Part shown: positions 1 through 64,000 of the stretch, one piece after another
Position numbering within the stretch: the stretch's first letter is position 1
Layout: each line of letters opens with the position of its first letter
Assembly: GCF_000820845.2 (NCBI RefSeq)
Contig: NZ_CBXV010000004.1
Coordinates: 248,001-312,000, forward strand
Length of the DNA: 64,000 nt
Source of the DNA: Pyrinomonas methylaliphatogenes
GTDB taxonomy: Bacteria; Acidobacteriota; Blastocatellia; Pyrinomonadales; Pyrinomonadaceae
Reading direction: 5' to 3'
The notes under the pieces: model-generated
Database searches by the model: none
Seen by the model: only the letters and a program-made list of their open reading frames with translations
Told to the model about the DNA's origin: nothing
Position numbers and translations under genes: made by a program

Positions 1-1
1 G

Positions 2-613
2 AGGCCGCTCTACATGGCCGTCTCGTTGCCGGATGATTTCCGTTTTCCGAGCGATGATGTGCGCGACAGACTGCTTCGCGAAGCGGTGTTGCCGACCGCT
101 CGCGCCGCGGGGCTCCCGCTCAGCTTGATGATCGGCGTGCGGCGCGGCGTGAATCCCGCCTTGCGGATCGCGGGCGACGGGGTGGGGCGAGCCGATGTCA
201 AGGCGGTCGAGCGGATGTGCGCGGAGAATCCGGATGTGCGTTTCTTCGTCACCTTCCTGTCGCGCGAAAATCAACACGAACTGTGCGTGGCGGCGCGCAA
301 GTTCAGCAACTTGATGCCTTTCGGTTGCTGGTGGTTTCTCAATAACCCTTCGATCGTCGCGGAGATCACCCGCGAGCGGATCGAACTGCTGGGGACGAGT
401 TTCATCGCGCAACATTCGGATGCGCGCATACTCGAACAGTTGATCTACAAATGGAAACACTCGCGCCGCGTCATCGCCGATGCGTTGGTTGAAGCCTACA
501 CGCGGTTGCTCGCCAGCGGTCGCGCCGTCACGGCGCGGGAGATCGAACGCGATGTCGCGCGGCTGTTCTCCGAAAACTTTCGCCGGTGGGTCGCGATCGA
601 AGGCGCGCCATAA
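2..613 (+). CDS. Uronate (glucuronate) isomerase family protein, C-terminal part
   Basis: The reading frame is already open at the first base, so the gene is cut at its 5' end and only about the last 203 codons are visible. The sequence resembles the C-terminal half of the uronate isomerase (UxaC-like) family of the amidohydrolase superfamily: a segment around LMIGVRRGVNP, the string PFGCWWFLNN, and GTSFIAQHSDARI near the end are typical of that family's variants. These enzymes convert glucuronate or galacturonate to the ketose in the cytoplasm. The next gene, a GH3 glycosidase, starts 60 bases downstream on the same strand, so this may be the end of the first gene of a xylan/uronate operon. 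Divergent members of this family exist with unknown substrates, so the exact sugar is an inference. Confidence 0.75.
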   Translation, partial: RPLYMAVSLPDDFRFPSDDVRDRLLREAVLPTARAAGLPLSLMIGVRRGVNPALRIAGDGVGRADVKAVERMCAENPDVRFFVTFLSRENQHELCVAARKFSNLMPFGCWWFLNNPSIVAEITRERIELLGTSFIAQHSDARILEQLIYKWKHSRRVIADALVEAYTRLLASGRAVTAREIERDVARLFSENFRRWVAIEGAP

Positions 614-673
614 GCTTGACTTGAAGGATCTTTTCTGGCCGATCGAAGAGGGAAAGGAGCGAGAGGGCGAAAG

Positions 674-2953
674 ATGTTGCCTTATAAGAATCCAGAGCTT
701 TCGGCAAAGGAGCGGACGCGCGATCTGCTCGCGCGCATGACTTTGGAAGAGAAGGCGGCACAGATGATCTGCGTCTGGCGGCAGAAGTCCGAAACGCTCG
801 TTGACGAAAAAGGCGAGTTCGATCCACAGCGAGCCGCCGCGGCCTTCAAGGATGGTCATGGTTTGGGACAGGTCGGGCGACCGAGCGATGCCGGAGGCGG
901 GCGCGATGCGCGCGGGATGGCGGAGCTGACCAATGCCATTCAGAAGTTCTTCATCGAGAAGAGCCGGTTGGGCATCCCCGTGATCTTTCACGAGGAGTGT
1001 CTGCATGGGCACGCGGCGCGCGACGCGACCAGCTTCCCGCAACCGATCGCGCTCGCTTCGACTTTCAACACGGAATTGGTCGAAGAGGTCTACGCGACGA
1101 CGGCGGAAGAAGCGCGCGTGCGCGGCGCGCATCAAGCGCTCACGCCGGTCGTCGATGTCGCACGCGATCCGCGCTGGGGGCGCGTCGAAGAGACTTTCGG
1201 CGAGGATCCGCACTTGGTCGCGCAGATGGGCATTGCGGCGGTGCGCGGTTTTCAGGGCGACGCGCGTTTTCGCGATCGAAAGCATCTGATCGCCACGCTC
1301 AAACATTTCGCCGCGCACGGGCAGCCGGAATCGGGCATGAACTGCGCGCCGGCGAACGTCTCGTTGCGCGTGTTGCGCGAAACGTTCCTTCACCCCTTCA
1401 AAGAGGCGATTCAAAAAGCGGGCGCGATCAGCGTGATGGCTTCCTACAATGAGATAGACGGCGTGCCCTCTCATGCCAACCGGTGGTTGTTGCGCGATGT
1501 GTTGCGCGGCGAATGGGGCTTCGGCGGGTTTGTCGTCTCGGACTACTACGCCATCTGGGAGTTGCATTATCGCCCTGAAACGCACGGCCATTTCATCGCC
1601 GCTGATAAGCGCGAAGCCTGTCGTTTGGCCGTGCGCGCTGGCGTCAACATCGAGCTTCCCGAGCCGGATTGCTATCTCCATTTGGTCGAACTGGTTCGCG
1701 AGGGCCGCTTGCGCGAAGAGGAATTGGACGAACTTGTCGCGCCGATGCTCCTGTGGAAGTTCAAACTGGGCCTATTCGATGATCCTTATGTCGATCCGGA
1801 CGAGGCCGAGCGGATCGTCGGCTCGGAGCGCAACCGCTCGTTGGCGCTGCGCGCGGCGCGCGAAGCGGTCACGTTGTTGAAGAACGATGAGCAACTTCTG
1901 CCGCTCGATCTCGCGCGATTCAAAAGGATCGCCGTCATCGGACCGAACGCGCATCGAGTCCTGCTTGGCGGTTACAGCGGCGTGCCGAAAAGTTATGTTA
2001 CGGTCTTGGATGGGATCAAGGAGCGGGTGCGGCATCGCGCCGAGGTGCTCTATGCTGAGGGCTGCGGCCTTACGATCGGCGGCTCGTGGGACCAGGACGA
2101 GGTCGTGTTGAGCGATCCGGAGGAGGACCGAAAACTCATCGCCGAGGCGGTCCGGGTCGCCGAACGGGCTGACGTCGTCATCCTGTGCATCGGCGAGAAC
2201 GAGCAGCTTTCGCGCGAGGCCTGGTCGCTTGCGCACATGGGCGATCGGGCCAGTCTCGATCTCGTCGGTCGGCAAGAGGAGCTGTTTCAAGCTCTGGTCG
2301 CCACAGGCAAGCCGATCGTCGTTCTCCTTTTCAACGGTCGTCCGCTCTCGATCAACAGCGTGAGCCGAGACGCGGCGGCGATCCTCGAATGCTGGTATCT
2401 CGGCCAGGAGACGGGGAGGGCCGTCGCCGAAGTGCTCTTCGGCGATTTCAACCCATGCGGGAAGCTGCCCATCACGATCCCGCGTTCAGCCGGGCATTTG
2501 CCAGTCTTCTACAACCATAAACCGTCGGCGCGCCGCGGCTACCTTTTCGATGACGCCTCGCCGCTCTACGCCTTCGGTTACGGTCTGAGTTATACGAACT
2601 TCTCGATCGAGAATGTGCGACTCGAACGCGAACGGATCGGGCGCGACGAGGCGACGCGCGTCTTTGCCGACATAGTTAACGAGGGGACGCGCGCCGGGGC
2701 CGAGGTGGTCCAGCTCTATGTGCGCGATCTCATAAGCTCTGTGACGCGCCCCGTTAAAGAACTGAAGGGTTTCCGAAAGGTCTTTCTGAATCCGGGCGAA
2801 AAGCGCACCATCGCGCTCGAGATCACGCCTGAAGCGCTCGCTTTCTACGACATCGAGATGAACTACACGGTTGAGCCGGGAGAGTTCGAGATCATGATCG
2901 GCCGTTCATCGCGCGATGTCGATCTGCGGAGAGTGACGTTGCAGGTGATCTAG
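674..2953 (+). CDS. GH3 family beta-glycosidase (beta-xylosidase/beta-glucosidase), cytoplasmic
   Basis: A 759-residue glycoside hydrolase family 3 protein. The N-terminal (beta/alpha)8 domain carries RDPRWGRVEETFGEDP, KHFAAHG and the nucleophile motif VVSDYY, placing the catalytic Asp at residue 290. The second alpha/beta domain follows from about residue 395 (AVTLLKN, IAVIGPNA), and a fibronectin III-like domain closes the protein (EVVQLYVRD, ELKGFRKV). No signal peptide is seen, unlike the second GH3 gene at 5799, so it probably cleaves imported xylo- or gluco-oligosaccharides inside the cell. An AAAGGAG-like ribosome site lies upstream of the ATG. The sugar symporter gene begins 36 bases after the stop, which supports an uptake-then-hydrolysis pairing. 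The choice between xylosidase and glucosidase cannot be made from sequence alone. Confidence 0.92.
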   Translation: MLPYKNPELSAKERTRDLLARMTLEEKAAQMICVWRQKSETLVDEKGEFDPQRAAAAFKDGHGLGQVGRPSDAGGGRDARGMAELTNAIQKFFIEKSRLGIPVIFHEECLHGHAARDATSFPQPIALASTFNTELVEEVYATTAEEARVRGAHQALTPVVDVARDPRWGRVEETFGEDPHLVAQMGIAAVRGFQGDARFRDRKHLIATLKHFAAHGQPESGMNCAPANVSLRVLRETFLHPFKEAIQKAGAISVMASYNEIDGVPSHANRWLLRDVLRGEWGFGGFVVSDYYAIWELHYRPETHGHFIAADKREACRLAVRAGVNIELPEPDCYLHLVELVREGRLREEELDELVAPMLLWKFKLGLFDDPYVDPDEAERIVGSERNRSLALRAAREAVTLLKNDEQLLPLDLARFKRIAVIGPNAHRVLLGGYSGVPKSYVTVLDGIKERVRHRAEVLYAEGCGLTIGGSWDQDEVVLSDPEEDRKLIAEAVRVAERADVVILCIGENEQLSREAWSLAHMGDRASLDLVGRQEELFQALVATGKPIVVLLFNGRPLSINSVSRDAAAILECWYLGQETGRAVAEVLFGDFNPCGKLPITIPRSAGHLPVFYNHKPSARRGYLFDDASPLYAFGYGLSYTNFSIENVRLERERIGRDEATRVFADIVNEGTRAGAEVVQLYVRDLISSVTRPVKELKGFRKVFLNPGEKRTIALEITPEALAFYDIEMNYTVEPGEFEIMIGRSSRDVDLRRVTLQVI

Positions 2954-2989
2954 CGCGAGCAAGCGGCTCACGAACGAAAGAGGAGTGCC

Positions 2990-4498
2990 ATGGCTGATCG
3001 CATCCATCGACTTCCGGTCAAAGAGAAGCTCGGTTACGCGCTCGGCGACGTCGCGACCAACTTCTTCTTCCAATCGATGATCCTCTACCAAACCCGTTTC
3101 TACACGGACACGGCGGGGCTTTCGGCGGCAGCCGTCGGGTCGATGTTTCTCGTGCTCAGGTTGGCGGACGCCTTCTTCGATCCGGTCATCGGCGCGTTAG
3201 CTGACCGGACCGAGACGCGCTGGGGCAAGTTCCGCCCATGGATTCTGTTCACCGCCATCCCGTTCGGCGTCATCTTCTGGCTCGTCTATGTGGTGCCGGA
3301 CTTCGGGCCGACCGGAAAGCTCATCTACGCCTACGTCACATACACGCTGGTGATGATCCTCTATTCGGCGAGCAACACGCCCTATTCGGCGCTCATGGGC
3401 GTGATGACTCCGGATGCGAGCGAGCGGAGCAGCATCGCCAGCTATCGCTTCGTCGGCGCGCTCGTGGGGCAGTTCATCATCCAAGCGTTGCCGTTACCGC
3501 TCGTCGTTAAATTCGGCGGTTCCGTCAATTCCGCTAGAGGCTGGGCCATCACGATGGCGATCTTCGGCGCGGCGATCGTCGTCTTGAACCTGATCGCCTT
3601 CGTCAGCACGCGCGAGCGCGTCGCTCCGCCGCCCGAGCAGAAGCCTTCGTTGCGAGAGGATTTGCGGAACGTTTTCACCTGCGGCCCTTGGGTCGTGATG
3701 TTCGTCCTCACGTTGCTCGTCTTTACGATGCTCGTCGTGCGCGGCAGTTCGACGAACTACTTCTTCGCTTACTATCTCGACCAGCAGCAGCTTCGCGCCT
3801 TCCTCGACAGGTTGGGCTTGGCGGCGGCCAATGGCGCGGCGACGTGGTGGGAAATGGTCTTAGATTCGCTTGGCCTGCTGGTTAAAGCAGATGGCTCGAA
3901 TGCCGCCGCCGTCGGGCTGAGCCTGTTCTTCGTGCTGGGCAGCCTCGTACAGATCGTCGGGATCATCCTCTCTAAACCGCTCGCCGACCGTTTCGGCAAG
4001 AAAGAGGTCTTCATCGCGGGCGTAGCGGTTACAGCCGTGGCTACGGCCTTGATCTTCTCCGCTGGTCCAACCTCCATCGGCTATGTTTTCGCGTTGGGCA
4101 TCCTCTGGGCCATCGGCTGGGGACCGACCGTGCCGCTGCTGTGGGTGATGATCGCCGACGTGGCCGATTACTCGGAGTGGAAGACTGCGCGCCGGGCCAC
4201 AGGTTTCATGTACGCCGGGATCCTGTTTGCGTTAAAGGCGGGTTTGAGTTTGGGCGGCGCATTGAGCGCCTGGGTGCTCGAAGCCTACGGCTACGTTCCC
4301 AACGTGGCGCAGACCGAACGCGCGCTTCTCGGGATCCGTCTCGGAGCGAGCATCTATCCGGCCGTCGCGCTCGCCTTCGTCCTCATCTGTCTCGTGATCT
4401 ATCCGATCGGCAAGCGGCTCAACCTGCGCATTCAAAACGAACTCGAAGAGCGGCGCAAGGGGTACGCGCCGCAAACAGTGCCTTCGACGATGAAGTGA
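2990..4498 (+). CDS. GPH-family (glycoside-pentoside-hexuronide) cation:sugar symporter, MFS
   Basis: A 502-residue, 12-helix-type membrane protein of the GPH family (MelB/XynP/YicJ relatives). The start of the protein (LGYALGDVATNFFFQ), the loop after helix 2 (DPVIGALADRTETRWGKFRPW) and the central N-terminal-half signature NTPYSALMGVMTPD are diagnostic. Known members couple uptake of glycosides, xylo-oligosaccharides or hexuronides to H+ or Na+. A hydrophilic insert of roughly 40 residues after helix 7 (DQQQLRAFLDRLGL to KADGSN) makes the protein somewhat longer than typical members of about 460. Lying between GH3 and GH10 genes with 36- and 11-base gaps, it is most likely the inner-membrane importer for xylan fragments. 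Confidence 0.92.
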   Translation: MADRIHRLPVKEKLGYALGDVATNFFFQSMILYQTRFYTDTAGLSAAAVGSMFLVLRLADAFFDPVIGALADRTETRWGKFRPWILFTAIPFGVIFWLVYVVPDFGPTGKLIYAYVTYTLVMILYSASNTPYSALMGVMTPDASERSSIASYRFVGALVGQFIIQALPLPLVVKFGGSVNSARGWAITMAIFGAAIVVLNLIAFVSTRERVAPPPEQKPSLREDLRNVFTCGPWVVMFVLTLLVFTMLVVRGSSTNYFFAYYLDQQQLRAFLDRLGLAAANGAATWWEMVLDSLGLLVKADGSNAAAVGLSLFFVLGSLVQIVGIILSKPLADRFGKKEVFIAGVAVTAVATALIFSAGPTSIGYVFALGILWAIGWGPTVPLLWVMIADVADYSEWKTARRATGFMYAGILFALKAGLSLGGALSAWVLEAYGYVPNVAQTERALLGIRLGASIYPAVALAFVLICLVIYPIGKRLNLRIQNELEERRKGYAPQTVPSTMK

Positions 4499-4509
4499 GA
4501 GGGGCGAAC

Positions 4510-5748
4510 ATGATGAGATCAACGATGATCGCGCTCACGCAACGCTCAGCAGTCAAGCGCGCTCTATCAAGAGCGACGAAGCTTTTGATGGTCATCCTGC
4601 TGGCGACGGCGGGCTTCGGCCAAGAACCGGCGCTCAAAGATGCATACAAAGATGCTTTTCTCATCGGCGCATCCATCAATCGGGCGCAAATCTACGAACG
4701 CGACGCACGCGCGGTGGGCATCATTCGGCGCCACTTCAACGCTGTTACGGCGGAGAACGTCTTGAAGTGGGAACTGGTCCATCCGGCGCCCGATCGTTAC
4801 GATTTCGCGGCGGCGGATCGCTTTGTCGCTTTCGGCGAAAAGTACGGTATGACGATCATCGGCCACACGCTCATCTGGCACAATCAGACGCCGCGCTGGG
4901 TCTTCGAGGATGAGCGGGGGCGGCCCGTAAGCCGCGAGGTTCTGCTTGAGCGCATGCGCGACCACATTCACACGGTCGTCGGGCGTTATAAGGGTCGGAT
5001 CCGTGGTTGGGATGTCGTCAACGAAGCGTTAAATGAAGATGGCACGCTTCGGCAGTCGCCCTGGCTGAAGATCATCGGCGAGGATTACATCGCGAAAGCG
5101 TTCGAGTTCGCGCACGAAGCCGATCCGGGAGCGGAACTCTACTACAACGATTACTCTCTGGAGAACGAGGCCAAACGGCGCGGCGCGATCGAACTCATCC
5201 GTAAACTGAAGTCTCAAGGCGTGCCGATTACGGCCATCGGGCTACAGGAGCATAACCGGCTCGATTGGCCGAGCATCGCGCAGGTCGATGAGACGATCGC
5301 CGCTTTTGCCAAACTCGGCTTGAAGGTGAACGTCACCGAACTTGACGTGAGCGTGTTGCCGTGGGTGGAGCCGGGATCGGACGAGGCGAAGCGCGCCGCT
5401 TCCGATCCGCGGCTTAACCCGTATACCAAGGGCTTGCCAGATGAGGTTCAGCAGAGACTGGCGCGACGGTACGCGGAACTGTTCAAGATCTATCTTAAAC
5501 ATCGCGATGTGATCGATCGCGTCTCGTTCTGGAACGTGACGGACGCCGATTCTTGGTTGAATGATTTTCCGGCGCGCGGGCGGACCGATTACCCGTTGCT
5601 CTTCGATCGCGCGGGGCGTCCGAAACCGGCCTTCTACGCCGTCATCTCCGTCGGCATGAACCGATCGGCGGTCGGAAGCCGACGCGCCGCAAGGGGTGAT
5701 GAGTCGAATCGAAGGACGGTTCGGAAGACGGATCTCAAAGCGCGCTGA
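4510..5748 (+). CDS. Secreted GH10 endo-1,4-beta-xylanase
   Basis: A 412-residue single-domain glycoside hydrolase family 10 enzyme. The start chosen is the first of two adjacent ATGs, 11 bases after the symporter stop and preceded by GAGAGGGGCG. The N-terminus has a basic stretch, a hydrophobic core (LLMVILLATAGFG) and then GQEP, consistent with export. GH10 landmarks are GASIN, AENVLKWE, GHTLIWHNQTP, the acid/base motif WDVVNEAL with Glu172, and the nucleophile motif VTELD with Glu277, followed by SFWNVTDADSWL. It would cut the xylan backbone in the periplasm or outside the cell, giving substrates for the neighbouring GH3 enzymes and the symporter. There is no carbohydrate-binding module, in contrast to the second GH10 gene at 8745. 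Confidence 0.93.
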   Translation: MMRSTMIALTQRSAVKRALSRATKLLMVILLATAGFGQEPALKDAYKDAFLIGASINRAQIYERDARAVGIIRRHFNAVTAENVLKWELVHPAPDRYDFAAADRFVAFGEKYGMTIIGHTLIWHNQTPRWVFEDERGRPVSREVLLERMRDHIHTVVGRYKGRIRGWDVVNEALNEDGTLRQSPWLKIIGEDYIAKAFEFAHEADPGAELYYNDYSLENEAKRRGAIELIRKLKSQGVPITAIGLQEHNRLDWPSIAQVDETIAAFAKLGLKVNVTELDVSVLPWVEPGSDEAKRAASDPRLNPYTKGLPDEVQQRLARRYAELFKIYLKHRDVIDRVSFWNVTDADSWLNDFPARGRTDYPLLFDRAGRPKPAFYAVISVGMNRSAVGSRRAARGDESNRRTVRKTDLKAR

Positions 5749-5798
5749 GTCGAGCCGAGAAGAGGTTCGGAAGGTCAAGTTCGCTGCGAGGAGAGCTT

Positions 5799-8453
5799 AT
5801 GAAGCATCAACGTCCAATCGCGTTTGCGCTCTGCTTGGCGCTCTTTTGGTCATCGGTCGCCGCGGCGGGCCAGACGCCTCTTCCGCCGTACAAGGATCCA
5901 TCGCTTCCCGTTGAAAAGCGCGTCGAAGATCTCGTCGCGCGCATGACCCTTGAGGAGAAAGTCTCGCAGATGGTCAACGCCGCCGCTCCTATCGAGCGGC
6001 TCGGGATACCGGCCTACGATTGGTGGAACGAAGCTTTGCACGGGGTGGCGCGCGCCGGATACGCGACCGTCTTCCCGCAGGCCATCGGATTGGCGGCGAC
6101 GTGGAACGATGATTTGATCCATCGCGTGGCGGACGTCATCGCGACCGAAGCGCGCGCCAAACATCACGAGTTCGTGCGGCGCGGCGAGCGCGGGCGCTAT
6201 CAAGGGCTAACCTTCTGGTCGCCGAACATCAACATCTTCCGCGATCCGCGCTGGGGGAGAGGTCAGGAGACCTACGGAGAAGATCCATATTTGACGGGAC
6301 GTTTGGCCGTCGCTTTCATTCGCGGATTGCAAGGCGATGATCCGCGCTACTTCAAAGTGGTTGCGACCGCTAAGCACTACGCTGTGCATAGCGGGCCGGA
6401 ACCGGAGCGCCACAGCTTCAACGCCATGGCGAGCGAACGTGACTTGCGCGAAACATACCTGCCGGCCTTTCGCGCCAGCGTCGTCGAAGGCAAAGTCGCC
6501 GGCGTGATGTGCGCTTACAACCGGACGAACGGCGAGCCGTGCTGCGCCAACCGGCGGTTGCTCACCGACATCTTGCGCGGCGAATGGGGCTTTACGGGAC
6601 ACGTCGTGTCGGATTGCGGCGCGATCGAAGATATCTACCGACGCCACCGCTTTGCGCGCTCCGAGGCCGAAGCCGCGGCGCTTGCGGTCAAAGCCGGCAC
6701 CGATCTGAGCTGCGGCAACGAATATAAGTCGCTGGTCCAGGCGGTCAGGGAAGGGTTGATCAGTGAGCAGGAGATAGATGCGGCCCTCAAACGTCTATTG
6801 ACGATCCGTTTCCGGCTCGGCATGTTCGATCCGCCGGAGATGGTGCCATACGCGCGCATCCCGTTTTCGGAGAACGATTCTCCCGCGCACCGGCAGTTAG
6901 CGCTCGAAGCGGCGCGACAATCGATCGTGCTGTTAAAGAACGAAGCCGGCGCGCTTCCGCTGCGCAAAGATCTTCGGACGATCGCCGTCATCGGACCCAA
7001 CGCGGACGCGCCTGAAGTTCTCCTCGGCAACTACAACGGACAGCCATCGAAATCGGTGACGCCGCTTGCTGGGATCCGCGCCAAGGTCTCGCCGCGGACG
7101 AGAGTCATCTATGAGTTGGGTTCGACTCTAACCGGCGAGCCGGTCGCCCCTGTACCCGCTTCAGCCTTGCCCGGCGGATTGAAAGCGGAATACTTCAACA
7201 ACAAGGATCTGCAAGGTCAACCCGCGCTCGTGCGCACCGACGAGCAGGTCAACTTCAATTGGGATCGCGGACGGCCCGCGCCGCAAGTGAACGACGATGG
7301 TTTCTCCGTGCGCTGGACCGGACGATTCGTTCCGCCGGAATCTGGGCCATACCGAATCGGCGCCATCGCCGACGACGGCGTGCGCGTTTATCTCGACGGG
7401 AAGCTCCTCATAGATGAGTGGACGCCAAGTCCGAACAACCAACCGCGCACCCTCCTGAAGGACGTGCAGCTCGAAGCTGGGCGCGCTTACGACGTGCGCA
7501 TCGAATATTTCGACCAAACGCGCGCGGCTGTGGCCCGGTTCGTCTGGTCCTTCCCGCGTTTCAAAGAGCGATTGATCGAAGATGCTGTGCGCGCGGCTCG
7601 ACAGGCGGACGCCGTCATCCTCGTGCTGGGCATTTCGCCGACGCTCGAAGGCGAAGAGATGCAGGTCAACGTCGAGGGCTTTCGCGGCGGCGACCGGACC
7701 GATATCGCTTTGCCGCGAGCGCAGGAGGACCTGTTGCGGGCGGTGCAAGCGGTCGGAAAGCCGACGATCGTCGTCCTTCTGAGCGGCAGCGCGCTGGCTG
7801 TGAACTGGGCCAGCGAACACAGCCAAGCGATCCTCGAGGCGTGGTATCCGGGCGAAGAAGGCGGGACGGCCATCGCCGATGTGCTCTTCGGCGACTACAA
7901 TCCGGCTGGGCGGCTTCCGGTCACCTTCTATAAATCGGTGGGCCAGCTGCCGCCGTTTGAAGATTACCGAATGGAGGGGCGCACCTATCGCTATTTCCGC
8001 GGCGAACCGCTCTACCCATTCGGCTTCGGTCTGAGTTACGCGCGATTTCGGTACAGCAACTTGCGTTTGAGCGCGGAGAAGATACGCGCGGGCGAATCGC
8101 TTACGGTAAGCGTCGATGTCGAGAACGTAGGCCAGCGCGCGGGCGATGAAGTGGTCCAGTTGTACATCACCGATCTCGAAGCGACCGTGCCCGTTCCCAT
8201 CCGCTCGCTCGCCGGTTTCAAACGGATCTCGCTGGCGCCCGGCGAGCGGCGCACCGTGCAGTTTACGCTCGCGCCGCGCCAGATGTCGCTCATCGATGAC
8301 CGAGGGAGGCGCATCATCGAGCCCGGCGCATTTCTCATCAGCGTCGGAGGCAAACAACCGGGATTCACCGGGCGCGCCGATGCCGCGACGACCGGCGTCG
8401 TCACCGGACGTTTCACCGTCTTCGGGGAGAAGCTAGAGCTTCCGGAGAAGTGA
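5799..8453 (+). CDS. Secreted GH3 beta-xylosidase with inserted PA14 domain
   Basis: An 884-residue GH3 enzyme with a clear signal peptide (basic start, hydrophobic core ALCLALFWSSVAAAG, mature start near QTPLPP). The catalytic domain includes WWNEALHGVARAG, often seen in bacterial GH3 beta-xylosidases, and VVSDCGAI with the nucleophile Asp272. In the second alpha/beta domain a PA14 module of about 130 residues is inserted (GLKAEYFNN through DDGVRVYLDGK to RIEYFDQTR, about residues 460-590). A fibronectin III-like domain ends the protein. PA14 inserts in GH3 enzymes commonly shape the active-site rim or bind sugar. An AGGAGA ribosome site precedes the ATG, and the gene starts 50 bases after the GH10 xylanase, so both are probably co-transcribed. 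Arabinofuranosidase or mixed specificity remains possible. Confidence 0.92.
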   Translation: MKHQRPIAFALCLALFWSSVAAAGQTPLPPYKDPSLPVEKRVEDLVARMTLEEKVSQMVNAAAPIERLGIPAYDWWNEALHGVARAGYATVFPQAIGLAATWNDDLIHRVADVIATEARAKHHEFVRRGERGRYQGLTFWSPNINIFRDPRWGRGQETYGEDPYLTGRLAVAFIRGLQGDDPRYFKVVATAKHYAVHSGPEPERHSFNAMASERDLRETYLPAFRASVVEGKVAGVMCAYNRTNGEPCCANRRLLTDILRGEWGFTGHVVSDCGAIEDIYRRHRFARSEAEAAALAVKAGTDLSCGNEYKSLVQAVREGLISEQEIDAALKRLLTIRFRLGMFDPPEMVPYARIPFSENDSPAHRQLALEAARQSIVLLKNEAGALPLRKDLRTIAVIGPNADAPEVLLGNYNGQPSKSVTPLAGIRAKVSPRTRVIYELGSTLTGEPVAPVPASALPGGLKAEYFNNKDLQGQPALVRTDEQVNFNWDRGRPAPQVNDDGFSVRWTGRFVPPESGPYRIGAIADDGVRVYLDGKLLIDEWTPSPNNQPRTLLKDVQLEAGRAYDVRIEYFDQTRAAVARFVWSFPRFKERLIEDAVRAARQADAVILVLGISPTLEGEEMQVNVEGFRGGDRTDIALPRAQEDLLRAVQAVGKPTIVVLLSGSALAVNWASEHSQAILEAWYPGEEGGTAIADVLFGDYNPAGRLPVTFYKSVGQLPPFEDYRMEGRTYRYFRGEPLYPFGFGLSYARFRYSNLRLSAEKIRAGESLTVSVDVENVGQRAGDEVVQLYITDLEATVPVPIRSLAGFKRISLAPGERRTVQFTLAPRQMSLIDDRGRRIIEPGAFLISVGGKQPGFTGRADAATTGVVTGRFTVFGEKLELPEK

Positions 8454-8466
8454 GCGTCAAGCCATC

Positions 8467-8492
8467 GGCTCTCTCGCACGAGAAGCGAGAGC
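8467..8492 (+). terminator. Weak hairpin after the GH3 xylosidase gene
   Basis: CTCTCGC pairs with GCGAGAG across a short loop, flanked by further GGCT/GCC pairing with a bulge. No T-run follows, so it could be a processing or mRNA-stabilising hairpin instead of a terminator. Confidence 0.3.
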
Positions 8493-8557
8493 CCGCTCCC
8501 TTCGGCTCGGAGGGGGAAAGATGCGGCGGGAATGGCCCGATCTTCTGGCAGAACGGT

Positions 8558-8662
8558 GTTTGAAGACGAGAGGTTTAGGATCCCCCGGCGCTCTATCGCG
8601 GCAGCAATAGACAGTATCGCGAGTTTGAAGGCGAGAGGCTTTAAGATCTCCAACCTCGGCGC
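8558..8662 (+). repeat. Imperfect direct repeat between two xylanolytic genes
   Basis: GTTTGAAGACGAGAGG followed by TTTAGGATC at 8558 recurs as GTTTGAAGGCGAGAGG followed by CTTTAAGATC at 8623, each ending in a CGGCGC segment. The copies are about 35-40 bases long, 65 bases apart. The stretch 8454-8744 otherwise holds no gene that I can support. The pair could be tandem regulator sites for the xylanase gene at 8745 or a chance duplication. Confidence 0.4.
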
Positions 8663-8744
8663 TTGGATAATTAGTTCGAGGCTCGAATGAATTCGGGGTC
8701 CGGCATCATCGAATTCGAAGTATCGATTGGGGAAGGAGGTTTGT

Positions 8745-11219
8745 ATGCAAAGCAGGAGGCGCCGATTCTCAGTTGAAGGCACGCGGAAGGTTGGGGTTCT
8801 TCTCCCGATCGTCGTTTGGATCTGTTCGCTCGCTTTGTTCCCGTTTAGGGAGGGCGAGGCCCAATCGAACATCATCGCGCAGAGCGATTTCGAAGATGGC
8901 ACGTTGCAAGGATGGATCCCACGTGGCAGCGGCGTCGTTTTGACGAACACGACCGAGGCGGCGCATGGTGGGGCGCGCAGTCTCAAGACGACGGGGCGGT
9001 CGGCCACTTGGCACGGGCCGAGTCTGGATTTAACCGGCAAACTCCTGAAGGGAGCAACTTATCAGATCACGGCTGCGGTGCGACTCGTGTCGGGGCAACC
9101 GGCCAGCACTTTGAAGATCACCATGCAACGCTCTCCGGTCGGCGATACGACCAAGTTCGATCAGATCGCTTCGAGCGCGACGGGGGGCGTGACCGATTCC
9201 GCTTGGGTGACGCTGCAAGGGCAGTACAGTTTCGCCACCGATGTCACGGGCTTGTTGCTTTATGTTGAAAGTCCGGACAATGCGACGGTCCAATTTTACT
9301 TGGACGATGTGAGCGTTGTGATGGTCGCGCCGCCTCCGGGTGGACCGCGTGACGACTCGGGAGTCCGCGGCGGGTTCGAGACCGGGACGGCTGAAGGATG
9401 GATGCCGCGCGGGAGCGTCACTTTGACCGTGACCACCGCCGATCAACACAGCGGCAGCTATAGCCTTCTGACTTCTAATCGCACGGCGGCGTGGCAAGGG
9501 CCGCGATTGAATGTGACGAGCAAGATGTACAACGGATCGCGTTATCGCATCTCCGTTTGGGTCAAGCTCGCCCCCGGCTCGCCGCCGACCAACATGCGCG
9601 TAAGCCTCGAACGGACGCTTGCTGGGACGACGACCTTCCATACGGTCGTGCCGAACACGCAGGTGACTGCGGATCAATGGAAGCAACTCTCGGCCACTTA
9701 CGATTACACATTCAACCACGATTCGCTCTATCTCTATGTTGAGTCGGCGAGCGGGACGCCATCGTTTTACATAGACGATTACGATGTCAGTTACGTTCCG
9801 CCGCCGGAGCCGGAACTGAACATCCCGTCGGTTTATCAAACCTTGTCCGATTACTTTCCGGTCGGCGCGGCGATCTGGCAGGGCAACATCACCGGACCGC
9901 ACAGCGTGCTGTTGACAAAACATTTCAATAGCATCACGGCGGAAAACGACATGAAGTGGGACGCGCTCGAGCCGACGGAAGGGAATTTCAATTTCGCTAC
10001 CGCCGATGCGCTTGTCAACTTCGCCATGGCGAACAACATGCTAGTTCGCGGTCACACGTTAGTTTGGCACAACCAGAACCCATCATGGTTGTTCAAGGAT
10101 GCCAATGGCAACGATATGCAACCGACGCCGGAGAACAAGGCCTTGTTGCTTCAGCGTCTGGAAAACCACATTCGCGCCGTCGTCGGCCATTTCCGCGGCA
10201 AAGTCTACGCTTGGGATGTGGTCAACGAGGTGATCGATCCGAGTCAACCGGACGGCTTCAGGCGCAGCAAGTGGTACGAAATTACGGGCCCCGATTATAT
10301 CGAGCGCGCTTTCCGCGTTGCACACGAGGCGGATCCCAATGCCAAACTTTACATCAACGATTACAACACGACGGATCCGGTCAAGCGCGCGTTCCTTTAC
10401 AATCTCGTGCGCGATCTGAAGCAGCGCGGCGTACCGATCGATGGCGTCGGCCATCAGATGCATAGCAACATCGCTTGGCCATCGACCGCCGATGTCATCG
10501 CGACGATCAACCTGTTCGCCGGATTGGGGTTGGACAACCAGATCACCGAGCTCGATGTCAGCGTCTATACGGACTCGACGACCAGCTATGCGAGTCCGCC
10601 GCAGGATGTTCTGATCAAGCAAGGTTATCAATATCGCGATCTGTTTCGCGCCTTCCGTTATCTCAAGGATGAGATCAGTTCGGTCACGCTGTGGGGCTTG
10701 GCCGACGATCATACGTGGTTGAGCACGCCGACGCGGCTCAATTGGCCGCTTCTGTTCAACGAGCAGTTGAAGGCGAAACCGGCCTATTGGGGAGTAGTCG
10801 ATCCGTCGCAACTTCCCGGTAGCGGTTCGATGGCTTCGACCACCGGCGCATACTTCATCGGGCCGGGGGGAAGGCGTGCGATGGCTGCTTTCTCTTTGAG
10901 CAACAACGGACCGGCGGGGACGTTCGCCTTCAACTACCGCGACGATCTTTCCGTGGTTCAGTTCAAGAGCACGGATGTGATCAGTTACGCCATCTCGCCT
11001 TATGCGCAGGGGGCGATCTCCGGTTACCGCGTGACCTTCACCGTCGTCGGGGCGCTCAACAAACAACCGGGTTACATCTTGGTTGGATCGGCGATCGATG
11101 CGGGGCCGGTCGGCTCGCGGCGCGATGCGCTTTCGCTCGCGATCTATACGCCGACCGGCGATTTGATCTTCTCGAGCGGCGGCCCGATCGAAGGCGGCGA
11201 CATCGCGATCAATCCGTGA
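8745..11219 (+). CDS. Secreted GH10 xylanase with two N-terminal CBM22-like modules
   Basis: An 824-residue modular xylanase. The ATG at 8745 is chosen over an upstream in-frame TTG because GGAAGGAGG sits six bases before it. A long signal peptide (basic RRRR start, core VGVLLPIVVWICSLALF) is followed by two homologous CBM22/CBM4_9-type domains at about residues 45-190 and 205-345; both contain the pattern FE-G-GW-PRGS and end in LYVES...YIDD. The GH10 domain spans about 350-690, with acid/base Glu495 (WDVVNEV) and nucleophile Glu602 (ITELDVSV). The last 120 or so residues form a beta-rich domain I do not recognise. CBM22 modules bind xylan and stabilise thermophilic xylanases. The protein is probably extracellular or surface-held; the unknown tail could be an attachment domain. 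Confidence 0.93.
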   Translation: MQSRRRRFSVEGTRKVGVLLPIVVWICSLALFPFREGEAQSNIIAQSDFEDGTLQGWIPRGSGVVLTNTTEAAHGGARSLKTTGRSATWHGPSLDLTGKLLKGATYQITAAVRLVSGQPASTLKITMQRSPVGDTTKFDQIASSATGGVTDSAWVTLQGQYSFATDVTGLLLYVESPDNATVQFYLDDVSVVMVAPPPGGPRDDSGVRGGFETGTAEGWMPRGSVTLTVTTADQHSGSYSLLTSNRTAAWQGPRLNVTSKMYNGSRYRISVWVKLAPGSPPTNMRVSLERTLAGTTTFHTVVPNTQVTADQWKQLSATYDYTFNHDSLYLYVESASGTPSFYIDDYDVSYVPPPEPELNIPSVYQTLSDYFPVGAAIWQGNITGPHSVLLTKHFNSITAENDMKWDALEPTEGNFNFATADALVNFAMANNMLVRGHTLVWHNQNPSWLFKDANGNDMQPTPENKALLLQRLENHIRAVVGHFRGKVYAWDVVNEVIDPSQPDGFRRSKWYEITGPDYIERAFRVAHEADPNAKLYINDYNTTDPVKRAFLYNLVRDLKQRGVPIDGVGHQMHSNIAWPSTADVIATINLFAGLGLDNQITELDVSVYTDSTTSYASPPQDVLIKQGYQYRDLFRAFRYLKDEISSVTLWGLADDHTWLSTPTRLNWPLLFNEQLKAKPAYWGVVDPSQLPGSGSMASTTGAYFIGPGGRRAMAAFSLSNNGPAGTFAFNYRDDLSVVQFKSTDVISYAISPYAQGAISGYRVTFTVVGALNKQPGYILVGSAIDAGPVGSRRDALSLAIYTPTGDLIFSSGGPIEGGDIAINP

Positions 11220-11228
11220 GCTTAGTCA

Positions 11229-11263
11229 GCGAAGCGAGCCCTGTTCGATCCGGCTCGCTTCGC
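11229..11263 (+). terminator. Perfect 12-bp hairpin after the CBM22-GH10 gene
   Basis: GCGAAGCGAGCC at 11229-11240 pairs exactly with GGCTCGCTTCGC at 11252-11263 across an 11-base loop, ten bases after the stop codon. No U-tract follows, so it may act as an attenuating or stabilising structure or as a factor-dependent end. Confidence 0.5.
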
Positions 11264-11370
11264 GGAATCATTCGCCATTTGCGTCTTCAGGATAAAACGC
11301 GGGATCGCCCTCAGAGGGCCAAAAGGAAACTTTTTCGAGTTTGAGAGCAGATGGATTGAGGAGGTTTGAG

Positions 11371-11889
11371 ATGAGACGAGCGATCCTCTATTTCTTACTC
11401 GCAGGTTATCTCTTCTTCGGTCAACAGCGGGTTCGCGCCGACGCCGTCACCTACGGCATCACGCCTGTAAGCGGCGGGTATCTCTATTCGTTCACTTTGA
11501 TCAACACGGGAAGCACCGGCGGCGATCTCTACGATCTGCTGCTACGCATTCCGACGCCGATCAGCAACATAGATGTTTCGACGATCGGCGCGCCGCCCTT
11601 TTGGGGCGATGCTTCGGGAGGGTTCCTCTCCTACGGTCCGATAGATCTAGCGACCTCTTTCATCGACTGGTCCGCTGAAATCGGCGCGGAGTTGCCCGTG
11701 GGAAGTTCGCTCGATGGCTTTTCGTTCCGCTCTTCGGCTCTGATCCAAGGGCCGATTCAATTCTCCTTAAACGGCGAGGAGTCTTTCGCTGATGCGACGG
11801 CGGTGCCCGAACCGGCGGGCGCGTTATTGCTGGCGATGGGAGCGATCGGCGCGATTGCCCTCAGGCGCAAGCGGCAAGATGCGGCATGA
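11371..11889 (+). CDS. PEP-CTERM sorting-domain exported protein
   Basis: A 172-residue exported protein. The ATG at 11371 follows GAGGAGGTTTGAG; an in-frame TTG 30 bases upstream lacks such a site. The N-terminus is a signal peptide (RRAILYFLLAGYLFFG, then ADAVTYG). The body is beta-rich with no recognised fold. The C-terminus has all three parts of a PEP-CTERM signal: a VPEPAG motif, a hydrophobic helix (ALLLAMGAIGAIAL) and a basic tail (RRKRQ). Such tails are recognised by exosortase, and the substrates are usually tied to exopolysaccharide-producing lifestyles. No exosortase is visible in this window, so it must be encoded elsewhere if the signal works. It sits between xylanase and glucuronidase genes, which suggests a surface role during plant-polymer growth. 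Confidence 0.85.
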   Translation: MRRAILYFLLAGYLFFGQQRVRADAVTYGITPVSGGYLYSFTLINTGSTGGDLYDLLLRIPTPISNIDVSTIGAPPFWGDASGGFLSYGPIDLATSFIDWSAEIGAELPVGSSLDGFSFRSSALIQGPIQFSLNGEESFADATAVPEPAGALLLAMGAIGAIALRRKRQDAA

Positions 11890-12038
11890 GGTCGAAAGCC
11901 GCTTGGAGCGCGCAGGGATGGGGACGAATTTCGCGGCGGGGCGGGAGCTCACACGGGCTTTTGCCTCGCTGCGTTTTAGCCGCTCGAAAGAAAATGGCGC
12001 TTTCAGGCCCACCTTCACGCGCTGCCGCTCGTCGGGGC

Positions 12039-12066
12039 TGGACAAGATCCCTTCCTTCGCTATGAT
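12039..12066 (+). promoter_or_regulatory. Candidate sigma70-type promoter for the GH2 gene
   Basis: TGGACA at 12039, 16 bases, then TATGAT at 12061. Transcription from here would give a leader of about 65 bases before the ATG at 12138. The rest of 11890-12137 shows no gene. Confidence 0.5.
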
Positions 12067-12137
12067 TCAATAGGTTTCAGTTCAATCCACATCGCTCGGC
12101 GTTCGGTGGGCACCGGGCGGAACCGTTCAAAGAAAAA

Positions 12138-13931
12138 ATGAGGAAAGGACTCTTGATACTGCTCGCCCTTCTGTTCATCGCGGCTCAGGCCAAAGCCCAG
12201 AGCGATCCGTTGATCGTTAACGTTGAAGGTCGCCGGACCATCAGCCTCGACGGGCGTTGGAAGGCGATCGTTGATCCTTACGGTATCGGCGAAGAGCAGA
12301 AGTATTTTCGCGACGCGCATCAACGCACGGCGAGCGATCTGATCGAATACAACTTCGACACTGCCGATTGGCTCGACGTGCCCGGGGATTGGAATTCGCA
12401 GCGCGAGCGGCTCTTCCTTTACGAAGGGGCTGTTTGGTACAGAAGGTTGTTCGACTACCAGCGCTCGGCTGGAAAGAGGCTCTTCGTCTACTTCGGCGCT
12501 GCTAATTACATCGCTGATGTCTACCTGAATGGAGAGAGGATCGGGCGGCACGAGGGGGGATTCACGCCCTTCAACTTCGAGATCACCGATCGCGTGCGCG
12601 ATGGAAGCAACTCGCTGATTGTGAGGGTGGACAATCGCCGCCTGCGCGAAGGCGTGCCCACGCTCGTCACCGATTGGTGGAACTACGGAGGTTTGACGCG
12701 CTCCGTCGCGCTCGTCGAGGTTCCGGAGACCTTCATCCAAGACTATTTCATCCAACTGCAGAAGGGGACGCGCGATCGAATCGCCGGGTGGGTGAAGTTG
12801 AATGGGAAACGGCTGGTCCAGAGGGTCACCATCAGGATTCCAGAGTTGAACCTTTCGCAAGCGGTCAACACGGATGCGAACGGATATGCGGCGTTCAGTT
12901 TCCAAGCGAAGTTGGATCTATGGACGCCGGAGAATCCGAAACTCTACGACGTCCAGCTCGTCGCGGAGACGGATAGCGTCACGGATCAAATAGGTTTCCG
13001 TTCCATCGAGGTTCGCGGGACCGACATTCTGCTCAACGGGCGACCGGTCTTCCTGCGCGGCATCTGCCTTCATGAGGAGGCGCCGTTTCGCAGCGGACGC
13101 GCCTTCAGCCGCGAGGAGGCGCGAACGCTGCTCGGTTGGGCCAAAGAGTTGGGGTGCAATTTCGTCCGCCTGGCCCATTATCCGCACAATGAGCAGATGG
13201 TCAGGGAGGCGGACCGGATGGGGCTTCTCGTCTGGGCCGAGGTGCCGGTCTACTGGGGCATTCAGTGGGAGAGTCGGGAGACGCTCGCCAACGCTTTGAA
13301 TCAGTTGACGGAAGAGATCACGCGCGACAAGAACCGCGCCGCCATCGCGATCTGGTCCGTCGCCAATGAAACGCCGCAGAGCGAAGCGCGCTTGCGGTTT
13401 CTCAGAAGCTTAATCGAACGCGCCAGAGAACTTGATCCGACGCGACTCGTCAGCGCGGCGATGTTGCCTCGCCGCCCCGCCGAAGACATCTACGTGATCG
13501 ATGATCCGCTGGGCCAGTACGTGGATGTGCTCGGTTGCAACGAATACGTCGGATGGTACGACGGTTTGCCGGAGAAGGCCGATCGCGTCCAATGGCAGAT
13601 CGCTTATCAAAAACCGCTGATCATCAGCGAATTCGGCGCGGGGGCCGTCTATGGGCTGCACGGCGACCGCTTGACGCGGTGGACCGAAGAGTATCAGGAA
13701 GAGGTCTATCGCCATCAGATAGGGATGTTGCGCCGGATACCCCTTTTGCGCGGCGTCTCCCCCTGGATCTTGATGGACTTCCGTTCGCCGCGCCGGCCAT
13801 TGGTCGGCATTCAAGATTTCTATAATCGCAAAGGAGTGATCTCCAATCGCGGCGAGAAGAAAAGGGCCTTCTACGTCCTGCGGGAGTTCTATCGCGAATT
13901 GCAAGAGCGATCGGGCGCGAACGTCCGGTGA
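12138..13931 (+). CDS. Secreted GH2 beta-glucuronidase-like enzyme
   Basis: A 597-residue glycoside hydrolase family 2 protein with a signal peptide (KGLLILLALLFIAAQAKAQ). The sugar-binding domain (YEGAVWYRR, FGAANYIADVYLNG, HEGGFTPF), an Ig-like domain and a TIM-barrel domain (ICLHEEAPF, RLAHYPHNEQM) follow in the usual order. The acid/base is in SVANET (Glu411) and the nucleophile in IISEFGAGA (Glu498). The pattern TDWWNYGG and the overall length of about 600 match bacterial beta-glucuronidases better than the longer beta-galactosidases. It would remove glucuronyl or related groups in the periplasm, fitting the uronate isomerase and xylanases of the locus. The ribosome site before the ATG is weak. 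A beta-galactosidase or mannosidase activity cannot be excluded. Confidence 0.88.
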   Translation: MRKGLLILLALLFIAAQAKAQSDPLIVNVEGRRTISLDGRWKAIVDPYGIGEEQKYFRDAHQRTASDLIEYNFDTADWLDVPGDWNSQRERLFLYEGAVWYRRLFDYQRSAGKRLFVYFGAANYIADVYLNGERIGRHEGGFTPFNFEITDRVRDGSNSLIVRVDNRRLREGVPTLVTDWWNYGGLTRSVALVEVPETFIQDYFIQLQKGTRDRIAGWVKLNGKRLVQRVTIRIPELNLSQAVNTDANGYAAFSFQAKLDLWTPENPKLYDVQLVAETDSVTDQIGFRSIEVRGTDILLNGRPVFLRGICLHEEAPFRSGRAFSREEARTLLGWAKELGCNFVRLAHYPHNEQMVREADRMGLLVWAEVPVYWGIQWESRETLANALNQLTEEITRDKNRAAIAIWSVANETPQSEARLRFLRSLIERARELDPTRLVSAAMLPRRPAEDIYVIDDPLGQYVDVLGCNEYVGWYDGLPEKADRVQWQIAYQKPLIISEFGAGAVYGLHGDRLTRWTEEYQEEVYRHQIGMLRRIPLLRGVSPWILMDFRSPRRPLVGIQDFYNRKGVISNRGEKKRAFYVLREFYRELQERSGANVR

Positions 13932-13955
13932 GCGCAGTTTGGAAGGAGGCGGGCG

Positions 13956-14969
13956 ATGAGAGACAAGGTGCGTTGGGGCGTGCTGAGCACGGCGCGCATC
14001 GCCGTCAACAAAGTCATCCCAGCGATGCAGCGAGGCGAGTGGACCAGCGTCATCGCGATCGCTTCACGCGATGTCGAGAAGGCGCGGCGCGTTGCGCGAT
14101 CGCTCGGGATCGCGCGCGCCTACGGCTCATACGAGGAGTTGCTAGAGGATAAAGAGATCGAAGCCATCTACAACCCTTTGCCGAACCATCTTCATGTTTC
14201 GTGGACGATCGAGGCGGCGAAGCGAGGCAAACATGTGCTGTGCGAAAAACCGATCGCCCTCAACCTGGAGCAGGCGCGACGGCTCCTCGAGGTGCGCGAT
14301 CAAACGGGCGTCCTGATACAGGAAGCGTTCATGGTTCGCACGCATCCGCAGTGGTTGGCGGTCGTCGAACTGGTCAAATCTGGTCGCATTGGAGATCTAC
14401 GCGCCATCACTGGATTCTTCAGTTACTTCAATCGCGACGCCGAAGACATCCGCAATCGGTTGGAGTTTGGCGGCGGCGCGCTCATGGATATCGGCTGTTA
14501 TCCGATCACGCTCTCGCGTTTCGTCTTCGGTGAAGAGCCTCGCCGCGTGCTGGGCTTGATCGAACGCGACCCGGATTTCGGGACGGATCGGTTGACTTCG
14601 GCGATGCTCGATTTCCCTTCAGGGCAATCGAGCTTCACGTGCAGCACGCAGCTTGTGCCTTACCAGCGCATGCAGTTTTTCGGGACGCGCGGGCGCATTG
14701 AAGTTTTAATCCCTTTCAATGCGCCGCCCGATCAGCCGACGCGCATCATCATAGATGAAGGGAAAGACTTGTGGGGCACAGGCGCGGAGGTGCGCGAATT
14801 CCCCATCTGCGATCAATACGCGATTCAAGGCGATCTATTTTCGCGCGCCATCCGCGAAGGGCGACCGCAGCCGATCCCTTTGGAAGATGCGGTGAGGAAC
14901 ATGGCGGTGATCGATGCGATCTTCCGCTCCGCCGAAACTGAGAGGTGGGAGGTGCCGGAACGTCTGTGA
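13956..14969 (+). CDS. Gfo/Idh/MocA-family NAD(P)-dependent sugar dehydrogenase
   Basis: A 337-residue oxidoreductase starting after a GGAGGCGG ribosome site, 24 bases downstream of the GH2 gene. The N-terminal Rossmann domain begins WGVLSTARIA, and the family's signature CEKPIALN supplies the conserved catalytic-region lysine. The C-terminal alpha/beta domain includes GGGALMDIGCYP. The overall pattern is nearest to the dimeric dihydrodiol dehydrogenase / D-xylose 1-dehydrogenase (NADP) branch, so oxidation of xylose or a related pyranose is likely. The position at the end of the xylan operon supports that; the substrate is inferred. Confidence 0.9.
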   Translation: MRDKVRWGVLSTARIAVNKVIPAMQRGEWTSVIAIASRDVEKARRVARSLGIARAYGSYEELLEDKEIEAIYNPLPNHLHVSWTIEAAKRGKHVLCEKPIALNLEQARRLLEVRDQTGVLIQEAFMVRTHPQWLAVVELVKSGRIGDLRAITGFFSYFNRDAEDIRNRLEFGGGALMDIGCYPITLSRFVFGEEPRRVLGLIERDPDFGTDRLTSAMLDFPSGQSSFTCSTQLVPYQRMQFFGTRGRIEVLIPFNAPPDQPTRIIIDEGKDLWGTGAEVREFPICDQYAIQGDLFSRAIREGRPQPIPLEDAVRNMAVIDAIFRSAETERWEVPERL

Positions 14970-15137
14970 GCCTCGTTCGAGGCGCACCAGAGGGGTTGGA
15001 TCGAGCTTGCGCCTTTCGAGTCGGAGCGTATTATCCCGCGTGGCGCGTTCAGCGTGTGGGGCGTGAGGGTCGGAGGGCGATCCCCCGCGGCGGAGACGGT
15101 TTCTTCTTTGGCGGTCGATCCGATTAGAATCTTTCTC

Positions 15138-18026
15138 GTGCAGAGCGTCGAAGAGAGGATAGATTCGCTGACGAGCGACTTGCCCGATCCGGAAGGAGCG
15201 CGCCGATTCTATGAGCGCGCGGTAGCGGAACATGGGCAGACTGCGGGGCTTTTCAAACGCGATGCCGGACTGCTGGCCGATGCTTTGGCGCTAGCGGCTT
15301 GGAGCCCTTTTCTCGCTGCGACGCTGTTGCAGCATCCTGATTATCTGGTGTGGCTCGGGCGCGAACGCGCGAGCGCGCGCGTCAAGACCGCGGAAGAGAT
15401 AAGCGAGGGGCTGGCGCGCTTCGCTTTCACGAACTCGCAACTGGATAGGCAGATTTTGCTTGCGCGTTTTCGCCGGCGCGAGCTTCTGCGCATCTACCTC
15501 CATGACATACGGCGCACGAGTACGATCGTCGAGATCACGGAGGAGCTTTCCAACCTTGCCGATTCGATCTTGCAATATGCGCTCGATCTGGCGCGTCAGG
15601 AGATGGACAATCTCTATGGCGTGCCCTTATGTGCGGACGCGCGCGGCAGGAAGGGGATCGCGAGTTTCGTGATCATCGCGATGGGCAAGTTGGGGTCGCG
15701 CGAGCTCAACTATGCTTCCGATATAGATTTGATGTTCCTCTATTCGGATGACGGCGAAACTTCCGGAACAGGAGCGCGCGGCGCGGCGACGAATCGAGAA
15801 TACTTCAATCGTTTGGCCGAACGGATTGTGCAGCTTGTCGGGCGTCCGGTGGGTGAGGGAGCCGCGTACCGCGTCGATCTGCGTTTGCGGCCATATGGGC
15901 GCGATGGCGCGCTGAGCTGCTCATTGGCGGAAGCGATCAGATATTACCGTGAGAAAGCGCATCCGTGGGAGTTACAGGCTTTGATCCGCGCGCGCGCTGC
16001 GGCGGGCGATGCGTCATTGTATGCGCGGTTCGCCGAGGAGGTGCGCGCAAGCATCTATCGCTCGGATGAGACCGTTGAGCGCGCGCTCGAGCATGTGCGC
16101 ACAGCGAAGCAGAAGATAGATCGCCATCATGCGAAAGAAGGGCGCGGTTATAACGTCAAGTTGGGGCGTGGAGGGATACGCGAGATCGAGTTCATCGCGC
16201 AAGCGCTTCAGCTCGCCTACGGCGGAGGCGATATCTGGCTACAAGCTCCGCACACGCTCATCGGTCTGGGACGTTTGGCGGATCGCGGGCTCATCACCGA
16301 ACGCGAGCGCAGCGCCCTTTCGGCGGCATATGTCTTTCTGCGCATGCTTGAGCACCGTTTGCAGATGGAGCATGGTTTGCAGACGCACACCGTTCCTGAG
16401 GATGAGGGCCGTAGAGAATTGGTCGCCCGGCGCATGCATTTTGTCGGTCCGCGGGCGTTAGCGGAATTCGACGCCGCGCTTGCCGAGCACACGGCCAATG
16501 TTCATGCCGCCTTCGCGCGGATCTTCAACCTTCGCGAGGTTGATGCTGATCGCCTCGCGCCGCGCGGGGGTGATCTCGGCGCAGCCGGAGAACCGATCGG
16601 CCCCTCAGGCCCGGAAGCGAGATCCATCATCTCTTCAGCCTCGGCGTTTGCATCACGTTTCACGCGGCGGATTGGTCAAAAGGAGATCGTCGAATCGCTG
16701 CGCGAAGCGATCGCGCTCTCTCCCAATTCGCGGCGCGCGCTTTCAAACCTCGAACGCATCGCCGCCTCGCTCGCCAAATTTGAGGGAGAAGTCTGGCTCG
16801 ACGAAAGATCGCTCGGTGAGCTAGTCCGTTTATGCGGCGTATCTGATCCGTTCAGCGAGATGATCGCCAGTAACCCATCGCTCATCGAAGCGCTCTCGGT
16901 CCCTCGCGAAAGGGTGCTCAGCCGCGAGCATCGCGCGTTGTTACATGAGGCGGTTTGTCGGGAAGGGAGCTTTGGCGGCGAGCTTGCCGCATTGCGGCGA
17001 ACGTGGGCGCGTTTGATCGTTGAGATCGCATCGCGCGATGTGGCCGGTGAGCTATCGCTCGCCGAAGCGAACCGTTTGCAGACCTCTTTGGCTGAAGCGA
17101 GCCTCGATCTCGGCTGTTCAATCGCGCGCCGCGAGGCGACGCGCCGATATGGCGATCTCGATCGCTGGCCGCGCCTTGTCGTCTTCGGCCTCGGGAGATT
17201 GGGTAGCGGCGGAGTCGATTACGGATCGGATCTGGATATCGTGCTCGTTTACGATGGCGCCGACTCGTTCGCCAGCGCGCTGACGCCAGAAGAGGCGCAT
17301 GGCCATTTGGCCGAGATACTTGTCGCCGCCATCTCGAGCATGACGCGGGATGGTTACCTCTATCGCGTCGATATGCGCCTGCGGCCTGATGGCAAGAACG
17401 GTCCGCTCGCGGTGAACGAACGGGCGTTCATCGACTATCTACGAGAGCGGGCATCGGTTTGGGAGTGGCTCGCGTATGTCAAATTGCGGGCCGTCGCCGC
17501 CGACCTCGAATTCGGTCGGGCGCTCGAGGAGAGGGCGCGGCGGGCGATCTATGAAGCGGCCAGAAAGCTCGACGATCAGCGCTTGCGCCAGCAAGCCCGC
17601 CACATACGCGAAAGGCTGGAGCGAGAGCGAACCGAACGATCGTCGCGTTCGCTCGACATAAAATTCGGTCGCGGCGGCATGCTCGACGTCTATTTCGCCG
17701 TGCGCTACCTGCAATTACGGGATGGGGTGCTTGATGAAGGCGATGAGCGTTCGACGCTGCATACGATCGAGCGGCTGCGAGCGGCGGGTTCGTTGGATGA
17801 AAGCGATTACCTCGCCTTGCGGGAGGGGTACAGCCTGCTTCGCCGACTGGACCACTATTTGCGGTTGATCGCCGGGCGTTCGACGCGCTTGCCGGTGGCC
17901 GGTCATCCGACGCTCGATGATCTCGCCCGTTGCTTACGATTCAGCTCGCCCGAAGAGCTATTGGCCGCGCTCGCCGAAAGCATGGCGCAGATTCGCGCCG
18001 CTTACGAGCGCATCATCGCGCCATGA
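15138..18026 (+). CDS. glnE: Bifunctional glutamine synthetase adenylyltransferase/adenylyl-removing enzyme
   Basis: GlnE controls nitrogen assimilation by adding AMP to, or removing it from, a tyrosine of glutamine synthetase. The protein is about 962 residues from the GTG at 15138 (an upstream GTG at 15054 would add 28 non-conserved-looking residues; neither has a strong ribosome site). Both nucleotidyltransferase modules are present: an N-terminal adenylyl-removase domain with GKLGSRELNYASDIDLMFLY and a C-terminal adenylyltransferase domain with GLGRLGSGGVDYGSDLDIVL, each followed by an RVD-RLRP motif (RVDLRLRPYG, RVDMRLRPDG) and a GRGG-D/E block. The length is close to the usual 950. It stands alone; a convergent thioredoxin-fold gene ends eight bases beyond the stop. 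Confidence 0.95.
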   Translation: MQSVEERIDSLTSDLPDPEGARRFYERAVAEHGQTAGLFKRDAGLLADALALAAWSPFLAATLLQHPDYLVWLGRERASARVKTAEEISEGLARFAFTNSQLDRQILLARFRRRELLRIYLHDIRRTSTIVEITEELSNLADSILQYALDLARQEMDNLYGVPLCADARGRKGIASFVIIAMGKLGSRELNYASDIDLMFLYSDDGETSGTGARGAATNREYFNRLAERIVQLVGRPVGEGAAYRVDLRLRPYGRDGALSCSLAEAIRYYREKAHPWELQALIRARAAAGDASLYARFAEEVRASIYRSDETVERALEHVRTAKQKIDRHHAKEGRGYNVKLGRGGIREIEFIAQALQLAYGGGDIWLQAPHTLIGLGRLADRGLITERERSALSAAYVFLRMLEHRLQMEHGLQTHTVPEDEGRRELVARRMHFVGPRALAEFDAALAEHTANVHAAFARIFNLREVDADRLAPRGGDLGAAGEPIGPSGPEARSIISSASAFASRFTRRIGQKEIVESLREAIALSPNSRRALSNLERIAASLAKFEGEVWLDERSLGELVRLCGVSDPFSEMIASNPSLIEALSVPRERVLSREHRALLHEAVCREGSFGGELAALRRTWARLIVEIASRDVAGELSLAEANRLQTSLAEASLDLGCSIARREATRRYGDLDRWPRLVVFGLGRLGSGGVDYGSDLDIVLVYDGADSFASALTPEEAHGHLAEILVAAISSMTRDGYLYRVDMRLRPDGKNGPLAVNERAFIDYLRERASVWEWLAYVKLRAVAADLEFGRALEERARRAIYEAARKLDDQRLRQQARHIRERLERERTERSSRSLDIKFGRGGMLDVYFAVRYLQLRDGVLDEGDERSTLHTIERLRAAGSLDESDYLALREGYSLLRRLDHYLRLIAGRSTRLPVAGHPTLDDLARCLRFSSPEELLAALAESMAQIRAAYERIIAP

Positions 18027-18034
18027 GATGGCGC

Positions 18035-18565
18035 TTAAAGCAAGCTTTCGAGCCTTGCGGCAAGTTGACCGACAAGATCGCCCTTCGGATCGAGCCCGCC
18101 GATCGGCGCGCCGGCGATGTTGCCCCCTCGGTCTATGATGACGATGGCGGGAAGCTGGTCCACTCCGAGGCGGCGCGAAACCGCACCTTCGGGGTCGCGT
18201 AGAACGGGCACCGTCAGGCTATACCTGCGCGCGAAGTCCTTCAGTTGATCGTCGGAAGCGTAATTTTTCGACTTGGGCGATTCGGAATCGATGCTCACCC
18301 AAAAGACTTCAACCCCGCGGTTGCGATAGTCGTCCGCGAGTCGCTGCACGCCTTGAACCTGCGTGCGCGAAAGCGGCAACCACGAAGCCCCAAATGCGAG
18401 CACGACGACTTTGCCGCGCAGCTCGTTCGATGTGATCGTTCGCCCGTCGAGCGAGCGAAATGAGAACTCGACCGGCCCAGTCGCCATGGTTGCGACTGGG
18501 AAAACCGCGAGCGCGATAAGGAGAATGATCATCCTCATCAAATTAGGCATGCGTTCATTGCGCAT
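18035..18565 (-). CDS. TlpA/ResA-like thioredoxin-fold protein lacking redox cysteines
   Basis: A 176-residue exported protein with an AAGGAG ribosome site before its ATG. A signal peptide or anchor (MIILLIALAVFPVATMATG) is followed by a TlpA/AhpC-TSA-type domain: FSFRSLDGRTITSNELRGKVVVLAF, the helix-1 region, VFWVSIDSES and the cis-proline segment QLPAIVIIDRGG. Family members normally have WCPPC at the active site; here the same place reads SWLPLSR, so Leu63 and Ser66 replace the two cysteines, and the protein contains no cysteine at all. It therefore cannot act as a thiol oxidoreductase. A structural, chaperone or binding role is possible, or the gene is drifting, though the frame is intact. 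Confidence 0.85.
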   Translation of the reverse strand: MRNERMPNLMRMIILLIALAVFPVATMATGPVEFSFRSLDGRTITSNELRGKVVVLAFGASWLPLSRTQVQGVQRLADDYRNRGVEVFWVSIDSESPKSKNYASDDQLKDFARRYSLTVPVLRDPEGAVSRRLGVDQLPAIVIIDRGGNIAGAPIGGLDPKGDLVGQLAARLESLL

Positions 18566-18948
18566 TTCATCGACTCCTTACTTTCGAGCGTATGAGCTCA
18601 TCGGCCCATCCGGCTATCGACTCCGCCCCATAGCGCATCTCATCGATTCCTCGCCTTCGCAAGCTTAAGGCATCTCCCAAGCGCGATTCAACCGCCGGTT
18701 GTTTGGATGAACGCCAAATCGCCCCAGTTGTTCGGTCCTACATGAAGGCGATTGTTCCAAGCGGGCAGCAAGATTCGAGGGAAGGGGGCTTATAAAAGCG
18801 AGGGGGAGCTATAAAACGGGAGCGGCTTAAGCCTCTCCCTTCATGCATATGATTTCGCTGAACGGGTGATGGCAAGAAGGGGGCGGTTGGCCTCGGCGGG
18901 CAAGCATGGCGGGGGCCTTCGATTGGTCGAGGCCGGCGAAAAAAACTC
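18566..18948. other. Intergenic region without a recognised gene
   Basis: This stretch between the divergent thioredoxin-fold gene and the RHS gene promoter shows no supported reading frame. It contains two similar segments reading CGACTCC(T/G)...CATCTCATCGATTCC on the + strand near 18570 and 18640, which suggests a small local duplication around the start of the - strand gene. Confidence 0.4.
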
Positions 18949-18976
18949 TTGACAACTCGTGCGAGCGGAGTTAAAT
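18949..18976 (+). promoter_or_regulatory. Strong candidate sigma70 promoter of the RHS toxin gene
   Basis: A consensus TTGACA at 18949-18954, a 16-base spacer and TTAAAT at 18971-18976. It lies in an A-rich patch (AAAAAAACTC) and is the best -35 box in the window. The predicted RNA start near 18983 leaves a leader of nearly 195 bases. Confidence 0.6.
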
Positions 18977-18982
18977 AAACAC

Positions 18983-19176
18983 GCCATCCGAAGGGTAGTC
19001 GGTCCTCACAGGGATACAAAAACCTGCCTCTAGTTCTTCCCCCCCCATGTGCCCCGGCAAGGGAGGTGAATGCGAGGCTCTGGGCTGACTTGTATCAGCC
19101 TTCCTTTGCGCTGTGAAGGGTGTGAGTCTACGCCATGTAGCGAGTCTTTGAGGTGCGATCGATGGAGGGAAGGAAG
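18983..19176 (+). promoter_or_regulatory. Long, possibly structured 5' leader of the RHS toxin mRNA
   Basis: About 195 bases between the promoter and the start codon. Visible elements are GCCTC at 19026 able to pair with GAGGC at 19074, a C-run and a G-rich segment that can pair (19040s-19060s), and a clean hairpin GGCTGA-CTTGTA-TCAGCC at 19083-19100. I compared it by eye with c-di-GMP, TPP, cobalamin, glycine, fluoride and guanidine riboswitch consensus elements and found no match. Whether it folds as a regulatory RNA is unknown. Confidence 0.35.
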
Positions 19177-22100
19177 ATGCGGAGGAGCTTAGCGTACCGC
19201 AAGGTGCTGGCGATCTGTTTGAGCATCGTGTTGGTGTGGCCTAGCGGCGTGATTGTGGGGCGAGAAGTTGGCGGTCGTCTGGCGCGTGAGAGTCGGCAAA
19301 AGGTAATCGAGTGGGGGTATCGAGCCGGACATTTGTTGGTGAGGTTTCGGGCTGGAGTGAGCGAAAGCGAGCGGCGGCGCGTGATCAGGGCATACGGTTT
19401 AACTTCGGTTGGGCGGTTGCGCGGCGAATCTATGGTTGAGCGCGTTGAGGTGGGAGTCGGTCGAGAGTTGGCCATAGCGGCGCAGCTTGGGCAGGAGCGA
19501 GCGGTCGAGTGGGTTGAGCCGGATTGGGAGGTTGTGGCGACGTCATTGGGCAATAGCGTGAAGCGCGTTTCTGAGCCAGGATCTTTAGTGAGAAGAGTCG
19601 GCAAGCGAGTGGCGCTCGGCGGGGCGCGGGCTGCGGTTGCAGGCGTGAGCGTGGCGGTGATCGACAGCGGGGTGGATTTCAGTCATCCGGATCTGGTTGG
19701 GTGGCAGTGGCGTAACGCTGGCGAGTTGGAGAACGGTGATGATGATGATCGCGACGGATTTATCGACGATTTGGCGGGATGGGATTTTGTGACTGGGCGT
19801 GGCGAAGTGGTTGACGAGCAGGGGCACGGGACGATGTTGGCGGGTTTGGTGGCCAAAGGGCCGGGCCTGAGCGGCGGGCAAGTCTTAGGCGAGAGCGAGT
19901 TTGATCTCCGATTGATGAATCTGCGAGTGTTGGATAAAGAGGGGCGGGGGCATGTAAGCGCGGCGATTGAGGCGATCGATTATGCCATCGGGCATGGGGC
20001 ACAGGTCGCATTGTGCGCGTGGGGCTTAGGGGCAGAATCGCGATTCTTGCGCGAGGCTATGGAGCGGGCCGATCGCGCCGGTGTAGTTGTTGTTGTGGCG
20101 GCGGGCAATGATGGACATGTGTTGGTCGAAGGTGAGCCATCTGCGATGGTCACCGCACAGTCTCCAGGCAGCGCCTTCACATGGTATCCGGCCAGTTGGT
20201 CATCGAAGAATATTTTGGCGGTCGGGGCGACCGATCAGTTTGGGCGATTGACGGAGTGGTCCAACCGCGGGCCGACGGTGCGGGTTGTGGCGCCAGGCGT
20301 TGACTTGTGGACGACGCGGGTGGGTGGTGGATACACGACGGTGAGCGGGACATCAGCGGCGGCAGCCGTGGTGGCGCGCGTGGCGGCGCGTTTGAAGGCG
20401 GTGGATTGGACGCGGACGGCAGCTCGCGTGATCGAAGCGATCACCTCTTCGGCCCGTCGCGAGGGGACTGAGACTATCGGTGTGGTGGATGAAGCCGGAG
20501 CGATAGAGGCTTTACGTCGCGAGCCGGGCCAAGATGCCGCAGGGAGCGATAGACGCAGGATGACGCCGCGGCCCGCGTCGCCACCGAAAGCGGAAGCGCT
20601 CGTACTCGATCCGCCGCGGCCCGCGCGTGGGCCGCAGAACTTGCCGCGTTTAGATGAGGTACGGCGTGTGCGCGCGACCCAAATCCGCATGGACGCACCG
20701 GTGCCATCGCGGCAGCGTTACTGCTGGCCGGGTGACGCGGCGTGCCGACCACGACCGGCGCGGCGGGAGCGACCCGCGCCACCTACATTGCCGCCAAGTG
20801 GGCCGGGGATGAAGCCGGGAACGGGGATGAAATTGCGCGAGATGCTCGAGTGGTGGCGACCCATGGGGCAGTTGGCGGCTGTTGGGACGAGTTGGATGGG
20901 CGCAATGGCGAAGCGTAGCGGCGCGGCAGCGAGGGCATTAAGCGCATTCAAGCTAACCGAATCTAAGTCAGTAGCGCGGAGCGGCGCGGCGGCGGGTTGG
21001 ATTTGGGCCGATTGTCAGCAGGTGCAAGGTTACGTTGACGACTATTATGGTTATTACGGCGGCGGTTATGTGGCGATTTACGTCGATGGGATGCAAGCTG
21101 GTGGAGGGAATGCCAATGCTGGAGGGTATTTTGCTTTCGATATCTCCGGATTGGTCAACGACGGGCAGGAGCATTACATCTCGGCGTGGACGTGGGATTA
21201 CTACACATACTACTGGTATGAGATAGGTGAGACGACCGTTTCCGGCTGCTGGCCGAGCTTCGCTCCGCCGCGGCTCGATCCGCGCAACGAGACGGGGCAG
21301 CCCGGGGTCAACCTCGAGTCGCAGAACATCAACTGGAGCGTGCCGCTGATCAGCCTACCCGGGCGCGCCGGGCTCGATCTCGATTTGAGCTTGACCTACA
21401 ACTCGCTGGTCTGGACGCGGTCAGGCGAGGCTATCATGTTCGATGCCGACCACGGTTATCCGAGTCCGGGCTTTCGGTTGGGGCTTCCGATCATCCAGCC
21501 GCTCTTTTACAACGCGCAAGTCGGCGTCTACTCATATCTGCTGATCACGGCGAGCGGCGCGCGCGTCGAGTTGCGGCAGCAAGGTGGGAGCAACGTCTAC
21601 GAGGCGGCCGATGGCAGCTACACGCAGTTGATCGACTACGGATCGAGCTTGTTGGTGCGGACCACGGATGGAAAGCAGTACTGGTTTGCGCCGACGGTTT
21701 ACAGCGAATGGCGGTGTGTGCAGATCAAAGATCGCAACGGCAACTACATCACGATCAACTACGATGGCAACGGCAATCCGACCACGATGATTGACACGTT
21801 GGGGCGGACCATCCAGTTCAACTACGACGGCAACGGGCGGCTGCTTTCGATCACACAAGCGCGGGCGGGCGGCGGGCAGATCACCTGGGCGACGTTCGGG
21901 TATGGGGATATTTGGATGGCACCGGACTTCCCTGGGCTAGCTGTAATGGGGCCGCAGGGCAGTTGGGTGTCGGTGCTGACGCGCGTCGGGTTGCGCAACG
22001 GTTCGCGCGTCGAGTTCGAGTACACGCCGTTTGGTCAGGTGCGGTTGATCCGGCGAGTGGCCGAGGATGGGACGCAGCTTGCTTACACGAGCTACAACAT

Positions 22101-25100
22101 GGGGACTGGGCCACACAGCGACTGCCCGCGATTTTCCGAGCAGCGTGACTGGGTGTTGTGGGGCGTGATGAACGAAAGCCAAGAGGTGGTGACCAGCTAC
22201 CAGGCGGCAGCGGATGGTTCATGGAGCCAAGTGACGACGCCTGATGGAGTGACACAGAAGGAGTACTACTACACTTCGGGGTGGCAGAAGGGGCTGGTCT
22301 ATCAAACGGAGACGTGGGCCGGCGGGGTGCGGCGGAAGTGGACCACGGTTGCGTGGACGCAGGACGACGTGAACTTGCCCTATCAGAAGAATCCGCGGCC
22401 CGTGGAGATCAACGTTTATGACGAGGCCGGGAATCGGCGGCGGACGACGATCGACTACGGGCCATACGCGGCGTGGAGCTTGCCGTACGTGGTGCGCGAG
22501 TACGCAGCCGATGGGGTGACGCTGCTGCGGCAGACCTACACGGACTATCGGTTAGATGGCGAGTACGTCAACCGGCGGATCATCGGGTTGGTCGGCGCCG
22601 TGCATGTGGCCGATGGCAACAACGTGTGGCAGAGCAAGATGGTCTATCATTACGACTGGGGCGGCGAATACTTTGCGGGAACGGCGCCGAGCGTCGGGCA
22701 CGATGGGAGCAACTACGGCGCTGGTCTGATCTATGGGCGCGGCAACTTGGTGGGCGTGCAACGGTTCGACGTTGGGGCGATCGATGATGAGAGTCGCGCC
22801 GTGTGGGTGGAGACGCGTGGCTACGATGCGGCCGGGTCGGTGAGGTTTATCCGTGATGGGAGCTGGCATCAAGTGGTCTACGATTACGGGGACAACTTTT
22901 CGGATGGGAACAATGGGCGGAATACGCGAGCGTATGTGACGGGAGTGACCGATGCAGATGGGTACAGTTCGTACACGCAGTATGATTACGACACTGGGTC
23001 GGTGACGGCGCGGCGTGATCCGAAAGGGGCGGTAGAGTTGTTGGAGTACGATGAGGCTGGGCGGTTGGTGCGCGAGACGAATCAGAACACAGGGGCCTAT
23101 GTGCGGTGGGTCTATCCGGCAGCGGGCGATTATGTGGTGAGCTATCGGACGGTGCGGCAGGTGGGCGAGGAGTTGATGAGCGCAACGTTCTATGATGGTG
23201 TGGGGCGGGTGCGTGCCGTGGCGAGCGATTTTCCTGGGAGCAGCGGTGGGCGGCGAGCGGTGCATTACATGAACGACGCGATGGGGCGGCGGGTGTGGGC
23301 ATCGAATCCGGCGGAGATCAACGACAGTTGGCAGCCTGTTGGCGACGATGCTGGTGATTGGCAGTGGACGAAGCAGGAGTACGATTGGCAGGGGCGGGTG
23401 ACGCTGACGATCAATCCTGATGGGAGCACACGTGAGTTAAGTTACACTGGCTGCGGGTGCGCAGGCGGTGAAGTGATTACGAGCAGAGATGAACGAGGTC
23501 GAAGGAAGCGGCTCTACAAGGATGTGTTGGGCAGACTCACCAGAGTTGAAGAACTCAACTGGGACGGGAGCGTCTATGCGACAGCCTGGTACAGCTACAA
23601 CGGGCGTGACCAACTCATTCAAATCAATCACGAGGGGCAGGTGCGGACGTTCGAGTATGATGGGCATGGGCGGTTGTGGAGAAGGACCACTCCTGAACAA
23701 GGGCAGACGATCTATAGCTACAATGCGGATGATACGGTGAACACGATCACTGATGCACGTGGAGCGAGTCAGACGTTTCAGTACAACGGGCGGCACTTGG
23801 TGACGGCGATCAACTATGGCGTTCCACAAGGAGTGGCTCCCACTGCGAACGTGCAGTATGGGTATGATGAAGGAGGGAATCGGGTGTGGATGGAGGACGG
23901 GATGGGGCGGGTGGATTACGAGTACGATGTGTTGGGGCGGTTGGTGGCGGAGACGCGGTATTTCAATGAGTTAGGGCAATCTTACAGGCTCACGTACCAG
24001 TACGATTTAGCAGGGGAGTTGACGCAGGTGACGAATCCGTGGGGTGTGGTGGTAGGCTACACCAGAGATCAGACCGGCCAGGTGACGGCCATCACCGGAG
24101 CCGGTTATGCTGGGGTGACTGTATATGCGCAGGGGATCAGGTATCGAGCCTTTGGGGCGGTGAAGCAGGTGACGTATGGCAACGGGCGACAACAGAGCGT
24201 CGCGTATGACAACAGGCTTCGTGTGAGCAGATGGGAAGTGGTTGGGGTGTTAGGGTGGGAGTATGGGTATGATGATTTTGGTGAGCGGAGTGGGCGGGTG
24301 ACGTTTGCGCGGAACCTGTACGACAACAGATTGGATCGGAGTTGGGAGTACGATCAGGTGGGGCGGTTGCAGCATGCGTACAGTGGGGAGGAGGCGCGAG
24401 CGCACGTTGGGCGAGGTGAGTGGGGGAGTCCGACCGGGCCGTATGCGCATAGCTATGAGTATGACGTGTGGGGGAACATGGTGAGGCGTGTCGGGTGGGG
24501 CGGCTGGGCAGGGGCCTTCAGTGTGAGTTACGTTGGGAATCGGGTCGTTGGGTTAGGGTACGATGGAGCAGGGGACTTGGTGGACGACGGGCGGCAGCAG
24601 TATGGGTATGATGCGGGAGGGCGGCAGGCGTGGGCGCAAGGGAGCGGGTATCGGTTAGAGCAGAGGTACGATGGGGACGGGTTGCGGGTGAAGAAGGATG
24701 ACAACGGGGAGGTGGTCTATTACATTCGGTCGAGCGTGTTGGGCGGGCAAGTGGTGGCTGAGGTGAGGAACTGGGGATATGGCTGGAGTTGGAGCAGGGG
24801 GTATGTCTATTGGCCTGGTGGGGAGCTATTGGCGGTGCAGCAGGGCGGGGTGAGATGGGTGCACCGAGATCCAGTGGTGAAGAGTCAGCGGTTGACGGAC
24901 GAGGCGGGGAGTGTGGTGGCGGTGGTGGAGTTGGATCCGTGGGGCGGAGAGACGGACAGATGTGTGAAACAGAGGCAGCAGCCGTACCGGTACACGAGTT
25001 ACGAGCGGGATGGGGACGGGGTGGATCAGGCGCTGATGAGGAGTTACCACGGGTGGTGGACGCGGTTCAACGAGCCGGACCCATGGGAAGGGAGTTATGA

Positions 25101-25884
25101 CTTGACGGATCCGCAGTCGTTCAACCGGTATGCTTATGTGCAGAACGATCCGGTGAACTTTGTGGATCCGACAGGGATGCTGACGGTGGGTCCGGTCAAC
25201 GGGGTGCAGCTTGGGGTAGTGACGGTGAGAGCCGATGCTGGGCCTGACTGGACGGCGTTATGGGAGTTATGGATGTTTGGGATGCAGATGGATCAGCGGT
25301 TGCTGCCGCCGTTGATTGATGAGCCGCCGGAGTTGCCAGCGGTGCCGTCACAAACTACCGCTTCTCGACAGGATTTACATAGACTTGTCAATGACTGTCG
25401 CATCCGAGCAATGCTTGACACTATCGCTTATGCTGAAGGCACAGCTGGGGATCCCAACAATGGTTATGGGACCCTTGTCAGAGGGGAGGTTGTTAGATCG
25501 CCGAATAACCCAGCTCTTGTGGGTCAAAGAGACGTCATAATCAACGACTTCTCGCAGCATCCGAATGCGTTGGTGCGAGTTGGTGGAAGTTTGTACAGTA
25601 CCGCTGCTGGGCGTTGTCAGATCAGATACCAAACTTGGAATGAGCTTGGCTTGTCAGATTTCAGCCCTGAAAATCAAGATCTCGGTGCCGTGATATTGAT
25701 GCAGCGGCGCGGGATGATCGATCCGCTGCTGAGCGGCAATTTCGCGCAAGCGATCAAGAGAGGGAATAGGGAATGGGCTAGTTTACCCGGATCCCCTTAT
25801 GGTCAAGGGAGAAGAGGGATGGCTCAGCTTCAGCGGGTATATAAGGAAGCACTCGCTAATTGTCAGAGGCAGCAGAACCGCTGA
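19177..25884 (+). CDS. Secreted subtilisin-RHS polymorphic toxin with C-terminal lysozyme-like (GH104) domain
   Basis: A 2235-residue protein; the ATG at 19177 follows GGAGGGAAGGAAG six bases upstream and opens a signal peptide (AICLSIVLVWPSGVIVG). Domains in order: a fervidolysin-like prodomain (about 45-130); a peptidase S8 domain with an intact triad, Asp163 (VIDSGVDF), His217 (GHGTMLAG) and Ser393 (SGTSAAAA), plus AAGND; a Pro/Arg-rich linker (about 440-560); a Tyr/Gly-rich beta domain (about 607-690); a long RHS/YD-repeat shell (about 700-1930); the RHS core-associated end (RYTSYERDGDG to NRYAYVQNDPVNFVDPTGM, ending at residue 2001); and a 234-residue tip. The tip matches the lambda R endolysin pattern: TIAYAEGT (catalytic Glu2087), STAAGRCQ, DFSPENQD, NREWASLPGSPYGQ. 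It should cut peptidoglycan. The bases encoding the tip are visibly more A/T-rich than the shell, as expected for an exchangeable toxin cassette. The next gene overlaps its 3' end and is a candidate immunity gene. Confidence 0.9.
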   Translation: MRRSLAYRKVLAICLSIVLVWPSGVIVGREVGGRLARESRQKVIEWGYRAGHLLVRFRAGVSESERRRVIRAYGLTSVGRLRGESMVERVEVGVGRELAIAAQLGQERAVEWVEPDWEVVATSLGNSVKRVSEPGSLVRRVGKRVALGGARAAVAGVSVAVIDSGVDFSHPDLVGWQWRNAGELENGDDDDRDGFIDDLAGWDFVTGRGEVVDEQGHGTMLAGLVAKGPGLSGGQVLGESEFDLRLMNLRVLDKEGRGHVSAAIEAIDYAIGHGAQVALCAWGLGAESRFLREAMERADRAGVVVVVAAGNDGHVLVEGEPSAMVTAQSPGSAFTWYPASWSSKNILAVGATDQFGRLTEWSNRGPTVRVVAPGVDLWTTRVGGGYTTVSGTSAAAAVVARVAARLKAVDWTRTAARVIEAITSSARREGTETIGVVDEAGAIEALRREPGQDAAGSDRRRMTPRPASPPKAEALVLDPPRPARGPQNLPRLDEVRRVRATQIRMDAPVPSRQRYCWPGDAACRPRPARRERPAPPTLPPSGPGMKPGTGMKLREMLEWWRPMGQLAAVGTSWMGAMAKRSGAAARALSAFKLTESKSVARSGAAAGWIWADCQQVQGYVDDYYGYYGGGYVAIYVDGMQAGGGNANAGGYFAFDISGLVNDGQEHYISAWTWDYYTYYWYEIGETTVSGCWPSFAPPRLDPRNETGQPGVNLESQNINWSVPLISLPGRAGLDLDLSLTYNSLVWTRSGEAIMFDADHGYPSPGFRLGLPIIQPLFYNAQVGVYSYLLITASGARVELRQQGGSNVYEAADGSYTQLIDYGSSLLVRTTDGKQYWFAPTVYSEWRCVQIKDRNGNYITINYDGNGNPTTMIDTLGRTIQFNYDGNGRLLSITQARAGGGQITWATFGYGDIWMAPDFPGLAVMGPQGSWVSVLTRVGLRNGSRVEFEYTPFGQVRLIRRVAEDGTQLAYTSYNMGTGPHSDCPRFSEQRDWVLWGVMNESQEVVTSYQAAADGSWSQVTTPDGVTQKEYYYTSGWQKGLVYQTETWAGGVRRKWTTVAWTQDDVNLPYQKNPRPVEINVYDEAGNRRRTTIDYGPYAAWSLPYVVREYAADGVTLLRQTYTDYRLDGEYVNRRIIGLVGAVHVADGNNVWQSKMVYHYDWGGEYFAGTAPSVGHDGSNYGAGLIYGRGNLVGVQRFDVGAIDDESRAVWVETRGYDAAGSVRFIRDGSWHQVVYDYGDNFSDGNNGRNTRAYVTGVTDADGYSSYTQYDYDTGSVTARRDPKGAVELLEYDEAGRLVRETNQNTGAYVRWVYPAAGDYVVSYRTVRQVGEELMSATFYDGVGRVRAVASDFPGSSGGRRAVHYMNDAMGRRVWASNPAEINDSWQPVGDDAGDWQWTKQEYDWQGRVTLTINPDGSTRELSYTGCGCAGGEVITSRDERGRRKRLYKDVLGRLTRVEELNWDGSVYATAWYSYNGRDQLIQINHEGQVRTFEYDGHGRLWRRTTPEQGQTIYSYNADDTVNTITDARGASQTFQYNGRHLVTAINYGVPQGVAPTANVQYGYDEGGNRVWMEDGMGRVDYEYDVLGRLVAETRYFNELGQSYRLTYQYDLAGELTQVTNPWGVVVGYTRDQTGQVTAITGAGYAGVTVYAQGIRYRAFGAVKQVTYGNGRQQSVAYDNRLRVSRWEVVGVLGWEYGYDDFGERSGRVTFARNLYDNRLDRSWEYDQVGRLQHAYSGEEARAHVGRGEWGSPTGPYAHSYEYDVWGNMVRRVGWGGWAGAFSVSYVGNRVVGLGYDGAGDLVDDGRQQYGYDAGGRQAWAQGSGYRLEQRYDGDGLRVKKDDNGEVVYYIRSSVLGGQVVAEVRNWGYGWSWSRGYVYWPGGELLAVQQGGVRWVHRDPVVKSQRLTDEAGSVVAVVELDPWGGETDRCVKQRQQPYRYTSYERDGDGVDQALMRSYHGWWTRFNEPDPWEGSYDLTDPQSFNRYAYVQNDPVNFVDPTGMLTVGPVNGVQLGVVTVRADAGPDWTALWELWMFGMQMDQRLLPPLIDEPPELPAVPSQTTASRQDLHRLVNDCRIRAMLDTIAYAEGTAGDPNNGYGTLVRGEVVRSPNNPALVGQRDVIINDFSQHPNALVRVGGSLYSTAAGRCQIRYQTWNELGLSDFSPENQDLGAVILMQRRGMIDPLLSGNFAQAIKRGNREWASLPGSPYGQGRRGMAQLQRVYKEALANCQRQQNR

Positions 25885-26516
25885 GGAATAGGGTTAGAAG
25901 ATTTTTACTTTCTTGGCTACTAGTTAGCTGTCTTGTATCTATGAGTTGTTCTACTCCGGTGTCAATGCTGCCCAGCGGCGCGCAACTCACACTTAAAGAC
26001 TTGTTTGAAGCCGTTTCAAATCCATTCTTTCAAAAGATGAGGCAGCAAATACGTGCAAAGCCGGAAGAGCAAACGAGCTTCAGCGTGGAAGTAGGAATAG
26101 AACGTCCGGTCAATGTGCCGGAAGATGTATTGCGAATACTCAGATATGATGAACGGAATCAGACCTGTCTTGCATCGGGGCAATCGATCAATGGCATTCT
26201 AGCAACATGGTTTGTTGCATCGGAAGTTAACCTGAATGATGATGACCTGCCAGATCTGATTGTGATGGCCGCCAATCCATGTTTGTTTGGCGCGAATGTC
26301 GACCCGTTTTGGGTGTTTTGCGCCACGCCGCAAGGGCACGAGCTTGTGCTAAGTGAGAGCGCGACGGTCTTAGATGTGCTAGACAAGCGGACTAACGGCT
26401 ATCGCGAAATAAGACTAATGAGGCTATCAGCGACTGAGAAAATCATCACTGTTTACAGATTTGATGGTAGAAAATATCAGGCGCGTTTTTCTAGGGTGGA
26501 ATCGATTAGGCAGTAG
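25860..26516 (+). CDS. Candidate immunity lipoprotein for the lysozyme-type RHS toxin
   Basis: A 218-residue protein in a different frame that overlaps the toxin gene by 25 bases. The likely start is TTG at 25860, preceded by AAGGAAG at 25843-25849, so it appears translationally coupled to the toxin. The N-terminus is basic (RNRVRR), then hydrophobic (FLLSWLL) and reaches a lipobox LVSC at Cys24, with a second possible one at Cys30. A lipoprotein in the periplasm is exactly where an inhibitor of a peptidoglycan-cutting toxin would need to be. The rest resembles no family I can name; NLNDDDLPDLIV looks like a calcium-loop or FG-GAP-like element. Immunity is inferred only from position, overlap and predicted location. 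Confidence 0.7.
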   Translation: MSEAAEPLRNRVRRFLLSWLLVSCLVSMSCSTPVSMLPSGAQLTLKDLFEAVSNPFFQKMRQQIRAKPEEQTSFSVEVGIERPVNVPEDVLRILRYDERNQTCLASGQSINGILATWFVASEVNLNDDDLPDLIVMAANPCLFGANVDPFWVFCATPQGHELVLSESATVLDVLDKRTNGYREIRLMRLSATEKIITVYRFDGRKYQARFSRVESIRQ

Positions 26517-26685
26517 GTGACCGATCCACAATCGTTCAATCGATACAGCTATTGTGAGAATGATCTGGTGTGTGGGTCCAGAAGGGTTAGTGCCGAAGAT
26601 CATGTGTGAGGTGATAGGGAATAGTGAGACAGGCTATAACGTGTATTGTGTGTGTGGGGGGAGGGGAGTATGGGAGATGGTTTAA
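26517..26685 (+). pseudogene. Displaced RHS tip remnant, frameshifted
   Basis: Directly after the immunity gene stop, the frame reads VTDPQSFNRYSYCENDLV, nearly the same as the end of the intact RHS core (LTDPQSFNRYAYVQNDPV at 25107-25160). Five bases (AACTT in the intact copy) are then missing, so the continuation VGPEGLVPKIMCEV, corresponding to the intact NFVDPTGM junction, lies in the next frame and runs to a stop at 26683. This is the trace of a former or silent second toxin tip joined to the RHS core, a common arrangement behind RHS genes. A second frame change around the G-run at 26656-26661 would join it to the gene at 26670. Confidence 0.75.
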
Positions 26686-27194
26686 ATGAAGTTGGTGGCA
26701 AGGGTCGAGTAAATGAGGCTAATGGCGGAGGCGGCGCGCTGGCTCCGCTGCAAGGTCCTGCTTCGCAGCCACATCCGGCGCCATCAGTCAAACCGCAGCA
26801 GAAGGAGTTCGATGACTGTGTGAAACGAACGATCTCGCAATTCAGAAAGGAGTATATTGCGCAAGGAGGCAAAGCGTTACTTGGGGGAGGCTTATTGATA
26901 GGAGGAGTATGGATCCTCATCAGAGGGGTTCCCGGGGCAAGGCCAGCTGGCGGTGTTGGTTTTAGAGCTGCCAGGGAGTTTGTCCGATCTAGCAGCATAC
27001 ACAGTCTCGATGATGCCTTCAATGCATTGAAAGTCGGAGGATTGCTAAGTTTGTCACCTGCCCTTCTCGGAGGATTGCTCATCAAAGAGGCAGTTAATGA
27101 AGGCGAGCAAAGCGAAATAAAACTCAAGCGCGCCATAGAGGAGTGTAAAAAGAGGTTCCCCGAAGCCAACCACAAGGTTCCGTTGCTACTGTAA
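26670..27194 (+). CDS. Hypothetical protein with hydrophobic helices, probable displaced RHS toxin tip
   Basis: A 174-residue frame; the ATG at 26670 follows GGAGGGG closely. It begins with a Gly/Pro-rich low-complexity stretch (about 1-45), then a charged helix (KEFDDCVKRTISQFRKEY), two hydrophobic segments (ALLGGGLLIGGVWILI and GGLLSLSPALLGGLLI) and a charged C-terminus with KRAIEECKKRF. No family is recognised. The upstream RHS core remnant runs into it apart from one frame change, so it is likely the toxin part of a second, orphaned RHS cassette; two membrane-type helices would suit a pore-forming effector. It may instead be an independent small membrane protein. Whether it is expressed is not clear. 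Confidence 0.5.
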   Translation: MGDGLNEVGGKGRVNEANGGGGALAPLQGPASQPHPAPSVKPQQKEFDDCVKRTISQFRKEYIAQGGKALLGGGLLIGGVWILIRGVPGARPAGGVGFRAAREFVRSSSIHSLDDAFNALKVGGLLSLSPALLGGLLIKEAVNEGEQSEIKLKRAIEECKKRFPEANHKVPLLL

Positions 27195-27215
27195 CCGCCT
27201 TTGTCTTTGCAGGCG

Positions 27216-27551
27216 ATGGTAGAGAGCGTCGTCAAAATCTATCTGATTATCCTTATATGGTCTGGTCTGTGTGACCTTTTGGTCAAACTCTTCAGGGCGT
27301 TCCGATCATGGACACTAAATGGTAGGCTGGTGATATCGGATGCATGTCTAAGAAGCCTTCTAAGGGGCGCATCCATGGCCGTTGTCGGTTATGTGGTGCT
27401 TGACTTGTTCATTTCGGGCAGAGTGCTTGTACAGGCAACCTTGTTGCTTGTGATGTCCTTATTGATTGTGCAAGAGTACGTGTTGTTCTTAACGGGAAAA
27501 TTACACTTGGCGAAGCTACAAAACAGCGAGTCCGAAAAGACCAAGGGGTAG
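27216..27551 (+). CDS. Small hypothetical membrane protein, possible immunity partner
   Basis: A 111-residue frame from the ATG at 27216 (an in-frame TTG at 27201 is the alternative). It has about three hydrophobic segments (YLIILIWSGLCDLLV, AVVGYVVLDLFI, VQATLLLVMSLLIVQEYVLFL) and a basic C-terminus. No family is recognised. It starts 21 bases after the displaced toxin-tip frame, the position expected for that tip's immunity gene, and a membrane protein would suit protection from a pore-forming toxin. This role is inferred from position only. Confidence 0.5.
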   Translation: MVESVVKIYLIILIWSGLCDLLVKLFRAFRSWTLNGRLVISDACLRSLLRGASMAVVGYVVLDLFISGRVLVQATLLLVMSLLIVQEYVLFLTGKLHLAKLQNSESEKTKG

Positions 27552-27589
27552 GGCGCGCGGCAATCGAGGGCGGAAGAGGCAGTTGGTTC

Positions 27590-27760
27590 GTGCTAGAAAA
27601 CGTCTTGGTTTACGGATTAGCTGGATGGGTGGCTGCCTTGGTCACGAGGTTGTTGGTGGGAACAATCTCTCTCCGCTTTCAATTAGCACTGACCTTGATG
27701 AGCATGTTGCTGGGCGGTTTAATGGCGTTGTGGCAATTGAAAGTGGACAAAGCGCGGTAA
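27590..27760 (+). CDS. Very small hydrophobic protein (56 residues)
   Basis: A GTG-started frame preceded by GGAAGAGG. The product is almost wholly hydrophobic with two likely membrane segments (VLVYGLAGWVAALVTRLLVG and LALTLMSMLLGGLMALW) and a charged end (LKVDKAR). It follows the 111-residue membrane protein by 38 bases on the same strand. It has no recognised family and may be part of the same orphan cassette or the end of a decayed gene, since the frame is open for some distance before the GTG. Confidence 0.4.
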   Translation: MLENVLVYGLAGWVAALVTRLLVGTISLRFQLALTLMSMLLGGLMALWQLKVDKAR

Positions 27761-27771
27761 TGAAGCGCTAG

Positions 27772-28089
27772 CTGCGCGCTCCTAATGGTGAGCGAGGTTC
27801 GGAGGTGAATTCCCTTCACTGGGAGCGGGTTCGGACGGTAAAAGTCGGTGAGAGCAAATGTCTCGTGAATTGTGTTGTAGATCCTCATCCTTGCTGATCT
27901 CCGATCAGCTTGGGCTTCTCAACTGAGTGGAGATTCATCAGAAATCTCCAATCTTATACTCTTCTTGTACTACGCGCTTACGGCCATTGGTTGAGCACTC
28001 CGAGTAGTAGTGTCAAGCGCTATGGCAATCTCCGCTTGCTTCCAGCGCTGTTTGCGTGGGATCAGAAGTGGGCAAACCGCGACCCGTAG
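27772..28089 (+). pseudogene. Decayed coding remnant with two frameshifts
   Basis: Three consecutive open segments in alternating frames join end to end: 27772-27897 (APNGERGSEVNSLHWERV to VVDPHPC), 27890-27994 (LADLRSAWASQLSG to FLYYALTAIG) and 27991-28089 (LSTPSSSVKRYGNLRLLP to DQKWANRDP). Each ends in a stop that overlaps the start of the next frame by a few bases, as expected for an old gene broken by small indels. The amino-acid texture looks protein-like, but no family is recognised. Confidence 0.35.
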
Positions 28090-28490
28090 CCTAATCACAC
28101 GCGCCACTCTTTCAGGTCATCATCTTATTCACTCAGTTGACCAAAGTTCCGACAGTCAAACGGCAATAAGCGGGCACATGAAAATTCCGCACATTATCAA
28201 GAAATTTTTCGTATGCGCGGTCGAAAGGGATTATGATATGGTTTGGAGGTATCCGCGGAAATCGGCGAAAGCTCAGGAAATCAACGACTCCACGACTCGC
28301 GGCCTTCTGGCTCCTGAGGTCGGGAAGAGGGTTGAGGATAGGTGAAAAATCTGATGGTCTTCGTTACGAGGGCAGGTGTTGTTAGACCGTAGCGGAGTGC
28401 AGCGAGTACCGACGTAATCTGACGGTTCGCTACAAAGATTATATTCCGTTAGATTCTCTTTAAAGGTTGATGATATCAAAGGAGTTAGGT
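28090..28490. other. Intergenic stretch upstream of the vapBC-type pair
   Basis: No gene is supported here. A frame of 111 codons across 28010-28345 lacks a ribosome site and protein-like composition. A TATATT at 28440-28445, with TCTGAC 16 bases before it, is a possible promoter for the antitoxin gene at 28491. Confidence 0.35.
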
Positions 28491-28727
28491 ATGGAACCTG
28501 ATTTGGTCGGGAGGATAGCTGCTAAAGTAGCTCTTCTACCTGTCGAGCAGCAGAAGAAAGCGCTCGAATATGTCGAGGCGTTGCTGGAACAAAGCGTCAA
28601 TCGTCCTTTACGCGGAGGGCGGAGTCTGATGGGCGCATTCGCCCATCTAGGTTTGAGCGTCACGGACGAGGACATAGAAGAAGCGCGCCGCGAGATGTGG
28701 CGTCACTTTCCACGCGAGGAGGCGTAG
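28491..28727 (+). CDS. Antitoxin of a PIN-type toxin-antitoxin pair (DUF2281-like)
   Basis: A 78-residue protein; ATG at 28491 with AAAGGAG six bases upstream. The N-terminal helix pattern (LVGRIAAKVALLPVEQQKKALEYVEALLEQ) resembles the DUF2281 antitoxins commonly found upstream of PIN toxins. The C-terminal part (RGGRSLMGAFAHLGLSVTDEDIEEARREMW) would be the toxin-binding region. The toxin gene begins four bases after its stop, so the two are almost certainly co-translated. Such antitoxins neutralise the nuclease and usually repress their own promoter. Confidence 0.85.
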   Translation: MEPDLVGRIAAKVALLPVEQQKKALEYVEALLEQSVNRPLRGGRSLMGAFAHLGLSVTDEDIEEARREMWRHFPREEA

Positions 28728-28730
28728 AAA

Positions 28731-29135
28731 TTGCACGGCATCGTCACAGACACGCATCCGCTGTTGTGGTATCTGTTCGATCCGGTGAAACTATCGGAAG
28801 CGGGGCGCACGGCGTTTCTTGAGGCTGAAGCCAGGGGAGAAGTCATTCATGTTCCTTCAATAGTTGTGGTGGAACTGCGTTATTTGGTCGATAAAGGGAA
28901 GCTTGGCGAAGTGCATTATGAGGTGATTTTGCAGGTTTTGCGCGACAGCGTGCTGCCGCTTAAGATTGCCGCGCTTGACATAGAGGTTGCCGATAAACTT
29001 ATTTCCATTCCGCGAGAGATCGTCCCCGATATGCCAGACCGAATCATTGCAGCAACAGCGCTCAAGCTCAATCTACCGTTGGTGACGAAGGATGAGGATG
29101 TCCGCAAACTCACCAATGTGGTGACAATATGGTGA
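28731..29135 (+). CDS. PIN-domain ribonuclease toxin (VapC-type)
   Basis: A 134-residue PIN protein with a TTG start four bases after the antitoxin gene. The acidic metal-binding residues of the family are all present: Asp7 (VTDTHPLLWYL), Glu48 (VVVELRYL), Asp103 (MPDRIIAATA) and Asp121/Asp123 (VTKDEDV). VapC-type toxins cut tRNA or rRNA when freed from the antitoxin. The THPLLWYL start places it with the PilT-like subgroup that pairs with DUF2281-type antitoxins. It appears intact, unlike the broken PIN gene at 30221. Confidence 0.9.
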   Translation: MHGIVTDTHPLLWYLFDPVKLSEAGRTAFLEAEARGEVIHVPSIVVVELRYLVDKGKLGEVHYEVILQVLRDSVLPLKIAALDIEVADKLISIPREIVPDMPDRIIAATALKLNLPLVTKDEDVRKLTNVVTIW

Positions 29136-29299
29136 GCATTGGTGGCCGAGGTCTTGGCGGATCTGGCTTTGAAAAAGTCGATCGTGCATAAGCGGAGCCT
29201 TCGTTGCAGCCTTGGTCGCATTGCTCTGGTGCTCATTATGGCATGGCTGTGCAGGTGTAGATCGTCAACTACTCCATAGCTGAAGCTAGGGGCTTGTAG

Positions 29300-30232
29300 C
29301 TACCCGGAGGCGCTACCTTGAGCAAGCAACTCGTTTGGCTGGTTGACAGCAGCCCTCGCCCGGATGTTCCGGGCCGCCACAACGTCGGCAGGCGCAGCGA
29401 ACCCGCACGATATACAGGAGAAACGCGCTTGCGTTGGACGATTGCGTTTGTCGATGCATCTACAGACCGGACACGTCCGACTGGTGTTGCGAGGGTCTAC
29501 AAGAACCACAGGTACACCAGCCAGCCATGCCTTGTACTCGATAAAGGACCGGAGCTGGAAGAACAACCAGTTATGCAATCGTGCACGCTGCCGACGACGG
29601 GCCGTTACCCGGTCGCGGATGCTCGTCAGGTCTTCGAGGGCAATCCCGCGTCCGGTGCGTTGCGCTGTGGCCACGATTGCCTTGCTGACGACGTGGTTGA
29701 CATGGCGTTGAAAGCGCCGTTGCTTGCCGCTGAGCTTGCGCGGCTTCCGTTTGGCAGAGCGCGTGCCTTTCCGCTGGGATTCCATCGGCGGTGTGCGTCG
29801 ATGCGTCGCTTCTGCTCGACAGTTGCTCCGGTGTAGGTGATGCCGTCCGAATCGGTCGCGATGTTGACGACGCCGAGATCGGCACCGAGTATGTCACCTG
29901 CTTTCGTGGTCGGCCGCTCCTCCACGTCACAGACGACGTTCAGGTAAAACGTGCCCTGGTAGAAGACCAGATCGACTTCACCCTTCCGCAACGGCAGATA
30001 CCGACGCTGGTAGTCGCCACAAACAAAAGGCATCACTTGGCGACCGTTGAGTGTCCAGATACTCACCTGGTCGCCGGGCTTAAAGCGGAGAATCCGGTCA
30101 TCATAGGCAATGCTGCTATGAGGGCGGAAGGTCCGCCTCACCTTCCGGTCCGTCTTGTAGCGTCGGCAACTTTGGCCCGAGAGCAAAGCGCTTTTTGATG
30201 AAATACGCGCGGGCAGGTTTGCATTGGTCATT
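29300..30232 (-). pseudogene. Broken IS200/IS605-type TnpB (RNA-guided nuclease/accessory transposon protein)
   Basis: Read on the - strand, TnpB signatures appear in order but in different frames. From about 30180 to 29790: YKTDRKVRRTFRPHSSIAYDDRIL, then GADLGVVNIATDSDG (RuvC-I Asp). From about 29785 to 29300: RKGTRSAKRKPRKLSGKQRRF, GIALEDLTS (RuvC-II Glu), CPVC and CISCGF (zinc finger), and ADVVAARNI (RuvC-III Asp). One frameshift lies near 29786 and another near 30180, where KKRFALG sits in a third frame. The N-terminal 60-80 residues are missing; the copy stops near 30232 where a PIN gene fragment begins. All catalytic residues remain, but a full protein cannot be made. No tnpA is nearby. 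A GTAGC...GCTAC inverted repeat at the - strand 3' end (29299-29318) may be the element's terminal hairpin. Confidence 0.85.
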
Positions 30233-30484
30233 TCCGAGACATTGCTCAGCGAGCGTGCGCCAGAACAGGGGCAGCAAGCGTTGGCTTCGATTCCACTGAG
30301 CGAGGTTGAACTCATCGAGTACAGCAATGAAGTTGATGTGTTGCGCGACGCCTACATTGCTGCAGGCGTGGGTAGTGCAGCATCTGCTGCTGATGCCGAG
30401 CACGTTGCCATAGCCTCCGTGGCAGAGGTGGATTGGGTAGTGAGTCGGGACTTCAAGCACATCGTCCATTACATCGCTATCCAG
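30221..30484 (+). pseudogene. 5'-truncated PIN-domain gene fragment
   Basis: The + strand frame reads ALVISETLLSERAPEQ, then LIEYSNEVDVLRDAYIAAGV, SAADAEHVAIASVAEVDWVVS and RDFKHIVHY, the pattern of the C-terminal two thirds of a PIN-domain protein (in relatives, DALHIA-AT--VD-LVSWNFKH). The first third with the first catalytic Asp is missing, and the frame diverges after about 30484. The left edge coincides with the truncated end of the TnpB relic, which suggests that insertion or deletion at this junction destroyed both genes. Confidence 0.6.
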
Positions 30485-30969
30485 AAGGCCAGCGCGAGGT
30501 TCTGCACAAATCCGGCTCTGGAAACGACCAGATCGGGTTTGGCGCTGCAAGCAGATCTTTGCGCTGAGCGCGCTCCGCAGGACCCAGGGAATGGCGCTAG
30601 CTGGCTGCAAGGTCCCCTCTTGCTGTCCGATCGCGAGGGAGGGAAGCGATCGAGAGTTCAATGATTGCCAAGCTATCCGTGTCTCTTCGGCTCATCATCA
30701 ATTTGAGGAAAGGGTTCAATGATCGCTCGGTTATCGACTGCGCAAGCCCGAGGCTTTCCACTGGATGCAGGATCTGGATGATATCGTGCAGCGCGCTTCG
30801 ACAAGTCGTTCGCCGCCCATTTCCACTGGATGCAGGATCTAGATGATGGACCACAGTGCTAGGTTCTTCCCGCCGGGCCATATTCCTCTCATTCTATCTC
30901 AGAGGAAGGTCGCACAAGTCGGTCATTTATGAGATGGCTGCTGGTTCGATCCTCTCCGTCTCCAAAAGA
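30485..30969. other. Intergenic region with degenerate sequence
   Basis: No gene is supported. It carries the two-copy repeat described at 30755-30847 and runs to the end of the convergent esterase gene. Confidence 0.4.
30755..30847. repeat. Two-copy 28-bp direct repeat, possible CRISPR relic
   Basis: A 28-base unit beginning TTTCCACTGGATGCAGGATC occurs at 30755-30782 and 30820-30847 with one mismatch (CTGGATGAT against CTAGATGAT). The copies are separated by 37 unrelated bases, giving a 65-base period that suits a CRISPR repeat-spacer unit. Only two copies are visible, no cas gene lies in the window and the repeat is not clearly palindromic, so a CRISPR origin is only a possibility. Confidence 0.35.
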
Positions 30970-33066
30970 TCATTGTTGGCCTCTCGCGCTCGGGTCGCCA
31001 GTGGGCGGCGGCGCATGATCCTCTTTAGCTGGCGGACCGAGCAGCTCTGTGAGGATCGGCTTGAGCGCATCGGCCCACACTTGATATCCCTTGACGTCTA
31101 GATGTAATCCGTCTGGCATCGCCATACCCTCACGAAATCTCCCATCCTTATCGGCCAATTTATCGTTGATGTTCAGGTACCTGATCCTTTTCCCGTCAGC
31201 GAATTTTGATATGTTTTCGTTGATCTTGTTGATGATCGGCATCACAGCCGGATTATCGTTGCGTGGCGTGATCCCCATCAGGATGATTGTCGCGCCGGGC
31301 GCTTTTCGCTGGCAGATATCCAAGATGGCTTTAATCCCACGAGTGACATCCGCGATTCGCGGGTCATCGGGCCCTTCGGGCGATCTGTTGCCGATGTTAT
31401 TCGTGCCGGCCATCAAGACGATGACCTTAGGGTTGACGCCGTCCAACTCCCCGTTGTACAGACGCCACAGGATGTTCTGAGTCGTGTCACCGCCCCAACC
31501 GAAATTGGCGGCGTTCCAGCCGAAGAAGTTCTGGCGCCAGTTCTCCAGAAAACGTTTGTATTGCGCATCGCTCGTGCCCCAGCGTCGGGTGATCGAGTCG
31601 CCTAGAAAATAGACATCGATGCGCCCTTTCTTTCTCTTCTCAAGCAGCTCAGCATGCGCGATCATCGAGTTTCGATCCGTGCGAGGCACAGGTTGATCGG
31701 CTGGCGGAGCGCTTTCGACGTGCAAGCTCGGATTACGGTTCGAGCGATCCGCTGTGCTCGACTGACTGGGCAATTGGCGTGGCGTGACTTTGCCGCCGCG
31801 CACGAGCGTGTTGAGCCATTCTTCCGCACGGACGGTGTAAGGGCGTTGCTGTTCCGGCGTCGCTTGGTGGTTGTGTGGAGAGTCGATCATCGGAACGACC
31901 TCTTTAGGCCCTTTAATTTGATTGAAAGCGATCCAGATGCCGACCGGCGGTGTGACCGTATCGACGAACCCAATGGCGACCAGAGCAGTGGCTTTAATCC
32001 GCGAAGCGAAGTTGACCGGATCAAAGTAGAGCGCCGTCGCCATGATCTTGGGATTATCCGCAGGCCAGTTCGGATAGCCTGACGCCCGACCATGAAGCGG
32101 CCCGTTCGTGTCGCATCCGGCTGGCTCGTTGACGATGACATGAGTGATCTTCGGGTGCAGCCCGGCAACGGCAAGCGCCTGCTGCCCGCCCATGCTCGTC
32201 CCCATCACGACGAGCGTTTGTCCATCCCAATCGGGCCGGTGCGTGATGTAATCCACGGCGCGGTAGTCGGCCAAATACATCTGTAGAAAGTAACTCTTAT
32301 CGCGATCCTCGCGCCCGATCAGATGATAGTTCTTGAGCTCTTCTGGTAGCGCATCGTAGTATGACTGCGGCGCGTTGGGCAGCACGTCATGCGGCTCGAT
32401 GTTCAGCGCAAGCCAACCTTGGGCCGCGCGGTCGGTGACCCACTGTTTTTGCAGAGGGTAGGGAGGCCCGGCCCATTGGAAGATGACCAGCGCCGGAAAC
32501 TTGCCTTCTCTTTTCGGCTTGGCGATCTGCCCGTAGATATGTTTGCCGTCCACGTTGTCCATTCTGATCGTCGCGTATTCCACGCCGGGCTTGTCGCTTT
32601 CGCCTGGCGTCAGGACGACGTTCTCCGGGATCCGCTCGAGCGATTTGATCTTGGAATCCCAAAAGAGATCGAAGTCCGCTGGGCGCGGGACCGATGGGCG
32701 CAGCTTTTCCGGCGCTACCGCCGCTCCGAGGGTGACGCTTTCACTTGAGCCGGGCCTTGAAACTTGAACGTAAACCATCGCCGGCTCATCGAGCGTGACT
32801 TCAATCGTGTTGCGACCAGCCGAGAGATCAAGAGTCCCGGTCTTAATCACGCTGTAGTTATTCTTCTTGACCGTGTAAGTGTAGAGCCCTTGGGCCGTTC
32901 CTTGCGGCACGTGGGCTGTCCAGCCGACCTTCTCGCCAACAGCGTAAATGCCGCTCGGCTTGTACGGCGTAAAGATCGGCTGTTGGGCGACGCACAGGCT
33001 CGCGGCAATGTGGCAATAGATCAGCGCCGCGAAGATCATCCGAACGCAATGGCTTCGAGTGCTCAT
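30970..33066 (-). CDS. Secreted double esterase: CE7/AXE1-type acetyl xylan esterase fused to an SGNH hydrolase
   Basis: A 698-residue exported protein (signal peptide FAALIYCHIAASLCVA). An N-terminal beta domain (about 30-115) is followed by a CE7/AXE1 alpha/beta-hydrolase domain (about 120-425) with nucleophile Ser291 in GTSMGGQQ, Asp369 in VDTVTPP and a histidine in PHNHQ. A Pro/Ser-rich linker leads to an SGNH (GDSL) domain from about 480: block I GDSITRRW with Ser491, block II FGWGGDTT, block III AGTNNIGN, and block V PDGLHLD with Asp652 and His655. Both halves are families known to deacetylate xylan or xylo-oligosaccharides, so the fusion probably removes acetyl groups at several positions, helping the GH10/GH3 enzymes of the window. 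It is transcribed alone on the - strand. Confidence 0.9.
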   Translation of the reverse strand: MSTRSHCVRMIFAALIYCHIAASLCVAQQPIFTPYKPSGIYAVGEKVGWTAHVPQGTAQGLYTYTVKKNNYSVIKTGTLDLSAGRNTIEVTLDEPAMVYVQVSRPGSSESVTLGAAVAPEKLRPSVPRPADFDLFWDSKIKSLERIPENVVLTPGESDKPGVEYATIRMDNVDGKHIYGQIAKPKREGKFPALVIFQWAGPPYPLQKQWVTDRAAQGWLALNIEPHDVLPNAPQSYYDALPEELKNYHLIGREDRDKSYFLQMYLADYRAVDYITHRPDWDGQTLVVMGTSMGGQQALAVAGLHPKITHVIVNEPAGCDTNGPLHGRASGYPNWPADNPKIMATALYFDPVNFASRIKATALVAIGFVDTVTPPVGIWIAFNQIKGPKEVVPMIDSPHNHQATPEQQRPYTVRAEEWLNTLVRGGKVTPRQLPSQSSTADRSNRNPSLHVESAPPADQPVPRTDRNSMIAHAELLEKRKKGRIDVYFLGDSITRRWGTSDAQYKRFLENWRQNFFGWNAANFGWGGDTTQNILWRLYNGELDGVNPKVIVLMAGTNNIGNRSPEGPDDPRIADVTRGIKAILDICQRKAPGATIILMGITPRNDNPAVMPIINKINENISKFADGKRIRYLNINDKLADKDGRFREGMAMPDGLHLDVKGYQVWADALKPILTELLGPPAKEDHAPPPTGDPSARGQQ

Positions 33067-33203
33067 CGTGCCTATCTAGACTCCGTAGGTTCGATCTCAA
33101 ATCTGCGGTTGATGCGCGCTTACGATTGGCGATGTCGCGAATCGCTCAATGTAAGATTATACAAAAGATCCCTCGGTTCGAAGTCGGCGTTTGAGTTGGA
33201 TCT

Positions 33204-33824
33204 TCAAGTTGCTTCCCGCCGACCAAATATCTCCTCGTGCAACGCGCAATATTCCGCCCACGTGTCAATGTCGCGCACGACATATGGAGAAGAGACGGAG
33301 ACGCAATGTAGCAGGTCGCGCTTCTGGTCCAGTAGAGCGCGAAGCCCGCGCGTTTCGTCAAGGCGCAACAGATCATCGCGCAACGCGAGATCGATCAGCA
33401 CCGGATGGCCTCGACGCCCTTGCCATTCGGGGACGATCAGTTTTGCTCCCGTCGCCTTCCGCGCTTCGATCAGGCTTCGCATGACGGATGGCGGGATCGC
33501 CGGTTGATCGGCGAGCGCTATCATCACAGCGTCAGCTTCCTCTCGGATCGAAGCGATGCCGCACGCGATGGATGCGCTCATCGCGCTCTTCGGATCCGGA
33601 TTGTGAGCGAAGTCGACGCGCCAGTCTTTCAGCTTCGCGCGCACTTCATCCGCTCTGTGGCCAACAACGACGATGATCTCGCGCAACCCTGCGGCGCGTA
33701 AATTCTCTAAACACGCCTCGATCACCGTTCGCTCTCCGAAAGGTAGAAAAGGTTTGAATGCTCCCATGCGGCGCGAGCGCCCGGCGGCAAGAAGCAGCGC
33801 GATGATTCTCGGTTCAACGTTCAT
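33204..33824 (-). CDS. Molybdenum cofactor cytidylyltransferase-like protein (MocA/MobA family)
   Basis: A 206-residue nucleotidyltransferase with the glycine-rich motif LLLAAGRSRRMG at the N-terminus, the conserved lysine of FKPFLPFG, VVVGHRADEV, and a metal-site region IALADQP. This is the MocA-type branch that loads CMP onto molybdopterin for xanthine-dehydrogenase-family enzymes. Its start overlaps the stop of the FAD subunit gene by ATGA, so it is translationally coupled to that subunit. It therefore very probably matures the molybdenum hydroxylase encoded upstream. No separate insertion chaperone (XdhC-like) is visible nearby. Confidence 0.88.
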   Translation of the reverse strand: MNVEPRIIALLLAAGRSRRMGAFKPFLPFGERTVIEACLENLRAAGLREIIVVVGHRADEVRAKLKDWRVDFAHNPDPKSAMSASIACGIASIREEADAVMIALADQPAIPPSVMRSLIEARKATGAKLIVPEWQGRRGHPVLIDLALRDDLLRLDETRGLRALLDQKRDLLHCVSVSSPYVVRDIDTWAEYCALHEEIFGRREAT

Positions 33825-34810
33825 GGTGTGAGCAGGGCGGTGAGTCCGCGCTTGGCCAGAACGCCGACCATGTGACGCCGGTAAGATGTCGATGCGGCGA
33901 CGGTCGTGCGCAAAGGTTTGGCCGTTTGCCGGACCAGTTCTGCGACTCTTTCTAGCCTTTCCGGCGTGAGCGGTTGTCCGACGATCATCTCGCGCACACC
34001 CTTGACGAGCCGCGGACTCGGATTGACCGCCGTGAGCGCCATACGCACGTCCTCACATCGACCAGCCTCGTTCACGCGCGCTGCAACGGCAACGCCCGCC
34101 AGCGGATAGTCAACCGACGAACGGACGCGGTACTTCAAATATATGCCGCGCCAATCGGCGAACTCCGGCGCGACGTGCACGGCGCAGACGATCTCGTCCG
34201 GCGCGAGTTCGTACTTCTTGATCCCATCGTTGACGAAGAACTCGGCGAGTTTCACGCAACGTTCGCCGCGTGGACCGGCGATGTCGATCGTCGCATCGAG
34301 CGCAAGCAGCGCGGGCGCAAGATCGCCTGAATAGGCCGCCCAGCAGCGTCGCCCGCCCGGCGCGACGTGGCAGACGGTGCCGTCTTTCTTCAAACAGAAC
34401 CCGTTCGCTTTGCGCCAGAAGTATGATTGATTGTAGTAAACGCAGCGCGTGTCGAGACAGAGGTTGCCGCCCACGGTCCCCATATTTCTGATGTTCGGGC
34501 CGGCAACTTGCGACGCGGCCGAGGCGATCACCGGAAAGCGCGAGCGGATGATGTCGTGCTCGGCCACTTCGCTGAGACGCGCGAGCGCGCCGATGCGCAA
34601 CCCGCACGCGGGATCGAACTCGATGGCGCGAAGCTCATCGAGACGGCTGAGATCGACAATGTGCGCCGGAGTTTCGATCCTCATGCGCATGTTGACTACT
34701 AAGTCAGACCCGCCCGCCAGCAGCTTCGCCTGCGCGCCGTGTTCTTCGAGCAGACGCACCGCTTCGGCGAGCGTGTGCGGACGGTGAAGCGTAAAAGATG
34801 CCATCGCCAT
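33821..34810 (-). CDS. FAD subunit of a molybdenum hydroxylase, 4-hydroxybenzoyl-CoA reductase beta-like
   Basis: A 329-residue FAD-binding subunit from the ATG at 34810 (another ATG at 34804; upstream extension to 34897 looks non-coding). The FAD motifs AKLLAGGSDL and AGPNIRNMGTVGGNL are present. After them it has cysteines at positions 118, 123, 139, 147 and 156. The spacing of the last four (16, 8 and 9 residues) agrees with what I recall of the extra [4Fe-4S] site in Thauera HcrB, with DTRCVYYNQSYFW and RRCWAAYSGDLAPALLAL also typical. Ordinary xanthine dehydrogenase FAD subunits lack these. The gene lies between the large subunit and the MocA-like gene. A role in reductive removal of a phenolic hydroxyl, or in a related aromatic oxidation, is an inference. 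Confidence 0.85.
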   Translation of the reverse strand: MAMASFTLHRPHTLAEAVRLLEEHGAQAKLLAGGSDLVVNMRMRIETPAHIVDLSRLDELRAIEFDPACGLRIGALARLSEVAEHDIIRSRFPVIASAASQVAGPNIRNMGTVGGNLCLDTRCVYYNQSYFWRKANGFCLKKDGTVCHVAPGGRRCWAAYSGDLAPALLALDATIDIAGPRGERCVKLAEFFVNDGIKKYELAPDEIVCAVHVAPEFADWRGIYLKYRVRSSVDYPLAGVAVAARVNEAGRCEDVRMALTAVNPSPRLVKGVREMIVGQPLTPERLERVAELVRQTAKPLRTTVAASTSYRRHMVGVLAKRGLTALLTP

Positions 34811-34925
34811 GGTTTTCAGCCCCGTGCTCAGAATGTCACCTTGAGAGCTTCGCCACTGGCATGACCACGCCAGCCGACGCAAGCACAAGTTCGTCATCGC
34901 GCGAAGCGAACGCTGACGGACCGCT

Positions 34926-35205
34926 CATCGACGCCTGAATTCAACGCCAGCGTAAATCTCCGCCGCCGGGATCGTCACCTTGATCGCCCATAACCACAAC
35001 GGATCTTCCGCTTGTCGATATTCGCGCTTGCGCCACTCGTCGCCTTCAAGCGAGAAGTGTTCGATAAACGCTTCATCTTGTGATCGAGCGATGCGCCAGC
35101 GAGCGCGAAGATCTCGCCGTCGTAGTACTCGTGCTTGACTTCAGACATCTCTTCGATGCTGAAGTGGTCATCGAGCGTGTAATGACGTTGCGGGGCTCGT
35201 CGCAT
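34926..35205 (-). pseudogene. Internally deleted Uma2-family (DUF820) endonuclease-like gene
   Basis: From an ATG at 35205 with AAAGGAG upstream, the frame gives the Uma2 start (YTLDDHFSIEEMSEVKHEYYDGEIFALAGASLDH) and then loses similarity. In another frame the far end of the same family reappears (DEAFIEHFSLEGDEWRKREY to AAEIYAGVEF) and stops at 34926. The middle, including the PD-(D/E)XK catalytic strand, is missing, so one deletion near 35085 removed about 100 codons. It lies between the two molybdenum hydroxylase genes, which it may have invaded. Confidence 0.7.
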
Positions 35206-35267
35206 CTCCGCTCCTTTCATCGAGATCCATCGACCGCGCCGCTCTGCGTCTAGGTTCCACCTCATCT

Positions 35268-37616
35268 TCAAGCGGTCGGTTTCTCTCCGTGGCCGTTTGC
35301 GTCCTTGTCGCGCCGCCGCTTCTCCGCGAGGGCTTTCAAAATCTTCTCGGGCGTGATCGGCAGATCTCGAATGCGCACGCCGACGGCGTCGTAAATGGCG
35401 TTGGCCACCGCCGGAATGGTCGCCGCCAAGCTCCCTTCGCCCGCCTCTTTGGCGCCGAACGGACCTTCGGGATCGATCGTTTCGACGATGATCGTTTCGA
35501 TGGGCGGCGAATCCACCGCCGACGCCGTCTTGTACTCGAGTAGGCCCGGATTCATCGTCAACCCCTTTTCGAAGATCTGCTCTTCAGCGACCGCCTGGCC
35601 CAGCCCCATCCAGACCGAACCTTCGACCTGCCCTTCGACGTTGAGCACGTTGATCGCGCGACCGCAATCGTGCGCGACCCAAATCTTGTCGACCGTGAAC
35701 TGGCCGGTTTCGGGATCGACCGTGACTTCAGCGACTTGAGCTGAGTAAGAGTAGGCGACGCCCGGACCGACGCCCGCGCCGCGAAAGTTGCCGCCCTGCG
35801 CTTCAGGCGGCGGCGTGTACGCTCCTTTGCCGATGAGCGTGCCGCCTTGTTCGATCGCCGCCATCAACGCCTCTTGATAGCTGATGGCGCGTTGCGGTTC
35901 GTCTTGCGGAAAGATCTTCTCGTCGCGCGCGACCAATCTGTCGGGGCTTTCGCCGAGAAGTTCGGCGGCGACGCGAAAGAGCTGCCGCTTGATGTCGCGC
36001 GCCGCTTCGCGCGCCGCGTTTCCGGCCATGAAGGTGACGCGCGACGAGTAGGAGCCAAGGTCCACGGGCGTGATCGCCGTGTCGGCTGCGATGACGCGCA
36101 CGCGATCGAGCGCGACGCCCAATTCTTCGGCGACGATCTGCGCGTGAATCGTCTCCGTCCCTTGGCCGATCTCCGCCGCGCCCGTGTAGACGGTGACGCC
36201 GCCGTCGTAATCTATTTTGATTGAGACGTTCGAGTGCGGCATCTTGGAACGGATGATCGAGTTGGCCGCGCCCGAAACGTAGTGCGACCCGCCGATGCCG
36301 ACGCCGCGCCCGAAGGGAAGTTTGCCGCGCTTGTTCTTCCAATCTGAGGCTTCGATGACGCGCCGCAAGCATTCATCGTAACCGTAGCTCGTCACGCGCA
36401 ATGAATTGACGGTGAACGTGTTCGGACGAAGACAATTCTTCAAACGAAGTTCAGCCGGGTCCATGCCGATCTCTTCGGCCAGCATGTCGAGTTGCGATTC
36501 GAAAGCGAAGCGGATGCCGACCGTACCGTGCCCGCGCATCGGCCCGCACGCCGGTTTGTTCGTCAGCACGCGGTAGCCGTCATACTTGATGTTCGGGATG
36601 TCATAGATGGCCGCGAGCAGCGCGCCAGCGTAGAGGATCGTCACCACGCCGTATGAACAGTACGCTCCGCCGTCTTGAATGACTTTCGCTTCGACCGCCG
36701 TGATGCGCCCGTCTTTGGTGACGCCCGTCTTGAGTTCCATGTACTGTTCAGGGCGCCCGCGATGCGCGTAAAAGACCTCTTCGCGCGTGAAAGTGAATTT
36801 AACGGGCCGACCTGTTCTCTTTGAAAGAAGACACGCGGCGATCTCGTGCGTGAAGGTTTCGGATTTGCCGCCGAAGCCGCCGCCGACAAACGGTTTGATG
36901 ACGCGAATCGAAGACATCGGGATGCCGAGCACTTCGGCGAGCGTGCGATGGACGTAATGCGGCGTTTGCGTCGAGGTCCAAAGCGTCACGCGCCCGTCAT
37001 GTTCCCAGTGGGCCACGCACGCGTGCGGCTCCATCGGCGCGTGCGTCACGCGCGGCTGGAAGAAACGATCGAAACGGACCGCGCCGCCCGATTCGATGGC
37101 TTCGCGAAAGCCCCGTTCGACGTCGCCGAAATGGTGATGGTACTCCTTCTCGATGTTGCGTTTTCTATCGGCATGAATCCAAAGGTTCGGATCCTCGCAG
37201 GCCATCGCCTCTTCGGGAGTGAGAAAAGCGGGCAGGACCTCGTACTCAACTTCGATGAGGTCGAGAGCCTCTTCGGCGATCTGTTCGGAGATGGCGCAAA
37301 CCGCGGCGATCTCGTCGCCGACGTAACGAACTTTGTCGAGGCAGAAGGCGGTCTCATCGTGCCCGATGGGCAGAATGCCGTAGCGCGCCGGCGCGTCTTT
37401 GCCCGTCACTACTCCCATCACGCCCGGCAACCGTTCGGCCTTTGAAGTGTCGATGCGCAGGATGCGCGCGTGCGGGTGCGGCGAACGGAGTATCTTGCCG
37501 TAAAGCATGCCGGGCAAGCGCAGATCATCAGCGTAAAGAGCCGTGCCGGTCACTTTGGGCGGACCATCGGTTGCGGGAATGCGCTTGCCGATGACGGAAA
37601 AGGTGCGTTCGCTCAT
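35268..37616 (-). CDS. Molybdopterin-binding large subunit, xanthine dehydrogenase/4-hydroxybenzoyl-CoA reductase family
   Basis: A 782-residue molybdenum-binding subunit with GGAGG before its ATG. The N-terminal hammerhead domain (DGPPKVTGTALYADDLRLPGMLYGKILRS) and the two molybdopterin-binding domains (FVGGGFGGKSE, PMRGHGTVGIRFAFE, GAAEIGQGTETI and the end GAKEAGEGSLAATIPAVANAI with the active-site glutamate) are intact. The enzyme would hydroxylate or reductively dehydroxylate a heterocyclic or aromatic substrate in the cytoplasm. The FAD subunit downstream has the cysteines of 4-hydroxybenzoyl-CoA reductase, which makes that relative most likely. The usual small [2Fe-2S] subunit is not encoded next to it. 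Confidence 0.9.
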   Translation of the reverse strand: MSERTFSVIGKRIPATDGPPKVTGTALYADDLRLPGMLYGKILRSPHPHARILRIDTSKAERLPGVMGVVTGKDAPARYGILPIGHDETAFCLDKVRYVGDEIAAVCAISEQIAEEALDLIEVEYEVLPAFLTPEEAMACEDPNLWIHADRKRNIEKEYHHHFGDVERGFREAIESGGAVRFDRFFQPRVTHAPMEPHACVAHWEHDGRVTLWTSTQTPHYVHRTLAEVLGIPMSSIRVIKPFVGGGFGGKSETFTHEIAACLLSKRTGRPVKFTFTREEVFYAHRGRPEQYMELKTGVTKDGRITAVEAKVIQDGGAYCSYGVVTILYAGALLAAIYDIPNIKYDGYRVLTNKPACGPMRGHGTVGIRFAFESQLDMLAEEIGMDPAELRLKNCLRPNTFTVNSLRVTSYGYDECLRRVIEASDWKNKRGKLPFGRGVGIGGSHYVSGAANSIIRSKMPHSNVSIKIDYDGGVTVYTGAAEIGQGTETIHAQIVAEELGVALDRVRVIAADTAITPVDLGSYSSRVTFMAGNAAREAARDIKRQLFRVAAELLGESPDRLVARDEKIFPQDEPQRAISYQEALMAAIEQGGTLIGKGAYTPPPEAQGGNFRGAGVGPGVAYSYSAQVAEVTVDPETGQFTVDKIWVAHDCGRAINVLNVEGQVEGSVWMGLGQAVAEEQIFEKGLTMNPGLLEYKTASAVDSPPIETIIVETIDPEGPFGAKEAGEGSLAATIPAVANAIYDAVGVRIRDLPITPEKILKALAEKRRRDKDANGHGEKPTA

Positions 37617-37707
37617 CGCAGCCTCCGGAGCGGAAATGGTAGCCAGTCACGGTTACATGATAGCAGCTTTCGCGTGAGGATGCTCCGCTGCCTTTGCATC
37701 TTGTGAA

Positions 37708-37762
37708 GCGTTTGAAAAAGATGTGCTCCACCCTTTTTCCATCACGAGAAGGGTGGAGCACA
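37708..37762 (-). terminator. Rho-independent terminator after the pirin-DoxX genes
   Basis: On the - strand a 14-bp perfect stem (TGTGCTCCACCCTT at 37762-37749 pairing with 37735-37722), a 13-base loop and then TCTTTTTC directly after the stem. It lies 58 bases beyond the DoxX stop. Confidence 0.85.
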
Positions 37763-37819
37763 GAGAAGCGGTGCCCGTGGACAGTGGGGGGTGAGAAGAA
37801 CTTTCTGAGCAGGTTCGTT

Positions 37820-38266
37820 TCAGCCGACTTTGCGCGCGAGCAGTTGATCGAGCGCCCATTTGCCGCCGCCTTTGATCACCACGATCAAGGCGAGCCCGAT
37901 CGCCAAGAGATGATATTCGAATCCTTCACCTCTCTGCATGCCGCTCCAGTTCATGAAAAAACCGTTGTGCCAATGTACGAGCGCGATCGCGCCGAGCATG
38001 ATCAACCCGATGCTGAAGGCACAGAAGCGGCTGAGCAGACCGAAGATCAAACCGAGCGAGCCGAAGAACTCGCCGATGATCACCAGAAAGGCGATCACCG
38101 CTGGAATCCCCATCTGCGAGAAGAAGTTGATGGTCGCCGAAAAACCGTAACCGCCAAATAGGCCGAGAAGCTTCTGTGCGCCGTGCGGGAAGATCACGAT
38201 GCCAAGAAACAGCCGCGCCAGCAACGCCGCAATATCATCCTCCGTGCGAAGAAGTTTGTTCCACAT
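37820..38266 (-). CDS. DoxX family membrane protein
   Basis: A 148-residue protein with about four membrane helices. The ATG at 38266 is chosen because AGGAGG lies eight bases upstream; an ATG at 38302 would overlap the pirin gene. Typical DoxX features are ARLFLGIVIFPHGAQKLLGLFGG near the start and GEFFGSLGLIFGLLSRF in helix 2-3. DoxX proteins are inner-membrane proteins linked to quinone or redox stress, but their reaction is not settled. It follows the pirin gene closely and ends at a good terminator, so the two probably form one unit. Confidence 0.88.
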   Translation of the reverse strand: MWNKLLRTEDDIAALLARLFLGIVIFPHGAQKLLGLFGGYGFSATINFFSQMGIPAVIAFLVIIGEFFGSLGLIFGLLSRFCAFSIGLIMLGAIALVHWHNGFFMNWSGMQRGEGFEYHLLAIGLALIVVIKGGGKWALDQLLARKVG

Positions 38267-38298
38267 CTCTCTTTCCTCCTTCTCGAGATTTCGATAGA

Positions 38299-39000
38299 TC
38301 ATGGCAGATCGATTAAGATCATCTCGCCACGGGAACGGGTCGAAATATCAAGCCGCGTCACATCGTCGATGCGCGCTTGGTCTCCGGCAGCCAGTTCGCG
38401 CCCGTTGACGATCAACTCTCCTTCGATTACGTAAAGAAATGCGCGCCGCCCCGCGCTCAATTCATGCGCTAGGATGTCTTCAGGGCGAACCGTCGAGACG
38501 TATAGAGTCGCATCTTGGTGTATCCTGACGGCGCGCCCGCTCGCCGCTCGGCCCGAAGCGATCGGCAGCAGCTTACCGATTCGTTCTTCGGGCGTAAAGT
38601 GGGCCTGCTCGTAGGACGGGGTAAGTCCCTTTTGCGCGGGCAGAACCCAGATTTGCAGAAGGTGAACCGGTTCCGTCGCCGAGGCGTTGAATTCGGCGTG
38701 CGCGATCCCCGTGCCGGCGCTCATCCGTTGCACTTCGCCCGCGCGTGTGATCCCGCGCCCGCCCGTGCTGTCGCGGTGCTCGAGCGCGCCGCTTAGAACG
38801 TAAGTGACGATCTCCATCTCGCGGTGCCGGTGCATGTCGAAACCGCGCCCCGGCTGAATGACGTCATCGTTGAAGACGCGCAGCGGTCCGAACGACACGT
38901 TCTGCGGATCGTAGTAGTGGTCGAAACTAAAAAGCCAGTATGTTGAGAGCCAATCGTTCGCGAAGTGGTAGCGATCTTTGGCGGGAACGATGCGGAACAT
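38299..39000 (-). CDS. Pirin-family bicupin protein (YhhW-like)
   Basis: A 233-residue pirin. The N-terminal cupin carries the metal ligands His57, His59, His101 and Glu103 (FDMHRHREMEIVTYVL, GTGIAHAEFNAS). The C-terminal cupin is typical (LYVIEGELIVNGRELAAGDQARI). Some pirins show quercetin 2,3-dioxygenase activity, while others regulate transcription or sense redox state; the true role here is unknown. AAAGGAGG precedes the ATG. A palindrome like the MarR autoregulatory site lies in its upstream region, so the downstream-reading MarR gene probably represses it. Confidence 0.9.
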   Translation of the reverse strand: MFRIVPAKDRYHFANDWLSTYWLFSFDHYYDPQNVSFGPLRVFNDDVIQPGRGFDMHRHREMEIVTYVLSGALEHRDSTGGRGITRAGEVQRMSAGTGIAHAEFNASATEPVHLLQIWVLPAQKGLTPSYEQAHFTPEERIGKLLPIASGRAASGRAVRIHQDATLYVSTVRPEDILAHELSAGRRAFLYVIEGELIVNGRELAAGDQARIDDVTRLDISTRSRGEMILIDLP

Positions 39001-39053
39001 CGCCCATCCTCCTTTCGATTATCCGCTGCGGTCATAACCGTTCGCTGTTAAAC

Positions 39054-39069
39054 TGTTAATTGATTGACA
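39054..39069. promoter_or_regulatory. Probable MarR operator upstream of the pirin gene
   Basis: TGTTAAT-TG-ATTGACA is a near-perfect 16-base palindrome with the same half-sites as the palindrome in front of the marR gene (TGTCAAC-CG-ATTGACA). It lies 54-69 bases upstream of the pirin start, close to a TTAACA...TATGAC promoter-like pair on the - strand. Confidence 0.6.
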
Positions 39070-39102
39070 TTTTTTAGATGCCAGAATTCCCCGCTGCCCG
39101 AG

Positions 39103-39540
39103 TCATCCGATCCGTATCTTGCCGAGCAGTTCGATCAATTTGCGCTGCTCCTGGCGCGTCAGCGGGCGCATTACCGTCTCGGCGAAGCTCTGAACCTCGA
39201 TCAGGCTATCGGCCAGAAACTTCGCTCCAGCGTCCGTCAAAGCGACGAGTTTTTTGCGGCGGTCGCCGCAGGCCAACCTTTTGACGTAGCCGCGCTTCTC
39301 CAATAGATCGATGAGCTTGGTTACGTTGGCTCGCGAAGAGAGCAGCCGTCGCCCGATCTCCGATTGCGAAAGCGGTTCACCCGCGCCGTTTAAGATTCGC
39401 AGCACGTTGTAGTGGTTGTCAGTCAGACCGAAAGCGGCGAATCGCTCATCCGAGGCGCGCCACAGGCGGTCTCCGATCCGCATGAGGCGAACCACCGCTT
39501 CCTCGGCGTCGCTGCGCGGGATTTTCACCTTGACGGCCAT
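39103..39540 (-). CDS. MarR-family transcriptional regulator
   Basis: A 145-residue regulator. The start is set at the ATG at 39540, because an upstream TTG at 39579 would lie inside the -35 box. The winged-helix core is clear: DNHYNVLRILNGAGEPLSQSEIGRRLLSSRANVTKLIDLLEKRGYVKR followed by the wing DRRKKLVALTDAG. MarR proteins are dimers that leave DNA when they bind phenolic or oxidised ligands. With a palindrome over its own promoter and another before the pirin gene, it likely represses itself and the pirin-DoxX unit. The predicted RNA start is only a few bases before the ATG, and no ribosome site is seen, so the mRNA may be leaderless. Confidence 0.9.
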   Translation of the reverse strand: MAVKVKIPRSDAEEAVVRLMRIGDRLWRASDERFAAFGLTDNHYNVLRILNGAGEPLSQSEIGRRLLSSRANVTKLIDLLEKRGYVKRLACGDRRKKLVALTDAGAKFLADSLIEVQSFAETVMRPLTRQEQRKLIELLGKIRIG

Positions 39541-39550
39541 GACGAGACGG

Positions 39551-39594
39551 AATATAACCAATCGCTGAGAAATTGTCAACCGATTGACAATTCT
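39551..39594 (-). promoter_or_regulatory. marR promoter with overlapping palindromic operator
   Basis: On the - strand TTGACA (39579-39574), 17 bases, then TATATT (39556-39551). The palindrome GAGAAATTGTCAA-CCGA-TTGACAATTCTC at 39567-39594 covers the -35 box, so a bound dimer would block RNA polymerase. Confidence 0.8.
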
Positions 39595-39676
39595 CCTTCA
39601 TCAGATCCGCGGGAGAGTTGAGGGCCGTTCGCCGCATTGACACGGAATCGCCCGGCGTGGATGCTAGCGAAGCCCT

Positions 39677-40747
39677 ATGCCGATGGATTACGGGGAACAG
39701 CGGTTGAAGATTCACGAAAACGTGCCATTGGCCCCCTTGACCACGCTCAAGGTCGGCGGGCCGGCCCGCTTCTTCGCGCGCGCTGAGAGCGAGGAGCAGA
39801 TCGGCGCGGCGGTCGCCTTCGCCGAAGAGCGGGGCTTGGCGCTGTTCGTCCTCGGCGGCGGGAGCAACGTCGTCATCGCCGACGAGGGATTCGATGGTCT
39901 GGTTCTGCAAGTGGCGCTGCGCGGCATCTGCGTGCGCGCCGAAGGCGAACGGATCGTGTTGACGGCGCAAGCGGGCGAAGAGTGGGATGATCTGGTGCGC
40001 TTTTCGGTCGAGCGCGAGTGGGCCGGGATCGAATGTTTGAGCGGAATCCCTGGGTCGGTCGGCGCCGTGCCGGTTCAGAACGTCGGCGCCTACGGGCAAG
40101 AGGTGGCGGAAACGATCGTCTCCGTCCGCTGCTTTGACCGTCGAGAACGGAAATTTTGTGAGCTTTCGCGCGACGAGTGCGGGTTCGGTTACCGGACGAG
40201 CATCTTCAACGCCGAGGAGCGCGACCGATACATCATCGCTTCGGTCACCTTCGCCCTGGCGCGCGGCGGTGCGCCGAGGATCGTTTACGAAGATTTGCGA
40301 AAGCATTTCGGCGCGAGGCGACCTAATCTTGCGGAGGTGCGCGAAGCCGTGCTTCAGATCAGGCGTGCGAAATCGATGGTGATCGACCCTGCCGATCCCA
40401 ACTCGCGGAGCGTCGGCTCGTTCTTCAAAAATCCCGTCATTACGGCAGAGGAGTTCGCCGCTTTGAGCGAGCGGTGGGGACCGGTGCCGCATTTCGATAT
40501 GGCCGATGGGCGCGTCAAACTGATGGCGGCGTGGCTGATCGAACGCGCCGGTTTCCCGCGAGGATATCGCAAGGGAGAGGTCGGGATTTCGACCAATCAC
40601 AATTTGGCGATCATCAACTGTGGGCGCGCGACGGCTAGAGAGATCGTCGCTTTGAAGGACGAGATCCAGCGTCGTGTGGCCGAGAAATTTCACGTGTGGC
40701 TTGTTCCCGAGCCGGTCCTCATTGGATTCGATAAATCAATAGTCTGA
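39677..40747 (+). CDS. murB: UDP-N-acetylenolpyruvoylglucosamine reductase
   Basis: MurB reduces UDP-GlcNAc-enolpyruvate to UDP-MurNAc, the second step of peptidoglycan precursor synthesis, with FAD and NADPH. The 356-residue protein begins with the family pattern NVPLAPLTTLKVGGPARFF and has LGGGSNVVI and IPGSVGAVPVQNVGAYGQE for FAD binding, GYRTSIF in the middle and the catalytic serine region SVGSFFKNP. The internal GYR loop and longer C-terminal domain place it with the E. coli-like type I enzymes. It is not beside other mur genes here. The ATG at 39677 has no strong ribosome site; an ATG at 39683 is the alternative. Confidence 0.95.
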   Translation: MPMDYGEQRLKIHENVPLAPLTTLKVGGPARFFARAESEEQIGAAVAFAEERGLALFVLGGGSNVVIADEGFDGLVLQVALRGICVRAEGERIVLTAQAGEEWDDLVRFSVEREWAGIECLSGIPGSVGAVPVQNVGAYGQEVAETIVSVRCFDRRERKFCELSRDECGFGYRTSIFNAEERDRYIIASVTFALARGGAPRIVYEDLRKHFGARRPNLAEVREAVLQIRRAKSMVIDPADPNSRSVGSFFKNPVITAEEFAALSERWGPVPHFDMADGRVKLMAAWLIERAGFPRGYRKGEVGISTNHNLAIINCGRATAREIVALKDEIQRRVAEKFHVWLVPEPVLIGFDKSIV

Positions 40748-40787
40748 CCTCTTGCTTCGAAAGCGCGCAGCGAAAGCATAGTGCCAA

Positions 40788-41483
40788 TTAGCCTCCGGTT
40801 TCATGAGGCATTTCGAGAGTAAAATCGCAACGCAAGGCGCGGCCATCCGGCGCGATCAGCTCGCAGGCGAAATATTGTGAGAAACTGAAACTGTTTTGGC
40901 ACAACGGAATCGTCCCCAGCAAGAGGACCGTCCCGGCCAGTTGCGCGCGCATCGGTTGAGGCAATCGGTCCAGCAATTCCTCTGGCCGAAGCAATTCGGC
41001 CAGCGTGCCGCGTTGATAATAATCGGTCTTATCTTCCGGTGTGATCCAACTGATGAGTTCCAGTGCGTCCCAAAAATCGCGCACATCGCGGTAGCGCCAT
41101 GCCCGTGTGGCGATAGGTTTGGGAAGTTCCTTGGCCTCAAGGATCGATCGCCGCTCCAGTGCGCGATCGGTCAAATCGCTCCCGACGGTGACCAGAGCCT
41201 CTCCCAGTTCCGACGAGATGAAGATCAGCGCGGCTTCCGCTTCACCTGAGACTGTGCGCGATGGCACGCGCACGGAAGGCGATTGCGAAAGATATTGGGC
41301 CGAGAGGTCGTAGAAGATCGGCACCGCGGGCGGCGGTGGGACGCCGTGAAGCTCGAGTTCGCGGATGTGGCGTTGCACATCGCTGGGGTTTCGCCCCGTA
41401 TAGCCGGCGACGACGAGGCGTTCGGCCGTTATGCGGATCGTCCGATCTTCGAGTGCGAAAGATAGCTCCTTCATGCTGGTCAT
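40788..41483 (-). CDS. DUF2848 family protein
   Basis: A 231-residue protein of the DUF2848 family (ITAERLVVAGYTGRNPSDVQRHIRELELHGVPPPPAVPIFY, and the mid-region GSDLTDRALE). Its ATG overlaps the stop of the nitrilase gene (ATGA), so the two are coupled. DUF2848 proteins often occur beside amidase or hydrolase catabolic genes; their fold recalls fumarylacetoacetate hydrolases, but the reaction is unknown. Its neighbours (nitrilase, GntR regulator, and a divergent monooxygenase cluster) suggest breakdown of an organic acid or amide. A longer - strand extension to 41741 is antisense to the nitrilase and is not used. Confidence 0.85.
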   Translation of the reverse strand: MTSMKELSFALEDRTIRITAERLVVAGYTGRNPSDVQRHIRELELHGVPPPPAVPIFYDLSAQYLSQSPSVRVPSRTVSGEAEAALIFISSELGEALVTVGSDLTDRALERRSILEAKELPKPIATRAWRYRDVRDFWDALELISWITPEDKTDYYQRGTLAELLRPEELLDRLPQPMRAQLAGTVLLLGTIPLCQNSFSFSQYFACELIAPDGRALRCDFTLEMPHETGG

Positions 41484-42268
41484 AGACGACGATCGCGTAA
41501 AGCGGGGAAGGTGGTTCTCACCTCGCGCACATGAGTCGGATCGAGCGCGCCGTAAAGGATCTGTTCGCCTTCGCCCGCGCGCGCCGTCGGCGTTCCCCAT
41601 GGATCGACGATCAAACTGTTGCCCAGTAGCTGTTGATCGCGCATGCGACCGCTCGCGTTGCAACAGACCATGTAGGCGAGGTTCTCGATCGCGCGGGCGC
41701 GCGCCAGTACCAACCAGTGCTCCAGTCGCGGATATGGCCACGCCGCTGTGACGAGGAAGATTTCGGCTCCGCGCTGGACCAGCTGTCGATAAAGTTCCGG
41801 AAAGCGCATGTCATAGCAGGTCGTCAGGGCCAGCACGCCGAAAGGGGTGTCAATGACGGTCAGCCCGTCGCCCGGGGTGAGCAGCTCGCTTTCGCGAGAA
41901 TCGTAGCCGAATAGGTGAATCTTGCGATAGGTCGCGCGCAGACTTCCATCCGGCGCGAAAAGGAGGCTCGTGTTGTATAGCCCCTGTGATGAGCGTTCGA
42001 TGATGCTGCCAGCGTGCAACCATATCCCAAGGTCGCGCGCCGCCGCGGAAAAACGGCGCGATGAAGGGCCGGGGATCGGTTCGGCGTGATGCTCATATTC
42101 CTCGAAGTTGAAGTAGCCGACCGTCCACAGCTCCGGGAAGATTGCCAGCTCTACGCGGCGTTCCATCCGCGCGAGAAGCGCCAGACCGCGTTCGATTCGG
42201 TCTTGGCAGCTCTCTTCTGCGCGGTGACCGATCTGCAGCAGCGCGATATCAACGGCCATCTTCAGCAC
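41480..42268 (-). CDS. Carbon-nitrogen hydrolase (nitrilase superfamily amidase)
   Basis: A 262-residue nitrilase-superfamily enzyme with the full Glu-Lys-Cys triad: Glu46 in FPELWTVGY, Lys116 in YRKIHLFGY and Cys151 in TTCYDMRFPELY. The last motif is typical of the omega-amidase/NitFhit-like branch that hydrolyses small amides. It overlaps the GntR regulator gene by 20 bases and the DUF2848 gene by four, so all three form one operon on the - strand. The substrate is not evident. Two alternative starts (M1 and M4) are close together. Confidence 0.92.
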   Translation of the reverse strand: MLKMAVDIALLQIGHRAEESCQDRIERGLALLARMERRVELAIFPELWTVGYFNFEEYEHHAEPIPGPSSRRFSAAARDLGIWLHAGSIIERSSQGLYNTSLLFAPDGSLRATYRKIHLFGYDSRESELLTPGDGLTVIDTPFGVLALTTCYDMRFPELYRQLVQRGAEIFLVTAAWPYPRLEHWLVLARARAIENLAYMVCCNASGRMRDQQLLGNSLIVDPWGTPTARAGEGEQILYGALDPTHVREVRTTFPALRDRRL

Positions 42269-42944
42269 CCAATCTCTCCATGACGATCTCTTCCGTATGT
42301 TCGAGATGGAGTCTCACGGCGCGCTCGGCTTCCACAGGATCGCGCCGCAAGATAGCTTCGACGATCCTCTGATGTTCATCGATCACTTCTCTGAGACGCC
42401 CCAATTTGGTGATCGCCGTCAGCCCGACGATCTGAAAGACGTTCCGCAGATTGGTGATGATCTCGGTGACTTTGGGGAAGCCGGTCAACTGGGCCAGCAG
42501 GATGTGAAAATTGCTATCGGCGGTAAGGAATGCCGCGCGATCGCCGCGCTCCAAAGCTTCTTGCTGTGTGACGAGCAGCTTGCGTATGCGCTCGGCGTCG
42601 GCGTTGGCGATGCCTATCGTCGCTAGGCGGTTGGCGATGGGGGGTTCGAGGACGGAGCGGAGCCAGAAGAGTTCGCGCACCTCCTCGGGAGTGATACGGC
42701 GCACGCGCTTGCCGCGGGAGCCGACCGGTTCTAATAGGCCCTGACTCTGAAGCTCCTGCATGACTTCGCGCACGGGCGTGCGCGAGACGCCGAACTTTTC
42801 GGCCAGAGTCGCTTCGGTCAGTACGGCGTCGGGAGCGATCGTGCCTTGCAAGATGGCCCTCTGCAGGGCTTCGTAGACGTGCTGTTTCATCGTCTTGGGA
42901 CGTTCCACGGGCAGCAGATCCGCCGTTGGGGCTGTCGTTTTCAT
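42249..42944 (-). CDS. GntR-family transcriptional regulator (FadR subfamily)
   Basis: A 231-residue regulator. The ATG at 42944 has GAGGTG upstream; a TTG at 42998 is less likely. The winged helix-turn-helix is clear (VYEALQRAILQGTIAPDAVLTEATLAEKFGVSRTPVREVMQELQSQGLL), followed by an all-helical FCD effector domain (ELFWLRSVLEPPIANRLA, DSNFHILLAQLTG, DEHQRIVEAILRRDPVEAERAVRLHLEH) whose histidines may bind a metal and an organic acid. It leads the nitrilase-DUF2848 operon and faces the divergent alpha/beta-hydrolase gene, whose promoter contains a GTATAC palindrome that could be its site. Confidence 0.92.
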   Translation of the reverse strand: MKTTAPTADLLPVERPKTMKQHVYEALQRAILQGTIAPDAVLTEATLAEKFGVSRTPVREVMQELQSQGLLEPVGSRGKRVRRITPEEVRELFWLRSVLEPPIANRLATIGIANADAERIRKLLVTQQEALERGDRAAFLTADSNFHILLAQLTGFPKVTEIITNLRNVFQIVGLTAITKLGRLREVIDEHQRIVEAILRRDPVEAERAVRLHLEHTEEIVMERLGAEDGR

Positions 42945-43066
42945 CGCGATACACCTCGAGACGGATTGATGTGACAAGGGCTTTGTGAAGTCGGGCAAGA
43001 GTTTACCCCAAAGGGGGCGCGATCAATAGGGGCGCGAGCCCGAGGATCGGCGGGAGATTTTGGCCC

Positions 43067-43095
43067 TTGAATTCGCATACGGTATACAGTATAAT
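43067..43095 (+). promoter_or_regulatory. Promoter of the alpha/beta-hydrolase-receptor genes with a GTATAC operator candidate
   Basis: TTGAAT at 43067, 17 bases, consensus TATAAT at 43090-43095. The spacer holds the palindrome GGTATACAG next to the -10 box, within a series of TA-rich GTAT steps (GCATAC, GTATAC, AGTATAA). FadR-type GntR proteins often bind such GTATAC centres. Confidence 0.65.
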
Positions 43096-43131
43096 GTATT
43101 CGTTCTTCGATGGCAAGAACGGAGGAGAGAG

Positions 43132-44007
43132 GTGGCGACTTTACGACGAAGCTTAGCCGTCATCGGCGCGATATTCGTTCTGGTTGCGTGCGGCGCGGCG
43201 CAGGTCGCTGTGCTGCCAGAAGGCCATTTCGCCAAAGTCAACGGCATCGAGCTCTACTACGAGATCCACGGACAAGGCGAGCCCTTGTTGCTAATTCACG
43301 GTTTCGGCGGATCGGGGCAGGATTGGGCTCCCGTCCTTGAGGAGTTCGCCAAGCATTATCGCGTGATCCTTCCAGACATGCGCGGGCATGGGCGCTCGAC
43401 CAATCCGACCAAGCAGTTCACCCATCGACAGTCGGCTCTCGACATGTTCGCGCTTCTCGACTTGCTTGGCGTCAAGACGTTCAAAGCTATGGGGATCAGC
43501 AGCGGCGGGATGACGTTGCTCCATATGGCGACGCAGCAGCCGTCGCGCGTTGAGGCGATGGTTCTGATCGGCGCGACGAGCTATTTCCCCGAACCGGCGC
43601 GGCAGATCATGCGCCGTTCGACCGTCGAGAGCATGACGGCCCAGGAGTGGGAGCGTGCGCGCCGGATTCACAAGTACGGCGATGACCAGATCCGCATGTT
43701 GCGTGAACAGTTTCATCGGTTCAAGGACAGCTACGATGATATGAACTTCACTCGTCCGCTCCTTTCCACGATCACGGCGAAGACGTTGATCATCCATGGC
43801 GATCGCGATCAGTTCTTCCCCGTCTCGATCCCGGTCGAGGAGTACTGCGCGATCCCGAACTCTTTCCTCTGGATCATTCCGAACGGCGGTCATGTGCCGA
43901 TCGCGGGGAACGTCCAAGAATTCACGCGCATAACTTTGCAATTCCTGAGCGGGGCTTGGGATCAGAGCAAAAAACCATGGGATTGCCATGCGGCAACGGA
44001 GAAGTAG
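43132..44007 (+). CDS. Alpha/beta-hydrolase, probable lipoprotein
   Basis: A 291-residue alpha/beta-hydrolase starting at GTG 43132 after GGAGGAGAG. The N-terminus is a short lipoprotein signal (LRRSLAVIGAIFVLVACG), with a lipobox LVAC. Fold landmarks are LLIHGFGGSGQDW (oxyanion region), PDMRGHGRS, the nucleophile motif GISSGGMT, the Asp in IIHGDRDQFFP and the His in PNGGHVP. It probably hydrolyses an ester or related bond in the periplasm. It stands between the GntR regulator and the TonB-dependent receptor, so it may prepare the ligand that the receptor imports. Confidence 0.88.
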   Translation: MATLRRSLAVIGAIFVLVACGAAQVAVLPEGHFAKVNGIELYYEIHGQGEPLLLIHGFGGSGQDWAPVLEEFAKHYRVILPDMRGHGRSTNPTKQFTHRQSALDMFALLDLLGVKTFKAMGISSGGMTLLHMATQQPSRVEAMVLIGATSYFPEPARQIMRRSTVESMTAQEWERARRIHKYGDDQIRMLREQFHRFKDSYDDMNFTRPLLSTITAKTLIIHGDRDQFFPVSIPVEEYCAIPNSFLWIIPNGGHVPIAGNVQEFTRITLQFLSGAWDQSKKPWDCHAATEK

Positions 44008-44036
44008 GGCGTTTCCGCGTCCCGAGGAGGTGTAAG

Positions 44037-47000
44037 ATGTGGCGAAATGATCCGTGTGCTTCGAAGATGGCCTTCTTCAGGCTCATTTTGGTGATCAATG
44101 ATCCGTGTGCTTCGAAGATGGCCTTCTTCAGGCTCATTTTGGTGATCGTCGTGTTGCCAGCGATCGTCTTCGGACAAGCGACGACCTCTACGGGGAGCAT
44201 TCAGGGGATTGTCAGCGATCCGCAAGGGGCGGTCATTCCGGGCGCACGTATCACCATCACGAACAAGAGCACGGGGCAAACGGTCGAGCTTGTGACTTCG
44301 AGCGCCGGAGCGTACAACTCTGGCGCTTTGATCCCCGGTGAGTATTCCGTTCGCGTGGAGGCTCCCGGATTCAAAGCGGCGGAAATAAACGTTCGCGTGC
44401 AGGTTGGGGTAGTCACCCCGGGCAACATCCAGCTTCAGGTTGGGGCGGCGACCGCCGTCGTCGAGGTAAGGGGCGAACCGGTTCTTGTGAGCACGGAGCA
44501 GCAGACGGTCTCGACCGTCATCGCTTCGGATTACGTCGCGAATCTTCCGTTTAACGGACGCAATTTCCTCAACCTCGCGCAGCTCGCTCCGGGCGTGCAG
44601 ATTCAGGATGCGGGCAACTTCATGCCGACGAAGGTCGGATTTTCGTCGATCTCTTTCGGCGGGCGGTGGGGGCAGACGGCGCGCATCGAAGTAGATGGCA
44701 TAGACATCAGCGATGAGTTCTTCGGGACGACGACGCAGGATATCCCGGCCAACGCGATCAGCGAATTTCAGCTCGGTCAATCTTCGCTCGATCTTTCGAC
44801 CGGGCTTACTTCTTCGGGCGCGGTCAATGTGGTGACCAAATCCGGAGGGAACGAGTTTCATGGCGACGCTTTCGTCTTGGCGCGCTTTCATAATACGGCG
44901 GCGCGCATTGGACGACGGGACCAGTTCTTCAGGCGCGTGCATTATGGCGGGCAAGCGGGCGGCCCATTAGTTCGAGATAAGCTCTTCTTCTTCGCCTCCT
45001 ATGAGCATCCGCGGCAGGATCTGTTCACGCCTGTGGAGCTTAATCCGCCGTTTTCCGCTCTTTCGGGTGGATTCAACACTCCCGTGCGCGAACATGCCGG
45101 GGTCGCGCGACTCGATTGGCAGATCAAGACCAACTACCGCCTGTTTGCGCGCTTCTCTTACAATCAGAACGATGTCACGACGGCAGTCCAGAATACCTAT
45201 CAGCCTTTCCGCAACGTCTCACAGGCTACCGTTTACGCTGGCGGATTAGACTTCAACACCGGCACCTACACGCACAGCGTGCGCGTTGGATACACGCGAA
45301 ATCGCATCGATCTACTTGATGCCGTCCGCGCGAGCAAAGCTTTCGATCCCGCTCCGGGCATCTCGGTCGTCATCGGAAACAGCCCCGTGTGTGGTCCTGG
45401 ACCGGCGAACCTTTTCTGTTCAGGGCCTAGTTTTATCGCGCCGCAATTGGAACGACAGCGCAACTTGCAGACGAAGTATGATGGCAGCAAGGTCATCGGC
45501 TCGCACATCATCCGTTACGGGGTGAACTTCACGCGCATTCGCAGCGTCGCCGTCGCGAGTCTGATCGGCGCGGCCCCTTCGGTCTTCAGCGTCTTCAACC
45601 CGATGACGGTCAGTCTGGCGGCGGCTGGTCCATTCCCGGGCGGCTCTTCCAATCCCCTGAACTATCCCGTTGTCGCCGTCGTCATGGGCAATCGCGCGGG
45701 CTTTTTGACCGAAAGGCCCGAGTTCGGGTTCCCGGGCGGGGGCGTTTTCGACGATCGCTTCGGTTGGTATATCGGCGATGCTTGGAAGATTCGGCGCAAC
45801 TTCACGCTCAACTACGGCGTGCGTTACGTCCGCGATACGGGGCGGAGCGATGCCGATCTACCGCCGTTGCCCGTCTTGGATCGTTGGCAGCCCGGCTTGG
45901 GACGGCGCGTCAATCAACCCAACAAGGATTTCGCGCCGCAACTCGGCTTCGCTTGGGATCCGTGGGGGCGCGGGCGAACCTCGATTCGGGGCGGCATCGG
46001 CATTTACTACGAGAACCTGTTACATGCGAACACGGTTTTTGATCGGCTCGCGCGCGTGGAGAAGGGGATTTTCAACAGCATCTACTCGTTCTGTCCAACC
46101 CCGGTCTTGCGCATGCCTTCGGGGACGATCCGGGATGTGTCGAACATCTGTTTCCGACCGATCGGCGCGGTGGCTCAATTGATCGCACCCTTGCAGGCGC
46201 AGATCTACGCCGAGACATTGGCCGTTGGGCCACAGAGCAATCCGCAGTTTATCGGGAACAAGCTTTCGAGCGCGGGCACCAATGGCTTGATCTCTCCCGA
46301 TTATCGCACGCCCTATTCCGTGCAGATGAACATCGGCGTGCAGCATGAACTAAAGCCCGGATTAGTGCTCAGCGTGGATTATGTGCGCAACGTGGGGCTC
46401 CACTTCCTGCTCGGCTACGATGTCAATCATGTCGGCGACGCGCGCTTTTTGAACCGGAGCGCCGCGCTCAATGCGATCAACGCGGTCAATGCGCAGTTCG
46501 GTTGTCCTGCCGGAAGCGCCGGGATCGATTGCGCCATTCAAAAGGGCGCGACGATCGTCGATTATGCACGTAGCGGGTTGGATTCGGCAAACGCGCTCTT
46601 CGGCGGAATGCCCAGCACGTTGTTCGGGGTTCCTGCGGATCGCGGCGCCGCTTTCGCGGGCCGAGATCCATCTTTAGGGCAGTTGATCATGCTCTTCCCC
46701 ATCGGGCGTTCGGTCTATAACGCTCTGCAGGTTTCGTTGCGCGGCAGGCTCATCAAACCGTTGCCGTTTGTTCGCAATGCCGATTTTCAGATCTCATATG
46801 CTCTATCGCGGTTCGTCGGTCCGAGCGTCAATCAGGACTTCACTCCGGTGGCGGTGGATTATCGCGCTCCGCTCGCTTTCGTCGGTCCGAACAGCATGGA
46901 TCGCACGCATCAATTGAGCGTCGGCGGTTGGTTCGATCTGCCTTACGCATTTCGCCTGGGGGTGATCTCGCACGTCAAGACGCCTCTACCCGTGTCGCTC

Positions 47001-47570
47001 AATTTGCCGACTGCGGGGAGTCCAGGAGAGATCTTCCGCACCGATTTCACCGGGGATGGAACGACTGGTGACCTATTGCCGGGGACGAAGATCGGCGCTT
47101 TCGGGCGGAGCGTCAAGCTGGACCAGTTAGGATCTGCCATCACGAACTACAACAACACCTATGCTGGCAAACTGACCCCCGCCGGACAAGCTTTGGTCGA
47201 CGCCGGGCTGTTTACTGCGCAGCAGCTTGCCGCTTTGGGCGCGGCGATGCCGAGCTTGCGGTTGCCGCCACCTGATCAAGTGGGCATCGACTCTTTGATC
47301 ACGACGGATCTGCGTCTTAGCTGGACCTATCGGCCCATCAGCGGGCGCGAGACCTTCACTATCGAGCCGAACGTTGCGGTCTACAATCTCTTCAACATCG
47401 CCAACTATGATCCGGCGGGCGCGACGTTGAGCGGCGTGTTGAGCGGCGCGCCCGGGTCGGTGAACGGAACTCCGCCCGGATTGCGCGTCAATCGCATCAC
47501 TTTCGGCTACGGGATGTATTCGTTCGGCGGCCCGCGCGTATTCGAGTGGGGATTGAGGATCGGATTCTGA
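44037..47570 (+). CDS. Oar-like TonB-dependent outer-membrane receptor with carboxypeptidase-regulatory-like domain
   Basis: A 1177-residue outer-membrane protein of the acidobacterial Oar-like type. The start at ATG 44037 follows GAGGAGG. After a duplicated signal segment comes a CarboxypepD_reg-like domain (about 47-130: GSIQGIVSDPQGAVIPGARITITNKSTGQT), then the plug (VSTVIASDYVANLPFNGRNFLNLAQLAPGVQ, SGAVNVVTKSGGNEFHG) and a large beta-barrel ending in VFEWGLRIGF with a C-terminal aromatic residue. Such receptors bind or import polymeric ligands at the outer membrane with TonB energy. The monooxygenase gene starts 18 bases after the stop, which suggests uptake of an aromatic compound or conjugate. 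The perfect 51-base duplication at its start is described separately. Confidence 0.92.
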   Translation: MWRNDPCASKMAFFRLILVINDPCASKMAFFRLILVIVVLPAIVFGQATTSTGSIQGIVSDPQGAVIPGARITITNKSTGQTVELVTSSAGAYNSGALIPGEYSVRVEAPGFKAAEINVRVQVGVVTPGNIQLQVGAATAVVEVRGEPVLVSTEQQTVSTVIASDYVANLPFNGRNFLNLAQLAPGVQIQDAGNFMPTKVGFSSISFGGRWGQTARIEVDGIDISDEFFGTTTQDIPANAISEFQLGQSSLDLSTGLTSSGAVNVVTKSGGNEFHGDAFVLARFHNTAARIGRRDQFFRRVHYGGQAGGPLVRDKLFFFASYEHPRQDLFTPVELNPPFSALSGGFNTPVREHAGVARLDWQIKTNYRLFARFSYNQNDVTTAVQNTYQPFRNVSQATVYAGGLDFNTGTYTHSVRVGYTRNRIDLLDAVRASKAFDPAPGISVVIGNSPVCGPGPANLFCSGPSFIAPQLERQRNLQTKYDGSKVIGSHIIRYGVNFTRIRSVAVASLIGAAPSVFSVFNPMTVSLAAAGPFPGGSSNPLNYPVVAVVMGNRAGFLTERPEFGFPGGGVFDDRFGWYIGDAWKIRRNFTLNYGVRYVRDTGRSDADLPPLPVLDRWQPGLGRRVNQPNKDFAPQLGFAWDPWGRGRTSIRGGIGIYYENLLHANTVFDRLARVEKGIFNSIYSFCPTPVLRMPSGTIRDVSNICFRPIGAVAQLIAPLQAQIYAETLAVGPQSNPQFIGNKLSSAGTNGLISPDYRTPYSVQMNIGVQHELKPGLVLSVDYVRNVGLHFLLGYDVNHVGDARFLNRSAALNAINAVNAQFGCPAGSAGIDCAIQKGATIVDYARSGLDSANALFGGMPSTLFGVPADRGAAFAGRDPSLGQLIMLFPIGRSVYNALQVSLRGRLIKPLPFVRNADFQISYALSRFVGPSVNQDFTPVAVDYRAPLAFVGPNSMDRTHQLSVGGWFDLPYAFRLGVISHVKTPLPVSLNLPTAGSPGEIFRTDFTGDGTTGDLLPGTKIGAFGRSVKLDQLGSAITNYNNTYAGKLTPAGQALVDAGLFTAQQLAALGAAMPSLRLPPPDQVGIDSLITTDLRLSWTYRPISGRETFTIEPNVAVYNLFNIANYDPAGATLSGVLSGAPGSVNGTPPGLRVNRITFGYGMYSFGGPRVFEWGLRIGF
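44046..44147 (+). repeat. Perfect 51-bp tandem duplication inside the receptor signal peptide
   Basis: The unit starting AATGATCCGTGTGCTTCGAA occurs at 44046-44096 and again, identical, at 44097-44147. It adds 17 codons in frame (NDPCASKMAFFRLILVI twice), so the hydrophobic core is present two times. Each copy also has an internal ATG (44067 and 44118) that could start a normal-length signal peptide. Confidence 0.95.
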
Positions 47571-47588
47571 GTTGGAGGAGGGAACGCG

Positions 47589-49052
47589 ATGCGAACAGGG
47601 AAGCAGTACGAAGAGAGTCTGCGCGACGATCGTTGCGTTTACTTGAATGGCGAGCGCGTCAAGGACGTGACGCGCCATCCGGCTTTCTCTGGCGTGATTC
47701 GCACCGTCGCGCGAATGTACGATCTGGCTGCCGATCCTGCCGAGGACATGACCTTTCGTTGCCCCGAGACCGGCACGTGCGCCAACAAGGTGTTCATGAT
47801 CCCGCGTTCGCGCGAAGATCTGCAAGCGCGGCGATGCGCCATCACGAAGTGGGCCAAGATCTCCAACGGCTTCATTGGGCGTGGGCCGGATCATGTGGGA
47901 TCGTTCTTCGCCGGATTCGCCAGCGCATCAGAAGTGTTCAACACGCCGCGCCATCGATTCGGCCCTAATGTCGAACGCTTCTATCGCAAGCTCGTCGAAG
48001 AGGACTTATACGTGACCTACGTCATCATCCCGCCGCAGATCGACCGCAGCTCTACCGCGCATGCGTGGGGAGAGGAGTTGTTGCAGGTCGGCGTGCTGGA
48101 GGAGCGAGATGATGGCATCGTGGTGCGCGGCTCGCAGATGCTCGGCACCGCCACGGCGGTTTCGGATTATCTCTTCGTCAGTTGCATCAAGCCTTTGACT
48201 TCGGATGATGAACGCTATGCCTTATCTTTTGTCGTCCCCGTGCGGGCGCCGGGCGTGAAAGTCTATTGTCGTCGGTCCTATGCCATGTCACAACCGAGCG
48301 GCTTCGATTATCCGCTTTCGACGCGCTTCGACGAGACGGACGCGCTGATCGTTTTCGACGACGTCTTCGTCCCGTGGGAAAATGTTTTCGTCTACCGCGA
48401 TGTGAATCAGCTTCGCCGTCAGTTCTTCGAAACGCCGGCACACGTTCTAGGCAACAATCAGGCGCAGATCCGACTCATCACGAAGATGAAGTTTCTTATC
48501 GGCGTGGCCCGCAAGATCGCCGAAGTGAACGGCATCGACGCGATCCCATCGGTGCAGGAGAAGCTCGGCGAATTGGCGTCGTTGGCCGCTTTCGTCGAGG
48601 GGATGGTGCTCGCATCGGAGGCCGAGTGCATTATCGATGCCAACGGCGTCGCGCGTCCCAATCCGCGCTTCCTGTATGCGGCGATGGGGTTGCAAGCCGA
48701 AACTTATCCGCGCGCGGCTTTGCTATTGCGCGAATTGGCTGGCGGCGGTCTCATCCAGTTGCCATCTTCGTACAAAGATCTGTTGGCCGAAGAGACGCGC
48801 CACGATCTTGAGCGGTACTTGCGCTCTCCGCGCCTCGCATCCGAGCAGCGCGTCAAACTTTTCAAGCTGGCTTGGGACATCGTCGGTTCGGAATTCGGCG
48901 GACGCCACCTGCAGTACGAGATGTTCTATGCGGGCGCGCCTTTCGTCGCGAAGAACTACGCTTTTCGCCATTATGGCTACGATGAAGCCGTCGCTTGCGT
49001 CGAGGGGTTTTTGAGTAGCTACGAGCTCGACGAGGATTCAGCCTGTCGATGA
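47589..49052 (+). CDS. 4-hydroxyphenylacetate 3-hydroxylase-family flavin monooxygenase (HpaB-type)
   Basis: A 487-residue HpaB-family oxygenase component; its ATG follows GGAGGAGGGAACG. Typical segments are MRTGKQYEESLRDDRCVYLNGERVKDV at the start, AITKWAKISNGFIGRGPDHVGSF, and VFDDVFVPWENVFVYRD, with the acyl-CoA dehydrogenase-like helical domain behind. Enzymes of this family use reduced FAD and O2 to hydroxylate phenols next to an existing hydroxyl group. The reductase partner (HpaC-type) is encoded at 49460, and a cupin lies between them, forming a two-component system. The exact phenol is unknown; related family members act on 4-hydroxybutyryl-CoA (dehydration), but the reductase neighbour favours a monooxygenase. 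Confidence 0.9.
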   Translation: MRTGKQYEESLRDDRCVYLNGERVKDVTRHPAFSGVIRTVARMYDLAADPAEDMTFRCPETGTCANKVFMIPRSREDLQARRCAITKWAKISNGFIGRGPDHVGSFFAGFASASEVFNTPRHRFGPNVERFYRKLVEEDLYVTYVIIPPQIDRSSTAHAWGEELLQVGVLEERDDGIVVRGSQMLGTATAVSDYLFVSCIKPLTSDDERYALSFVVPVRAPGVKVYCRRSYAMSQPSGFDYPLSTRFDETDALIVFDDVFVPWENVFVYRDVNQLRRQFFETPAHVLGNNQAQIRLITKMKFLIGVARKIAEVNGIDAIPSVQEKLGELASLAAFVEGMVLASEAECIIDANGVARPNPRFLYAAMGLQAETYPRAALLLRELAGGGLIQLPSSYKDLLAEETRHDLERYLRSPRLASEQRVKLFKLAWDIVGSEFGGRHLQYEMFYAGAPFVAKNYAFRHYGYDEAVACVEGFLSSYELDEDSACR

Positions 49053-49068
49053 AGGTGGAAGCGGGATT

Positions 49069-49425
49069 ATGAGCAAACCGGAACTTGAGTTCACCCCTGT
49101 TCAGAATGTAGCGTGGACTCCGGTCCCCGACGGCGTGCCTGGTCTTTACGAGCGCATCCTCGCGCGCGATCCGCGAACCGGTGTGGTCACGCGCATCCTT
49201 CGTTTCGATCCCGGCACGGACACGTCTCCGATGGGAGCGGTGGTCCACGACTTTTGGGAGGAGGTCTATATCCTCGAGGGCGAGTTGCATGACCTAAGCT
49301 TGGGAAAGACTTTCGGTGCGGGCTCTTACGCTTGTCGTCCGCCCGGGATGAGACACGGCCCGTGGCGCACGGAGAGAGGTTGTCTGACCTTCGAGGTGAG
49401 GTATCACGCGCGGGAAGAGCCGTGA
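49069..49425 (+). CDS. Small cupin-domain protein
   Basis: A 118-residue single-domain cupin, ChrR-like in its motif order (RILRFDPGTDTSP, VVHDFWEEVYILEGELHDL, FGAGSYACRPPGMRHGPWRTERGCLTFEV). The likely metal ligands are His, Glu and the His of MRHGP. It starts 16 bases after the monooxygenase gene. Small cupins in aromatic pathways may be dioxygenases, isomerases or hydrolases; the position suggests that it acts on the hydroxylated product, but this is an inference. Confidence 0.85.
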   Translation: MSKPELEFTPVQNVAWTPVPDGVPGLYERILARDPRTGVVTRILRFDPGTDTSPMGAVVHDFWEEVYILEGELHDLSLGKTFGAGSYACRPPGMRHGPWRTERGCLTFEVRYHAREEP

Positions 49426-49459
49426 CTTAGAAGAAGCGCCGCGCCCGAGAAGCAGAGGT

Positions 49460-49981
49460 ATGCATGAGAGTGCGGATGAGATGGTTGACCCGCGGTCGTT
49501 GCGAAACGCGATGGGCCGTTTCGCGACGGGCGTCTGCGTTCTGACGGTGAATGTCGGCAGGGAGCTTCATGGAATGACGTTGAATTCGCTCACGTCTGTG
49601 TCGCTTCATCCGCCGTTGATTCTGGTTTGCTTGGCGAACGGCACGCGCACCGAAAGGGCCGTGCGCGCGCGCGGCGCCTTCGTCATCAACGTCTTGCGCT
49701 ATGAACAGTTGGATCTCGCCAATCGTTTCGCCCGTCCGGGCGAGGACCATTTCAAGGATCTGGCGATCTTATGGGATGAGCGCGGCCTTCCTCTTCTCCC
49801 CGAATGCTTGGCTTATGTGATGGGGCGCGTGGAAGAGATCCGCGCTGCCGGCGATCATCAGATCGTCATCGCGCGCGTCGTCGGATTAAAATGCGGTGAG
49901 GGGCGTCCGCTCCTTTTCTTTCGCGGGCAGTACCGCGAGATCGGGTCAGGCAACGTTCCTGCCGAATACTGGTACTGGTGA
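49460..49981 (+). CDS. Flavin reductase-domain protein (HpaC-type), partner of the HpaB monooxygenase
   Basis: A 173-residue flavin reductase of the HpaC/flavoredoxin-like fold. Characteristic segments are FATGVCVLTVNVGRELHGMTLNSLTSVSLHPPLILVCL and INVLRYEQLDLANRFA. It would reduce FAD or FMN with NAD(P)H and pass it to the HpaB-type oxygenase encoded 400 bases upstream, a standard pairing in two-component phenol hydroxylases. It closes the + strand cluster and is followed by a perfect hairpin. Confidence 0.92.
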   Translation: MHESADEMVDPRSLRNAMGRFATGVCVLTVNVGRELHGMTLNSLTSVSLHPPLILVCLANGTRTERAVRARGAFVINVLRYEQLDLANRFARPGEDHFKDLAILWDERGLPLLPECLAYVMGRVEEIRAAGDHQIVIARVVGLKCGEGRPLLFFRGQYREIGSGNVPAEYWYW

Positions 49982-49986
49982 TGCAG

Positions 49987-50036
49987 TCCGGTCGCCTATC
50001 GAACGATGACCGGGCATCATCCGATAGGCGACCGGA
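49987..50036. terminator. Perfect 15-bp hairpin between convergent genes
   Basis: TCCGGTCGCCTATCG at 49987-50001 pairs exactly with CGATAGGCGACCGGA at 50022-50036 across a 20-base loop. It lies between the flavin reductase stop (+) and the end of the beta-helix gene (-), so it may serve both directions. No T-run is seen. Confidence 0.6.
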
Positions 50037-50063
50037 GGCATCGCGCGGGTTAATTCTAGTCGA

Positions 50064-52286
50064 TCATCGTTTGATGAGGACGAAGACATTGAATTGCGGT
50101 CCGGTTGGCGCTGGTGACTTCAGTCCGACCGGAGCGGCGACCGCAAGGCCGGTCATCGGAAGGCGCACCGCATTGCCGTCATATGTGCCTGCCAGCACGG
50201 GGGCGGCGAAATAGTTCTGCGCGTTACGAATCTCATACCGGTCGCCAACCTTCAACACCGAGCTGAGGTTCGCTTCGACGCTCGACCGTCCATCCCAGTT
50301 GTAGACGATGATGTGCGCGCGCGTTGGATCGTATTGATTTTGGCGCACGATGACGTTCGGTTGAGTCGGCTGCCCGACGGTTAAAGTCGAATGGGCGTCG
50401 AGATTGGTCATCGCTTGCCAGGCGAGCAGATCGCCGCGCGGCGAGTTAGCCGATTGCGAGATGAGAAACGGCGGTAGCGTCGCGCCCGGGAACTGGTAGT
50501 AAGTGTTCCAGTCCCAGCGGTAGTTCAACAGGTAAGGGAGCGCGCCGCCATCGAGGATCGTCACCTCGTTCGATCCGGCGATCAGGTTATTGGTCACCTC
50601 TAAGCTCTCCCACGGCAACACGTACAGCGGCCACCAGCCGCCGACGACCATGTTGCGTTTGAATGAGCCGTTCTCGGCGAACCCGTAGCCGAGCTGCACG
50701 TTTCGCGCCGTGTTGCCGTAATGATAGAAGTAGTTGTCGTCGATCTCGATGTTCTCGGCAGGCGTTCCGCCTCCGACGAGCAGATTCGGGACGAGTTCGC
50801 CACCCGCTGCCCCATTGCCGAAGACGACGTTGCCTTGAATGTAGAAGTTACGCAAACGCGCGTTCGCGGTCCCGTAACCGTGAATGCCGAAGCCGAACTG
50901 GTTGAAGACGATGTTGTCGATGAGACGTTTCGCCCCCGTGTCGTTCTGTACATAGATGCCATGTCCATGTCCGCGATCAGGGGCGAACCAACCGTTGTTG
51001 TAGATGATGTTGCCGTAAATTTCAGCATCCGGTGCGGCGGTTCCGGCGAAGATGCCGTTACCGTTGTCGTGGATGATGTTGTTGATCACTTTATGGCCCG
51101 GACCGGCGAGCATGATGCCATGCCCGCGACCGTAATAAGGGAACGATCCGGTCTCGCAGATCGTGCGCGGTCCGATCGCATCGGGGGCATAAGGGTTCGA
51201 CGTGCAAGCGCCGCCATAATTAGTCCAGCTATATGAATTCATGATCTCAAGATCGCGCACGATCGTATACGCTCCTTGAAGCACCAGCGTATTAGCCATC
51301 GTCCGCGAACGGGCGTCGAGCGTCACACGCTCGCCGGGATAGGCCCGAACGGTGATCGGCGAAGTGGCTGTGCCGGTGAGCGTGCTGGTGAAACTACCGA
51401 CGTAGACTCCGCCGCGGAGCCAAATGGTCGCGCCCGGTTTGACGGTCGAAGGTTGGGCCAGCGCCGTGGCCAGATCCCACGGTCGTTCTTGGCTCCCATC
51501 GCCCATCGGAGTGCCGTTCGGCGCGACGAAGAAGTCGGACCCGGTTGGTGTTGGAGATGGAACGGGGCTCGGTGTCGGTTGCGGAGTAGGAGTAGGAGTT
51601 GGAGTTGGAGTGGGCGTGGGCGTGAGTATTGGTTGGGTCGAGAGTTGTTCCGCGGTGATTCTGAGATAGTTGAAGTTCCCTGCGTATCCGGACCAGCCAT
51701 TGCCGTCTACGACCAAACGCATCTTGTGCTGTCCGCCCGTCAACGGTACGCCGCGTTTAGTGACGGTTTGATAAGTTTGCCAGCCCTTTGTGTTAGGGAT
51801 CGTCAGCGGTCCGGTGACGTCTACGCCATCGAATTCGATGTGAAATCTACCCCCTAGATCGACCGATGCGACGCGCGCTTCGATCGTGTACGTGCCGGAA
51901 CTTGCGACGTTGACCGTATAGACGAGCCATTCACCTTGTCGCGTCCATCCGACATTGTAGCCGCCGCCGCTATCGCCACACGGTTCGATATCGACGCCCG
52001 TATTGCGGTAGCTGCCGCCCAGATTCGCTGCCTCTTCATCGTGATAAGCGTTCCCTTCGCCGCCTTGGTCGAAATCTTCGGCTTGGACGATGCCGGGCAG
52101 CGCGATGGGCGATCCGAAAAACGGCGTCGTCGCGGCCATCGCCCAAGCGAGATGCAGATCGTTTGTGCTGGCGATCAGCAAGATCAAAGATGCGCACAGC
52201 AGCAAGCCCGAAAAGCGTTTCATGATCTGTTTGATGCTCATCGCGCGGTCTTGAAGCGAGTTCACTTTGTGCGAAGCTGATCTCAT
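50064..52286 (-). CDS. Secreted CBM6 plus parallel beta-helix protein (polysaccharide lyase/hydrolase-like)
   Basis: A 740-residue exported protein (signal core FSGLLLCASLILLIAS; ATGs at 52286, 52241 and 52223 are all possible). A CBM6 domain (about 60-215: IVQAEDFDQGG, GWTRQGEWLVYTVNV, VDGNGWSGYAGNFNYLRI) is followed by a Thr-Pro repeat linker (about 222-250) and a right-handed beta-helix domain with the pattern DFFVAPNGTPMGDGSQERPWDLATAL, GATIWLRGGVY and many NNIIHDNGNGI/GNIIYNNGW rungs. The C-terminus has a small beta domain. This arrangement is known from pectate lyase- or alginate lyase-like and glycoside hydrolase proteins, so a plant-cell-wall polysaccharide is the likely target, but no catalytic residues can be named with certainty. 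Confidence 0.85.
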   Translation of the reverse strand: MRSASHKVNSLQDRAMSIKQIMKRFSGLLLCASLILLIASTNDLHLAWAMAATTPFFGSPIALPGIVQAEDFDQGGEGNAYHDEEAANLGGSYRNTGVDIEPCGDSGGGYNVGWTRQGEWLVYTVNVASSGTYTIEARVASVDLGGRFHIEFDGVDVTGPLTIPNTKGWQTYQTVTKRGVPLTGGQHKMRLVVDGNGWSGYAGNFNYLRITAEQLSTQPILTPTPTPTPTPTPTPQPTPSPVPSPTPTGSDFFVAPNGTPMGDGSQERPWDLATALAQPSTVKPGATIWLRGGVYVGSFTSTLTGTATSPITVRAYPGERVTLDARSRTMANTLVLQGAYTIVRDLEIMNSYSWTNYGGACTSNPYAPDAIGPRTICETGSFPYYGRGHGIMLAGPGHKVINNIIHDNGNGIFAGTAAPDAEIYGNIIYNNGWFAPDRGHGHGIYVQNDTGAKRLIDNIVFNQFGFGIHGYGTANARLRNFYIQGNVVFGNGAAGGELVPNLLVGGGTPAENIEIDDNYFYHYGNTARNVQLGYGFAENGSFKRNMVVGGWWPLYVLPWESLEVTNNLIAGSNEVTILDGGALPYLLNYRWDWNTYYQFPGATLPPFLISQSANSPRGDLLAWQAMTNLDAHSTLTVGQPTQPNVIVRQNQYDPTRAHIIVYNWDGRSSVEANLSSVLKVGDRYEIRNAQNYFAAPVLAGTYDGNAVRLPMTGLAVAAPVGLKSPAPTGPQFNVFVLIKR

Positions 52287-53083
52287 CTATCTTCTAGGCC
52301 TCCCCAAAAGAATGCTTGTGTTTTCGTCGGACAATTACGGATGCGCTCCGTTTCATCTCGTGAAGATGTCCTGTGCGGAGAGTTCCGCTTGAGAACACAC
52401 CTCCACGGGTCGGGATGTGGACACCCGGCGCTTTGGCGAGTTCCCGTGTCGAAGCTAAGGACGTTTCCGATGTCGGGGCTTTATGAGGGGCAAGCGAAGA
52501 GCGATGATAGGAGGACGCCCTTCGCCTGTCAACCGGTTTTTCCGCGATTTACGTGTATAAATCGATCAAAGTCGTGTAATTTCGCTTCTCCGACGACAAT
52601 CGCTTGTCAGGTGAGGTGCCGCCGAATCGAGCTTCTTCTCCGGATTGCAATCTTGTCGCAACTGCTCGCAAATGCGTCTCAAGGAGCAAATTCTTGCGGC
52701 GACGATCAGCGCAGATATCGTCTCGAAGTTTGCAGCGATGGATTCAATTCATTGATTCGGACCGTGTTCTGTCGCCGCTCCGCTCGACGCTTCGGTCGGG
52801 CGAGGGCTCTTCCGGCGTGGACTTTCCCGGCATGTGAATTGCCCTAAGCGACGGGGCGCGGCGATCGAAAATCTTGTGGGGCGCGTTACGGGTTCATCGC
52901 GCGAGGGTTTTCGTCGAGTGTCCCCCCATCGTCCGCGCAAGAGACGGTTTCGCCTTTTCGAGGCTTCCCTGCGGGGTCGTAAAACGGGTCGAATGGCCCA
53001 GGCTGGCGAAGCTCTGCCCGTCGCGGGTCTACGTCCAATGGAAAGCGATCTTCTTTCGAAAAACTTATCGAGGTGATGGGGCG
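52287..53083. other. Long intergenic region before the exopolysaccharide genes
   Basis: Nearly 800 bases with no supported gene on either strand. The only structure noted is the inverted repeat CGATTTA-CGTGTA-TAAATCG at 52545-52564, in an A/T-rich patch that also looks promoter-like. It may hold the promoters of the divergent beta-helix gene and the exopolysaccharide operon. Confidence 0.4.
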
Positions 53084-53362
53084 TTGAGTTCTGTCAAGAC
53101 AAAAGCCAAGAAGAAAAAGAAGAAGACGGCGTTAGTGATATGCCGTAACGGTAAACAGTTCTGGACTACGCAAACGCAATTCTGGCAATGGATCAGAGAT
53201 CGTGTCATCGCCAAAGTGGCGGACAATCCTCTCACCGGGGTCTTCTTCCGCGAGCACGAAGAGGTGATGGTCCTCGCGGCGCATACCGTGCTCAATCTTG
53301 CGGCGCCGAACCATTTGCGTGAAGCGTTGCGCGCACGGCGGATGATTTGCCGAAAGAGATGA
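53084..53362 (+). CDS. Small basic hypothetical protein
   Basis: A 92-residue frame from a TTG at 53084 with GAGGTG eight bases upstream. It begins with a lysine-rich segment (KTKAKKKKKKTALVICRN) followed by a folded-looking part with aromatic residues (GKQFWTTQTQFWQWIRDRVIAKVADNPLTGVF) and a helical end. No family is recognised. It ends 19 bases before the polysaccharide export gene and may be the first gene of that operon. Confidence 0.5.
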   Translation: MSSVKTKAKKKKKKTALVICRNGKQFWTTQTQFWQWIRDRVIAKVADNPLTGVFFREHEEVMVLAAHTVLNLAAPNHLREALRARRMICRKR

Positions 53363-53381
53363 CGGCTTGACGGGGGCGGCT

Positions 53382-54347
53382 GTGGCTAGCTCGAGAGCGA
53401 GATGGACTCCGATCATCCTCGCGCTCATTTTGAACGTCCATGCGGAATGCGCGCTAGCGCAAACTGCTGCCGCGAGAGCGCGAACGGTTTTCGAATCGAC
53501 GGTCGCGCGGTATTTGATCGGGGCGCGCGATGTGCTCGATATCAGAGTCTTCAGACGTCCTGAGCTTTCGCGCGACGCTGTACGTGTTGATGAGCGCGGG
53601 ATGATTCAGATGCCGCTCATCGGCGAGGTGCAGGCGGCGTGTCGGACGGAAGGCGAAGTCGCCGCGGAGATCGCCGAGCGATATCGCCGTTACTTACGCC
53701 GTCCGCAGGTCGATGTCTTCATCAAGGAGTACAATTCGCAACAGGTGGCCATCATCGGTGCCGTCCGTGCGCCAGGCAGATTCCTCTTACAGCGACGCAT
53801 ACGCCTATTGGAATTGCTCTCGTTGGCCGGCGGACCAACTGACCGTGCCGGGCGGCGCTTGCAGATCATTCGCACCGCGGGTCCAGCGCCGTGCGCGGCA
53901 GAGGGCTCGGAAGACGAGGATGGCATCGTCTTCTACGATTTGAAAGATGCGTTACGCGGCGATTCCGATTCTAATCCGTATCTTCTTCCAGGTGATATCG
54001 TGACGTTGCCCGAGGCCGATCAGGTTTACATCGTCGGCAATGTGCTCCATCCGTCGGCGATCCCGCTCACCGAACAGATCACCGTTTCGCGCGCGATCGC
54101 CATAGCCGGCGGGACGCTGCCGGACACGAAAGCCGATCGCGTGCGCATCATTCGTCAGACGCCGACTGGCAAAACGGAGATCTACGTCGATTTGAAAGCG
54201 ATCGATCGCCGACAGGCAGAGGACGTCGCGTTGCAGGCCAACGACATCATCGAAGTGCCGACTTCCGCTGGCAAACGCCTCATCCGTAGTCTGCTCGGCG
54301 GACTCGTGCCGAACGTCGGGATGTTGCCGGTGCGCGTCGTGCGTTAG
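53382..54347 (+). CDS. Wza-like polysaccharide export protein (Poly_export and SLBB domains)
   Basis: A 321-residue exported protein from the GTG at 53382 (TTG at 53367 is the alternative). After a signal peptide (WTPIILALILNVHAECALAQ) it has the Poly_export domain (YLIGARDVLDIRVFRRPELSRDAVRVDERG to VDVFIKEYNSQQVAIIGAV) and one or two SLBB domains (GRFLLQRRIRLLELLSLAGG; QVYIVGNVLHPSAIPL). Members form the outer-membrane channel for capsule or exopolysaccharide and pair with Wzc-type proteins; here the Wzc-like gene begins 21 bases later. No clear lipobox is seen, unlike E. coli Wza. Confidence 0.92.
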   Translation: MASSRARWTPIILALILNVHAECALAQTAAARARTVFESTVARYLIGARDVLDIRVFRRPELSRDAVRVDERGMIQMPLIGEVQAACRTEGEVAAEIAERYRRYLRRPQVDVFIKEYNSQQVAIIGAVRAPGRFLLQRRIRLLELLSLAGGPTDRAGRRLQIIRTAGPAPCAAEGSEDEDGIVFYDLKDALRGDSDSNPYLLPGDIVTLPEADQVYIVGNVLHPSAIPLTEQITVSRAIAIAGGTLPDTKADRVRIIRQTPTGKTEIYVDLKAIDRRQAEDVALQANDIIEVPTSAGKRLIRSLLGGLVPNVGMLPVRVVR

Positions 54348-54368
54348 TGAAAGGGCGGTTCAATTCAA

Positions 54369-56738
54369 ATGATGAAGGGCGATCCAGAGAAGGAGCCGCA
54401 AAGCCTCATACGCTTGGATGCGTCGGCGCCTTACCCTAAGCTCTACGCTGATTACGATCATCGTTGGGAGAGGGAAGAGAGGACACAGCAAATCGTCGCC
54501 GGTTACTGGCGCGCGGTGCGGCGGTACTTGTGGCTAGTGATCGGTTTGGTCGCGCTCGCTGCAGCGGCGACGGCGATCTACATGGCGCGGCAGCCGGACC
54601 TATATCTCGCCAGAGCGCGCGTCGAGATCGGCTCAGAGGAGGATTCGGCGCTCAGCCTCTCTCCAACTGGTGGACCAGTGGTGATCAATCGTAGCAGCGA
54701 TCCGACCTATTTCAGCACGCAGCTACAGATTCTGACCGGATCGCAACTGCTGCGGCGCGTCGTTCGCACGCTTGATCTCGAGCACAACCCGGAATTCTTG
54801 CGTCCGCGCGCGGTGCGCGATCTTTCGCCTTGGCTGAATCTGCGGCGCATGTTGATGCTGGGCACGGGCCAGGAGAAGAGCGCCGGGCAGCGCGGGACGA
54901 GAGGTCAGATGCCGCTGCCCAGTGAGATCGCGCCGGCCACAGAATCGCAGGATGATTTCGACGTCGCCATGCGATTGGATCCATATGTGAGGACGATCGC
55001 GAGCAGCTTGAAAGTCGATCCGGTCAAAGAGGTTCGGTTGCCCGTCAAGGAGACCCGACTGATCGACATCAGCTTTCGGCATCCGGACCCGTATGTCGCT
55101 GCAACCGTCGTCAACACCATCGCCGAAACTTACAAGCTCTCCAATCTGGAAAAAAGAACAAGCGCGCGCGCGACGACGAGCCAATTCTTGCAACGGCGAA
55201 TCGCCGAGCTTCAGGCGCAGATTCGCGCTGGCGAAGCGCAGCTTCTCGCCTATTCCAAAAGCCATCAGATACTCTCGCTCGATCCGAGCCAGAACACGGT
55301 GGTCGAACGATTGGCCGGGTTGAATCGTCAATTGCTCGATGCGGAAAATGAGCGCAAATTGGCCGAAGCGGCCTATCTTGCCAGCTTGGAGCCGGGCGCC
55401 GCCGAGGCGATGGTGGAGAAAGAGGATGGCATCAGTGTCGCGGCCTTGAATAAGTTGACTGAACTGCGTCAGCGTCGTGCGCAACTACTGGTTGAAGCGA
55501 CTGAGGAGATGCCGGAGGTTAAGGAGGTCAACGAGCAGATCGCGGAACTCGAGCGTCAAATCAACGAAGCGCGCGCGCGCGCCAAAGATGTCATGCTCAC
55601 CAATCTGCGGACGCGCTATCGGCAGGCTCTGGCGCGCGAAGAGGCTTTGCGTCAAGCGTTCGACGAGCAGCGCGGTGAGACATTGACGCAGAACGAGGCG
55701 GCGATCAACTATCGCATCATCCAGCAGGAGATAGAGACCAATAAATCTCTGCTCGATAATCTCCTGCAACGCGCCAAAGAGAACGGCATGGCGATGGCCG
55801 GTGTGGCTAACAACATTCACATCGTGGAATACGCTTTCCCCCCGAACCGCCCCATCGGTCCGGCGCGCTTGCAGGCGGTCGGGCTCGCCATCGTGTTAGG
55901 GCTCGCCGTCGGGATCGGATTGGCGATCTTCCTCGATTATTTGGACGATAGTTTGCAATCCGCCGAAGAGGTGGAAAGGGAGTTGCACCTGCCGGCATTA
56001 GCGGCGATCCCGACCGTCTCCAGCCGGCGTTCGTTGTCCAAAGCGGTGGCCCTGCAAACGGATGGAACGGCGCACCCGGAGTTGTTGGTCGGCGACGGAG
56101 GCGAGTCGGGCCTGGCCGAGACCTATCGTCAGCTTCGCACTTCGGTTCTACTTTCGACGCCGGGACACGCGCCGAAGACGCTGCTCGTCGCCTCGAGCGC
56201 GGAAGCGGAAGGCAAGAGCACGGTGGCGGTCAATGTAGCGTTGATCCTTGCGCAGACCGGGGCGCAGGTCCTCTTGATCGACGCGGACATGCGCCGTCCG
56301 AAGCTTCATGAACTCTTTGGCTTGAAGAACGAACGCGGATTGAGCACGCTCCTTTCGAGCGAGATCCGCAACGGTGATGCCTTCAAATGCATCCACGACT
56401 CCGCAAGAGGAGTACAGGTGCTCACTTCTGGGCCACTGGCGCCCCACCCCGCAGAGTTGCTCGGTTCGGACCAGATGCGCGCTCTGCTCGAGGAGCTTCG
56501 CGCTCGCTTCGATTACATCATCGTCGATTCGCCGCCCATCGCCTATTTCACTGATGGCGTTGTCGTCGCCACGCTTGTCGATGGCGTGATGCTCGTCGTT
56601 CGGCGTGGTAAAAGCTCGCGTCGCATCGTTCGCCGCACACAGAAGATCCTGCACGATGTCGGTGCGCGGATCTTCGGCGTGGTGTTTAACCATGCCGGCA
56701 TGCCCAGCGATGCGGCATATTACCGTTACAATCGTTAA
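54369..56738 (+). CDS. Wzc-like polysaccharide co-polymerase and tyrosine autokinase (BY-kinase)
   Basis: A 789-residue inner-membrane protein. Wzz-type domain: first membrane helix (WLVIGLVALAAAATAIYMA, about 57-75), periplasmic region with long coiled coils (about 270-470), and a Pro-rich second helix (PNRPIGPARLQAVGLAIVLGLAVGIGLAIFLDYLDD). The cytoplasmic kinase has Walker A SSAEAEGKST with Lys616, Walker A' LLIDADMRRPKLHELF and Walker B YIIVDSPP. The C-terminus AAYYRYNR is a short Tyr cluster for autophosphorylation. Such proteins set chain length and drive export together with the Wza-like channel encoded just upstream. All parts are present in one chain, as in Gram-negative Wzc. Confidence 0.93.
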   Translation: MMKGDPEKEPQSLIRLDASAPYPKLYADYDHRWEREERTQQIVAGYWRAVRRYLWLVIGLVALAAAATAIYMARQPDLYLARARVEIGSEEDSALSLSPTGGPVVINRSSDPTYFSTQLQILTGSQLLRRVVRTLDLEHNPEFLRPRAVRDLSPWLNLRRMLMLGTGQEKSAGQRGTRGQMPLPSEIAPATESQDDFDVAMRLDPYVRTIASSLKVDPVKEVRLPVKETRLIDISFRHPDPYVAATVVNTIAETYKLSNLEKRTSARATTSQFLQRRIAELQAQIRAGEAQLLAYSKSHQILSLDPSQNTVVERLAGLNRQLLDAENERKLAEAAYLASLEPGAAEAMVEKEDGISVAALNKLTELRQRRAQLLVEATEEMPEVKEVNEQIAELERQINEARARAKDVMLTNLRTRYRQALAREEALRQAFDEQRGETLTQNEAAINYRIIQQEIETNKSLLDNLLQRAKENGMAMAGVANNIHIVEYAFPPNRPIGPARLQAVGLAIVLGLAVGIGLAIFLDYLDDSLQSAEEVERELHLPALAAIPTVSSRRSLSKAVALQTDGTAHPELLVGDGGESGLAETYRQLRTSVLLSTPGHAPKTLLVASSAEAEGKSTVAVNVALILAQTGAQVLLIDADMRRPKLHELFGLKNERGLSTLLSSEIRNGDAFKCIHDSARGVQVLTSGPLAPHPAELLGSDQMRALLEELRARFDYIIVDSPPIAYFTDGVVVATLVDGVMLVVRRGKSSRRIVRRTQKILHDVGARIFGVVFNHAGMPSDAAYYRYNR

Positions 56739-56901
56739 AGCAAGGGATGGAGAGTCCGAAGCGCCGCTAGTTTGCGCTGAAAATAGAGGCGCGAGCGAGG
56801 GCGCCCCAGATGTGCGCGCGATTCTTATGGCAGCCGCGCAGCATGCTTCGATCTGAACGGAGCGACTGCGATAGTCGCCCGATCTCACGTCAATCCTTGT
56901 C

Positions 56902-58242
56902 ATGTTCCGTCTCGCACGCGATGGAGAATGGCCGACGGGGAAGCGGGCGATCTTCTGGGGCGCGCTCGGCCTCATCCTCTTCGCGTCCATCCCTTATGGC
57001 ACGGTCGGCACTTGGTGGGAGGCGGCGTTCGAGTGCGCCGCCTTCGCGCTCGGCCTCTTGTGGTTGATCGAAGGTTACGTGCGTGGGACGTGGCGGTTAC
57101 GAGGCATGGATCTGCTGTTGCCGCTCGTCGGTGGCGTCGTCCTCGCATGCGTTCAGTGCTTCACCGGGCGAAGCGCCGATCCATACGGCACATGGTTGAT
57201 CTTTCTCAAGCTCGCCGCGCTGACGCTCGTGTTCGCGTCGTTGCTCGCGTGCATGGACAGTTTAGGGCGTCTTCGTTTAGCGATTCATTTCATCATCGCG
57301 CTCGGCGTGGGGACGGCGCTCTTCGGCATCGCGAGACAGGTAGCGCAGCATCAGGCGCAGGGGTTTCTCCTCCCGCTGCTCAAGCCTGATGTCGGATATG
57401 CACAGTTCATCAACCGCGACCACTTCGCTTTTTTGATGGAGATGGTGTTCGGACTGCTCCTCGGATTGCTCTTCGGCAGGGCGATGGCGCCGCACCGCAT
57501 GCTCGTTTACCTCGCCGCAGCGTTATTGGTTTGGGCTTCGCTCGTCTTTTCGAACTCACGCGGAGGGATCATCATCTCTTTCCTTCAGCTCAGCAGCGCT
57601 CTCGTCATTCGAGATCGGCTCGGGGCGCCGATCAAGGGCCGGGCGTTCTTCGGGCGTGTGCTTCTTGCCGTCTCTTTGCTCGCGGTGATGATGATAGGCG
57701 TCGTGTGGTTGGGCGGCGAGCGGTTGTTGGTCCGATTGGAATCGGAGCCGCTCGCGCGCGAATTGGGCGATGGAGTTGACAAGGTACGGCGCTTGGGGAT
57801 CTGGCGCGCGACCTGCGAGTTGATCGCCGATCACCCGCTGTTGGGAGTCGGGTTCGGCGGCTACTGGACCGCCATCCCACGTTATTATCGCTACTCGGGA
57901 GAATGGGAACTATATCAAGCGCACAACGATTATCTGGAATTGCTGGCGAGCGGAGGCGTGGTTGGCGCTCTTCTTGGGGTATGGTTCTTCGCCGCGCTCG
58001 TTCGTCGGGCGAGGATCGCTTTCGCTTCCTCAGATCGATTCCGGCGGGCAGTTTGTTTCGGCGCAAGTCTAGGCATCTTCGGCGCGCTCATTCATAGCGC
58101 GGTCGATTACGGATTGCACATCACGATCAATGCGCTCGTCTTCTTGCTATTGGCGACGATCGTTGCGGTCGAAATAGATTCTCCTTCGGAAAGGTGGCAC
58201 GGGAAATGTACAGAGGAGTTATCGTTAGTGTCATCGTCGTAA
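56902..58242 (+). CDS. O-antigen ligase/polymerase family membrane protein (Wzy/WaaL-like)
   Basis: A 446-residue protein with about 10-12 membrane helices and the Wzy_C pattern: a large periplasmic loop (LLGVGFGGYWTAIPRYYRYSGEWELYQAHNDYLELLASGG) in which the histidine of AHNDYLELL is typical of ligases and polymerases. It would join or polymerise lipid-linked oligosaccharide units at the periplasmic side of the inner membrane. The 163 bases separating it from the kinase gene hold no gene. The end overlaps the start of the FecR-like gene by 37 bases. Ligase and polymerase cannot be told apart by sequence alone. Confidence 0.88.
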   Translation: MFRLARDGEWPTGKRAIFWGALGLILFASIPYGTVGTWWEAAFECAAFALGLLWLIEGYVRGTWRLRGMDLLLPLVGGVVLACVQCFTGRSADPYGTWLIFLKLAALTLVFASLLACMDSLGRLRLAIHFIIALGVGTALFGIARQVAQHQAQGFLLPLLKPDVGYAQFINRDHFAFLMEMVFGLLLGLLFGRAMAPHRMLVYLAAALLVWASLVFSNSRGGIIISFLQLSSALVIRDRLGAPIKGRAFFGRVLLAVSLLAVMMIGVVWLGGERLLVRLESEPLARELGDGVDKVRRLGIWRATCELIADHPLLGVGFGGYWTAIPRYYRYSGEWELYQAHNDYLELLASGGVVGALLGVWFFAALVRRARIAFASSDRFRRAVCFGASLGIFGALIHSAVDYGLHITINALVFLLLATIVAVEIDSPSERWHGKCTEELSLVSSS

Positions 58243-58877
58243 GTTTAATCTTCGGCGCACAGTTCGGCATCCGGGCGATCGCTTCGGGTGGAGACACAGC
58301 AGTGCGACCGAAAGGCGAATCGGCGAAAAGATTCAAAGCGATCGGAAAGCTGATCGTTTACGGCAACAAGAAGGTTCTCGTTGACGATCGTTTCGCTCCG
58401 TCCGGCACGACCATCTTCGACGGCGCGAAAGTACGCACGCTTGATGGGACCAGAGCCACTGTGCTCTTCGGCGCGCATGGGCGGCTCGATTTAGCGCCGC
58501 AAACCGAAACGCTCATTCGCTTCAGCGAATCGCAAGTCGAAGTCGATCTAGATCGCGGAGGTGTCATCTTGATGGCGCGAAAAGGATTGACGGGCAAGGT
58601 CAACACGACGCAAAAACTCGTCGCCGTAGCAGAAGCGAAGGATGGCGATTCGGATGAGGCGACGGTCGATGTCTACGTCGATGAGCGTGGCCCGATCGTC
58701 AACCAAGGGGCGGCGGCAAAGGCGGGAGCCGTCGGGGCGCTTGGTTCATCCGCGCTCGCTTTGATCCAAGGTGCGGGCGCGCCACTTTGGCTTGCGCTCG
58801 GCGCGACCGCTTTCGTGATGAGCGAAACGGTCGTCAGTGAGGAACGTCCGACCGCCGTAAGTGCGGCGGCGCCTTGA
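58206..58877 (+). CDS. FecR-like domain protein of the exopolysaccharide locus
   Basis: A 223-residue protein starting at ATG 58206 inside the end of the ligase gene. An N-terminal membrane helix (GVIVSVIVVSLIFGAQFGI) is followed by a FecR-type beta domain (GTTIFDGAKVRTLDGTRATVLFGAHGRLDLAPQTETLIRF, VEVDLDRGGVILMARKG) and an Ala/Gly-rich hydrophobic C-terminal segment (GALGSSALALIQGAGAPLWLALGATAFVM) that may be a second helix. FecR-like proteins of this kind occur in polysaccharide and PEP-CTERM-associated gene clusters; the function is not established. No sigma-factor gene is adjacent, so the classic FecR signalling role is unlikely. Confidence 0.75.
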   Translation: MYRGVIVSVIVVSLIFGAQFGIRAIASGGDTAVRPKGESAKRFKAIGKLIVYGNKKVLVDDRFAPSGTTIFDGAKVRTLDGTRATVLFGAHGRLDLAPQTETLIRFSESQVEVDLDRGGVILMARKGLTGKVNTTQKLVAVAEAKDGDSDEATVDVYVDERGPIVNQGAAAKAGAVGALGSSALALIQGAGAPLWLALGATAFVMSETVVSEERPTAVSAAAP

Positions 58878-58952
58878 TGATCGTCATTGGACGTATAAGG
58901 CGCGCATTCGTGCGAACCGTCGGGCGAGTGCGTGGGTTGACGGGGGCCACCC

Positions 58953-60173
58953 GTGCGTGTCGCGTTCCTTTTGAGCGGGATGGTGCTCTTTTCGACCGGC
59001 ATGTTGGCTGCGGGGCGTGCCGGATTGGGGCGGTTGCTGGCTGCCTACGGAGTGGCGTCGGCCTCATCTTGGGCGGTCGAACTGGCTGTGCGCGTGAACG
59101 CGGCGGACCCGGAAACGCATTACGCACGCGCCAATCTGCTGGCTTCCGCTGGCGATTTCGAGGAGGCCAGCCGTGAGATGGAGACGGCCATCGCGCTTCG
59201 TCCGCAGGACTATTTTCTGTGGTTGGCGCTCGGTGATTTGCGCGAGCGAGCGGGTGATGCGGATGGCGCGCGTTTGGTTTTCGCGCGCGCCAAAGAGTGT
59301 GCGCCGTACTATGCGCAGCCCTATTGGCAGATGGGCAATCTACTGTTACGTCGCGGGGAACGCGAACAAGCCTTTGTCGAGATCGCCGGCGCGATCGAAC
59401 GCGATCCGCAACTGCTTGACATCTCTTTGTATTTGGCGTGGAACGCTTATGCGGGTGATGCGGAGGCGGTCGCACGCGCGTTGCGTTTAGATGCGCTTGA
59501 TGGATCGGCGGCGTTGGCCTTCGCGCGCTTCTTGATCGAGCGCGGCCAGCCCTCAGAAGCGGTCGCGTTCTTCGGCACGGCGCGCGGCGCACATGATGAA
59601 CGGAAGCGCCAAGAAATACTCCGCGCTCTCGTCCATGCCGGATATTTCGCCGAGGCGGTAAGACTTCGTCCCGAAGCGAAGAGCGAGCGCGAGGAGATGC
59701 CATTTATGATCGGCGAAGAATCGAGCGATCCGTTCGGTTGGGAGCTGGTGCGTGGAAGCGAGCGCGCGCGTGCCATTCTCGATCAGCCTGCGGGCCGCGC
59801 CGGAAGTGGCGCGTTGCGCCTTGAGTTCAATGGCGAGTCGGATCCAGATATGGCGCTGGCGATGCGGACACTTTTGGTCCAGCCGGAGACTGCGGCGCGA
59901 TTGCATTTCGCCGCACGTGTGGAAGATGTCGTAACTGGCGGGGCGCCAATCGTCGTCGTCACGGATGCCGCGACGGGACGGACGCTCGCCGCATCCGACC
60001 CGATTTCAGATGACGGATGGCGCGATCATGAGTTAACTTTCAACATTCCGGCGGGCACGCATGCCGTGCGCATCATCGTTCGTCGCCAACGTTGTGCGCA
60101 AATGCCGTGTCCTGCCTTTGGGCGCGTCTGGTTAGACTCATTCTCGCTCGTGTCGCATGCGTCCGGAATGTGA
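58953..60173 (+). CDS. TPR-repeat protein of the exopolysaccharide locus
   Basis: A 406-residue protein with a GTG start. An N-terminal hydrophobic segment (VAFLLSGMVLFSTGMLAAG) anchors or exports it. TPR units follow from about residue 50 (AADPETHYARANLLASAGDFEEASREMETAIALRPQDY, then WLALGDLRERAGDADGARLVF and PYWQMGNLLLRRGEREQAF). The last 150 residues form a beta-sandwich-like region (SGALRLEFNGESDPDMALAMRTLLVQPETAARLHFAARV to FGRVWLDSFSLV), which resembles a carbohydrate-binding fold. TPR proteins in capsule loci often hold the polymerase-export machinery together. No closer assignment is possible. Confidence 0.8.
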   Translation: MRVAFLLSGMVLFSTGMLAAGRAGLGRLLAAYGVASASSWAVELAVRVNAADPETHYARANLLASAGDFEEASREMETAIALRPQDYFLWLALGDLRERAGDADGARLVFARAKECAPYYAQPYWQMGNLLLRRGEREQAFVEIAGAIERDPQLLDISLYLAWNAYAGDAEAVARALRLDALDGSAALAFARFLIERGQPSEAVAFFGTARGAHDERKRQEILRALVHAGYFAEAVRLRPEAKSEREEMPFMIGEESSDPFGWELVRGSERARAILDQPAGRAGSGALRLEFNGESDPDMALAMRTLLVQPETAARLHFAARVEDVVTGGAPIVVVTDAATGRTLAASDPISDDGWRDHELTFNIPAGTHAVRIIVRRQRCAQMPCPAFGRVWLDSFSLVSHASGM

Positions 60174-60192
60174 ACTCTCATGATCGAGCGCG

Positions 60193-60930
60193 ATGGAAGG
60201 TACGAAGACCGAACCGAAGTGCGATTCTGATTTCATCACTGCCGAACGGCAGCGCCTTTTGCGCGAGTACGAGCGGCGCGAAACGGCCATCGGAGCGGAC
60301 CGCTATGCGCCTTGGCAACCGGCTGAGATATTGCTGCGCGATGAGAGGAAGCGGCTCGCCGCGGCAATGCTGCAGCGCGTCCACGCCTTTCCGCAAGCCG
60401 GGGATCAGTGTTTGGAGATCGGCTATGGCGCTCTCGGTTGGCTCGGTGAATTGATCTCGTGGGGAGTGAAAGAGGTTGATTTACACGGCATCGAGTTGAA
60501 TGCGAGGCGCGCGCAGCAGGCGCAAGAGCGATTACCGCGCGCGGATCTTCGCATTGGCGATGCCGCCGCTCTTCCTTGGGAAGACGAAACGTTCCATTTG
60601 GTGATCGTTTCCACGGTCTTCTCCTCGATACTCGATGCACAAGTGCGCCATATCATCGCGCGCGAGATAACGCGCGTCGTGCGACCGGGCGGCGCTCTCC
60701 TCTGGTACGATCTAGCTGTCAACAATCCGCGAAACCATCATGTGCGGGGGATCAAGAAAGATGAACTGCGCCGGCTCTTCCCGCGGTTTCGCGGAGAGAT
60801 AAAGCGCGTGAGCTTGGCCGCACCGCTTGCTCGCCTCATCGCCCCGCGAAGCTGGACGCTGGCGACGGCGCTCGGAGCGATACCGCTGTTGCGCACGCAT
60901 CTGCTGGCTGTGCTGATCAAGCCGCGCTGA
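60193..60930 (+). CDS. Class I SAM-dependent methyltransferase
   Basis: A 245-residue methyltransferase of the UbiE/Methyltransf_11 type: motif I CLEIGYGALGWLGEL, motif II HGIELNARRAQQAQERL, a post-I segment RIGDAAALPWEDETFHLVIVSTVFSS and a later RVVRPGGALLWYD. It starts 19 bases after the TPR gene. In this setting it probably methylates a sugar of the exopolysaccharide or its lipid-linked precursor, but the substrate is inferred from the neighbours. Confidence 0.85.
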   Translation: MEGTKTEPKCDSDFITAERQRLLREYERRETAIGADRYAPWQPAEILLRDERKRLAAAMLQRVHAFPQAGDQCLEIGYGALGWLGELISWGVKEVDLHGIELNARRAQQAQERLPRADLRIGDAAALPWEDETFHLVIVSTVFSSILDAQVRHIIAREITRVVRPGGALLWYDLAVNNPRNHHVRGIKKDELRRLFPRFRGEIKRVSLAAPLARLIAPRSWTLATALGAIPLLRTHLLAVLIKPR

Positions 60931-61014
60931 TCTCGATCCTTGGTCCGAAAGAGAAGATGGCGCGAGAAGTCTGCTGGTCAGTGAGACGGCGGCGACTGAT
61001 CGACGGATGGACGC

Positions 61015-61878
61015 ATGCTAGAACAGTCAAAATCAGGGCTCGCGCAAGCGCGCGAGCGTCTGCCGGAATTCAGGATCGGTCCATCGGGTGATTGGGTTGC
61101 GCTCAAACTGCGCGACTTGTGGGAATATCGCGAGTTGCTTTACTTCCTCATCTGGCGCGATGTCAAAGTGCGTTATAAGCAAACGCTGCTCGGCGCAGCA
61201 TGGGCGATCATCCAACCTTTCATGACGATGATCATCTTCAGCCTCTTCTTCGGGCGACTGGCGCGTATGCCTTCAGACGGCATCCCTTATCCGGTCTTCA
61301 GCTATGCGGCGCTAGTGCCATGGATGTTCTTCGCATATGGCTTGAACCAAGCGGCCAATAGTTTGGTGGGAAGCGCTAATTTGATTAGGAAAGTCTATTT
61401 CCCGCGCTTGATCATCCCGCTGGCAGTCGTGCTATCGGGCGCGCTCGATTTCGCGTTGGCCTTCACCGTGTTGCTTGGGATGATCTTTTACTACGGCATC
61501 GCGCCGACGGCGAATGCGCTCTGGTTGCCCCTCTTCTTCTTGCTCGCGGCGATGACCTCTCTTGGAGCCGGATTGTGGTTCTCAGCTCTGAACGTCGAGT
61601 ATCGCGATGTGCGGTTCGCGTTGCCGTTCTTTACGCAGTTTTGGATGTTTGCGACGCCGATCGCCTATCCGAGCAGTCTGCTCTCTGAACCGTGGCGCAC
61701 GCTCTTCGGCGTGAATCCGATGGTCGGCGTCGTCGAAGGTTTCCGCTGGGCGCTGCTCGGCGCAAACACGCGCCCGGGCCCCATGATTTTGGTCTCCGCC
61801 GCCGCTGCCGCGCTGTTACTTGTGAGCGGCGCTCTCTACTTCCGGCGCATGGAGAAGACATTCGCCGATCTCGTCTGA
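61015..61878 (+). CDS. ABC-2-type polysaccharide/polyol-phosphate exporter permease (Wzm-like)
   Basis: A 287-residue permease with six predicted membrane helices. The motif pattern ELLYFLIWRDVKVRYKQTLLGAAWAIIQPFMTMIIFSLFFGRLARMPSDGIPYPVF is typical of Wzm/TagG-like ABC-2 permeases, as is the later FGVNPMVGVVEGFRWALLG. It needs a separate ATPase (Wzt-like), which is not encoded directly next to it; the next gene, eight bases later, is NeuB-like. The ATPase may lie beyond the end of the window. A transport path based on ABC export together with a Wzc/Wzy-like set in one locus is unusual. Confidence 0.92.
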   Translation: MLEQSKSGLAQARERLPEFRIGPSGDWVALKLRDLWEYRELLYFLIWRDVKVRYKQTLLGAAWAIIQPFMTMIIFSLFFGRLARMPSDGIPYPVFSYAALVPWMFFAYGLNQAANSLVGSANLIRKVYFPRLIIPLAVVLSGALDFALAFTVLLGMIFYYGIAPTANALWLPLFFLLAAMTSLGAGLWFSALNVEYRDVRFALPFFTQFWMFATPIAYPSSLLSEPWRTLFGVNPMVGVVEGFRWALLGANTRPGPMILVSAAAAALLLVSGALYFRRMEKTFADLV

Positions 61879-61885
61879 AATCTCG

Positions 61886-62938
61886 ATGAACGCTTTTCGC
61901 GCGCAATTCGGCGGACGCTTGGCGGCGGACGGCGGTCGATGTCTGATTATCGGCGAAGTGGCTCAGGCGCATGATGGCAGTCTCGGCATGGCGCACGCTT
62001 TCATTGACGCTATCGCCGATGCGGGCGCGGATGCCGTCAAATTCCAAACGCACATTGCCGATGCTGAAAGTTCTCCGCTCGAGCCGTGGCGCGTCAAATT
62101 CAGTCTGCAGGATGAGACGCGCTACGACTATTGGAGGCGGATGGAGTTCACTGAAGAGCAATGGACGGGGTTGCGCCGCCATGCGCAGGAGCGCGGCTTG
62201 TTGTTTTTGAGTTCGCCTTTCTCGCTCGAGGCCGTCGAGCTATTGGAGCGCGTTGGCGTCGCGGTTTGGAAGGTCGCTTCCGGGCAGGTGACCGACGCGC
62301 CGGTGATCGAACGGATCGCGCGATCCGGCAAGCCCATTCTAGTTTCAACCGGGATGAGCGCGCTCGCTGAGACGGATCGCCTCATCGCGCGTTTGCAAGA
62401 ACTTAGTTCATCGTTCGCCGTCATGCAGTGTAGTTCGATCTATCCATGTCCGCCGGAGCGCGTCGGTCTCAATATGATCCCGTTCTTTCGCGCGCGTTAC
62501 TCGTGTCCCGTAGGGCTATCGGATCATTCCGGGACGATCTATGCAGGTTTAGCGGCGACCACGTTGGGTCTCGATGTGCTCGAGGTTCACGTCACCTTGA
62601 GCCGCGAGATGTTCGGTCCAGATGTCGCCTCGTCCGTGACGACGCGCGAGTTGCGACAGTTGATCGAAGGGGTGCGGTTCATCGAACGGATGCTGGCCCA
62701 TCCGCTCGACAAAGATGGCGCAGCCGAAGAACTCGGGCAGATGCGCCGCATCTTTACCAAAAGTCTCGCCGCGCGCGCGCATCTGCCGGCGGGAACCGTC
62801 CTGCGAGCCGAACATTTGACGGGCAAAAAGCCAGGCGTCGGCATCCCAGTGGGACGGCTGAACGAAGTGATCGGTCGGCGCACGCGGCGCGAAATAAGGG
62901 CAGGCGAATTGTTGTTCGAAGCGGATATCGAAGCGTGA
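61886..62938 (+). CDS. NeuB-family nonulosonic acid synthase
   Basis: A 350-residue enzyme of the N-acetylneuraminate/legionaminate/pseudaminate synthase family. The TIM barrel includes IIGEVAQAHDGS, GADAVKFQTH, WKVASGQVTDAPVIERIARSGKPILVSTGMS and QCSSIYPCPPERVGLNMIPFFRARYSCPVGLSDHSG. A C-terminal SAF (antifreeze-like) domain follows (AEHLTGKKPGVGIPVGRLNEVIGRR). It condenses phosphoenolpyruvate with a hexosamine such as ManNAc or a 6-deoxy diamino sugar. The following NeuC/WecB-like gene would make the mannosamine-type substrate, so the surface polymer likely contains a sialic-acid-like sugar. Which nonulosonate is made cannot be told from the sequence. It starts eight bases after the permease gene. 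Confidence 0.9.
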   Translation: MNAFRAQFGGRLAADGGRCLIIGEVAQAHDGSLGMAHAFIDAIADAGADAVKFQTHIADAESSPLEPWRVKFSLQDETRYDYWRRMEFTEEQWTGLRRHAQERGLLFLSSPFSLEAVELLERVGVAVWKVASGQVTDAPVIERIARSGKPILVSTGMSALAETDRLIARLQELSSSFAVMQCSSIYPCPPERVGLNMIPFFRARYSCPVGLSDHSGTIYAGLAATTLGLDVLEVHVTLSREMFGPDVASSVTTRELRQLIEGVRFIERMLAHPLDKDGAAEELGQMRRIFTKSLAARAHLPAGTVLRAEHLTGKKPGVGIPVGRLNEVIGRRTRREIRAGELLFEADIEA

Positions 62939-63025
62939 ACCGGCCTCTCCGAAGTTGCATCTCGTTGAAGCTGCTCTCTGACTCAACGTCGCTCATCGGA
63001 AAGCGATTTGACATTCGATTCAGAT

Positions 63026-64000
63026 ATGCGAAAAAGGCGAAAGCGGCGGATCTGCGTGGTCATCACGGCGCGTCCGAGTTACAGCCGGATCAAATCGGCG
63101 CTGCGAGCGATTCAGGCGCATCCCGAACTCGAATTGCAATTGGTGGTCGCCGCTTCCGCGTTGCTCGACCGTTACGGTATGGTCGCGCGGCAGATGGCCG
63201 ATGATGGGTTCGAGATCGCGGCGCGCGTCTACATGGTGCTCGAAGGCGAAAATCTGGCGGCGATGGCGAAGACGACCGGGCTCGGTCTGCTGGAGTTGGC
63301 GACCGTCTTTGACAACTTAAAACCGGATGCGGTCGTCACCATCGCTGATCGGTATGAGACGCTCGCTACTGCCATCGCCGCCGCTTACATGAACGTTCCC
63401 GTAGTTCACGTCCAAGGCGGAGAGGTGACCGGTTCGATTGACGAGAAGGTGCGTCACGCCGTCACGAAGCTCGCCGATCTGCATCTGGTGGCGACTGAAC
63501 GGGCGCGCGAGCGCGTCATCAGGATGGGCGAGGACCCGACGAGCGTGCACGTCACGGGCTGTCCCTCGATTGATCTTGCGGCGGAGGTGTTGCGCGATCC
63601 GACGCTTAACTTCGATCCCATCGCGAAATACGGCGGCGTCGGCGCGCCGCTCGATCTTGCGCGCGGCTATCTCGTCGTGATGCAGCATCCGGTGACGACC
63701 GAATATGAGCTGGCCCGGCGGCACGTTTGGGAGACGCTTTGCGCCGTGCGCGATTCCGCCTTGCCGACGCTGTGGTTCTGGCCCAATGCGGATGCCGGAT
63801 CGGACGGCGCATCTGGCGCCATTCGCGCTTTTCGTGAGAACGAACGACCGCGGAATATACGCTTCTTCAAAAACATGGCGCCGGACGATTTCCTTCGCTT
63901 GATCTACAACTGCCGGTGCTTGATTGGTAATTCGAGCGTTGGAATCCGCGAGTGCGCTTACCTCGGCGTGCCGGTCATCAACATCGGATCGCGGCAGGAT
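63026..64000 (+). CDS. UDP-N-acetylglucosamine 2-epimerase, hydrolysing type (NeuC/WecB-like), 3' end beyond the window
   Basis: An open frame from the ATG at 63026 to the last base, so at least 325 codons are present and the C-terminus is missing. The start (RRICVVITARPSYSRIKSALRAIQAHPELELQLVV) is the usual NeuC/WecB opening, followed by LKPDAVVTIADRYETLA, VVHVQGGEVTGSIDEKVRHAVTKLADLH, VTGCPSIDLA and, near the end, LIGNSSVGIRECAYLGVPVINIGSRQ, which binds the uracil/phosphate. The QGGEVTGSIDE segment favours the hydrolysing NeuC type over WecB. It would supply ManNAc-like sugar for the NeuB-like enzyme encoded 87 bases upstream. Confidence 0.9.
   Translation, partial: MRKRRKRRICVVITARPSYSRIKSALRAIQAHPELELQLVVAASALLDRYGMVARQMADDGFEIAARVYMVLEGENLAAMAKTTGLGLLELATVFDNLKPDAVVTIADRYETLATAIAAAYMNVPVVHVQGGEVTGSIDEKVRHAVTKLADLHLVATERARERVIRMGEDPTSVHVTGCPSIDLAAEVLRDPTLNFDPIAKYGGVGAPLDLARGYLVVMQHPVTTEYELARRHVWETLCAVRDSALPTLWFWPNADAGSDGASGAIRAFRENERPRNIRFFKNMAPDDFLRLIYNCRCLIGNSSVGIRECAYLGVPVINIGSRQD

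Follow-up and report, generated by a model that had tools for sequence, protein, structure and literature searches.

The window, a stretch of 64,000 nucleotides corresponding to C4:248001-312000 of the 3.79-Mb genome of Pyrinomonas methylaliphatogenes (16 contigs), harbors an RHS array on its forward strand. For strain K22T, 16 scaffolds were described, and RHS genes were named as one probable reason why the scaffolds end where they do (PMC4644332). The active RHS gene (19153-25884, + strand) consists of a 2243-aa frame comprising a subtilase (S8) domain, YD/RHS repeats, an Rhs_assc_core (residues 1928-2009; 51 bits versus a cut-off of 32.5) and a GH104-like tip; the subtilase domain is located at the N-terminus. 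The core end of this gene (25102-25176, +; LTDPQSFNRYAYVQNDPVNFVDPTG) is intact and served as reference. The tip (25405-25851, +) had been predicted to be GH104-like, and phmmer comparison with lambda lysozyme (1am7) bore this out (E 2.8e-19, covering residues 36-184 when 25300-25881 is translated). The active tip, not that of the orphan described below, resembles the GH104/phage lambda endolysin family over 149 residues, but is here fused to an RHS core; the resemblance concerns only the neighbor of the orphan. Immediately 3′ of the tip follows a 218-codon frame (25860-26516, +) with an LVSC lipobox-like start and a hydrophobic LLVSCLVSMSC stretch. No match to this frame was found in Pfam or NCBIfam; judging by its position and the hydrophobic stretch, it probably encodes a lipoprotein immunity partner of the GH104 tip.

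Downstream of the main RHS gene and this putative immunity gene lies an orphan cassette. The original prediction had placed it directly behind the active gene, which is correct as to the order of the elements but not as to their adjacency, as the orphan begins 632 bases 3′ of the active RHS stop with the 218-codon frame in between. The cassette opens with an RHS core-end fragment identified by DNA alignment (26517-26570, +; VTDPQSFNRYSYCENDLV), followed in a different frame by a linker (CVGPEGLVPKIMCEVIGNSETGYNVYC; 26569-26649, +) and by a tip frame of 174 codons (26670-27194, +), which comprises a glycine/proline-rich linker, a QQKEFDDC motif and a hydrophobic tip domain from about 26790. A 116-codon frame for a membrane protein with hydrophobic stretches (27201-27551, +) and a 56-codon frame with two hydrophobic stretches (27590-27760, +) come next. 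The array is closed by an antitoxin-like frame and a PIN-domain toxin (28467-29135, +); the second frame matched PIN PF01850 (E 3.2e-14) and the first had no Pfam match. Just past this pair, on the minus strand (29300-30327), frames resembling an IS605-type TnpB transposase, apparently split, were noticed by eye.

The core end and its five-base loss

Local alignment of 24985-25300 with 26400-26700 gave a score of 46, exceeding all 300 dinucleotide shuffles (mean 19.4, sd 2.6, max 33) and confirming that the DNA from 26517 onward repeats the end of the active RHS core. Since the fragment comprises only 54 bases, one might suspect a chance similarity in noncoding DNA. The nucleotide alignment, which had been proposed as a check on precisely this point, contradicts a coincidence, as do the existence of a second copy and of a homologue fused in frame (see below), so that we consider this explanation to be practically eliminated.

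We then aligned 13 core ends of the same genome, including those of both intact RHS genes. At the site in question, 11 of the 13 were free of gaps, among them both intact genes and the closest relative of the orphan core end (L025 10617, minus strand; SYCENDPVNFVDPTGL). The five bases (AACTT) were absent only from the window orphan and from a sister orphan (L003, about 9006). The predicted loss relative to the intact copy and the resulting shift of the frame to GPEGL... were thus both corroborated. Within the 162 genomes of the class, the linker frame CVGPEGLVPKIMCEVIGNSETGYNVYC was confined to these two orphans, and no active RHS gene found in the genome has the linker beyond the lesion. The further assumption that the five-base deletion had silenced the cassette was not supported, because an orphan behind the stop of another gene has no RHS start anyway, and because the same deletion occurs in the second orphan, which indicates that the five-base loss is an old decay.

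A broken leader common to two orphans

The sister orphan is located 280 kb away in the same genome (C4:555017-555301; in L003, starting near 9006). It is preceded by a different RHS gene (L003 293-8533, 2746 aa) and the follower of that gene. Both orphans share a leader of 296 bp (26529-26824, +), which is 92% identical to C4:555017-555301 and exhibits the same five-base loss. Past this leader the two cassettes diverge abruptly: the homologue of the tip in the sister (L003 9190-9675) is only 25% identical to that of the window. Each copy also bears a private second lesion, namely an 11-base G-run insertion in the window copy and a TGA in the linker of the sister. When the DNA of window positions 15000-34000 was searched against L003, the sole other match was a stretch of 143 bases with 70% identity in a separate, degraded RHS fragment, indicating that neither of the two RHS genes preceding the orphans is a recent copy of the other. 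A search of genome contigs with the exact pattern of the broken leader returned no occurrence.

The retention of an identical change in two copies could also be taken as the mark of a programmed frameshift, in which case the cassette would be regulated rather than broken. The further, different lesions in the two copies (insertion and TGA) are incompatible with this view, an upstream start codon is not apparent, and copying of the leader explains the conservation; we therefore regard a programmed frameshift as very improbable. The leaders differ at 13 positions, of which eight are third codon positions, a share above the average for neutral drift, which would speak against decay, but derived from too few differences to decide. 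The differences were unevenly distributed, with 2/126 in the 5′ half and 9/119 in the 3′ half (Fisher P 0.03), and the greater similarity of the 5′ half leans weakly towards a conversion tract that may have entered from the core side.

The simplest order of events would be that the five bases were lost first, that the leader was then shared between cassettes, and that both copies subsequently decayed separately. Candidate routes of sharing are duplication, gene conversion, or tip exchange downstream of the leader. Given that one broken leader is common to two orphans with very different tips, it would have passed by copying or conversion from one defunct cassette to another, or have been retained while tips were exchanged downstream of it.

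Relationship of the orphan to the RHS gene in front

The common view of orphan RHS cassettes is that of a spare arsenal left by the gene that precedes them. The position of the present orphan behind the active pair would agree with its being the previous tip of that gene, displaced upon arrival of the GH104 domain, and the original prediction had accordingly considered the GH104 tip a recent replacement. Tip exchange as such is evident in this genome at the level of DNA alignments: the core DNA of the window matches that of other RHS genes as far as the tip boundary, up to 25171 (L027, where the identity stops) or 25340, and the tips differ thereafter. Over 54 ungapped bases, however, the core end of the orphan is 87% identical to that of an orphan on C3 (L025 10617) and 70% identical to that of the active gene. 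A former tip of the neighbor is thus unlikely, barring a later conversion that replaced the core sequence. Moreover, the same broken leader also follows another RHS gene, whose DNA has little in common with that of the RHS gene in the window, and one strain permits no dating. The proposed recent replacement by GH104 is therefore not supported, and we consider a displaced tip improbable. As for the C3 orphan (L025 10252-10617, minus strand), it is the third cassette of this kind and the closest core-end relative; its DPTGL junction is intact, and its tip is short and looks truncated.

The finding of one broken leader in front of two different tips suggests that cassettes can be copied or recombined after loss of use, in which case the past of the gene in front cannot simply be read from the orphan behind it. 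Overall, most of what the orphan represents is the usual debris of RHS cassettes, but its recombination history is informative.

The tip and its fused relative

Within the class, a relative of the orphan tip was detected in one other genome (G125), from another genus of the same family, where the domain forms the C-terminus of a full-length RHS protein by in-frame fusion (1642-aa open frame, L040 4339-9264). The orphan tip showed 33% identity to this protein over query residues 40-178 (E 1.6e-14), and tip-to-tip Smith-Waterman alignment gave a score of 112 versus a shuffle maximum of 51. Both tips begin with the motif QQK[ED]FDDC and finish with CKK-FP-ANH. The search for an RHS protein with the 174-residue domain fused in frame, which had been suggested as a test that could disprove the prediction, hence yielded a homologue. 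Together with the core fragment, this fusion substantiates the assignment of the window element as an orphan RHS toxin-tip cassette.

Few other relatives were found. The 182-aa frame had no relative in a genome-contig collection of 84,980 species, and the tip alignment gave no match in viral contigs. A profile search across the phylum (396 genomes) returned as convincing hits only the two orphans and the fused protein. Weak matches in G312, G089, G092 and G096 were rejected, as they are located in unrelated frames. The weak class-wide matches that were inspected (G060, G059, G149 and G114; G121 and G009 were left out) were likewise discarded, being located in non-RHS proteins. A short remnant resembling the sister tip, interrupted by stops, was observed in the same genus (L041, G126 contig 76, about 2023-2154, minus strand).

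Modeling of the tip gave an all-helical structure of low confidence (pLDDT 57) and no meaningful fold match; neither sequence databases nor PDB or Foldseek contained a match. Hydropathy was marginal, with one or two stretches in the orphan tip and none above the threshold in the fused relative. The tip had been described as membrane-active in appearance. Hydrophobic, glycine-rich stretches and a membrane-protein partner are in favor of this description, while the low model confidence and the lack of a database match do not back it, so that membrane action is plausible only.

A small membrane-protein gene is positioned 3′ of all three tips, as judged by position and hydropathy. In the window, the 116-codon frame (27201-27551) probably encodes an immunity protein. 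It resembled a standalone protein from G130 (97 aligned aa, 33%, E 1.6e-8; 0/1000 shuffles as good) and, weakly, the partner of the sister orphan; no similarity to the partner of the fused relative was detectable (154/1000 shuffles as good). The latter, a 92-aa membrane protein that starts 24 bases past the stop of the fusion gene, showed 29% identity to the partner of the sister, with 0/1000 shuffles as good. Similarity in the three pairwise comparisons of these partners was thus strong in one case, weak in one and absent in one, and their homology is established in part. Tip and partner constitute a small family without database names. While part of an RHS gene, the tip would have acted as a small helical toxin at the membrane of competing bacteria, from which the 116-aa membrane protein may have protected the producer.

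The G-run and a candidate internal start

The second frame change, private to the window copy, is caused by 11 extra bases in a G-run (26658-26668, +; placement within the run is ambiguous) in comparison with the sister. At this point, the frame passes from CVGPEGLVPKIMCEVIGNSETGYNVYC to DGLNEVGGKG..., and the 174-codon frame is joined as had been anticipated; the sister orphan keeps a single frame through this point, but encounters a stop at GGKG*.

We conclude that the element is probably a decayed orphan Rhs-CT/immunity cassette that is likely dead as a warhead. The orphan would be inactive as an RHS warhead, as its core has no linked start. The cassette also appears to be no longer re-armable by recombination in the core end: the frame lesion lies past the only stretch shared with the main gene, so that the fusion would leave the reading frame, and the linker beyond the lesion occurs in none of the active RHS genes found. 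The putative immunity gene (27201-27551) may still be useful, for example in protection against related tips.

Against decay speaks the tip frame itself: counted from its ATG (26670-27194), it is exactly 174 codons long and still open as far as CKKRFPEANH, and its C-terminus still matches CKKSFPNANH of the fused relative, so that the tip proper may be undecayed. Furthermore, the sequence GGAGG, followed by a 5-base gap and an in-frame ATG (26660-26672, +), is present in the window copy and absent from the sister copy; as read from the sequence, it represents a candidate start from which autonomous translation of a free-standing 174-aa tip is possible. The G-run insertion might hence have freed rather than killed the tip by generating a ribosome-binding site and an ATG, and the 174-aa tip and its immunity protein would then form an intracellular pair similar to a toxin-antitoxin system. 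In Salmonella, internal expression of orphan Rhs toxins has been described, and these function as type II toxin-antitoxin modules (PMC7043789). No sigma-70-like promoter was present nearby on the + strand, however, chance alone can produce one such site where slippage acts on G-rich DNA, and the sister copy contains no comparable start. In light of these points, we assign such a freed tip a small likelihood. The composite scenario, in which the shared broken leader and the slippage insertion with its ribosome-binding site and start converted a former RHS warhead and its partner to a toxin/immunity pair that stands alone within the cell, appears doubtful.

Comparison with known orphan cassettes

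The decayed cassette may be compared with the orphan rhs-CT/rhsI of Salmonella LT2 (STM0292), which has kept 522 bp of 95% identical core and is re-armable by recombination (Koskiniemi 2014, PMC3967940). Both share a tip fragment, a core remnant and an immunity gene (putative in the window) behind a main rhs/rhsI pair, as well as a related tip fused to a full-length RHS protein elsewhere; they differ in that the window orphan has 54 bases at 70% identity, a frame lesion and a different core lineage (PMC3967940). To judge from the alignments, recombination with the main gene would not re-arm the window orphan, as it does the Salmonella one, although not every orphan need have this capacity. The type II toxin-antitoxin orphan Rhs is similar in combining an orphan tip with a partner and a possible internal start, but promoter, start codon and toxicity were tested there, whereas the start in the window is one at the sequence level only (PMC7043789). 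Polymorphic toxin systems are likewise known to diversify their C-terminal tips through recombination with standalone cassettes, but here two silent cassettes share a broken leader and differ in their tips (PMC3482391). The arrangement of the window cassette is thus known from Salmonella, and what is unusual is the lesion common to two orphans.

RHS arrays across the genome

The genome contained 12 core-domain matches spread over several arrays, and many further orphan cassettes with varied tips. The RHS tips are largely cell-wall enzymes (peptidase M15, peptidase M23, SLT-like, GH19 and GH104-like), encoded at L025 11615-12577, L026 1920-3179, L028 10741-11748, L062 3159-4190 and window 25405-25851. 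These predicted domains suggest that the toxins reach other bacteria in their periplasm or at their cell surface.

All six RHS arrays that could be traced to a 3′ end were closed by a classical toxin-antitoxin pair of varied type (window 28467-29135; L003 10226-10896; L025 9301-9959; L027 4953-5622; L028 17050-17789; L062 660-1513). The pairs were of the types PIN, DUF433/DUF5615 (twice), MNT/HepT, HEPN/MNT and MazE-like/PIN_3, and several were located between RHS core repeats. Assuming 12 toxin-antitoxin places from four families in 3.79 Mb, and array ends that total about 15 kb, the probability of at least five pairs at array ends by chance is near 2e-9, the region size having been set with the data already in view. 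Toxin-antitoxin pairs are in any case abundant in genomic islands. The pairs might stabilize the arrays against deletion by recombination, and this link between RHS arrays and toxin-antitoxin pairs in the genome may outweigh the orphan finding in worth. In L003 (10838-11812), we also observed an RHS fragment that lacks a large part of the core between SYGNGR and NFVDPMGM and whose frame continues into a tip-like region.
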